A stretch of 64,000 nt of DNA from the NCBI GenBank assembly GCA_963924555.1, contig OZ004583.1, forward strand, positions 1,707,501 through 1,771,500. Reading direction: 5' to 3'. Each line of letters begins with the position of its first letter. The stretch's first letter is position 1. The notes beneath the pieces are model-generated. The model saw nothing but the letters and a program-made list of their open reading frames with translations, did not search any database and had not been told where the DNA came from. Shown in pieces: positions 1 to 64,000 of the stretch. Source of the DNA: Crambe crambe. Taxonomy: Eukaryota > Porifera > Demospongiae > Poecilosclerida > Crambeidae. A program made the translations under genes and the position numbers.

Positions 1-127
1 GTACAACCAAAAGTTTTACTGGATATCCAAATGATTTTACTGGATGTGCAAGCATAATTTTACTGGATGTCCAAGCATAATTACTGGACAAACATAATTT
101 TACTGGATATTACTTATCAGATTTCTA

Positions 128-9650
<9,523 letters not shown>

Positions 9651-9875
9651 ATTTCCGCTCCAAATATTAATTACGCTTTCTCTTATAGATAGCTTAGCTT
9701 AGCACATAAATAGCCCACATTCGGTATTCACAAAACTCCACCTGATCCGATTCATTTTCCCGCCAAAACCGTAGCACAAATCACATGACCAATGCATTGT
9801 TGTCAAGTGTGCTCCAAATGGAATTATATTTGGGAAAGTTGAATAGCTAAGCTAGCTAGCTGTCTAGTAAGAATC
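9651..9875. promoter_or_regulatory. Bidirectional MCM2/TPRA1 promoter with E2F site
   Basis: The 225 bp between the MCM2 start codon (9650, minus) and TPRA1 start codon (9876, plus). At 9755-9768 is TTTTCCCGCCAAAA, a full palindromic E2F consensus. E2F control of MCM genes is established in animals, so the site most probably serves MCM2; whether it also drives TPRA1 is unknown. No TATA box stands out for either gene. Confidence 0.75.
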
Positions 9876-11980
9876 ATGGGCCAACACTTGAGCAATTCTA
9901 CTAATAATATCACTGACGATAGAGGTTGGTGCTACAGAGAACCTGGCTGCAAAATTGCTGGAGTGGCTGAAGTTCAGCTGCAGGAAGACCCAACTATGAC
10001 TTGGATGAACTCTACCAATATTACTTCGTCCTGTACTCTAGCAGTCTGCCCTTACATACTTGCATACTCCATTGATAATTCAAAGTTAGTATATAGCTTC
10101 AATATCATAGACTACATGGTGCTACAGCTAATCATAATGAGACCACCTCTCTATTAAGGTCACTCCATGTCCCAACAGGATCTATTCCCAGCTATTCTGA
10201 CCTCCTAAAGAGACTACCTATATGTCAATATCACTTATCCGATGATTACAAGGGTCTCTTTTATGCGATGTATTTTAAGGGTTATAAACTGCCCTTGCAA
10301 AAGTTCATGTCAATGAATCAACTTAATAGATCCTTTTAAAGTAAAGTAGCCCACTTTCTTCAAATATTTGTGTAAGTCAAACACATGCTTGATATAAGGC
10401 AGTGATTAGAATTGGTTTTATCAGAGAGGTAACAGTATGGTCAAGATATTACAGCAGGAATGCATGTACATGGAACTCTCTCTTCTTTCTTTGCCTTGTT
10501 TCCCCACCCTTAGTGTTCGAGTATACGACTTGGTGCTATTGTTCTTCAGTCTGGTCTTCCTTGGCTATCTGCTCATCCGTCTAGTATCCACCGTCAAGAA
10601 ACTCCGTGACAGTCTTCCTCTGTTCAGGGTCCTCTATTTCATGGTATGTGGAATATACATTAACTCAACTCAATGGGTCAAGTGATTGTTCATGCACAAA
10701 CATGGCAGTACATACAGCATTCCATTTGATTGACCATTAGGAATGAAGTTATCCCTCCCCTTGCAGTGTTCTCATGAATAGCCCTGGTTTCACACATCAA
10801 GGGGTATTCGTGGTTAATTGACCACATTTAAGGGAAGATATACCTGGAAGGCCAGGTAGAACACTGCCTTACGCTCCCCTCCATTTTGATTGTGATAATA
10901 ACTATGCTAGTAGTAGACAAAAATTGCTGATTCCAATCTGGAGTGGAGCAGACTTTATGAGCAAAGCATTCCAATATCTTTTGTGCTGTTGTCCCATCAT
11001 CAATGGAGAATACATAGTTTAGTACTTGATAGAGACCCTTTCAGTGCTATAAATTTCTCACTTGAAGATTAGTATGATTATTGATCACTGTTAATTACAT
11101 TGTACGGTACATGCTTAGACAGAGATATCATTCAGGATCAATTCATCAGCGACACAATTATTGTTGGTTTAAATTGTTAAGTAGTCTCTGAGTGTGTGTC
11201 GGTGTAATCTGATGACAGAGTGGTGGTTTTCAAGTAGCAGTGTATGCACATAACACTGAATGGTGAATTTCAATGGAGTATGTAGTTCAGAGCACAGCAC
11301 TAAGTTCAGAGCACAGCACTAATAACACCATAAATGGCTGTTCATTATAGCCACTCCCTAAAAGTTAAAATACACATTTTTTTGGTCTGTATTATCCATA
11401 GGAAACAAACTCTCTTTAGAATGTGTCATGTTTGTGATAGCTACTCTACTATTTCATTTTCAATTTTTGTTATGAATTTTTTTTTTCCTGCAGGTCTTCC
11501 TAATACCAGTTGTAAGTTGTATCTATGAAACTGTTTCCATGACCACAAGTTACCGCAGCATAGCATCCAAGGTGAGAATTTCAGTTGAGTGTGTGTGTAT
11601 TTAAGTGCGTAATTTAATAGGTAATCTTATCCTTACTTCTCTTATAAGTAAGATAATTTTCATAGCATTTCCAGGTAGAAATAAGTTCTAGTGAATGTAT
11701 TTTTACCTTATTAAGAAGTAAAGGATGAAGGGAACTATTAGTAATGGGTCGGCATGAATTTATTATTTTTTGTGCATGCAGGTGACACATGTGTTGCTAA
11801 GAGGTGCAATTCTCATGACTGAACTTGCTGTTGTCTTCTTTGGCCTCTTTATCAGTAAGTCATTGCAACATTATACATACACTGCCTTTTTTAAAAATCT
11901 GCAATGTGGCCGGAAATATTGAGTTGATTTTATGGATTGTGTGCCTGGTAGTGGCTCTCACTCTCAATATGTCCAGCCAT

Positions 11981-12037
<57 letters not shown>

Positions 12038-15000
12038 GGTGCTGTACATAATGATCACGAGTATAATAATGCCACGCAAAGCTGATCACCTGATCATATA
12101 CACGCAGATATTTTGTAGAGTAGGTATCCAACTGCCCATGAGGTAAGTTTTATATAAATATAGTGGGGGATCCTATTTCTAATGGTCACTTCACTTGATA
12201 AAGCCACTTATAATGATTTCGTTGTCACTAAAAATAGCAAAGGTTTCAATATTTTCTTGCCTGTGAGCATTGTTATAGGTTCTACTATGTAGGTAAGTAC
12301 TATTATAATAGGGAGGAAGATCAAATGTGTAAGTGGGGAGGGGCATCCAACACGGGGACAAATATCTGCTATAGAACAACACGAGGACAAAAACCTGCTA
12401 TAGAAAAAAAAATCAAATACTATACCATCAAAATTAATGTCAGGTCCGTTATAATTTGGCCCTGCCTCTGAGGTAGCGTTCCATTGTGCCATTTATATAA
12501 GCCCAGAGCTTGACATGATGTGGAAACACATTGACAAACAATTAAAATTAATACAGATCATTATTCAGTGGAAAACATTCCCATAACTATGTACACGATA
12601 AATATGAAAATAACATGTATTAAATAATAATATAAAAAAACCCCCAATGCTCTCAGAACAGAGACTAGCTAGTATACATTTCTGAGAGGAATTCATGAAG
12701 AGACTCAATTCTCAGTACTTTATCCAGTCCAAAACAGGTAGCGGCCAAGTGGGCTTTGGTTAGATTGAGCAGGCTTGGTGGTTGGAGCTGCAGCTTCTGA
12801 CCGAGGAAAGTCACGAGCTGTTGGGCATTTTCCCTCTCCTGCCATTGGGAAGGGTAGAACCATGGTACGCTCACCATGTAATCCATCAGACCTTCTTGCA
12901 CAAAGATCTCCCTTGTGATCTGACACTGTAGGACATTGGACAGGCTAAAGATGCCACATTGAATACAGCACCTGGATAAGAATATTAATATTATCACTGC
13001 AGTGGAACCTCTGATAAAGGACACTCTGAAAGAGTTGACAAACTTCTCAACAAAGGGGTCCCAAGTGTGGAGTGTACATATCAATGTCAATAAACAGTAG
13101 ATAATCTCGTTATTTAGAAATTCCTCAGTGAAACGCAATATAGCCATTCTTAGGGTTTTCTCATGCACACACGTATGTACTATCATGAGCTAATCTAGTG
13201 TCAGAGTACTATTCAATGACCACTGTATATTTGTAACAGGTAAAATATGATTATAACAGGTAAAGTATGACTGTAACTGGTGAAGTACGATTGTAATTGC
13301 AATCACATGTCCACTAACCTGTCTAGTCTCCTCATGGCTTCACTGTCAACCTCGTCGTAATCAGGACACACTAGACTTCTTGATGGGTGTGAGAAAGGGT
13401 GGTAAGCTAGTTTCATGAAGGGAATGAGAGTCGACCACTTGTAGCCATTGTTGACTTCTTCCTCCCTTATCTCTGTGTAGTCGGCTGAGGCAAAAAATTC
13501 CTCCATGAACTGTAGGATGTTGTGCTTCTTCTCCAGTGGTACCAAATGAGGGGAGATGGTCAGTACTTGTGCAAAGAATACACAAGCAAAATACCTACAT
13601 TTATATAGATATCATATATGAGGCTCTAGGATAATACATTTTCAATGTTATTTTTGGGGGGTGAACAGGTGGACCTCATTTTTTTCCCTTTCTCTATGAT
13701 ACTTTACACGAGCTATAACACTAACAGTCTCCAACATATTAATGGAGCCTATTGTGTAGTATTGTACATTGGCTGTGTAGGATTACATTGGCTATGTAGT
13801 TTCAATGTAAGCCACCAGATTTACAATGATCTCTCAGCTTCATTCAGATAGCTATAATACTGGTGACGATTAACTCACTTGAGTAGAAGCACATTTGATC
13901 TCCTTTGCTTCTCCGACATGGTGTAATACATACGATGCATGCTACAAGCTTTCAGTATTCCATCTATGATCACAGGTGTAGACACCAACGCGTGTGTTTC
14001 TGGGCTGTATGCAAGACAGAGCATTCCTGCCATTGCGATGAGTGAGGCTATGTACTTGTATGTAGGGGTCATCAATGTAGCTACCAGCTGCTTCAGTACC
14101 TTCTTATTTGAAGCTATCTGCATCCGACATTCTGGAATTTCAGCCAAACTGCAGGCAAAAAAAAAAAAAAAAAAAAGGCGTACAAAAAATCATAAATTGG
14201 CACAAGGTGGGGGTAGCTAAGTTCAGAAATTCCATATAGCTGTCCTTGAGTGTCAGCTAGCTATCAATTTATGCTCTACCTAAAGGACGTAACCCTCCAT
14301 AGTTGGCATTTCTGCTGCTAAAAAAGTTTTTTCAACCTCGTAAGTAAAACCTAGCAATAAAGAAAGTCCGTAAAGAAATAAAGTATACATGGTGCACATA
14401 ATTCAGTGATTTGGGGGTATCAGGATGGTGAGAACTGTGCAGTATACAGGAAGCAATGGTACACTGACAGTATATGTCAATGAAGAAACTTGGAATTAAC
14501 CTATTACAAGATGTATTAAATCAAAGGGGCAAGATTTAGCTATACATTCAAGAGAGATTACATGTGACTTGGGACTTACTTGCACAGGGTCCCCAGAGCT
14601 TTGTAGACGACCTCACAAGCAATGCGGTCCAGTTCGTATTTAGGAACTACTCTAGATGCAAAGGTGTTATGTGGTGCTTCCATGATTGAGTTTTCCTCCA
14701 CTTGCACTCGTAGGAAGGACTGGATTACACTGTCAAGAGATGCAGGGTGGTGCAGTACGAACATTCTCACGGAAAATGCTGCTGTTAGATTCCAGTACAC
14801 TCTCAAAATGGCATGTTCCAAGTACTGGAATTTAAGTGGTGTGTTTGACCAAGGCTGTTTCAGCAAGACAGTATGGAGCTTGTGAAGCATATTAACACCG
14901 TTGCCATGCACAAATAAAATCCTGTTGACTTCAGCTCGATCTGATGAGCATGGTGTAAAGTAAACCTGTGCTAGGCTATTAACTTCTTCGTAAAAGACAT

Positions 15001-18000
15001 TCAGCATTATCCGAGAATCCAATTCGTCATTGAATTTCTTCTTGTTGAGTTCGTTTTGTATTGACTCAATGAATGAGTGAGTATGGACAAGCTTATCAAT
15101 AATCTCTAAAATATCAGTCACATCTCCTTCTGATACATAACTGACGTGCACTGTATCGCCATCTCTGATGTGGTAAAAAGACAGCGGTATGCTATCATCA
15201 TCTAATTGAATTGCATCAAAACGTAGACACTGACAACACTTGGGGATGCTGAACTCTTTCTGGATGCATAGTTTAAGATCACTGACTGTCAAAGGTTCTT
15301 TATCCTTGATATATAGAGTCTTTTCTTTAATGGATTTATTTTCTCCAGTACAGTTCAGCATTACAGTGAAGGAGATGCCATGATCGGTACTGAGGTTGGA
15401 TTCTGTGTCCTGCTGTGTAGTAGCAGACTGTAGGAGAGACTTGGAGTGGTTTGCAGCCAGTTCTTGGTCTGGTTCTGGTTCGACAGTGTCAACGTTCACT
15501 TCTCCTTCCTTCAGGATGTCCAGAGGGTTAGATTTCTCTTTATTTTCAGTTACTTCCCCTTCTCTATCCAACTCGAGAGTGTCATCTTCTCTGGGAGGAG
15601 TAGGATCATCAGCTTTCGTCGTTGCGTTCCCCATCATGCTCGCTCAGCATCTTGGCAAACACGCTGAGTCAGCAAAATATTGTAACATGATTACGTAATC
15701 ACAAACCCAACAAAGATAATAATTATAACAGTCATGTGTGGTCATAATATTTTTCAACTATTTCATGCACGGATAGTTTCAAAGTCTTCTTCAGTCCAAA
15801 GTGCATGATTGCCAGCTTTGCCCTGGCTATGTTGATCAGTGAAGGAGGCTGGAGCATCATCTTCTCGCTCATATAGGACACGACTGCACAGGCTCTTCTG
15901 TGGGCTCTAATCCCAGCAGGCACCACCCAGGGAAGGCTCACCACAAAGTCTAGCAGTCCATGCTGCACTATAGAGTTCCTCTGATACTCTCCCAAGATTT
16001 CATACTGGAGACAAACGATTCCAAATTCCACACAAAGCTGTTTGAGTTTTCTCATCATTTTGTTGTGTTCTGGACTGTAGGAAGGATTTGTGGGCCGAAG
16101 TGGAGAGTATATTAGGGATATAGTTGGCTCGAGGTCCGAGCAAATGAATCTATACTTGTCTCTGTGTTGTCGTATTCTGACGTGATCGGCACCTTGGAGG
16201 AAATTTTCCAGTATGTGGCAAATCTTCCCCTTAAAGGGGAGTGGTATGATGTCGGAAGAGTGGGATACTAATTCGGAGAAAAAATTAGCTATAACCGACC
16301 TGTATTGAAAAATTAAAGTGGATTTAGTGATTGTCATAGCTGTTTTGTTTTCAGTTAAAAGATGGTTGCTCATAGCCCTGAGACTTAATAATCATGTGGG
16401 TTTGTTATTATTATACCTCCTTATTCTTTCTATAATAGCCATTCATATTACTATGATGATACTTACTTTAGGATCATAGTGTCCAAGAGAAATTGGTTAC
16501 GTGATGCATATGCCCTTCTGTGGTGATACTTGTAGATTGAGAGTACATTCAAAATGATCTTTGGTGATGTCAAATAGACATGTGCATCTATGCTAAATGC
16601 AACATACATTAGCTAATAGTAAAAAATTGAAGCATCTGTAATGTTATATACTTACTGGCTGGATAGATTTCCGAGGGTTACGATTGCAGTAAGGCTGTGA
16701 GCAAACTTAAAGTTTAGCATGAAAGCAAATAACTGCTGCATGACAGTCTCATTGGATGCTATCTTCATCTGGTATTGCTCTATCTCAGCCAGGCTATAAT
16801 ACAGACCATAATTAATAACATGGTATACTTCTCAATGCAGACATATTTGGGGCCAGATCTATTGCACTGGGATAGAGGGGGTGTCAGGGGCAGATCCAGA
16901 GAGGAGGGGGGGGGGGGGGGGGGTTATGGGGGTTGCATAGCTGTTATTTTGGGATTGAAATGTCAAGGAAGAAGGATTCAAGTGGCTGTATCAAGTTGAG
17001 TGCTATGTTTCGTAAAAGGTAGGAATATAACTAAGAACTATAGTGCTATAAAATCTAGAATCTAATTCTACTGTGCCACCAATTGATCATGCCAAGTTAG
17101 TACTACTGCTCCTAAAATAGGTGTAAGTGGGAGTGATGCATTCCTGCCTATCCAGACACTCCAATTGTCCCAGAAAACTTTTCCAAGCTTCTTTGTTTGA
17201 TAAGTGATCTAGTTTGAGCAATAGACAAACACTTTAGAAAGTGGTTGGCCATTTGCACCAAGGGCCAGCAGTTATTTTAACTTTTGGGCACACAGCAAAG
17301 AAAGAAAGTTTTTTTTTTTACAAAAATCAATGAGGGAGCTGATGATTTAATTGGTTTGGCCTTAGGAAAATGTATTTGTGTGAGAAATCAAAAAGCTCTT
17401 AGTGATATGGATAATAAAGGTATTTAATCTACCTTAACTGGGGTCTCGGGTCATTATTTACTAAACAGCTTCTGTAAAGTCTCCATGCAGACCAGCAAAA
17501 ACAAGAGTGTGTACTTCATACCAATTGTAAACAGTAACGGTATACCTTACTGTTTACAGAGAGCATTCAAAAGATATGCAGTAAACACTTTCACTTTCAG
17601 AGTGTAGCTAGCTTAGAGGTGGAAAATTTTGCAGCAATAAAGTGAAAGCCGTGTGCACATGGCCATCGACAATGCTTAATTTCTGATTGTTAAATTCTCA
17701 TGTTTTATTGCCTACTATATTTTTAGTTCCGTGTGCCAGTCTCATAGTGGTAGAGACTGCTTTAATTTTCATAATGCACACAGACCAAGTTAGCATTAAA
17801 AATGTAGACCAAATTAGCTAGCTAGTAATTAAAATGCAGATAATGTAGCTAGCTAGCTACACAGCTCTACATGTTAGAATGCAGCTGGAAGTGTATTGAT
17901 TTTTGGAGGAAATTTAATTAGTTTGGCCTAATGAATAAAGCTATTCTATATATAGGGGACTTATCAGATGTACTATTTTTAGCTTCCCTCCCCTGCGGCT

Positions 18001-21000
18001 ATGCAGCCACATCGGCTTACCATGCAATTAGTTGAACCCCCTCATTTTAAAAAGCTGGTGTATACCCCCACTTTAAAAATTGCTGGATCTGCCCCTGGGT
18101 GCATGTGGAAGCTATTAGCTATATGCAAGCATTGCTGTACAATGATTCAAAAGTAAGATATAGCACCTGCTGCAAGACATCTTTGCAAGCAATTCATTTG
18201 ACACTCCTCTATATAGCTCACCCAAATTGCATAAAAATATTCAACAGCTAAATGGAAATGATCGATCGACCAAATTTCAGTATGGGGTAGCCAACCAAAT
18301 TTGCTTATGACCAATCAAATTGGATCTCTGGCTAATGCAATCCTGTGCCCCTATCTAAGACTAAAGTATACCATACTTGGATGTGTTGATTAGGGACATT
18401 TCCAGAGAGTTGATCAAAATTTCATCCTGCATTGTTTGGGAGACAGAAATTTGCTCAAAAGGTCCACTGGGAGCTACAATCTTCTGATGTTGGGGAATCA
18501 GCACTCGAGTGAAGGATTGGAGTGTATAATCTACAGTGGTATCTCTCATTAAGAAGGATCTATGAACTATTACTCTATTCATAGCAAGGATTGCCACACT
18601 TTCAAGAATTCTGATGAAAAAAACTGCTTTCTCATAATCTGTACGTAACACTAGACCATACAAGTTGTATAAGACATCTAAGCCACCTCTGTGCACAAAC
18701 AAAGTTGTATTGGTTGATGATCTTAGTGGAGGCTCAGAATTGCACAGTGTGGACAAAATGAGTTTACGGATATCTGCAGTAGTAACACAATGTTGCTGCA
18801 TTTGATCAGCTGATATTTTTGTAAGCATACGTGTACTTGAATGACTTTCTACCACTCCCAACAGCCTCCTCAAGGTCTTAATAATCTTCATTACATCATT
18901 CACATCAGCATCTGTATCATACTTGACTACTATAGTGTCTCCCTCTCTGATCCAGCTCTTAGCCAGTGTATCTTCATCTCTCAGGGGCGTAGACTCGAAA
19001 TACAGGCTCTGACAGTGTGCTGGTATCTGATATTCTTTCTCAACACACTCCTTCACTTCAGAGACTTTGACTGAATCTGGATTTTCGGAAGCAATAAACT
19101 CGTGTTCCACTGTCGAATTATCCAAAGTGCAGTGGAGAGACAATTTTAGAATGGGCCTATGCTCCGCTTGAAATTGCAATCCTTCCATAGCCTACCGCTC
19201 AGATTGACTTGCTGCCACAAAAATTAGGGGTGTGGCATCAATGAGCATCTGATGTGTTTGCTGAGCAGATAAGATTAGCTAGTTCTGACTGCAGGAAAGC
19301 AAAGAAGAGTAGCTATGACAAACGTGCATATGTTATAATAGATCCACAACACAATGGAGATTAGCCTGACAAGCATGGATCCAGTTTTTTGCTTCTGAAC
19401 TTGATCTAAATGTCTAGCTATACCATGCAATCAAATCATGTGATGAGTGGGTTGGTAGTAATGAATAACACATAACTTCATAAGTGCACTAGCTAGCTAT
19501 ATGAACTAAGACGTTTATAGAAGCTATAGCTAGCTAAAACCAAAGATATGGACAACATCAGTAATAATTCCTTGCAGTAGGATTCATAGCTAATCACTGT
19601 TGAAAAGTTTTTAAAATTTCCAAACACTCAAATCACATGAGATTTATCTCCAAAATTCACCTCAATCTATGAATACCACAGAAGGTTGTAGCTATATTTC
19701 ATCATTTTGTTAAAGAAGCACATGGCTATCATCTCCTTTTGGCAAACACGCCAAGTCAGCAAATTAATATCACACAAATAATGATAATGCACTTTTTCAC
19801 TGAAGAAATCAGTCATGTGTGGTCATGATATTTTTCAACTATTTCATGCACGGATAGTTTCAAAATCTTCTTCAGTCCAAAGTGCATGATTGCCAGCTTT
19901 GCCCTAGCTATGTTGATCAGTGAAGGAGGCTGGAGCACCATCTTCTCACTCATGTAGGACACAACTGCACAGGCTCTTGTGTGGGCTCTAGTCCCAGCAG
20001 GCACCACCCAGGGAAGGCTCACCACAAAGTCTAGCAGTCCATGCTGCACTATAGAGTTCCTCTGATACTCTCCCAAGATTTCGTACTGGAGACAAACGAT
20101 TCCAAATTCCACACAAAGCTGTTTGAGTTTTCTCATCATTTTGTTGTGTTTTGGATTGTAGGAAGGATTTGTGGGCTGAAGTGGAGAGTACATCAGGGAT
20201 ATAGGTGGCTTGAGGTCCACGCAACTGATTCCATACTTGTCTCTGTGTTGTCGTATTCTGACATGATCGGCATCTCGGAGGAAATTTTCCAGTATGTGGC
20301 AAATCTTCCCTTTAAAGGGGAGAGGTATGATGTCGGAAGAGTGGGATACTAATTCGGAGAAAAAAGTAGCTATGACCGACCTGTATTGAAAAGTTAAAGT
20401 GGATTTAGTGATTGCTCATGGCCCTGGGAGTACAGTGGAACCTCCGAGTAATTGGGATCAGCCACTTTACCCTTTTTAGAGAGGTTGTCCTTTTCTCGGA
20501 GGTTAAAAATGTATTAACGCTATATGGGAAAGGGGCCCAAAAGAGCGTCCTTTGTTGGGAGGTTGTCTTTTTCCTGGAGGGTCCTTTATTGGAGGTTCCA
20601 CTGTATGGGGTCTATAGTTATTCTACCTCCAAGCCATTCATAATATTACTATGATGATACTTACTTTAGGATCATAGTGTCCAAGAGAAATTGGTTACGT
20701 GATGCATATGCCCTTCTGTGGTGATACTTGTAGATTGAGAGTACATTCAAAATGGTCTTTGGTGATGCCAAATAGACATGTGTATCTATGCTAAAGGCAA
20801 CATACGTATAAAAAAAAATGTTAGTGTTATAATTATACTTACTGACTGGATAGATTATCGAGGGTTCCTATTGCAACGAGGCTGGGGGCGAACTTAAAGC
20901 TTGGCGTGAAAGCCATTGAAAATAACTGCTGCATGACAGTCTCATTGGATGCTATCTTCATCTGGTATTCCTCTATCTCAGCCAGGCTGTAATTATACAG

Positions 21001-24000
21001 AGCATAATAATTAATAGCATGGTACCTCTCAATGCAGACACACTGGGGCCACAGGATAGAGGGGGGGGGGGGGGGGGGGGGGTGGTTCCTCATGGAAGCT
21101 ATATGCATAATAATTATGTATACACTCCAAATAATGGACACCTCTCTGTAAGGACACTTGTTGCTGTCCCACCATAGTACTTTGTCAATGTGAACAATTT
21201 CAGTGGCCCTAACTTGTCTGTTGTTCGGAGGTTCTAGCTTAGCTTACTTTGAGGTGTTGACTTGTGACATTTGCAGGCACATGGCCAGCACTTGATTCTG
21301 AACCTCTTGAGGGACAGAGAATTGCTCGGTAGGGCCCTTTGGTGCCTCTATTCTTTGCCTGTGGGGAATTAGCACTCTAGTAAAGGACTTGAGGGTGTAC
21401 TCTAAAGTAGGATTGTCAAGAACCAACTGTCTGAGGATTGGAAATCTAGTGCTCGAATCTATCAGTGTGCTTCCTATCACTTGAATAAGTACACTTTCCA
21501 AGTATCTGATTTGGAATGAGGCTTCTTGGTAGTCCATTTGCAGTATTAAACTGTATAATTTGAACAACGTTCTTACGCCATCTTTGTGGACAAATAGGAG
21601 TCTGTTGGCATCTGATCTCTTTGATGCATCTCTGAAATTTGTAAAAATTAGCTCACGAATTCTTTTGAAATTGATGCCTTGCTGTGCTATTTGATCTAGT
21701 TGATTACTTTGATGACATCTCTCTACCTCTTTTAGTATATCTTTCAGAGTCTTCACCACCTCATTGACATCATTCACATCAGCATCTGTATCATACTCGA
21801 CTGCTATAGTGTCTCCTTCTCTGATCCAACTCTGCACCAACGTGTCCTCGTCTCTCAGGAGCGTGGACTCGAAATACAGGCTCTGACAGTGTGCTGGTAT
21901 CTGATACTCTTTCTCAACATAATCCTTCACTTCAGAGACTGTGATTGAATCCGGATTTCCTTTACAGATGAAATCCCGTTTTACCTCTGAATTATCAGTT
22001 GTGCAGTGAAGAGTTAGTAGTAGAGTGTACCTCTCTCCCTTGTTTTCCGAAGAGGAGAGTTTTTCTGGGACAGGCAGTTCTTCAACTTCCATCCTGTCGA
22101 GTCAGCAAAATATTAACAACGCCGATTACGTCATCAGAATGGGAGGTCATTTGCGCGCGCGTTTTGACGCCGGCGCGGCGGCAGCGCAGCTATAGCGCGC
22201 GCTAGCTAGCTTGAATAATTAACAACAAATGCAAAGCACACACAGTTAGGTCAAGCTAAAATGATCTATATCAAAACATGTATCACCGGCACTATTATGA
22301 TATTCATGAACTAATTCGTGGACAGACAGTGTCAAAGTCCTTTTTAATCCAAAGTACATCTTTGCTAGCTTTGCCCTTGCTATATTGATTAATGAAGGAG
22401 GCTGCAGCAGCATCCTTTCATTCAAGTATAATAAAACTGCACGAGCTCTAGAATATGCTTTTGTCCCAGCAGGTACCACCCATGGAAGGCAAACTACAAA
22501 ATCCAACAATCCATTCTGAACTAAATCAGTTTTCTCATACTCCCCTAGAAGTTCATATTGGATCGCTAAAACTCCAAATTCCAGGCAAAGTTCTCTGAGT
22601 TTGATGATCATGGCACTATGTCTTGGATTATACTGAGGGTTCACAGGCTCAAGTGAAAAATAAGGCAGGGAGATAGCTGGTAAGAGGTTTGTGCAGATGT
22701 ATCCGTATTTATCCAGACGTTGCTTTATCAGTATGTGATCAGCATCTTGAAGAAAATTCTCTAGAAAGTGGTAGATTTTTCCCTTGAAGGGGAGGGGGAT
22801 GATATCAAAAGAGCAAGAAATCAGTGCAGAGAAAAAAGAACCCATGAGAGACCTAATGAATTAAAGCAGATGGCAAAAACTGATAATGTCAATGGTAGCT
22901 AGCTATACTTACTTTAGGACCATAATATCCAGTTGGAACTCAGTTTTTGATGAATAACCCTGTCTTTGTTGGTGTCGATAGATGGAGAGTGCATTATTGA
23001 TGATTGTAGGTGATGTTAGGTATACATGTGTAGCATCATTACTATACCAAATAAATAAATAAATACCTAACTTATTATGCAGTGAATCATTATAGCTACT
23101 TACTGCTTTGATAAGAAGTCAAGAGTACCCACTGCCATGTAGCTTGAAACAAAATCTGAGCTGGGCGAGAAAGCTGTGGAGAACATTTGCTGCATAACAA
23201 CATCATTGGACGCTATTTTTATTTGGTACTCTGGTAGCTCTGCCAAGCTGCAATAGAGTAAAATAACATCACACACCTTATTGGGGCTTGCTATACATGG
23301 TCCAAAAAAGGATAATAGAAGGACATGCATGCACACTGAATCAACTTTCAGTATACCTTCAAACATTGTTATTCTGCTTACGTACTTTGAGATATTGACT
23401 TGCGATTCTTGTATAGTTATTCTTAGCACTTTATCATTCCATGATTGATTTATGTAATCCAGTTTTGGCAGTTTTGGCGCCACTATCCTTTGCTTGTGAG
23501 GTATCAGCACTCTAGTGAAAGACTTGGATACACAGTCCAGAGTTGGATTCTCCAAGACCAGCTGCTTGAGGACTGGTATCATAGTGCAAGGGTAGACGAG
23601 TGCCCTACCTATCATATAAGTAAGCACACATTCCAAATACCTTACCCGGAAGACAGTCTTATCATAATCTATTTGAAGTATTATGTCATATATATTAAAC
23701 AGTGCCTCAATGCCACCTTTTCGGACGAACAAGAGTCTGTTTGCATCCGATCTCTTTGATTTGATTTTGAAAACTTTGAATATGAGGTTACTAGCTCGCT
23801 TAATATCAGCCTCTGAGATGATGAAATAGAAATCCACACTGCCAGTGTGGACCAATGTTTGATAGTAACTTTCCACCGCCTTCAAAATCACCTTCAAAGT
23901 AGCCACTAATTCATCAATGTCATCGACATCAGCGTCGGTATCATACTTGATAGTGATACAGTCTTCTCTGATCCAACTCTGGGATAGTATATCTTCATCT

Positions 24001-27000
24001 CTCAGGAGCGTGGACTCGAAATACAGGCTCTGACAGTGTGCTGGTATCTGGTACTCCTTCTCAACATACTCCTTCACTTCAGAGACTGTGACTGAAGCTG
24101 AGCTCGAGATGAAATCACGTTTTTCCTCAGAGTTGTTAGCTGTACAGTAAAGAGCAAGCTTTAGGATCCATGTTGCAGCAGTATCATTTTCTTCTTGGTG
24201 CAGGTGTGACATTTCTTAATTTGTGCTGACGTAAGCACAAGTGACGTCATAGAAGATTATGTGACGTAATATATGCGCGCGCATGTTTGAATGACGTCAT
24301 AGAAAATGATCGTGTGCGCGTGCGTGCATGAAACCATAGATAAACGAGGGGAAACTAGCTAATAATATTCTTCAATTAATTCATTGACAGAGAATTCTAG
24401 AACTTTTCTTAATCCAAAGTGCATCTTTGCCAGCTTTGCCCTGGCTATGTTGATCAGTGAAGGAGGCTGGAGCACCATCTTCTCACTCAAGTAGGACACC
24501 AGCACACGAGCTCTCTCATATGATTTGCTCCCAGCAGACATCAGCCAAGGCAGACACTCTACATAGTCTACTAGTCCTTGAGAAACCAAACTATCCCTTT
24601 CATACTCTCCAATCAGTTCACGATGAGTAAAGTATACTCCAAACTCCACACATAGTTCCTTGAGTTTTATCATCAAGTCATTATGTGCTGTGCTGTAGTA
24701 AGGATTGGTTAGTCTGAATGGGGCATATGGCAGGGATAGAGGTGGTATCAACCTCAAACCTGTATGCCCTTTTATTTGTTCTCTTACAGTGACAGGATCA
24801 CCATCTTGAAGGAAAATGTGTAGAAAGTGATACATTTCTCCTTTAAGGGGGAGCGGAATGATATCAGCTGAGTAAGACACCACTTCAGAAAAATATAGAG
24901 CTATGGTTGATCTGTGTAGGGGGGAAATATGTGACTGGTAGTGCAATCTTTATTTCTATAGACTCACTTTAGGGCCATGGTGTCCTGGTTTGCATAATGA
25001 TGCTGCCTATTAGCTGATAACACATTTTTTATAATTGATGGCTCTGTCAGATGTACATGAGTACCTATACTGTTTAATTAGATTTTAATCACATAAATAA
25101 GTCAAGCCTATAGCTAGTAGGTACTTACTGAAAGGATAACTGACCAAATGTAACCATTGCTACATATCTATATACAAATGATTTGAAAGTGGGTGAAATA
25201 GCCGCAGATAGCACCTGCTGCAAGACAGCATCATCGCAAGCAATTTTCTTTTGACACTCCTCTTCTAGTTCACTCAAACTGTATTAAAATATTCAAAAGC
25301 TAAATAATGCATAGCCAACTGCTTATTTAGTGATTCACAGTCCTTATTTGTTTGTGACATAGCTAGCTATAGTACAACCCTGCCCTAAGTACATACTTTG
25401 ATGTGCTGACTAGGGATCTTTCCAGAGACTCGATCAAGTTTCGATCTTGCACTGCCTGGGTGACAGAAAATTCCTCAGAAGGTCCACTGGGAGCATGTAT
25501 CTCCTGATGATGGGGAATTGGCACTCGAGTGAAAGATTTGAGTGTATAATCTACAGCTGCATCAAGGTTTATTTCTCTTAAGAAGGATGTCTTAGAGTAA
25601 GACAATATCACTCCATCCATAGCTTGAATTATCATATTTTCCAGATATCTGACTAAAAAAACTGCTTTCTCATAATCTATATGTAACACTAGACCATACA
25701 AATTGTATAACACGTCTAGGCCACCTCTGTATACAAAGAAAGTTGTATTGGCAGCTGATCTTTGCTCAGAATCATTGGACAGTGTAGAAATAATGAGTTT
25801 ACGGACGTCATTAGTGGTATCACAAAGTTGCTGCATTCGATCAGCTGATATTTTTGTCAGAGTACTTGAATGGTTTTCTACAACTCCTAATAGCATCCTC
25901 AGGGTCTCAATAATCTTCATTACGTCATTCATATCAGCATCTGTGTCATACTTGACTACTATAGTGTCTCCTTCTCTGATCCAGCTCTTAGCCAGTGCAT
26001 CTTCATCTCTCAGGAGTGTGGACTCGAAATACAGGCTCTGGCAGTGTGCTGGTATCTGATACTCTTTCTCGACATAATCCTTCACTTCAGAGACTTTGTG
26101 ATTTTCAGAAGCAATAAAATCATGTTCCACTGTCGAATTATCCAATGTGCAGTGAAGAGATAATTTTAGAATGGGCCTATGTTCATTTTTTTTCGCTTGA
26201 AACTGCATAGCCTGCTCAGATTAACTTGCTGCGCCACAAAAAACAAATCAGGGGGTGTGGCACTATAATGTACACGGTGCATAGGCAAGATAGGCGGCTA
26301 AGGCATAGACCAATGGGCAACATTTGACAGAAAGCGAGCGAGCAAGTTCGATGAGTTTGCCTGAGCACTGGTATGACTCAGTTTAATAAACTGCACGAGA
26401 AATAAATATTAAACAAAGAACGGTACACTGTAAAAACGAAAGTGTGTACTGCACACTAAATTGTCCCAATGCACACACCAAAAACAAAACAGTGTGTGTA
26501 TTGGGACAATTTAGTGTGCAGTACACACTTTCATTTTTACAGTGTAGCTATGACAAACATGGGGACAAATAGCCAAGATCCACAAATACAACGGAGATTG
26601 GACAAGCAGTTCTTTTTTCTTTTTCTTCTTTTGAATTTTTCTTCTTTTTTTGCTTATCTAATGTCTGCCATTTTATCAATCAGCTAGCTGTCATAAATCA
26701 TGTGATGAGTGGATGATAGTTATGAATATCATATACTTTATAAAGTGTTTACATTCAGTTTGGGAGTACAGAGTCAACTATAGATATGAATTTCAAATCA
26801 GACTGCTAGCTAGCTACCATGGCTTATTTTAATCTCTTCTCAATCACAGAAGGTTCAACCATAGATAAATCTATGATTCAACAGGATTAGCCATTTTATC
26901 AATCAGCTAGCTAAGCTCATGTGATGAGTGGATGATAGTTATGAATATCACATAAGTGCACTGGGTATAAACAACTAAGTGTCAGTTTGATATGGATTTC

Positions 27001-30000
27001 AAATCAGACTGCTACCATGGCTTCTTCAGAATTCACCTCAATCACAGAAGGTTCAACAGCATTAGCTATAGCTATTTCATAGGAGTACTAAGGACAGAGA
27101 TAAAGTCTGCTGATGAAAAATGTGCTGACTAAGCAAAGAACCAATAGGCTATGGAAGATTGACCAGACTCTCTCTCTTTGAGTGTGAGTCTGAGAGTCCA
27201 GCTACACGAGACCAAGTATCAAATCATGAATGTAAAGGTTCAAAGGTTATTCAACAATGTGTCGAGTATCATAACTGAGGTATACTCTTCAATATTAAAT
27301 AGAAAATTTCAACTCAATCCAAAGTCCATCTTTGCCAGCTTTACCTCAGTTGTTAGCTGTACAGTGAGGACCAAGCTTTAGGGTCCATCTTGCAGCAGTA
27401 TCATTTTCTTCTTGGTGATCAGCAAAGTTATCTAGTGACATTTCTCATAGCAGATTAATTTGTGCTGACACAACCACAACAAAGTGATGTCATAGAAAAT
27501 GTGACGTATGTGTATGTGCGAACATATTTGGATGACGTCATAGCAAATGATCAGCATATATAATGTGTATGAAACTAATAAAGTTGAAAATACTCATCAA
27601 TTAATTCATTGATAGAGAATTCCAGAACTTTTCTCAATCCAAAGTGCATCTTTGCCAGCTTTGCCCTGGCTATGTTGATCAGTGAAGGAGGCTGGAGCAC
27701 CATCTTCTCGCTCAAGTAGGACACCACCACACGAGCTCTCTCATATGATTTGCTCCCAGCAGACATCAGCCAAGGCAGACACACTACATAGTCTACTAGT
27801 CCTTGAGAAACCAAACAAGTCCTTTCATACTCTCCAATCAGTTCAAAATGAATAAAGAATACTCCAAACTCCACACATAGTTCTTTGAGTTTTATCATCA
27901 AGTCGTTATGTGCTTTGCTATAGCAAGGATTGGTCAGTTTGAGTGGGGCATATGGCAGAGATAGAGGTGGTATCAACTTCATACCAGTATGTCCTTCTCT
28001 TTGTTCTCTTACAGTAACAGGATCACCATCTTGAAGGAAAATGTGTAGAAAGTGATAGATTTTCCCTTTAAGGGGGAGCGGAATGATATCAGCCGAGTAA
28101 GACACCACTTCAGAAAAATATATAGCTATTGCTGATCTGTATAAGGAGGGAAAATAAGTGATGGTTATAGTAATCTACAGTTTCATGCATGCATATGCGG
28201 AATTGTTTCAACGATAAGTAGCTAAGCACCACTTCAGAAAAAAGCTATTGCTGATCTGAAATGGCTAAGTGATCTACAATTTCACACATATAGAGTTGTT
28301 TCGATTTCAATTTATGATCACTTCATGTTTTGAATGCAGTACAATCTATAGTGAGTGGCATCATACATATTTCATTTAGACTCACTTCAGGGTCATAGTG
28401 TCCAGGTCAAACTGGCTTTTTGATGCATAAGCCCTTCTTTGATGCTGCCTATTAGCTGACAACACATTATTTATAATTGATGGTTCTGTCAGATACACGT
28501 GAGTGCCCATACTGTTTAATTATAACAGACATTTTAATCACCTGAATAATAATAAGTCAAGCTTATACTTACTGAAAGGATAAGTTACCAAGTGCCACTA
28601 TCGTTATGAATCTATAAAAAAATGATTCAAAAGTGGGTGAAATGGCTGCAGACAGCATCTGCTGCAAAACAGCATCATTGCGAGCAATTTTCATCTGACA
28701 CTCCTCTAGCTCACCCAAACTGCATAAAAATATTTAACAGCTAGTGAACTCCCTCTAATCAGGACCCCTGAAATGAGGCCACCCCTGTATTCAGGACACT
28801 TTTAAATGTAGATATATACTTTATAATATAAATCTACCCTGAAATGACTCACTTCTACTGGCCCTGGATGTAAGTGCATGAGAAAAACATATAGCTACTC
28901 TGTAGTGGTTTCCCATGATGTAATGCCTGCATGCTGCACACTATTGCCATAGACTACATGTGGTCACTGCAGATTGTTTTCAGTATGGAACTATAGCTAA
29001 TATTATGCATACTTTGATATACTGAGTAGGGAATTCTCCAGACTCTTGATCAAAATTTGATCTTGCAGTGTCTGGGAGACAGAAAATTGCTCAGAAGGTC
29101 CACTGGGAGCTACTATCTTCTGATGATGAGGAATCGGCACTCGAGTGAAGGATTTGAGTACATAATCAACAGTGGTATCCAGGTTCATTTCTCTTAAAAT
29201 GGGTGTCCTGCCAATTGAACATATCAATGTATTGACAGCAGTGATTACCACACTTTCAAGAAATCTGACGAAAATAACTGCTTTCTCATAATCTGTACAT
29301 AACACTAGACCATACAAGTTGTATAACACATCTAAGCCACCTCTGTACACAAACAAAGTTTTATTGGCAGCTGATCTTTGCAGAGGCTCAGAATTAAATG
29401 TGGACCTAATGAGGTCACGGACATTCTCAGTAGTGACACAAAGTTGCTGTGTTTGATCAGCTGATATTTTTGTAAGAATGCTTGAATGCCTTTCTACCAC
29501 TCCTAACAGCCTCTTCAAGGTCTTGATAATCTTCATTACATCATTCACATCAGCATCTGTATCATACTTGACTACTATAGTGTCTCCCTCTCTGATCCAG
29601 CTCCTACCCAGTGTATCTTCATCTCTCAGAAGTGTAGACTCGAAATACAGGCTCTGACAGTGTGCTGGTATCTGATACTCTTTCTCAACATACTCCTTCA
29701 CTTCAGAAACTGTGACTGAGTCCGGATTTTCAGAAGTGATAAACTCATGTTCCACTGTCGAATTATCCAATGTGCAGTGAAGAGATAGATTTAGAATGGG
29801 CCTATCCTCACTTTCTTTCGCTTGAAACTCCATTGCCAAAAATTTATGCGAAGCTAGCTAGCTAGCTAGCTCGAGGTATTACGTAGGCGGCTAATCATGT
29901 GATCAAGGTTCAAAGGTTATTCAATCTTCCCGTATGAGGTACGTGCACATTCTGCTAGCATTTCTTTTGGCAGGCAGGCAGGCTTTTTAATGCTTGCTAG

Positions 30001-33000
30001 CTTAATAGGCAAGCTCGTTTTATGCCTGGTACAACTACATCATACTTGCATGTGATCAAGCACATGGCCGACCACTTTACTTCATTTTTTATGCTTCTAC
30101 AAACTCCACTGGTACTATCTCTGAGATGCTAAGTAGTGCTAGTATTTCACTCCCTAACGTTTCACTATTATCCAGTTCATTTTCATGTCAGCAAGAGAAT
30201 TCTCTGGAAGACTATGTTGAAGCTTCTGTTTTATTACAATAGAATGATGAAAATACTAGCATAATTGAAGCATGATAGGTAGTGCAAGTGAGCAGAATAG
30301 ATAACAGTTGTTAGCATAATTAGCTAGCAAGCTTGGAATTAGAGCAGAGCATAATTTGGCAGAATGTGGATCGGTAGACTATTGCCAGACCTAAATTCGA
30401 TAGTCTACTGATCCTCAGTGAGTCGAGACCTCAAAATTGGCTTTTCACTCACACAATTAATTAAGGTTCAAAATATATAATTTAGCATCATAGTACTCCT
30501 CAATTAATCCATTGACAGAGAATTCCAGAACTTTTCTCAATCCGAAGTGCATCTTTGCCAGCTTTGCCCTGGCTATGTTGATCAGTGAAGGAGGCTGGAG
30601 CACCATCTCCTCACTCAAGTAGGACACCAGCACACGAGCTCTCTCATATGATTTGCTCCCAGCAGACATCAGCCAAGGCAGACACACTACATAGTCTACT
30701 AGTCCTTGAGATATAAAATTAGTCCTTTCATACTCTCCAATCAGTTCAAAATGAATAGAGAATACTCCAAACTCCACACATAGTTCCTTGAGTTTTATCA
30801 TCAAGTCATTATGTGCTGTGCTATAGTAAGGATTGGTTAGTCTGAGTGGAGCATATGGCAGAGATAGAGGTGACACAAGGTTTACACCAGCGTGCTCTTC
30901 CCTTTGCTCTCGTATAGTCACAGGATCAGCATCCCGAAGGAAATTGTGTAGGAAGTGGTAGATTTTCCCCTTAAAGGGGAGAGGGATGATATCAGCTGAA
31001 TAAGATACCAGCTCAGAGAAATATGCAGCTATCACTGCTCTGTGGAAAAGATTTATAAAAATTATCCCTTATCCAACATGTTGAAGCTGATCTAATATAG
31101 CCTCGTCCCCAGGCCCTCTATATATATATACTTATTACTGTGCATGCATGGGGAACAAGGCTAATCTAACAGATAATCTCATTTCTTTCTTTCCCACCAA
31201 AAATCTGGCGACTTACTTTAGGGTCATGGTGTCAAGAAGAAACTGACTTTTTGAGTTATATGCCTTCCTTTGATGATGTCTACTAACTGATAACATGCAC
31301 TCAATGAGAGTGGGTGATGTCAGATATACATGTGTACCTCCACTGTGGAATAAAAGGCACAAGTTTAACATCAAACTAATTGAGCAGCTATAATTATGTG
31401 TGCATATCAAAAGTCATAGGATGTAAGATACTGTTATACCTCCAATTAATGGACACACTTGGGATCCAAGCCTTTTGTCCTTTGTTAGAGAGGTTGTCCT
31501 CATTTGGAGGTTAATTTTATATAGTGTATATACAAGGTATATTTTATTTTTTGGAGTGTCCTTTATCAGGTTCCTGATCAACATACTTAGTGGATAAATA
31601 ACCAAAGCCATCCAGTGCCAAGCGTATAGAAAATATATCAAAAGTGGGCGAGAAGGCTACAGACAATAACTGCTGCATAACCACATCATTGGATGCAATC
31701 TTCACTTGAAACTCCTCTACCTCACACAAGCTGAAAAAAATAATAGAAAATGGGATCATTCGGGAGAAGGGAAACAATTCATTATTGGCCCATGTAGCTA
31801 CTACTGTACTTGCGCATATATATATATTAGTGTAGACTCATGTCCCCTTCCCAAGATCTCCTTACTGGTAAAAATATTATAAGTAAACATGCACCGAATA
31901 TATACTTTGAGGTGCTGAGTATAGACTCCTCCATAGATCTGATCAGGATTCGATTTTGTACTAACTGATCATAAGCAATGGTGAATTCCTCAGTAGGTCC
32001 ACTAGGAGCAACTATCTCTTGATGATGAGAAATTGGCACTCGAGTGAAGGACTTGAGTGTATAGTCTAATGTGGCACTGTCCACATACAGCTGTTTCAAA
32101 AGAGGTATTCTACCAAATGACACTATAAGTATCTTGCTTACAGCTTCAATGACCACATTTTCTAATAATCTTATCAGAAGAACTGATTCTTCATAGTCTG
32201 TCTGTAATACCAGGCGGTATAAGTCATACACTATATCAAATCCACCTTTGTGCAAGAACAATACTCTGTTGGCATCTACTCTCTTGTATTCATCATAGTA
32301 ATAAAATGTGGAATTAATAAGCTTGCGGAGATCCTCAGTAGTAGCACAAAGCTGTTGCATTCGATGAGCTGAAAATTCTGCAAGGATGTTGGAATGTCTT
32401 TGCACCACCCCCAACAGCATCCTTAGAATGCTTATGATCTTATTAACATCATTTACATCAGCATCTGTATCGTACTCGACTACTATAGTGTCTCCTTCTC
32501 TGATCGAGGTCTTAGCTAACGTGTCCTCGTCTCTCAGGAGTGTGGACTCGAAATACAGGCTCTGACAGTGTGCTGGTATCTGATACTCTTTCTCAACATG
32601 CTCCTTCACTTCAGAGACTGTGACTGAATCCGGATTTTTAGAAGTGACGAAATCATGTTTCGCTGTTGAATCATCCAACGTGCAATGGAACGACAGATTT
32701 AGTACGAGGCTACCGTTCATTTTCTTCCACTTTGCTTGTAAACAAAATTAATTGTAATTGTCGAGTCAGCCTTAGTCACGTGATTAATTATCTCATGCGC
32801 GCATGCGCAAACTAGATATCATTTTTAGTTACTGATAAGGTAAAATTTCATTAATTATTTCTCCAACAGTCATCTTTAGTACTCGTTCCAAACCAAAATG
32901 CATTACAGCTAGTTTGGCTTTCACGAGGTTAATAAGTTTAGGGGGTTGCAATGGAATACCAGACCCCACAATATGCACAAGTGTTCTAGCCTCAGTTTGA

Positions 33001-36000
33001 AGTGGCTCAGGCACATAAGATGGTATGCATGTGATATAGTCTTCTAATCCCTCCTTTCGGAGAACTTCTTTGTGATTATCTCGTCCCAGCATATTCTGCA
33101 AGCTCAGCAATGCTGTCTGCAGACTGAGCATGTGCAGCTGTTTCATCATTGTATTTGGTGGATGGTGCATGTGAGAAGGAAGGTATGCCAGCTTAATGTA
33201 GGGGATGAAAGTTGACCAGACGTACCAATGCTTCACTTCCCCGTCCATGATGTCTCGGTATGTAGCAACTTTCAGAAAATCATCCATAAAGTTGAAGATT
33301 TGTTGCTGGAAATCCTCTGAGATGTGTTGGGGAGAGACAAGGATGATTTGTGCTAGGTAAACCTGAGTGAAGTACCTGTTAAGGTAGAGTGGGACAAGTT
33401 CAGAATAGCTACTGCTGCTGACATGGTACAGTGGAACCTCCCAAATGATGGACACACTTGGTTCATTGTAGAGAGGTTGTGTATAGAGTGTATATACAAC
33501 GGTGCTTTTAGATTGTCCTTTGTTGAGAGGTTTGTCCTCTTTCAGTGTGTCCTTTATCGGAGGGTTCCACTGTAGAGCAGGGTTTCACACCTTGGGGGGG
33601 GGGGAAGCTCACCAATCGCGTGGCCTTAGGCCACAGCAAAGGGGAAGGTGCGGGAGGTCTCCTCCCAAAATGCTTACTACTCTGAAGTATCCCGAATTGG
33701 TCCTTAATTACTCTCTTTGGTGACTACATGTAACAATTAACCCGTGGTCACCAAAGGGAGTAGCCTTCGGGGTTTGGGGGGGAAGCTTCCCCCCTGCATC
33801 CCCCCCCCCCCCCCAGTACATGAAACCCTGGAGAGGGTTAGTCTTCATCTCTTTTTACCCCATTTTACTTCTCTGCGACACACAACTAACCTCAGCATGA
33901 GCATATCCCTTCTCTTATCATTGTCATCATCATCATCAGTGAATACTCGCTCCTTTGCACAAGCACTTAAGAGCCTCTTGATCACAAAGGGCTGGGCAAG
34001 GAAGGGGTGAGTGTCGGGAGTATAAGCAATGCACAAGAAGAGAGTAGCAACTAACTGGACAGACATGATGCGCACAGAAGGACAGAGGGAAATGCAGGAG
34101 AGCTGTTCAAGGCATTCTTGGTTGGAGGCTATTTCAAGGTGACATTCGGATAGTTCACTCAAGCTATACATGTGTGTGCATTAAAGATAAAGCCTCACAA
34201 GGAAGGACATAATATGAAAGGCACACAATGTCAACCCAAACAAATTGCATGCTTACTTGCACAGCAGTCCTAAGGCAGCTCCAATATTCTCTACCAGGAC
34301 CCAACTATTATCCCTGTGATTCTGACACTCTGTGTAGTCTTCAATCTTTTTACCCTCTGTCACCTTCTCTCTCAGCAGTGACTTGATGCAGAGCTGGAGT
34401 CCATTATTGCATGCTATGATTTGTCGTCGCAGCGCAAATGTCTCAGATAGATTCCACAAGATTCTTAGAATCCCATACTCAACGTATTTCAGTTTCAATG
34501 CACACTCTTTCCAAGGACGTCGATGGAGTGCCACAAAAATATCCATCACTACATTCAGTCCTCCACACTGTACAAAGTATAACTTGTTGGCATACTTGCA
34601 AGCATCCAGCCATGGGAAAAGGTATTTAAAGGCCAGATTTTCTATGAACTCTTCGTTTATTCCTACAATCAAGAGGTCGTCAAAATCAGTACTGATCCTG
34701 TAGAGGACTGGATCCTCTAGAAGTAAAAAATCTCTCACTTTCACAAACCATGTTACTACGTCCATGATTTCTTCACACTGTCCCTCTGCCAAATATTCGA
34801 TCCGAAAAGTGTCGCCCGATCGAATCATCGTTATTTCTAAGTTAGTATCGTCTCTTAACTGATGAGTCTCGTAGGTCAAGTTTTGGATGCAGAGAGGGAT
34901 GTTGAATTTCTCCTCCACTTTGAATTTCAGGTTCGCGATGGTGGTAGGCGCTTCGTCTTCTGGGAATGAGATGGTTGTATATTTTGTGGCCTTGGTCTCG
35001 GTGCAGAATAGTTCAACGTTGAAAGTGATGGCATTTTTTTCCAGGGTTGTGGCGCTCCTAGCTAGAAAACTAGAATGATAGCTAGATTCCATGATCACAG
35101 CTTACTAACTAGACTTGACTTGTCAACATCACGTGATGATGTAAATAGTAAGAGAGGCGCGCGCGAGTTCATCATGTACAGCATGCACCCTAGGCATTAT
35201 TACTAACCAAGTTTATAATATAGAGCTCTGTGGTAACAGTGTGATCAAATTATCAACAACTGTGGCTACAATTATAGGAATTTCCTTGGTATTCACTATT
35301 GCAGAGGTAAGAAACAACTTTCTTTATTCACCATGCAATCCTATAACCCCCCTAATATAGGGTATTTTGGAATTTTATAATCCAAATCAGTTGGCCTGTG
35401 ATGATTTTAAGTTCTTCACTCATGGTGGAATGATATTTCTCTTCTGTACTTCAATCATTTTTGCTTTGGTGAGATCATTAGAAGTGCATAAGTTGATGAT
35501 GGAAGTCCTGACTTTCCTGATTCATTATTTCAATGGCTGTATGTGTGTTATAACTTTCTTTTTAATACAGGCCTATGCAACTATATTTATTGTTTATATA
35601 CTGGGACTGTATCGTCGCTGGGATCTACCATGTAAGTGATAACTCGTATATGCATAGCTATTTACTCTCATCTCTTATCTCTTTTGACATCCACACACAG
35701 CCAAGAAGTCTTTTTATCGTTACGCACTCTTCCTGTCACTGGTGAATGTAGTTCAGGCCATAGGGAGCATTTTATGGTTCACTGGTGAAAATAATCCCAA
35801 CACTGGAAATGCTGGGATATGGTACGTATGCAAGACTTGGTGGTAACTAGATAGTCATTATAGTCTGGCTAATACAAATGGTGTCCTGAAACCTTATGAG
35901 GTAGTGGAAGTCAATGTTTGTTTCTTTGGATGCAGCTTAACCATTTTCGCAAATGTGGTTTATGTGATTACTTTTGCTCCTATGGTGTACTGGATCTTCC

Positions 36001-36473
36001 TAAGCAACTATTTCAGGTTTGTAACTTTGTAGCTAAGTCACTTTAAAGCAGAAAGTGTTTAATGAGAACATTGATACAATATGTGACCCCCTTTAATTAA
36101 TAACTTGGTTTTTGTCACGAAATATAATTACAGCTCTCGTAAGGAGCTTACCGAAATCAGCACACCATTATAATAATAGTCAAACATTTTTCCATGTATG
36201 TGACTCCACCCCATTAGAATGAACAGTGCTTTGTTGAAGTCAGGTGAACAGGAGGAAAAGAGTCAAATCAACGTGGCATCCGGCGACTGTGGAATGAACA
36301 ATCAGAAGGAAAGAAGCAGCTCTAATCCACGCAATATTAGGAAAGGAAAACGTAGTATACTTGCTGGTCATACAGCACTAATTCCAGAAAGCTATGAAAC
36401 TTCCAGTTCGTATGGCAGCTTTGATGAAGAGACGTTTGTGAGACGAGTAACGCCAGACCGTGAATTAAAATGA
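9876..36473 (+). CDS. TPRA1: TPRA1-like seven-transmembrane protein (GPR175 family), with 23 kb gene-bearing intron
   Basis: Ten coding exons: 9876-10084, 10514-10643, 11494-11571, 11782-11854, 35224-35306, 35361-35468, 35571-35631, 35701-35821, 35936-36016 and 36218-36473. All have GT-AG junctions and matching phases, giving 399 residues, near the usual 370 or so for this family. Recognisable family stretches include VRVYDLVLLFFSLVFLGYLL (TM1), LLRGAILMTELAVVFFGLFI, GILEFYNPN...FKFFTHGG, SKKSFYRYALFLSLVNVVQA and ITFAPMVYWIFLSNYF. The extracellular N-terminus has several N-glycosylation sequons; the cytoplasmic tail is Ser-rich. Exon 4 ends in phase 1 and the exon at 35224 restores frame. The alignment to vertebrate TPRA1 is continuous across the join, so introns 4 (11855-35223) truly encloses the antisense array A to H. 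A poly(A) signal AATAAA lies at 36615-36620. Function in other animals is poorly defined. Confidence 0.9.
11984..12034. repeat. (AAT)n microsatellite
   Basis: About 51 bp of uninterrupted TAA/AAT repeat near the 5' end of TPRA1 intron 4. Confidence 0.95.
12665..15637 (-). CDS. Array gene A: ubiquitin-like + ARM-like protein, 636 aa
   Basis: Four exons: 14580-15637, 13879-14148, 13319-13594, 12665-12971; all introns are phase 2. Residues 1-85 are an acidic, Glu/Asp-rich extension found only in this member. Residues about 88-175 have the ubiquitin-like pattern (strand FTVMLNC, helix VSDLKLCIQKEFSIP, strand CLRFDAIQL, DGDTVHVSY). The rest is helical with armadillo-like hydrophobic spacing. The C-terminus LQPPSLLNLTKAHLAATCFG aligns with the BC-box-like end of its paralogues. 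No di-glycine follows the ubiquitin-like part, so it is a built-in domain, not a processed modifier. No named orthologue is recognised. It lies antisense inside TPRA1 intron 4, at the promoter-distal end of the array. Confidence 0.85.
15732..19188 (-). CDS. Array gene B: ubiquitin-like + ARM-like protein, 547 aa
   Basis: Exons 18377-19188, 16656-16793, 16467-16592, 15732-16299; all junctions are GT-AG and phase 2. Ubiquitin-like domain about residues 12-95, with EKEYQIPAHCQSLYFEST, LRDEDTLAKSWIREGDTIVV and an acidic DTDADVNDV end. Helical middle with the shared LAEIEQYQMKIASNETVMQQ and HVYLTSP blocks. C-terminal LQPPSLINIARAKLAIMHFG. Exon 4 and its 568 bp length are shared almost base for base with gene C, indicating recent duplication or conversion. 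Its first intron is enlarged to 1.6 kb by a 1.2 kb terminal-inverted-repeat element (16885-18097). Function is inferred only from architecture. Confidence 0.87.
16885..18097. mobile_element. 1.2 kb hAT-like terminal-inverted-repeat element in gene B intron 1
   Basis: Perfect 15 bp inverted termini: CAGGGGCAGATCCAG at 16885-16899 and its complement at 18083-18097. The corresponding intron of gene C lacks the element: its sequence runs GATAGAGGGGG directly into GGTGG...GGAAGCTATATGC, matching both flanks here. No transposase ORF is present. The CAGGG start is hAT-like; an 8 bp target duplication is not clear because the insertion site is a G-rich slippery tract. Confidence 0.75.
19813..22092 (-). 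CDS. Array gene C: ubiquitin-like + ARM-like protein, 560 aa
   Basis: Exons 21248-22092, 20843-20986, 20665-20790, 19813-20380; phase-2 introns throughout. Exon 1 starts MEVEELPVPEKLSSSENKGE, then the ubiquitin-like domain (YTLLLTLHC, VSEVKDYVEKEYQIPAHC, LRDEDTLVQSWIREGDTIAV). Middle and C-terminal blocks as in the other inner members, ending EIVEKYHDHT. Exon 4 is nearly identical to that of gene B while exon 1 is much closer to gene D in its central part (RSDANRLLFVHKDG against RSDANRLLFVRKGG), a mosaic suggesting conversion or unequal exchange. Upstream 22095-22205 is GC-rich with several GCGCGC motifs. Confidence 0.87.
20433..20603. mobile_element. MITE with CAGTGGAACCTCC termini and TA duplication
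   Basis: Inverted ends CAGTGGAACCTCC (20433) and GGAGGTTCCACTG (to 20603), each flanked by TA. This is the pattern of Tc1/mariner-derived non-autonomous elements. It lies in gene C intron 3. Related ends occur near 12999, 31440, 33429, 55757, 60083 and 63185. Confidence 0.75.
22246..24212 (-). CDS. Array gene D: ubiquitin-like + ARM-like protein, 568 aa
   Basis: Exons 23386-24212, 23104-23247, 22913-23041, 22246-22852; phase-2 introns. It is the most compact member of the inner group (introns of 62 to 138 bp). Ubiquitin-like domain residues about 14-95 with EKEYQIPAHCQSLYFEST; central block RSDANRLLFVRKGGIEALFN; SLINIARAKLAKMYFGLK near the C-terminus, then a short unique tail GDTCFDIDHFSLT. 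The promoter side (24220-24310) carries two TGACGTCA palindromes (see regulatory entry). Confidence 0.87.
24242..24299 (-). promoter_or_regulatory. Paired CRE palindromes upstream of gene D
   Basis: Two perfect TGACGTCA motifs at 24242-24249 and 24292-24299, 30 to 90 bp upstream of the gene D start codon, with GTGACGTAA between them. This is the CREB/ATF binding consensus. A degenerate copy of the same promoter block is at 27440-27545. Regulation by CREB/ATF is inferred from motif only. Confidence 0.5.
24359..26208 (-). CDS. Array gene E: ubiquitin-like + ARM-like protein, 538 aa
   Basis: Exons 25397-26208, 25129-25278, 24968-25069, 24359-24911; phase-2 introns. Exon 3 is 102 bp, eight codons shorter than in the other inner members, an in-frame loss in the HVHLTEPSIIKNVLSANRQ region. 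Ubiquitin-like domain residues about 12-92. Closest to genes B, F and G in exon 1 (GGLDVLYNLYGLVL) and to F and G in exon 4 (GDPVTVREQ, WLMSAGSKSYERARV). Ends ELIEEYY. Confidence 0.87.
26425..26546. mobile_element. Palindromic MITE, TA-flanked
   Basis: Two inverted arms of about 54 bp (26425-26478 and 26493-26546) with a 14 bp loop. Ends read CACTGTAAAAA and its complement, flanked by TA on both sides, as in Tc1/mariner MITEs. A transcript would fold into a long hairpin. Confidence 0.8.
26680..27065. repeat. Local duplication between genes E and F
   Basis: Sequence around ATCATGTGATGAGTGGATGA at 26697-26865 is repeated at 26900-27060, including ATTTCAAATCAGACTGCTA and AATCACAGAAGGTTCAAC. A related block lies at 19430-19690 between genes B and C. 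These are remains of duplicated intergenic DNA from array growth. Confidence 0.7.
27300..27560 (-). pseudogene. Relic of a ninth array gene with its promoter
   Basis: 27318-27350 matches the gene 3' end (AATCCAAAGTCCATCTTTGC against the intact AATCCAAAGTGCATCTTTGC), and then jumps directly to a stretch (27350-27440) matching the first codons of gene D, followed by 27450-27550 matching the gene D promoter including one intact TGACGTCA (27533-27540). The middle of the gene is missing, as expected after a deletion by recombination between paralogues. Confidence 0.7.
27575..29839 (-). CDS. Array gene F: ubiquitin-like + ARM-like protein, 553 aa
   Basis: Exons 29013-29839, 28573-28719, 28386-28511, 27575-28136; phase-2 introns. 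Ubiquitin-like domain residues about 15-97 (ILNLSLHC, VSEVKEYVEKEYQIPAHC, LRDEDTLGRSWIREGDTIVV). Central GGLDVLYNLYGLVL block; C-terminal SLINIARAKLAKMHFGLR and end DEYFQLY. The intron before exon 4 contains a short duplicated piece of exon-4 start sequence (about 28205-28260), a sign of local slippage. Confidence 0.87.
30457..32720 (-). CDS. Array gene G: ubiquitin-like + ARM-like protein, 555 aa
   Basis: Exons 31906-32720, 31587-31730, 31217-31342, 30457-31039; phase-2 introns. Ubiquitin-like domain starts within ten residues of Met (MNGSLVLNLSFHC). LRDEDTLAKTSIREGDTIVV replaces the usual KSWIREG. Central block RVDANRVLFLHKGGFDIVYD. Exon 4 is shared closely with E and F (PLSLPYAPLRLTNPYYSTAH). 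A degenerate CAGTGGAACCTCC-type MITE occupies most of intron 2 (about 31436-31576), close to the exon 2 donor. Confidence 0.87.
32829..35098 (-). CDS. Array gene H: diverged ubiquitin-like + ARM-like protein, 553 aa
   Basis: Three exons only: 34257-35098, 33891-34163, 32829-33375, with two phase-2 introns. Ubiquitin-like domain residues about 22-105 (ITFNVELFC, FKVEEKFNIPLCIQNLTYET, IRSGDTFRIEY). Exon 2 corresponds to exons 2 and 3 of B to G joined (273 bp against 138-150 plus 102-129). C-terminus LQPPKLINLVKAKLAVMHFG, where Ser of the BC-box-like motif is Lys. It is nearer to gene A than to B-G, so A and H flank the young inner expansion. Start codon lies 126 bp before the TPRA1 exon at 35224, in the opposite direction. 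Confidence 0.85.
33429..33830. mobile_element. Two adjacent inverted-repeat elements in gene H intron 2
   Basis: First, a TA-flanked CAGTGGAACCTCC MITE (33429-33572). Immediately after it, a 253 bp element with perfect CAGGGTTTCA / TGAAACCCTG ends (33578-33830) and internal G and C runs, hAT-like in its CAGGG start. Neither has coding capacity. Confidence 0.7.
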
Positions 36474-37226
36474 GACAACTATATTATATAGAACTGGAAC
36501 CAAGTTGATCTTTGTCTCTCCTGATTATTGTATGGTGTATCTCTTGTGTGACTGTCTGTCTGTGCCTTGCATTTATTTTTGTATTCCAACCAGAATTTTC
36601 ATTCACTGGTGAAAAATAAATAAAAATTATAGTAATTGCTAATATGGTTTGTAATCATGTTAAATTAATTTACAGCTACACTTTGTAATAAGCTCTACTC
36701 ATTACACATTATATTGTAAGGCAGTTCATCTTTGTATGCCTTGACCATTATAGTATACTGAGTAGTATTCAAGTTTATTTCGACCAACCTGCCTGAAAGA
36801 AAGGTGAAAAAATCCGTTAAACAAGCTAATTTTGAACTGCCTAAATAATTTTCATACAAGTGTACGAAAATATTCAATGAAGTATATAAAATTATGGAAT
36901 TTAAAGGTGCCGTCTTTCTCCTTTATCCAAAATTTAAACACTGCCTAGACGCTGAAGTTGAAAATTACTAATGGCTACAGAGTTGATGTACAGACACAAC
37001 TGAGAGTACTAACATGCATTAAGGATTGATGTGTTTTCCTCCCAAATGTAGCCTAGGGATGACGCCCCAGCAATGGCATGCATGATGTAGGATTGGCATA
37101 ATGTTATATATTAATGCTAGTTGGCTAGCTAGGGCTAGCTAGCTAGCATAATAATATAGTTTAGTCAGCTAATTGCTAGAACCAAAGCTATCAGTAAGAC
37201 CAGTAACTAGCATCACGGTTCATATT
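36474..37226. other. Intergenic region between convergent TPRA1 and PRDX5 copy 1
   Basis: Holds the TPRA1 3' end (AATAAA at 36615-36620) and a minus-strand AATAAA (36774-36779) that could serve PRDX5 copy 1. Otherwise AT-rich sequence with TAGC repeats around 37130-37150; no further gene seen. Confidence 0.6.
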
Positions 37227-38600
37227 TTATAGTTTTTCCAAGATACTGGTTGATAAACTACATGATAATCCTGTGCCATCAGGTTCCAGATTAAGAGAAC
37301 ACACCAAACCATCTTCGATTAACATGGAATACCTATAATTATAAGAATAATGATAATTATGCTGTCATTATTACTACTACAGACAGTAAAATTAATTATT
37401 AACAAAATTTGTTTAATATGGTTGATCAATTAACACAACACTCTGGCTCCTATTTTGACTAACATTTTAGACAATTTTAAACTCCCAAAAACAAAATCTT
37501 ACCTCTTTGATCGTATGCCACCAAGGGGCTTTAAGTCCACTGAAAGACCAACAGCCTAAAAGGGAAGAACGAAAATTTCCATGGAGGGAGAGGGAGAGTC
37601 AAGGGGGGATTTTATATAGGGAGAGAATGGCACTTCAAGATCCTGTAATAATCACTGTTTCCCCCAGTATACTAAATCCAAGTGGGTCACCCTGTAAAAT
37701 TTCAAAGAGAGTGGGCTGGGTCTATGGCAATAATGGAATTCACTTGAGCACCCCGTTTGAAAGTATAGCTAGGGAAGACTCTGCCCAATAATTATACTAA
37801 CCTTGGTGAAATCTGCACAAGGATCTGCTAACATCCGTATCTTTCCAGTTGCATTCTGAATTTTCCCCCATTCGGTCATCACAAATGTGTCGTTTACAGA
37901 TATGCAAGCCACCACGTCTATTCCTTTGGCTTTTAGTTGATCATAGTCCTCCACGTAGCCTGGCAAATGAGTCTAAAAAATATGAACACTATAATAATTA
38001 TAGCTATTCAACTTTATAGCACCTGATACATGAATGGGTACCAGGATTAGGAACTAGCTTGGGCATGCTTGAAACATAATACAGCGACTGGTTGTGAGGC
38101 TGACTATGAGGATTGATGTATTGGTTATACACTTACTGTACCATCTACGTCTGCTGGGGGGAAAAAACACCCAAGGATCTGATATCAACCTTTGACCCTG
38201 TGTCCAAGGTAATGTTCAACCATGCATACTCATAGTATGACGTTATGTATGCACATACGCCAATATTATTATGATCAGTGCGTGGGGTTGCTTTGCTTAT
38301 TACTTTAGTCACTGACCATTGGGCTAACCAAATTTTGGTTATGACCTATCAAATTAATTATTATACCTTGTGGTTAAGATCAAAGCACTGCTACTTGGTT
38401 GTACAAGGCACAACCACAGGTGTGATAATACAACCCAGGGCCTTTGTGGATATATACATAGCAACCTGGGTGATGATTAATTGTCACTTTGATCCCATAG
38501 TTACGCAAAATGGAAATTATTGACCAGATAAAACGGGGAGAAATGACCTGGTTTGAGAAGGGTGCCATAGGGTATGCCAGTGCCTGTCTGCCTTGGCCAT

Positions 38601-38643
<43 letters not shown>

Positions 38644-38954
38644 GGGGTTTTTTTTTAGCAGAAACTTTGGAAATGATCTTGTCCACTGTGCTGCTGATTA
38701 GAACCAAGTTACAGCCTATTTAGGGAGAACCCAATCCGATCAACATGTACACTAACCGGTCCCATTAATCTCCCGACCATGGCTAGCTCCTAGAAAGGGA
38801 GGGACCACTCCTGCTAGGTAGCATCAGAACCTATCACGTGGCAATTCACACGTGACCCACAGCTTTCCAGTCTGCAAGCTAAATGTGAGTATTTCATGCA
38901 TAATGTGTTAGTTCATGGTAAATCGTGTAGTTCTCACTTGTATAATTATATAGC

Positions 38955-39043
<89 letters not shown>

Positions 39044-39903
39044 CTGCTATAGTGCCTATTAGCCATTTTGAGGTCATTTTGAGGTCATTATTATGGTTCA
39101 TGGAATATACACAAAAGACCATGTTGTGAAAACAGTGGTTGCAGAGCTAGAAACAACTACCGGTCACTGCATCATGATAATGAATAATGACACTGGAAGA
39201 ATTTGCACAGTTATAATTCCACAAGTGCTGATTTTGAGGGTGCACAGTGCCCCATACTTGGATCTTTGTGAAAAATCAACCAGCTTCTTTGCAAAATTAA
39301 TTGGAGACCTCAGGCAACTCATCTACACTACTCCGGCACCTCTCCAACTCATCTACACTACTCCAACTCATCTACACTACTCGGCACCTCGCCGTACTTT
39401 ATCTACACCTCTTTATCAGTAATCTTGTTAACATTATGGGTATTAACATTATTTTTTTCCACCATGTAGTTAACATATTTGTACTTGTTATGTACTTGTG
39501 ACATGGGAAGAGGGATATTACTACATTATAAATACAATATTGGACCTCCAAGATAATGGAGGTTACACTCACTGGAAACATTTAAGAAAGCAAGAACCTC
39601 TATACTCACCTTGCTACATCCTGGAGTAAAGGCACCAGGAACAGCAAACAGTATTCCTTTCTTTCCTGCAAAGATATCCTTGATATTCACTTTGACAGGA
39701 GGCACTCCTTCTACAACCTCGATTGAAGGTAAAGTATCTCCAAGCTGAAAAGCAGATATCACAAAGCAATGCATGCAGACTGGCTAATCAGTTCGCTTTA
39801 TTGGAAAACATACATTTATGGTCGACATTTTTCTTAATCTTTGCAACAGCTGCTGCTGAGAAATCCTCTTTAGTCTCGTGTACAGAGCTCTGGTCTTATA
39901 CAT
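37227..39903 (-). CDS. PRDX5: Peroxiredoxin-5 copy 1 (atypical 2-Cys), mitochondrial-type
   Basis: Thiol peroxidase reducing H2O2 and organic peroxides. Exons 39814-39903, 39610-39744, 37802-37972, 37503-37555, 37227-37332; 184 residues. Residues 1-24 are Arg/Lys/Leu/Gln-rich with no acidic residue, a mitochondrial presequence type, and a second Met at 26 could give a cytosolic form, as is known for animal PRDX5. The peroxidatic Cys is in PGAFTPGCSKTHLPGY, split between exons 2 and 3; the resolving Cys is in GTGLSCSL. The C-terminus is LEKL, not a good peroxisomal signal. It has one more intron than copy 2, splitting RSKR/YSM. The 1.6 kb intron 2 contains two (GT)n tracts (38602-38640, 38955-39039). 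Confidence 0.92.
38602..39039. repeat. Two (GT)n microsatellites in PRDX5 copy 1 intron 2
   Basis: GT runs at about 38602-38640 and 38955-39039, with unique sequence between. A short CATCTACACTACTC tandem repeat follows at about 39317-39390. Confidence 0.9.
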
Positions 39904-40042
39904 CTGATCTAGTCCGATCGTGACTTTAATTTAATAGCTTGACATAAGAGGGTGTGGCTAGCTGCATGCCACGTGGTATAAGGAAGTGGGCGTATGCTTT
40001 TACTTTTATAAAAACTAGAAATGTCATAGATGTTAATCACTT

Positions 40043-41824
40043 ATGCTTTCTTGCTCCTTCAGGCTCGTCAGAAAATTCGCCAAGAGAAGCTTCTTCACTG
40101 CCACTTCCAGCAGGATGCCCCACATCAGTGTAAGAAATTGGACTGGTTAGATAGAAGTTATCTCTGTTCAGTTTGTTAGACTGACAGAAAGAACATGCAC
40201 TAGCTACTAGTATGTGTGTGAGACTATTATGCACACCAAGTGTTCACGATGGCTATACACTGTGTTTGCAGGTTGGTGGACCTATTCCTCCTAATTTGGT
40301 GTATGAAGGATCACCAGATAATCTGGTAAATATTCAGGAGATTTTTGCAGGTAAGAAGGGCGTTTTGATTGGTGTTCCAGGAGCCTTCACGCCGTATTGC
40401 AGTGAGGTAATGCACTAGATTTCTGATTCTCCATTATGGAGGGAGGGAGGGAGGGAGGGAGAAATAATCCTTTTGAGAAGGGAATGGTTCAGTTTGGGTG
40501 GATGATGTGATAGCATGAAGTATGGTTATAATTTTGCTTTAGTGATATGTGATGTGTGATATAGTACACTTGTCATTAGTCTCAATACAAGCATTTGTAG
40601 CTGCTTGCTAGTTGGTATCCAGTTTTCAGAAAGATTTAAGTTCACTGTAGCTAACATCTATGCTAAGTGTCAACAACCATTTCCATTCAAGTCTTTCAGA
40701 GTAACAGAATGTTCTTGTCTTTATGTATTACCTACCTGTGGAAGTGAAATAAAAAATAATAAAATGCAGTAGCTATTGATTCATCATAATAATTATATGT
40801 AGCTGACCTTTTGCTACTGTGCACCACATCTTCAATCATACATAATATGTTGGGATCAGAAAGTGAAAAGTGTCCTGATTGAAGAGGTGGAGTGAAAGTA
40901 GAACCCCTACTATTTTGAGAAAAAGTGTTGTAGAGAACTGCACTTGAATTCTTCCTTTTGTATGACATTGCATATAATATAATTTAAAAGGCCTGGGGCT
41001 CCATTAATTCACTCCTGAAATGGACACCTAGCCCTCTAATCATGACACTTTCTGATCCCTTAATTAATAATACCCAAGGTTCCATTTTCACTCCTGAAAT
41101 GAAGACCATGTACTGTCACTGTGTATTTTCATCTCCTCTAGACTCACTTGCCAGGTTATGTGGAGAAGTATGAGCAACTAAAGGCTGAAGGAGTGGAAGT
41201 GGTGGCCTGTATTTCTGTCAATGATGTGTTTGTTATGGCATCCTGGGGTGATGACAGGAAGGCCACTGGGAAAATCCGCATGCTCGCTGATGCCACTGGA
41301 GAATTCACTAAGGTATGGAAATTTATGTGGGAGTGAATTATACTAATAATTATTTGCAGCCCTCTTATTGGAGCATTCTCCGAAGTGTAATAAGTAGAAC
41401 ACCATGGCATTAGGCGCTTATGTGGCACAAAAAGGCTGTCCGGCTGTCCTTTAAATTTTGGGACCATTTGGGGAGAGAGTATCTGAAGTAGCTATGTATC
41501 ATAAACTGCTGGGAAATTTGTGTTGTTAGCTAAATTTATTGTTTACAGAATTACCCGTGTACAAATTAGCTAGCTAAGTAGCTATAAAAATGAAATATTA
41601 AATTAATTGGCATAATATTTTGTGGTACACTTCATGATGTTATGTTAACTTGCTTCTTCCTGTAGGCTATTGATCTAGGTTTTGAAGATAAAGTCCTTGG
41701 AGGATTTCGATCCAAACGGTATTCCATGATCATTGAAGATGGAATTGTGAAAGCACTGAATGTGGAACCTGATGGAATAGGATTGACTTGTACGCTGGCA
41801 AAGAACCTCAAAGTTAAAAAATAA
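40043..41824 (+). CDS. PRDX5: Peroxiredoxin-5 copy 2 (atypical 2-Cys), mitochondrial-type
   Basis: Exons 40043-40129, 40272-40406, 41142-41312, 41666-41824; 183 residues. The first exon (MLSCSFRLVRKFAKRSFF...) is a classical basic, Ser/Phe-rich mitochondrial presequence with an internal Met at 25. Peroxidatic Cys in PGAFTPYCSETHLPGY (Tyr replaces the usual Gly before Cys); resolving Cys in GIGLTCTL. C-terminus KVKK carries no peroxisomal signal. Exons 2 and 3 have exactly the same lengths (135 and 171 bp) as in copy 1, and exon 4 (159 bp) equals copy 1 exons 4 plus 5. The pair is head to head with 139 bp between start codons, so they probably share a promoter. Confidence 0.92.
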
Positions 41825-42045
41825 CAATCCAGTCATTTATCACTAGTAATCTCTGACGATTCTGACAGTTCAATTCATTCATGATTCATATTATTGATCA
41901 AGTTCTGTTGTACAGTGCTATTCACACAGGCCAGACAGACTGCAATACCATGATACTAAGTAGGTAAAGGTCGTAGCGCTATTGCATCATAAAGAGCTAG
42001 CTAGCTAGCTAGAGGCCATGAGAGGATAGGAGGATCAAGCAGAAA

Positions 42046-42431
42046 ATGAATTGCAGCTGCGACTGGAAAATGGCGGCTGCTGTGATCGCTGGAGCAGGAG
42101 TAGCCGGACTTGGGGTCTTCTATGCAGGTTACAAACTAGGGGTCGTGGTTCGCTCCAGAGGTCCAAGCCTCGTAGACTCGGTACGAGGCTACAGAGGTTC
42201 AAGCAAAAATCACAGTAGGAAGGATCCTTTGGCCCTCTACTTGAAGGATCACAACGTTGAAAACCCTGTTCTTAGCCAACTTCGAGAAATGTCACGGGTT
42301 CACAAAGAAGGTATGCTTTATTGTAGTATAAAACAACAAGAAGAAAAATAATAACAGCAACAACAACTGAACAAAACTACGACAATAATTTAGATTTCCT
42401 TAACCAAGATTTATTATTATTATTATTATTA

Positions 42432-42493
<62 letters not shown>

Positions 42494-43057
42494 TGTGTAA
42501 CTAATAATACAGGTAGGATGACATCAGATATTGAAACTGGGAAGCTCCTTACCCTCCTCTGCAGAACTGTCAGTGCCAAAAAGGTTCTCGATATTGGAGT
42601 ATTTATGGGGTGTAGTGCATTCTCTCTGGCCCTCGGAGTATCTGAAGGAGGAAAAGTTATAGCATGTGATGTCAGTGAAGACTATGCTAGTCTTGGTCGG
42701 CCATTCTGGGAGCAAGGAGGAGTTGCAGGAAAGATTGACTTGCGGATTCAAGATGCTTCCAAGACTCTGCAAGAATTGATTGATGGTGGGGAGGGAGAAA
42801 CTTTCGACATGATGTTCATTGATGCAGACAAGGTTAACTATCCAAAGTATTATGAGTTTGGGTTACAGCTGCTTCGAACCGGTGGGCTTTTAGTGGTTGA
42901 CAATGCAATCTGGGGGAAAAGGATCATTGATGACTCCCTGACAGATGAAGATACTGTTTCCATAAGGAAGATCAACGACATCATGAAAAATGACCGAAGA
43001 GTGGATTTTCTACTATTGAATGTGTCAGATGGGATAGGCATTGCACAGAAACTGTGA
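42046..43057 (+). CDS. COMTD1: Catechol-O-methyltransferase domain protein 1-like
   Basis: SAM-dependent O-methyltransferase of the class that includes COMTD1 and caffeoyl-CoA methyltransferases. Two exons, 42046-42310 and 42513-43057, phase 1; 269 residues. An N-terminal hydrophobic anchor (about 9-34, Ala/Gly/Val-rich) suggests a membrane-tethered form like vertebrate COMTD1. SAM-binding motif I is VLDIGVFMGCSAFSLAL; the acidic DVSEDY follows; FDMMFIDADKVNYPKYYE holds the metal-binding Asp pair; GGLLVVDNAIWGKR completes the signature. The intron contains a long (TTA)n tract (42411-42490). Another in-frame Met at residue 9 could also start translation. Physiological substrate unknown. Confidence 0.88.
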
Positions 43058-43170
43058 AGTAGCTATAATCATTTATATTTTCCTGAAATTTGGAATTATT
43101 TACAAATTTATTTATGTAGTCTACTATTGTTGATGTTGGAACACACCCCCTTCCATGCAGGTGGACAGTT

Positions 43171-43244
43171 GTCTCACGTAGCCAGACCCAATTCTTTCCT
43201 TTTTCCCAAGAAAAAGGAAAGAATTGGGTCTGGCTATGCGAGAC
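43171..43244. repeat. 34 bp-arm hairpin between COMTD1 and CDK20
   Basis: Left arm 43171-43204 and right arm 43211-43244 are inverted copies (two mismatches) around a six-base loop. Related flanking words GGTGGACAG occur on both sides, so it may be a tiny MITE. It lies downstream of COMTD1 on its strand. Confidence 0.85.
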
Positions 43245-43649
43245 TAGGTGGACAGCACCCATCTCAGAAAACATTGCCAGCCCTCAGAGTCACATATTGC
43301 ATATCAGAGCACTCTACACAGGCAGCACGTGATAGCTAGCTTGTACCGTGCTCATATTCGCCTTTGCTTCATCATTGGGCTGAAACACAGAAAAACAAAC
43401 AAACAAACAAAACAAAACAACCAGGAGCCTTTTCAGATTGAAAACTTAACCACACACCTGAGTCTGGTGCGAGTGAAGACTAGCCTAAACGCTAGCCCTC
43501 TCCACTCCAGACCTCTTCGTTTGAGTAAGGTATTCTACACGAAGGCGCATCAACTGGTACACAACACATGCAATATTCGGATAATTAGATTCCACCTGGA
43601 TGACAAAAAAGAGGTAAAGGGTCGGCGCCGCCAGACTGTGAATATTCGA

Positions 43650-47604
<3,955 letters not shown>

Positions 47605-48603
47605 CTGTAATACTTCGATGGATGTATCACATGGCACAATCACTTAGCTGATTGCAATTATAGTTATCACTGCATCTGTCACTGAGTTGGGTAGCCACGT
47701 TGTAATTTCTAAGACACTCTCTCCCCTCTGCATGTTCATATATAATATAATTATGACCTCCCTTGGTGGACTGGTTTATTGATCATGCCCCTCTTGATGC
47801 TTTCTGAATGGCATTCATCCATGCATGTTATAGCTACCCCCCTTGGTGGACTGGTTTAGTAAGACTCCTGAATGTTTGGTGTTATGACCTCCCTTGGTGG
47901 ACTGCATTGATCACGCCCCTCTTGATATTTTCTGGATGTTTAATTATTGGTGCATTCATCTATGTTATAGCTAACCCCCCCTTGTTTATTAAGACTCCTC
48001 TTGATGCTTTCTGGATGTTTGGTGTTATGACCTCCCTTGGTGGACTGCATGTGGTTTCACTCTGAAAGACTTTTATTATGACACTTTATCAACAAGTGTT
48101 TCCCCATAATGGTTACTGCTGGGCTCGTAGCTAGCTAGCTATGTTCCAATAAGCAATTCAGTAATAGCTATAATACTGACGTTGCTGTTCTAGCTAATTA
48201 GCTATAATAATTATATTCAACAAGCATGATGATAATAATTATACAGCATGATTGATTATTAACTATTCAACAAGCATGATGCAGCATGATTGATTGCTAA
48301 CTATTCAACAAGCATGATGATACTTATACAGCATGATTGATTGCTAACTATTCAACAAGCATGATGATACTTATACAGCATGATTGATTGTTAACTATTC
48401 AACAAGCATGATGATAATATACAGCATGATTGATTGTTAACTATTCAACAAGCATGATAATATACAGCATGATTGATTGCTAACTATAAAAAACAGCAGC
48501 TATATAGCTACAATAATTATATCTAGAGTTATGTGGAAGTTTTTAGTATGTGTATATTTATAGTTATAATAAGGCCAGATCAGTTCTCCTTGGCAGTGGC
48601 TAG
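47605..48603. repeat. CDK20 to Cys-rich gene interval with two tandem repeat blocks
   Basis: At 47755-48060, imperfect repeats around ATGACCTCCCTTGGTGGACT and TTGATGCTTTCTGGATGTTT. At about 48220-48485, five to six units of about 46 bp with core CAGCATGATTGATTGCTAAC followed by TATTCAACAAGCATGATGAT. No gene seen. Confidence 0.85.
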
Positions 48604-49758
48604 TTAATATTGAAATTTCAATGCAGTCATAATGGTATTCATAAGAACACTAAAAACTGCCACTAGCATACCACTCTGCATAGTGTGAAGGGACACTGCA
48701 CCGTTGCTCAACTCTATAGGGCACCTTCCGAGAGTCTCCAGGCCACATCTCTTCCAGAGATCGTTATTGGCTATTGCAAGCTGTTGCTGACCCTGTATAA
48801 CAATGGTGGCATTAAAGAAATTATTGAAGCAGCAGTCCAAGTCATTTCGGAGGGTGGCTAGTGAGTTGCGACAGGTGGAGGGACAAGTGGTATCAGTCAA
48901 AGTACAAGTGCTCAAAGCTGATCTCAAGTTCGTATTAACTCTAATGGAGTTTAGCCTATTCAAGCATAAGTCACCATCAATGACACCACATGCTTCAACT
49001 GAAGCGTTGACTAGATTCGTGCAGTTATTAGAGTTACTGAGTGCATCTCTTATGGGTTGGCTGTTTGATCGAGTGCATATGAGCTCAAATAGGGAACGAC
49101 TGTATTCAGTCTGTGAGCAAGAACGTATTTGAGGTGTGGATAAGTCGAGTTGTGATGGAGGGCAAGTGTTGGGGACGGTTTCAATCCCACACCTTGACCA
49201 GAGTGAGAAGCTGAAGGCACTTGCAAATTGGGGGATGGTACCATTCAGGAGAAGGTTGATGCAACACCCTAGCCTCTCTCGTAGGATCATGATATTACTA
49301 CGACATTCACTGGAACAAACTGTTGGTTGACAAGTGGACATGATTCGGACAATTTCAGGAACGTATGCTCCAGCAGCACCACAGTAGTTTCTTGCTTCAT
49401 TCTGGCGACAGGCAACTTCGAATCTTGGTACCACACTTCTGAAACCACATCTGAGGGTCTCATCTATAATACTCTGAAAGAAACCTGATGTACATTGTGC
49501 TTCAACCGTGACCTCTGTACAAGTCTGCAGAGTATCTTCATCCACTTCAATTGCTTGTCTTCGGTGCCTATGCAGTGGAGCGAGGCCAGTCATTTCCAGA
49601 ATGGACTTCAAATGCTCATAATGCATCTCTTGAGGCTGAGCTATCGGAGACAGTGCTTCTGCATTGCCAGCCAGCAAGCACATTGTTACTATGATATAGT
49701 ACATCATATCTTGCAAATTGCACAGTATTGATTTTCCTCTGGAGTTGGATTTATTCAA
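48604..49758 (-). CDS. Secreted cysteine-rich protein with two repeats, probably GPI- or membrane-anchored
   Basis: Single-exon ORF of 384 residues; family not recognised. A hydrophobic signal peptide occurs at about residues 18-35 (start may be Met18). A dibasic HRHRRQ site follows at about 63-68. Two homologous Cys-rich repeats (about 79-205 and 213-350) each contain CxxxCRxxLxxLRxxLxCC, then N-glycosylation sequons with TI, then LWxRCGxET and CP. Ends in a hydrophobic stretch (GMLVAVFSVLMNTIMTAL) typical of a GPI signal or C-terminal anchor. Roughly twenty-five or more cysteines, several sequons. Role unknown; extracellular or surface by architecture. Confidence 0.78.
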   Translation of the reverse strand: MNKSNSRGKSILCNLQDMMYYIIVTMCLLAGNAEALSPIAQPQEMHYEHLKSILEMTGLAPLHRHRRQAIEVDEDTLQTCTEVTVEAQCTSGFFQSIIDETLRCGFRSVVPRFEVACRQNEARNYCGAAGAYVPEIVRIMSTCQPTVCSSECRSNIMILRERLGCCINLLLNGTIPQFASAFSFSLWSRCGIETVPNTCPPSQLDLSTPQIRSCSQTEYSRSLFELICTRSNSQPIRDALSNSNNCTNLVNASVEACGVIDGDLCLNRLNSIRVNTNLRSALSTCTLTDTTCPSTCRNSLATLRNDLDCCFNNFFNATIVIQGQQQLAIANNDLWKRCGLETLGRCPIELSNGAVSLHTMQSGMLVAVFSVLMNTIMTALKFQY

Positions 49759-49799
49759 CCTCTTTTATAGCTATTCAGTTATTGCACCAGCTAATTTTG

Positions 49800-50060
49800 C
49801 TAGCTATGCAGTGCAGTATCACTGTATGGTATGACTGCAGCACTTTTCTCCCAAAATCTTATCTAGCCATGCCCTAATTAAAATTATTTTCCCAAACTTG
49901 TACTGCTCGTATGCATGCACATGCATGATGTAGTGCAGTATCACTGTATGGTATGACAGCACTTTTCTCCCAAAATCTTATCTAGCCATGCCCTACATGC
50001 ATGTAATTAAAAATATTTTCCCAAACTTGTACTGCTCACATGCGCATGCATGATGTCACA
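49800..50060. repeat. Duplicated upstream segment of the Cys-rich gene
   Basis: GTGCAGTATCACTGTATGGT ... CCCAAACTTGTACTGCTC occurs twice in tandem (about 49808-49930 and 49931-50056), upstream of the minus-strand Cys-rich gene. The promoter region is therefore duplicated. Confidence 0.85.
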
Positions 50061-50230
50061 CAAAGTACTTATTGTTCGGTGGGTGAGTTTACTTTTCTGC
50101 AAAGAAGAAGAACACGCAGAGAGATTTTTTCAAATCTACTAAAGCATTAGCTATGGGGTGAGCACACATGCTCAGTTTACTCTCTAGCATAAAAATTTGG
50201 TAGGTACTTCAATGGTTCTATGTTATGCAC

Positions 50231-50231
<1 letters not shown>

Positions 50232-50276
<45 letters not shown>

Positions 50277-50306
50277 CACACACACACACATGCACACACA
50301 CACACC
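50232..50306. repeat. (CA)n microsatellite
   Basis: CA dinucleotide run with occasional TG interruptions, in the intergenic space between the Cys-rich gene and the P450 gene. Confidence 0.9.
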
Positions 50307-50959
50307 TTCTTGTTTCAGCTTGGTGCCTGGAGTTTTTAGCAGTGATTTCAGATTGGAGAGACTTAATACATACATGTACTTGGCAAAGTCAGTGACTGTT
50401 CACCCTCTCAATGGATCAAACTAGGAAGATTCAGTGTCAGATGGCATTGATAAAGGGACTCTGGAACATTGTATAATAGTTCTGAGGCAGAAGGAGACAG
50501 GTGTACCAAATTCATGGCCACCTCTACTCTATACTTGATTGGATAACAGTTGGTTTACTCTTGTGCCAGGAAAGAAAAGGTAATTCTATTCAGAGGTAGC
50601 TAGTGATGATCTAAAGTAAAATGTTCACACTGATTAGCTCAATTCGTAATATGAGCTAGCTCTTAAAAATGGCCATGGGTATATGCTTAGGTAAGCCATG
50701 CAGCCTTACTTTTTTCCATCAAGAAGATGCAGAAAAATAACCTTTTGCCTTGGTCTTTGTCATGAATGTGTGCATAGCTATTGTAGCTACTATCGAAAAC
50801 TGGTTCTAAGATTAAGTCACTACTCTAGCATGCACCTTCTTCAAAAATCTTCAAAAAATTTCATTGTAAAGCCCACAAGGGATACATACAGAGAGAAAAT
50901 AATATGAAATAACCAGGCTCATGATGTGAATAATAACTTGCTAAAGAGTTATGTGCAAT

Positions 50960-51460
50960 ATTGCTAGCTAGTGCCTTTTCAAAAGTTTCCTCGCAAGGGG
51001 TTGTGAGAAGGTGCAGCAGGTGCTTGAGTTTGCAGCCGAGGTGAACCATGGCGATGTGATCTGCGGGAAGGTTGCTCCTGCCATACTTGTGCCTGCAAAT
51101 AGGATAGGTGAAATCGTCTGTGAACACTGGGACTGGTGACAACACGAAAGACTGTGGCAATCGCCCTCCTCATCCATCCAGTTAATAATTATCACGGGAG
51201 ATAGCAGCAAGGTGCTCATGTGAAGACACTATAGGGACAAAATGTTCAGCAGCCAACCAAATGGGATCAATCACTACAGCTCTACTCTGTCCTGGCTCCG
51301 CTGTTGTCTAACTTTTTCACTATTATGGTCAGCCATCCAGTGCATAAGGGGAGCTCGCTCCAGCTGTAGACAAGCTTGCAGACGAACACCATCACCATCA
51401 TCAATTGATTTGATTAACTCTGAGCCAGGACTTGTCTCTGAGTAGTAACTATTTCATCTA
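50960..51460 (-). pseudogene. Coding-like minus-strand fragments, unidentified, probably decayed
   Basis: Three protein-like stretches in different frames, in consistent order on the minus strand: 51445-51277 (containing LQACLQLERAPLMHWMADHN), about 51275-51186 (VIDPIWLAAEHFVPIVSSHE) and 51097-50970 (HKYGRSNLPADHIAMVHLGC, KLKHLLHLL). Stops and frame shifts separate them, although some could be introns (an AG precedes HKYGR). Family not recognised. The remaining 49759-51840 interval shows no other gene. Confidence 0.3.
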
Positions 51461-51840
51461 CCACAACAGATCTTCTTCTCATCACACTGACATTCACTTG
51501 TTAGGCCCTTCGGGGCTACTTTAAAAAAAATTAATAATGAATTCATTATCTTGGGGAAAAAATACTCCAGCTTTGTGCATGCGCAAAATCTAGGAGGTGC
51601 ATGCAGGGGTGTGCCAAACTTAGATGTATGTTGGTATGAATTGTGCTTTGAAACTGCGTGTTTTTTTTTTCATTGTAGAAATAGTGTTATCACCTGTGGA
51701 TCACACCCTTCTCCATCTTATTTACTATGAACTTATTCTACAATAATAATGACAACACATTAGCTGATATAGCTTATAGCTAATTATAAGTAGTCTGACA
51801 GCAACAATGGATTTGTTATGGCCATTGAATTTTAGATTGG

Positions 51841-54713
51841 CTATATGGCCCTAGGTAATAGAGTACAATTGAGATCCTTGGGCTGAGTGCTGCCTCTTTG
51901 AACAGGAACCAGCTTGTAATCCTCAGGAAAAGAAATCTTGTAAGTTTGGAAAAGTCTTGCCAATGCAAGTTTTGCCTCCATCTGAGTGATTATAATAGAA
52001 GCAGTGAGTGTTACATATAATGCAAGTTTTGTCTCCATCTGAGTGACTATAGCTAATAGGACTAGCGAGTACTATAATGCACATAGGCGGGATAATAAAA
52101 GTGGTCTGGTGAAAACCGGACCAACCTGAGTGGTGGATACACCCTTGCATCAGATTGCACTGGGGCACCCTTGGATGGATGGAGTCATGGGGTAATCTAA
52201 AGATCCTTCTTACAATCTATACACTTGTAGCTAATGGCCCATAATAATCATGGCTATAAGATGTAGCTAATTAAGGTAAACTACTTGCCATTGCAAAATG
52301 TCTTCCTATGCAAGATCGATGACCAACTCCAAAAGGGAAATATGTGTATACACTGGGTCTGCATCATATAAACCAATACTATAATAGCATGCAAGTTAAT
52401 AAGTACAATGACTATAGCTATGTAGTTAGTTCAGGTGATTTGCTGCATAGCTAGCTAATTATATGCAGATGCATTAACTATTGTGTGAAATTAAATTTTC
52501 GTGATCTTTGATTTATTTTTGGTGCTGTGATATAAACTTCCTAAACGATTTTCAAGTCCTGCCTTTTCTTATCCAGATCGAAACGACTTGGATCAAAAAC
52601 ATCAGGATCTTCAAAGTACTGTGGCATCCGACAAGGTAAAGCTAAAACGAACTGAAAAACAACAGTCACATAATATACTAGGCAGATGGCTCATATATAT
52701 CCTATGGGTAGCTATATAAATCATGTTTGCTATGGTACTTGCATACCTCTGATACTAGTTGGGCATAGCAAGATAGGTGATAAGAATTATACTAATTAGC
52801 TGACAAGCTTGTTATTAGTCAATACCATAATTGAGGAATTTTCTGGGATAGCATAACCATCTAGTATTGTCTCTGAATGCAAAGATTTTGAGATTCCAAC
52901 ATCAGGTGGATAGAGCCGAAGAGTCTCATTCAAGATCTGCAATATTTTGCATGTGTAAGAGATCAAGAGATTAAATTAAGTGCATCCTTGACTCTTTGTA
53001 CAGTTAATTCAAATGCTGTACCTGTTCAGTATAATTTAGTTTATCCAAGTCCTCAGCTGTCACAAAAGTTTGATCACCTAATACTTCTCTAATCTCATTC
53101 ATCAACCTAGGTAATGATAATGATAACCTCATGGTCTCTCCAGCTCTATGAATGAATGAGTACCTTTCCAAGACGTTAGGATTTTGCTGAATAAGAGCAA
53201 TGGCAAAGGATAATGTTGCAGTGGTTGTTCCTGTTCCTGGTGACATACCAAGTGGAAAAAAAAAAAGAAATATGTAATGTTAACAACTCACATTTAGAGA
53301 GAGAAAGTACAGGCAACTAAAATCAATAGGAAAACCCATAATCAAAAGCCAAAAGACTAAGTCACATGATGTTATTTAGAAGTTACAAGACGGGAAAAAA
53401 CCATGAGAACTACAATAGTCGAGTTCAAGAGGCATATATGCAATAACACAGTCAGGACTCCTGTGGGAGTGGTCCCACCCTTTTCGTAGCTAACCATAGG
53501 TTGGGACTGAAACCTATGGTTTGTGATGATTGAATTAGGTTCTCCCCTGATGACCAGATGAGAAGTTCTCGAAGAAAATAAGTTCTCGAAGAAAAACTTG
53601 AACAACTCAATAGAATCATCTCACAATCATACCATCTCAACATAATTAGCTATAGTAATGGTTTAGCTCCCAATAAGTGACATCTACCTGTGATAAGCAA
53701 AGCTCCCGATAGGTGACCTCTACCTGTGATAAGCAAAGCTCCCGATAGGTGACCTCTACCTATGATAAAGCAAAGCTCCCGATAGGTGACCTCTACCTAT
53801 GATAAAGCAAAGCTCCCGATAGGTGACCTCTACCTATGATAAAGCAAAGCTCCCGATAGGTGACCTCTACCTATGATAAAGCAAAGCTCCCGATAGGTGA
53901 CCTCTACCTATGATAAAGCAAAGCTCCTGATAGGTGACCTCTACCTATGATAAATCAATGGACAAAGGTCATCCATCAGATACATAACTTAAGATTAACT
54001 ACACTGTATAATACGGGTAGGTAACTCTCACCTGGCTTTTAAGAAACACTTGAAACTACAACTTTTTAAATGCTGACTACAATAGTAGCTATTACTTTGT
54101 TTGCTCTGTTCTGTTTGATTCATTTATGTCTTTATTTAGGCAGCCTTAGTATTAGCCAGTGGCTAGTTGGCTCGCCTTGTGCCCATTTGGACACTAAAGT
54201 TATAAAAAAAAACAACAACAAAAAACAAAACTGTTAGCTAAATTTACATAATTTTTTGGTAGACACAATAATATAGGTAACAACAAAAAATGTGGTAGCT
54301 TGCAGATCAGAAAATTAATAATCAGGTATCAGATGCTAACTAACTCGGATCAATGGAAGCAGTAGGCTTTACTAGCTGTAACTTGGTTCCAATCAGCAGC
54401 ACAGTGGACAAGATCACTTCCAAAGTTATATTTTTTTATTTTCATTTTTTGTTACTGCTTAACGCACACAAACCCCCTGGACTACAACCAATATTGGAGA
54501 GATAGCCAGTTTGATTTGCACCCTGGAAAATCCAGGTACCCTTTTCAGCTGGGTGGACTGGTGGCATGGTGTTAGATGGATATTCACAGCAAATTAATGC
54601 TGGTGAAAAGGATGCATAAACACCATATGTCACTGGTGAGACTCGAACTCACAGTCTCCCACTTATAAACCCAGAGTGCAACACACACACACACACACAC
54701 ACACACGCACGCA

Positions 54714-54744
<31 letters not shown>

Positions 54745-57700
54745 CATACTTAGTAAAGCTCAAGTCAAGCTACAACCAGATAATTTACATTAGCTACATA
54801 CCACAAACCTATACATTATGCATGAAAGTTAAATGATATGTGCAGCAGTAGAGCACATGGTGACAGAAAAAAAGAAAAGATGTCACTTAGAAGTCATAAG
54901 ACAGAAAAGTCATGAGAACTACAACAGTCAAGTGCGATCAAGAGGTGTATCCTACAATGACACAGCAGGGGTGTATCCACAGAATTTTGAGTGGTCCGGT
55001 GTGCTTGTGCATGGAAATTTTTGGATGTCCATGCCCACTTTTTTGTGCATTTGAAAAAAAATGGATTATGGCATCAATGAATTCATTAGTATAATTTCCA
55101 TGTCGATGAAAACAAAGTAGCTAGCTACTTAAGGTGTGTGGCGGGTCGGATAATAAAAGTGGTCCGGTAAAAACCAGACCAACCAGAGTGGTGGATACAC
55201 CCCTGCACAGTCCGGACTCCTGTGGAAGTGGTCCCGCCCTTTTTGTAGCTGGCCATGGGTCGGGAGACTAATGGTTGGTGATGATCAAATTGGGTTCTCC
55301 CCCGGATAAGAAGTTCTTAGGGAAAATAATTCTCAAAGAATAACTCAGTAGCTAGAATCATCTCACATCTCAACATAAGTATAGTAATGGTCCTAAAGGG
55401 CTAATTATTAAGTTAATTTGACTATCTCCCTATAGGTGACCTCTACCTGTGATAAAGCAGTGGACAAAGGTCATCACCAAACTTATATTTTGTTCTTTTA
55501 TTTTTCTTATGATTCCAACACACACACACACACTGTCCTCTTACCACCACCATAGTATGTACAGAAGTCATCTATAAGAACTTCAATATCAACTGTGTCT
55601 TCTGAAGCTGCATAAAAGATGATAATTTGATATAATGAAGATAGATTATACATCTCTATAGCCCCAAGCTACTCAATTGAAAGCATTTACGTATATGCAA
55701 CTTAGATGATCACGTAGTACACAATTTTTCTTAGAATTTATTAGCTTTGAGTGTCAGAGTGGAACCTCCAAATAATGGACACACTTGGGACCCATCTATT
55801 TGTACTTTATAGAGAGGTTGTCCTCTTTGTATCGTGTGTACATACTTTTAGATCGTCCTTCATTGAAAATTTTTTGGTATATCTTACTATATTATGCTTA
55901 CATGCCAGCTTCAGAATGTGAGTTAAGATATCATCAGGAGGCCTCTCTCCATTTTGGATAGTTTTGATCCTGTTCATGATACACTCTCTTCCCATCCTCC
56001 TCACAGCATTAGTCAATTTTTGATAACGTCTTGTTTTAAATGGATGGAAGTACTACGTAGGATTATAGTTACAATAATTATTGGCTCCTTCTGATTCACT
56101 ACATGTCACATTCAATGTCATAGGCGGAGGAACCAGGGGGCCCAGGGGGCCATGGCCCCAGATTTTTAGACATATGGTTTTGGCCCCCCCCCCCCCCCCC
56201 CCCCCCCCCAGATTTCATTCTGTCATTCAATTAACTGCATGTGCAAAGTGAAACATTTTCAACTCTATCGACAATTAATGTGCAAAATAGTCACTCAAAC
56301 TGTTGCAGCAGCTGGATTTGCTAATTGCTGGAATGTACAAATTGTACTTGGTATGTAGCAATCCAGCAGTTAGCATTGTTGACTTCTGTCAATAGCTGAA
56401 GCTTCAGTGCATGTTGGTGTTCAAAAATGTCTCAGTGGCCCTTATCTATGTTCTTCCAGCCAAAATCACAACTATTGTCAGGTACCATGGTTTGCCCCCC
56501 CCCCCCCCCCCCCCCCCCCCCAGGTAAATTTATTTTCCTCCGCCTATGAATGTTATCAAGGGCTTCCAACTTATGTTGCAACTAGAGGTTTCCACTTCAT
56601 AAGTTCAGTGGTATTAGTTCCTTTAAAAATGGGATTGCATCCTGAATAATATAAGAGAGAGCTCGGCTCCACTGTAAGCCTTTGATGTTTACACCTGATA
56701 ATGCCTATTTACTCAGACAGAACATTATCTTTCTGTCTCCAAAGTTCCTCTGTAGCTATAAATGGGCAGCTGCACTAGTTCCACATACAGGAGCGATAGG
56801 TGGGTAAATGGAGAAATAATCATCTAGAGTGCTAGCAGCAATTTCCTTTATTAAGTGAGAGAGGATGTTTTGTCCTTCATCAATCGTTAGTGAGGTTATA
56901 CCCAAAGACTTGGCATCCCACATCTTGGTGAAATCAGTTCCAAATGCAGCCTAAAGGAGAGACAGGATCAAGGAATCATAAAAAGGGGGGTAAAAAGAAA
57001 GAAAAGAGGGCATGTAATAAGTGCAAGGGGTGTAGCTATCTGATTTAAAACTCGAGTCCCGAAGTGTCTGAGGACCAAGAGCTTTAAAATCGGATATCCC
57101 TGTGTCTACCCAGTCTGAAGATCATAGACAAGCTCACTGCAGACAAGCTGCCCTTTATACTAGCTACTCTCAGAAAGCTTGTTGAGTTAGAAACGTGGCA
57201 TTTATTGACCATGTTTGCATGTTTATAATTCCGCGAGTGAGTTGACTCTCAGGTCATGACTCATTGAAATTGTATATCAGAGAGTGCAGTAGTGCTCTCT
57301 GTGTAGGGATGACCTATGACTCTCCATAGGACTATGAAGTTGGATTTTCTACGAAAACAGTATTTTATGCACATTATTATCATGCAAAGCCATTTCTTCT
57401 GAAGTCAGACGATAAGGCTATTACTTTAGCTAATCTTGAATGGTAAGCTTAAGTAATGCTTGAGTGCCTGTGAGGTGTGCATTATTTAGAAACGAAAACT
57501 AGCAGGCTAATTGAGCAGCTTGTTTTTAGTCACATAATAGCTATGATATTGATTTTTGGCTAGTGTGTAGCTAATAAATCATTTATCACACTCGTCGTGG
57601 AATATGGCGAGTCATTTCACTCGTATAGCTGTATTTTCACTTGCCTTCGGCTCGTGAAAATATGGCCACCTTACTTGTGAAATGACTCACCATATTCCAC

Positions 57701-60700
57701 TCGGACTCGTGTGTTGACCACATTCCACATAGCCAGCATATAGCCAGCATAAAAGGCAGAATTTCTGAGCTAGCTGTCTTATAGTGGGGCTGGCATTCTG
57801 CATGCCATCTTGCTCTCCTGGCTGCCCAGCTAAGGACTGTCCTTTGAGCAGCTTCTTTGATCTCGGGCTGGGCATGATACAAGCTCTCAAATACCTTGCT
57901 GATGGTATCAACGGAAAAGTCTGTGATATAGTCATCTAAGGGAATGCTAGTTTTTCCATTAGCCATGGGGGCTAACTTCTTGAGGAAGTCATCCATACAA
58001 ACATTGAATGATGTAGTCACCAGATTCTTCAAACAACTGCATGGCATACAAATCAGAAAATTAATTTTGACTACAGCTTATTTTCATTACAATATTTTAG
58101 GGGGAAGCAATATTATACAGATGTGTATGCACTAACTATAATCATACATTTTATGAAAAGCTGGATCATGGAGTCTCCTTCTTGGCTTCCAGGAATCATA
58201 ATCCATAAGTGTAAACAATCCCTTACCCAAGAATCTAATTAAGGTCAAGCCATCAAAATCATAAACCTCAATTCATGCATTCATTAATTACCTTGGTCCT
58301 GCTGTTAAAGAACTGACATAGTATGGACATTTGCCATTCTTGTTATCCATCATCACTTTCTATTATGTGATATATAGAAAATGATGTTGTGGAGCAAAAT
58401 TTAAAATGTAATAATAAGTTATTGGTATCATTTAAAGTTTTATAATGATGTTGAAATCAACACCATTAATTTTTATTCCTGAGTTATACTTTACATCTCG
58501 TGTAGCTTGTAAATATTTAATAAGCTTAATATTTAGCATGACAGGAGACCCCTTTTCTCAAGTACTGTCAATTGTTACCATCATTATAGTTATCTGTTGA
58601 GAATGGAAGATGTTTGCACATAATATATATTATACTAAACCAGCTATACATATGGAACAGGGAAACAGTGGCCCTATAGCTAATAATATTGTCCCTGTGC
58701 CTCCAACCTGTGAACTTTGGTTTCAGTATAAAGTGTCCCATTTTCAAGTATTTCAGCCATTTTATAGTAATGCTAATGTAAAATGTATATAGCTAGTGAG
58801 TTTTCCTAAATTTCAGTATAGAAAATTCTTCAGTATTTTTGGTCAAAATTTAATTTCAGTATAAAAAATTATAAATCAGTGTGGTTGGAGGCTCTGTTGT
58901 CTCCACAGGGACCTAACTAAGCATGTGAAGGGCCATGCACATGCATGAAGTTTAGATGATTCGGCTGCAATACTAATTATGATCATGCAGGCTACAATCT
59001 AGCCTGGTATAGCTACACTGCTTGCGCATGTGTGAAATTATTTAATCACAAAACACTAGACACGTAGAGTGATGATGATCAATACATTATGAGTTAGCTA
59101 GATCGACTATTATAGCTGATACTTTCTCCTCTTGATTCTGTCCCAGTCTTTATTTTATTTCAGGAAGGCTTTCAGAAAGGTAGGCTCAACCACTATAATT
59201 AGCTATAACTATCAAACAGGCGGGATCCTTCATGCCCGTCATGAGATAGATGGTCTCTTGGAATGCTTCTCGATATCTCCAAGGCAAAACAGCAGCAGCA
59301 AGACAATAGCCATCTCTAGCAGCAGCGAGTATGGGTAGTCTATGGAGCCTCTAGCCATGTAGATATTGATAAACCACACCCATTCTATTACTTACTAGCC
59401 CAGGCTGTAACACAGATAGATGGTATAACAACTCTTCCGGTAAAATCTGGCACATGCATAAGCAGTGTATACCAGGCCCTATTCCTCTCTCCCCCCCCCC
59501 CCCCCCTCAAAAAAAATGGGCCTGAGTACGAGGCTATAGCTACAATCATGTATTGCTCAAAGGTAGCAAATGAAAAGGTGTGGCAGCATTATTAGCTAGT
59601 AGTAATGGTAGCAAGCTGCTAAGTGCACCTTAATAGCCTCACAATCAACTGTAGTGACTTGAGCCATGTGATAGATAAAGACAACAAATGTGGTGCTCTT
59701 CACATTTTCCATCCTGCAGTTTAAATCATTATACATAAGCCGCTCAGAGGCATTGTACCTAATGCAATAGCTACCCAATGTGTGTCAGGCAGTGTTACAT
59801 TGGCACTAATGCAACATTTTTATGTCAAGGAAAATTAATTGAACACAAATATTAGCTATAGGGATAGATAGCTGAAAAATCCTATCTGCATATTCTAATT
59901 AGTACCATAATAAGCACTGACCAGTATTTTACCACTTCATATACAGTGACTTCTGGATTGTCTTTTACTTTCGCCACATGTTCGAAGTCCAACAAATGAC
60001 CCAAATAAAAGCTTGATCAGAGGGAAAAATACAACAGTAAATCCTGTAGCAGTACAATCCCGTAGTTATATAACGTGAAGGTACAGTGGAACCTCTATAG
60101 CTCATTAGCTATATAAGGGATGCTTTAAAAGAGAGGTTTCCACTCTTCAGAGATTCAGCAGTATGCCCTAATAGGGTATTGTGTCCTGCCATCTTGCAAG
60201 ATTTGCACAAGGAGTAAGATTTTGCATGTATACGTAGCTAGTTGAAGTGTACGATTTTCATAAATACGTATTTCCAGCAAGATCTTAAGGAAAATTTCTT
60301 TCTTACAAGATATGGGCAAGAATACTACCTGCTGTGGGTTTCCCAAGGAACAGGTGAAGTATAAAGATGCTGTAGAGATTTGCCGTTTTCCCATATAAAT
60401 TTTCATAGAACTAAAAATCAACGGTGCTAAGTGTGAACATAGTCAATTGGTTAATTTGGTGTTTGAGTAGTTAGTACATTTATCCAGTTACTGCTGGATA
60501 TGAGTTTCATGTTCATATGTTGATTGGTCTCTGAGATGGAGCTATAGTTATATGTGAGCAGTTCTAGCTTCTGAATCGCTATTAATTACTTGTGGCAGAA
60601 TCGAATTAGCTAATCCGGATGCTGAGTATTCACCACGTGTGCGTGATGCGACATTGACCTCAAAGTGTGTCTGTATAAGGGAAAAAATATTTCGTGAAAT

Positions 60701-63378
60701 GAAAAAAGATGTAAGGATGACCACTGCTCAAAAAAGTAAGGAAACAAGAAGGATGGATATGGGATCAATCTTTGTTCTGTATATCCATCCAACAATCCCT
60801 ACATATATGCACATTACTGCACTATAATCTGAAGCTACCCGACGTATATGTAGGGATTGTTGGCTGGATATACAGAACAAAGATTGATCCCGTTTCCATC
60901 CTCATCCCTACCCTTGTTTCCTTACTTTTTCAAGCAATGGTCATCCCTACATTTTTTTTCATTTCACGGAAATGTTTTTTCTCTTACTTGTTCCTGGTCT
61001 TTTTTCCTCTCTTCATAGTTTTATGTATGTATGCATAAATGTAAGAGTTCGTTCTTCTATGTGTATGCAGGGACAGAAGTTTCTTGAGATGTGATCATTA
61101 TTTATCAGTGAGTATTGAGCTATATTTGGAGGTCGAGGATGCAGTCTACCGGTAGATGGATTGGTGAATCTAAAATCCCCCGAGTTGATAAAGTAGTCAG
61201 TCTATGCCAGAAATAATTCAATCAATCAATCAATCTTAGCAATGTAAAGCCCAAAGGGCATATGCAAAATAAACGGGGAAAAAAGGATGTCAAGTGACTG
61301 AGGGAGGCTACTCAGGTGTAACATAAAAATGATTTATAACAAGTGATAAGTCAGGTTCTGATGATGACAGAGCAGAGAGGATCCTGTCCACATTCATGAG
61401 GGAGGAGTGAGTTGTGATATAGTGTTCAAAGTACGAATTGCCCTCCAAATCTGACACATCACATCGAGGGCAAGGGCTGGAACCATATGAGGGCCTGGTC
61501 AGCTCCCTATACAGGTTCTGTAAGGCAGTGGTGCCGGCTGTGCCTCTATCCAGGGCTGCGTCCCAGAGTTTTATCCAGCTAGACTCCTTAGCAACCGCAG
61601 CTGCTATTCTGGTACTCGTGTGCTCTTGGCAGGATGATAGTAGCAGTTCCATGTCTCTATTAGTCACTTCACTCTTCAGCTCAGCTGTAGAACACATCAT
61701 CCCTAGGGTCTTCTTCACCAAACCATCCAAACCCAGACGAGATTCAAGGAACTGGGACCCCTCTACGATCTGAAGTGGAACTTCACTGGGTGTGTCTCCC
61801 ATGAGATGAGTGAGAAATAGATGACCGAGGGACTCTTCATTTGTGGATGCACGTTGGATGAAGAGGAGTTTCCGCTGTAGTATGCGTGCTGTCATTGAGG
61901 GCCACTCCAGAGCGAGTCTAGTAGCCCTGCCAGAGTGATGTCGGGGCAGTTTCAAGATTCGACGGCCGATCTCAGCTTGGAAAGATTCAAGCTTATCCAA
62001 TAGAGATTCAGTCAAGTGCCAGTTTTCACTCCCAAATAGCAGGACTGGGACGACACAAGTTTCGAAGATGGCTCTACCAGAGAGAGGATTTAGCTTTCCC
62101 TGGAAACCACCCATTGCTCCAAATGCAAAGAAGCTACTCCTTGCCCGTCCAATTGCAATGTCGATTGACTTGTTTGCTGACAGGTCCCAGGACCACCAAT
62201 ATCCTAGGCACTTGGCAGAGGCAACTGGAGGGAGGGCCTGTTCCTTGATTGTGAAAATTGGCTCAGCAGGAGTTCTCTGGGATGAGACAATCACTACTTC
62301 ACATTTAGATGCATTCAGGGATAGAGCATTTGTGGCTACAAACTCTACATGCGCTGCGTATTATCGAAAATATGGCTTCCAGTAATTAAGTTAGCTATCG
62401 AGTACTGTGCTCCATAGTGTCTCCTTTTACACAGTGGGGGGACTAGAATTTCACTTTTGTATTAGTCTATAGGCGGCGCGCGCAGCCATCCGAGTCATCC
62501 CTACATAGAGAGTGCTACCGCACTCTCTGATAAACTTCAGTCTGATATGTGAGCATATCAGGCTTAGTTGGTGTATCTACTTCAGTCTGATAATTATGTT
62601 GGGCTTAGTTGGTGTATTTCTCATAAAAATGAGAACATGAATATAGCAATAAAACCTTTTGAAACTGATGCTATTTAAGGCACACGAGCATTGTGTGAAG
62701 TTATAGTTTGCTAAACTGAAAGGTGAGCTAATGGGAACCATTGTGATATTCATATAAAAGGCGTTTTTACTCTCTTGATTATAATAAATAGCTAATGGCC
62801 TGAAGTTTTTCAAAGATAGCTAGCTACTTAGAAAAAATGACTAAAAAATGTATACTGACTTAGAAAGAACTCAAGATTTGATTTCTGTTAACAATTAGCT
62901 AGCTAAGACTTGATTTTTTGTACGTGCAGGAGCGAACTGAAAATTCTTGCAGCAGCTGACACGCCTATAATTCTTGCAAGAGCAGTGCAGGATTTAGAGC
63001 AAGAAAGGATGCAAGATACAGAGCGGCAAGACACAGAGCGGCAAGGAATTTATCATGCATGATACCACAGCTTTTGCATAATAAAGTACCATTCCACTTG
63101 AATTTTTGTAAGATTAGGATTTCTGCAAGTCTTGCAAAGCAAGATTCTTGTATATTCTTGCCAATGATCTTGCAAGATGATTCTAGAGGTTCCACTGCAT
63201 AACGAATTGTATTAAATATGTACAATCCATGGACTATGTACCTTGATCGTTTAGGAGAAGGGATGTGAGAGTATTTTGAATGGATATAGTAGATATAGAC
63301 TGTGAAGAGTAGAAATAGAGTTGTTAGAAGGCAGAGAAGCCCTCCTGCCAAACACGCAGCAGCAAATAACAGCACCAT
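51841..63378 (-). CDS. CYP46-like cytochrome P450, 517 aa, 15 exons
   Basis: Membrane monooxygenase, closest in my memory to CYP46A1 (cholesterol 24-hydroxylase). Exons: 63242-63378, 59922-60011, 59629-59713, 58292-58359, 58148-58234, 57895-58036, 56789-56950, 55902-56052, 55545-55607, 53164-53236, 53022-53106, 52826-52936, 52563-52651, 52289-52358, 51841-51981. Signal-anchor helix at residues about 1-32, then YSHIPSPKRS hinge. WKPRRRLHDPAF is the C helix; K-helix NETLRLYPP; DVFDPSRF; heme loop FPFGVGHRSCIG with the ligand Cys; C-terminus PKDLNCTLLPRA. The I-helix reads YYGGGTGTTTATLSF: the usual acidic residue is absent. Introns 13 and 14 need GC donors (AG/GCAGGA and TG/GCAAGT) to keep frame and family alignment. 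A 57 bp duplication creates a second in-frame acceptor for exon 15. Substrate not predictable from sequence. Confidence 0.88.
51961..52050 (-). repeat. Tandem duplication of the exon 15 splice-acceptor region
   Basis: TGCAAGTTTTGCCTCCATCT (51964) recurs as TGCAAGTTTTGTCTCCATCT (52021), 57 bp apart. Both copies include a CAG acceptor followed by ATGGAG in the same frame. Using the upstream one adds 19 residues. Confidence 0.85.
53370..54000. repeat. Dispersed repeat with internal 36-bp minisatellite, P450 intron 9
   Basis: 53370-53690 (around GGACTCCTGTGGGAGTGGTC and GAATCATCTCACA) resembles 54900-55480 in the same intron. In this copy the motif GCTCCCGATAGGTGACCTCT is amplified to about eight units (53660-53950); the other copy has one. 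Confidence 0.85.
54025..54245 (+). mobile_element. 3' end of a non-LTR retrotransposon
   Basis: Reads HLAFKKHLKLQLFKC then stop, the typical C-terminus of CR1/L2-like reverse transcriptase ORFs, followed by a short 3' region and an A-rich tail (54208-54235). Only the last part of the element is present. Confidence 0.55.
54430..54680 (-). mobile_element. tRNA-derived SINE, 5'-truncated
   Basis: On the minus strand a tRNA T-arm-like stem-loop GTGAGTTCGAGTCTCAC (54636-54652, B-box match) is followed by about 180 bp of non-tRNA body and an A-rich tail (54433-54450). The D-arm/A-box side is replaced by a CA/GC microsatellite at 54681-54744. Not a functional tRNA gene. Confidence 0.45.
54681..54744. 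repeat. (CA)n(CGCA)n microsatellite
   Basis: CA repeats interrupted by a block of CGCA repeats, adjoining the SINE start. Confidence 0.9.
54895..55480. repeat. Dispersed repeat, second copy, P450 intron 9
   Basis: Matches 53370-53690 along most of its length (GTCATGAGAACTACAACAGT, GGACTCCTGTGGAAGTGGTC, AGAATCATCTCACATCTCAA) and ends with one TAGGTGACCTCTACCTGTGA unit. An additional block (AAAAGTGGTCCGGTAAAAAC ... GTGGTGGATACACCC, 55150-55205) also occurs at 52098-52150. Confidence 0.8.
56119..56548. mobile_element. 430 bp inverted-repeat element with poly-C tracts, P450 intron 7
   Basis: Perfect 14 bp ends CATAGGCGGAGGAA (56119-56132) and its complement (56535-56548), flanked by the 5 bp direct repeat AATGT. 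Two long C runs (about 56186-56209 and 56495-56522) lie just inside. No ORF. Confidence 0.75.
57252..57345 (-). mobile_element. Terminal fragment of the foldback transposon family, inverted
   Basis: TATCAGAGAGTGCAGTAGTGCTCTCTGTGTAGGGATGACC is the reverse complement of the right end of the elements at 6240-7203 and 60650-62535. Only the end is recognisable. Confidence 0.55.
57587..57713. mobile_element. Foldback MITE in P450 intron 6
   Basis: Arms of about 37 bp, from CACACTCGTCGTGGAATATG (57587) and inverted at 57677-57713 (GTGAAATGACTCACCATATTCC...), with about 50 bp between them. Confidence 0.75.
60650..62535 (+). mobile_element. Foldback transposon copy 2, interrupted by a LINE fragment, P450 intron 1
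   Basis: The same palindrome as copy 1 (arms about 60714-60806 and 60846-60945), then GTCTACCGGTAGATGGATTG, CTTCCAGTAATTAAGTTAGC, and the right end GTCATCCCTACATAGAGAGTG with stem-loop AGAGAGTGC-TACC-GCACTCTCT. Between the last two internal blocks about 1.15 kb of LINE sequence is inserted relative to copy 1. Confidence 0.8.
61195..62350 (-). mobile_element. 5'-truncated non-LTR retrotransposon (reverse transcriptase C-terminal part)
   Basis: ORF from about 62350 down to 61308 (over 340 codons): FVATNALSLNASKCEVVIVS, KCLGYWWSWDLSANKSIDIA, VVPVLLFGSENWHLTESLLD and FQAEIGRRILKLPRHHSG are thumb/connection motifs typical of LINE reverse transcriptases. A Cys/His group near the end (CPRCDVSDLEGNSYFEHYI..H) resembles a terminal zinc knuckle. 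The ORF is open, so the insertion is fairly recent. The 3' end has GATT repeats (61209-61228, seen as AATC on plus), typical of CR1/L2-type tails. The polymerase palm is missing; the copy cannot be autonomous. Confidence 0.85.
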
Positions 63379-63951
63379 TGTGAAGTAGCTAGCTAGTCAT
63401 TTCAAATACTGCCAGATATAGTTATAGCTGCATATATTATAAAATTATTACTCACTACCTAGCTACATGTATGCACTGACTATGGAAGCTATACTAACAT
63501 AGTTTCAGACTGTATAGCTTCCACCTATTTATTCAGTGCAGATTAATAAGTAAATACCTACTTGTATAGTCTTAAATTGCTATTATTAATCACTCTCTAC
63601 CTAACTTGCACTGACTACATACACTGACTGTGGAAGCTATTATTCAAGAAAATTCAAGACAGTAGTAATTGAATAGACTGTTAGTAGCTTCCACAGTCAC
63701 ATGCATGTTAGTAATAATACGTTTCAAATGCTACATGTTTAGTCTTTATTCATCATAATTATTAAATCATCTCCTCCTTTTTGATCAAGCAGGAGAAGAG
63801 GCTAATCACGTAGTTAATATAGACCTCACAGTGGGTGTCCATGGTCATTGTCCAGCAGGAGGTGACTCTACCTGATCATGTCATGCTGTGAGGTCTATAT
63901 ATATGGTTGGGCATGCAGGGTTTGTCAACACATCTAGCTAACTATACCGCA
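63379..63951. other. Upstream region of the P450 gene with hairpins
   Basis: Contains several inverted repeats of GGAAGCTAT / ATAGCTTCC type (63483-63525, 63631-63700) and a 15 bp perfect stem (63817-63831 with 63886-63900). No gene is seen; the P450 promoter lies near 63380-63500. Confidence 0.55.
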
Positions 63952-63971
63952 ATGGCACTGAAGTTATTGGC
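63952..63971 (+). CDS. Possible first exon of a gene running off the right edge
   Basis: ATGGCACTGAAGTTATTGGC continues AGCAG/GTACGT, coding MALKLLAS plus a split Arg before a good splice donor at 63974. A short start of this kind would fit a mitochondrial presequence. Only the window edge limits the view, so this is tentative. Confidence 0.3.
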
Positions 63972-64000
63972 CAGCAGGTACGTGACCCTATGGGCACTAC

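Follow-up and report, generated by a model that had tools for sequence, protein, structure and literature searches.

An antisense tandem array of eight ubiquitin-like-domain genes within one intron of a TPRA1-type gene in the sponge Crambe crambe

The window analyzed here is a stretch of 64,000 nucleotides of the Crambe crambe genome (contig OZ004583.1, positions 1,707,501 to 1,771,500), and all positions are counted from its first letter. On its plus strand, a gene model made from the sequence joins ten exons into an intact 399-amino-acid protein with the Pfam domain Tmemb_40 (PF10160), the family of which we take TPRA1 to be the name. Exons 1 to 4 (9876 to 10084, 10514 to 10643, 11494 to 11571, and 11782 to 11854) are separated from exons 5 to 10 (35224 to 35306, 35361 to 35468, 35571 to 35631, 35701 to 35821, 35936 to 36016, and 36218 to 36473) by GT-AG intron 4 (11855 to 35223), which is 23,369 nt long, whereas the other eight introns measure 54 to 850 nt. 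Comparison of the gene models places every exon of eight further genes, designated A to H, within intron 4. A sequence-only reading of this DNA had already proposed such nesting, which the gene models and the unbroken Tmemb_40 domain bear out. The host pre-mRNA is thus predicted to traverse the array, and the whole array would be spliced out.

Genes A to H, modeled by hand from their splice sites, all lie on the minus strand, head to tail, between 12665 and 35092 and encode proteins of 538 to 636 amino acids. All 23 of their introns are GT-AG introns in phase 2, and genes A to G have four exons and H three. The divergent member A (12665 to 15637; exons 15637 to 14580, 14148 to 13879, 13594 to 13319, and 12971 to 12665) encodes 636 amino acids and is followed by B (15732 to 19188; exons 19188 to 18377, 16793 to 16656, 16592 to 16467, and 16299 to 15732; 547 amino acids), C (19813 to 22092; exons 22092 to 21248, 20986 to 20843, 20790 to 20665, and 20380 to 19813; 560 amino acids), D (22246 to 24212; exons 24212 to 23386, 23247 to 23104, 23041 to 22913, and 22852 to 22246; 568 amino acids), and E (24359 to 26208; exons 26208 to 25397, 25278 to 25129, 25069 to 24968, and 24911 to 24359; 538 amino acids). 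Next come F (27575 to 29833; exons 29833 to 29013, 28719 to 28573, 28511 to 28386, and 28136 to 27575; 551 amino acids), G (30457 to 32720; exons 32720 to 31906, 31730 to 31587, 31342 to 31217, and 31039 to 30457; 555 amino acids), and the second divergent member, H (32829 to 35092; exons 35092 to 34257, 34163 to 33891, and 33375 to 32829; 551 amino acids). The splice-site models confirm the earlier proposal of eight intact antisense tandem genes of 538 to 636 codons with the same architecture. Of the extent given at that time, 12665 to 35098, the lower end stands, but the ATG of H is at 35092, and 35098 marks an upstream GTG. Four of the seven intergenic gaps are only 94 to 153 nt long, and AATAAA or ATTAAA is absent within 400 nt past the stop codon in six of the eight genes. 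An operon-like array was considered because of these two features and was rejected, as nothing beyond them backs it.

Gene B arose by recombination between two subtypes, its 5' half (exon 1) being of the E/F type and its 3' half (exons 2 to 4) of the C type. Its silent divergence (pS) from F is 0.00 to 0.27 over residues 31 to 273 and 0.34 to 0.95 beyond, while that from C is 0.25 to 0.81 in exon 1 and 0.03 to 0.16 past it. Residues 1 to 30 are far from F (pS, 0.59), so the F-like stretch stops short of the start codon. The long intron 1 of B holds a decayed E/F-type exon 2 (18160 to 18226, minus strand; 83% identity to exon 2 of E, with a net loss of 4 nt) and also C-type intron DNA (81% over 63 columns). 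Sequence comparison identified a further relic between E and F (27313 to 27417, minus strand), in which a D-type exon 1 5' end (90%, 80 nt) is joined to an exon 4 3' end (33 nt, 94% to F).

An N-terminal ubiquitin-like domain (UBL), claimed earlier for these proteins, was corroborated by profile matches to PF00240. Twelve of 13 family members matched at an E value of 1 or less (best, 3.4e-11), and all four exon 1 frames compared with the model scored above its cutoff of 25.4 bits (32.9, 27.2, 42.9, and 33.8). In F, the domain covers residues 12 to 93 (29555 to 29800, minus strand), and in the other copies it occupies the matching place in exon 1. A search of the PDB with the UBL returned ubiquitin and DSK2 among its matches. 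The canonical binding patch of ubiquitin is Ile44/Val70. In all 13 aligned members the position of Ile44 holds Y, T, R, or C and that of Val70 holds K, E, S, or N (the printed ubiquitin alignment stops at residue 68 or 69, and position 70 was read onward without a gap). These replacements speak against simple mimicry of ubiquitin. No C-terminal Gly-Gly was seen by eye after the UBL fold in these 13 members, and the domain runs into the helical part. Judged from its sequence, the UBL of this family is an integral domain and not a conjugated one.

The ~450 residues that follow the UBL are probably helical. Of 13 angles, 100 degrees gave the strongest hydrophobic periodicity in this part (z, 3.9 relative to 200 shuffles), which supports the helical middle proposed previously, and within the UBL there is a weak peak at 170 degrees (z, 1.7). 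The UBL and the remainder could not be told apart by their Chou-Fasman averages. This part matched no known family. No Arm match was found in Pfam at an E value of 10 or less in nine members, and ARM_PUB was matched by one of the nine (E value, 0.035). With a home-made profile built from 12 Arm repeats found in this genome (15 having been taken from at least 70 matches listed), C and B scored 4.6 and 4.5 bits, a level that 1 of 663 controls (shuffled or reversed sequences) also attained; these two scores are not independent, because both genes share this region. A, H, and the relative on contig C16 scored 1.7 to 2.0 bits, values that 10 or 11 of the 663 controls attained, and three of the 13 members had no match. 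The matches that we put down to chance were those in the PDB for the post-UBL part (E values, 0.81 and 2.7) and for the last exon alone (best, 0.011, a designed TIM barrel), DUF5742 in one member (0.013 and 0.042), and the weak Pfam matches Tim44, TPR_TTI1_C, Intu_longin_3, and SNaCT8.

The genome search brought the family to 14 members, A to H plus six on four other contigs: one each on C16 and C15, three in tandem on C9, and one, partly modeled, on C12. Nesting was also weighed as a habit of the whole family, but the C16 member lies between genes resembling those for eIF2-alpha and laminin (named by eye), and no enclosing intron was seen. No relatives were found in the viral contigs and prokaryote genomes scanned, as expected for an animal family. 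The view that the layout belongs to no named family was upheld, since none was found in Pfam or NCBIfam, and the top-listed papers of our open-access (PMC) searches described neither this family nor a comparable nested paralogue array. In a tree of 13 of the 14 members (C12 omitted), B to G grouped with the C16 member (support, 100/100), and D and the C16 member were sisters (99/97). C15 and C9 were flagged by the program as long branches that meet in this tree. The sisterhood of D and C16 recurred in three separate non-UBL parts (100/99, 96/97, and 96/98), and a group of B to G without C16, named after the tree had been seen, was rejected outside the UBL (AU test, P = 0.018). The six central genes (B to G) and the C16 member, which moved out of the array to that contig, stem from a single expansion.

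Whole-gene dN/dS values were 0.15 to 0.46 in all 11 computable pairs, and positive selection was not seen at this level. pN exceeded pS in 8 of 288 pair-by-segment cells, including B-F at residues 141 to 200 and the C terminus of F-G, but these cells say little because they hold very few changes. Diversification in the middle of the proteins had been suggested earlier; the middle does diverge and is less homogenized, but diversifying selection is not indicated, dN/dS being below 1 in each pair. Silent divergence in the UBL core and in the rest of exon 1 was 0.35 and 0.71, respectively, for 11 in-array pairs (ratio, 0.49; 0.35 to 0.66) and 0.32 and 0.63 for the three pairs in C9, a separate array (0.51; 0.30 to 0.72), whereas the values for the C16 member against six array genes were 0.62 and 0.68 (0.92; 0.68 to 1.18). 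This halving inside two arrays, but not between array and C16, suggests gene conversion. With moderate support short of proof, gene conversion may hold the UBL core uniform within an array as the helical part diverges.

Codon or regulatory constraint could also lower silent divergence in the UBL, and we regard this as possible but on the unlikely side. The core is short (about 65 codons), and a tree of the UBL core only lacks resolution, the conversion-free topology with D and C16 as sisters not being rejected (AU test, P = 0.39). However, D pairs with C16 outside the UBL, and if silent sites of the UBL simply changed at a constant slow rate, its divergence should be smaller for this pair than for D and the other array genes. 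The reverse was seen (0.62 versus 0.41; the excess of 0.21 has a bootstrap interval of -0.02 to 0.45, which includes zero, with 3.9% of 1,000 replicates at or below zero). The same depression in the separate C9 array also speaks against constraint. The nesting itself, predicted from sequence, would vanish if the host were broken or made as two transcripts, and its intron 4 is 27 times as long as the next longest intron of the gene. We consider this most improbable. The intact 399-amino-acid frame with GT-AG sites carries one Tmemb_40 domain that scores 102.9 bits over the whole protein and is unbroken over the exon 4/5 junction, compared with 34.2 bits for exons 1 to 4 (profile positions 3 to 98) and 67.2 bits for exons 5 to 10 (109 to 249). 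All 10 matches listed for the host protein in the 143-Mb genome, where the best candidates were scored, fall at the host locus, and there is no second copy among them. The open frame leading into exon 5 (35145 to 35360) contains no methionine, which leaves exons 5 to 10 without an obvious start of their own.

Two alternatives concern what the proteins do. In one, they are receptors of cullin-RING ligases in which the conserved C-terminal stretch PPSLINIARAKL is a BC/SOCS box for Elongin C and the middle selects substrates. The motif spacing resembles that of SOCS boxes of this genome (for example, VPALQHLCRGTI), and 7 of the 11 columns that are invariant in the last exon fall within P152 to L169. 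Nevertheless, Pfam SOCS_box was unmatched at an E value of 10 or less in 13 members (the filters pass few weak matches), a profile of nine SOCS boxes from the same genome scored 1.0 bit or less on all 14 tails, hhalign gave a probability of 1.1% (local) or 0.1% (global), and the BC-box Cys position holds Ala, Val, or Thr in all 14. A BC-box-like C terminus, as the sequence-only reading had it, therefore did not hold up, and ligase receptors are very unlikely. In the other alternative, which we rate as unlikely, the UBL would act like the Ras-binding domain of ELMO and bind a small GTPase, with the helical part as a bulky adjoining scaffold. ELMO1 and ELMO2 likewise have a ubiquitin-like fold before a helical body, and an account of ELMO1 describes an N-terminal domain of this fold, whose structure was solved together with RhoG, and armadillo repeats after it (PMC10023680). 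The loss of Ile44 and Val70 in every aligned member is as expected if the UBL has another partner. On the other hand, ELMO family models were unmatched in the post-UBL part of nine members, the sole ELMO_ARM (PF11841) match among those listed genome-wide lies at another locus (C5:6608894 to 6609373), and the UBL passes the curated cutoff of the ubiquitin family itself.

We prefer to see the products of A to H as intracellular scaffolds. The shared UBL would dock a single partner common to all copies, using a surface distinct from the Ile44 patch of ubiquitin, and the diverged helical parts may bind different partners. The nested array, the expansion of B to G with C16, dN/dS below 1, and recombinant B are computed results; joined to conversion of the UBL and to this scaffold role, they form an explanation that as a whole we hold tentatively, at somewhat less than an even chance. 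A recognition family, in which conversion within the intron keeps the docking UBL common, helical parts diverge and are re-paired as in B, and antisense nesting ties expression to the host membrane-protein gene, is quite unlikely.

Genes held in the intron of another gene are common in sponges. One survey counts 2,432 in the glass sponge Aphrocallistes vastus and 3,358 in Amphimedon queenslandica and gives a usual range of 5 to 10% of genes (PMC10282587), and in Caenorhabditis elegans a gene nested on the opposite strand is described as able to induce its host (PMC12274878). The present array is an unusually dense case: in contrast to such nested genes, eight paralogues and a relic lie in one intron and have duplicated and recombined there. 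An N-terminal UBL matching PF00240 and ubiquitin in the PDB is shared with integral-UBL proteins such as DSK2, but here Pfam lists no UBA or other partner domain for nine members, and the Ile44/Val70 positions are replaced. The sea urchin Sp185/333 genes also form a tight tandem cluster, and one report proposes that gene conversion and recombination act there (PMC3091723); the comparison is one of genomic layout and not of immune role, and the array family differs in its whole-gene dN/dS below 1 and few copies. New here are the dN/dS range, the contrast in UBL silent divergence, and the fusion in gene B. The layout, a ubiquitin-like domain with an unclassified, probably helical body, adds an unnamed arrangement of domains. 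If conversion holds, the array is a test case in which a single domain stays uniform and its exon otherwise drifts. A gene family has grown and recombined inside the intron, and the coding sequence of the host carries no visible damage.

The host of the array is a ten-exon gene on the plus strand of the window (C5 positions 1707501 to 1771500) with a 399-aa product matching Pfam family Tmemb_40, which we take to include TPRA1. Its introns measure, in order, 429, 850, 210, 23,369, 54, 102, 69, 114, and 201 nt. Exons 1 to 4 supply Tmemb_40 profile positions 3 to 98 and exons 5 to 10 supply positions 109 to 249, and once joined they give one continuous match of 102.9 bits. The sequence-only reading placed the array of genes A to H inside one intron of an intact gene, and this placement is well supported by sequence because the Tmemb_40 match is unbroken and all 10 matches listed for the host protein in the genome fall at the host locus itself.

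The intron holds eight complete minus-strand genes, with products of 636 (A), 547 (B), 560 (C), 568 (D), 538 (E), 551 (F), 555 (G), and 551 (H) aa. With splice sites read by hand, all 23 introns are GT-AG and phase 2; one intron common to B to G is absent from H, and the third intron of A lies at a different position. The intergenic gaps, in order from H to A, are 108, 623, 1366, 146, 153, 624, and 94 nt. Judged from sequence comparison, the array copies are maintained as proteins, since dN/dS by simple count was 0.15 to 0.46 in eleven pairs (none is given for A versus H, a pair with saturated silent sites). Replacement divergence (pN) exceeded silent divergence (pS) in 8 of 288 pair-by-segment cells, by at most 0.04 in all of them.

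A ubiquitin-like domain (UBL) is encoded at the start of exon 1. PF00240 scored above its cut-off in all four frames tested and matched 12 of 13 members at an E value of ≤1, and a PDB search with a profile of the 13 exon-1 sequences retrieved ubiquitin chains. In all 13 members, ubiquitin position 44 is replaced by Tyr, Thr, Arg, or Cys and position 70 by Lys, Glu, Ser, or Asn (read from the printed alignment, extended two residues without a gap), and therefore the usual ubiquitin binding patch is not kept. No Gly-Gly was seen after the UBL in the alignment, as judged by eye.

The following ~450 residues gave no convincing match in Pfam, NCBIfam, or PDB. Averaged over 13 members, their hydrophobicity has a period of 100 degrees (z of 3.9 versus shuffles), the mark of amphipathic helices, and the UBL has a weak peak at 170 degrees (z of 1.7), as strands would give; Chou-Fasman averages did not distinguish the UBL from the remainder. 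The helices may form an armadillo solenoid. Arm-profile scores of C and B reached a level attained by 1 of 663 controls and those of C16, H, and A a level attained by 10 to 11 of 663, while five other scored members were unremarkable and three had no match. The BC-box-like C-terminus proposed from the sequence alone was not borne out: by the tests made, the C-terminal motif is not a SOCS box.

Searches of the 143-Mb, 119-contig genome with C exon 1, D exon 4, full-length H, and the C-terminus of the C12 member identified at least six further family genes, one each on contigs C16, C15, and C12 and three in tandem on C9 (2028673 to 2036341; positions 1174 to 8842 of locus L021), the last forming a separate second array. 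A lone 120-nt fragment lies ~124 kb from C (C5 1853184 to 1853303; positions 3685 to 3804 of locus L023) and shares 96% identity with exon 1 of that gene. The maximum-likelihood tree covered 13 members (C12, whose exon model is incomplete, was omitted). In it, B to G group with the C16 member (support, 100/100), and inside that clade D pairs with C16 (99/97); A, H, C15, and C9 branch deep, with long-branch warnings for part of them. The C16 member appears to have left the array, since a grouping of B to G without it was rejected outside the UBL (AU test, P = 0.018; test chosen after the tree was seen).

B carries traces of exchange. From residue 31 onward, its exon 1 closely resembles that of F (pS, 0.00 to 0.27 in five segments) but does not over residues 1 to 30 (0.59), whereas exons 2 to 4 are close to C (0.03 to 0.16); in each half, B is more distant from the other candidate parent. 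The 1,583-nt first intron of B contains a decayed exon 2 of the E and F type with the DNA before it (18160 to 18253; 83 to 84% identical to E and F), and the intron DNA adjoining the live exon 2 is C-like (81% over 63 columns). By this split pattern and these intron remnants, B is a recombinant that fuses an E/F-type gene with a 3′ half of C type. Another scar, at 27313 to 27417, links the beginning of a D-type exon 1 with the end of an exon 4.

Silent divergence is uneven along the gene. In 11 array pairs (15 minus the four closest, EF, BC, BF, and BE) it was 0.35 in the UBL core versus 0.71 in the remainder of exon 1; pooling all 15 gave 0.31 to 0.33 versus 0.59 to 0.65. The UBL core is likewise depressed in the C9 array (0.32 versus 0.63). 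Near the C-terminus, residues 421 to 551 also had lower values (0.36 to 0.49; 15 pairs), and therefore the UBL is not the sole part staying close. Slow silent change in the UBL cannot explain the position of D, which is sister to C16 in the rest of the gene yet nearer to the other array genes in the UBL (0.41, versus 0.62 to C16; bootstrap interval of the difference, −0.02 to 0.45), whereas conversion within arrays can. The C16 member and six array genes differ by 0.62 in the UBL core and 0.68 in the remainder of exon 1. In a UBL-only tree, D with C16 was not rejected (P = 0.39). Support for gene conversion within arrays as what keeps the UBL copies close is moderate.

The best account is a lineage-specific family growing inside the intron by duplication and exchange, its copies sharing the ubiquitin-like end while the helical body diverges; the proteins may serve as scaffolds or adaptors. 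The strongest functional rival is an ELMO-like role, in which a ubiquitin-fold domain would bind a small GTPase with helical repeats alongside (PMC10023680); no ELMO model matched among the members tested. Gene nesting in itself is commonplace in sponges (PMC10282587), and PMC12274878 describes an opposite-strand nested gene in Caenorhabditis elegans that can even induce its host. The present case stands out by how many paralogues share a single intron and by the signs of exchange between them.

Elsewhere in the window, two adjacent similar plus-strand genes (~2197 to 2685 and 4350 to 5231) have an FYIGKS stretch in common (by eye for both the resemblance and the ends of the first gene); the longer had no Pfam match at an E value of ≤0.01. 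Two tandem-repeat arrays with the common core ACTAATGACCAGGGATCACCTCCTAAT (650 to 1400 and 3350 to 3850, by eye) flank the first of these genes. A 384-aa cysteine-rich minus-strand frame (48604 to 49758), also without a Pfam match at an E value of ≤0.01, has by eye an apparent signal peptide and a repeated half. At 61308 to 62294, a 328-aa minus-strand open frame resembles, by eye, the final part of a reverse transcriptase protein from a retrotransposon.
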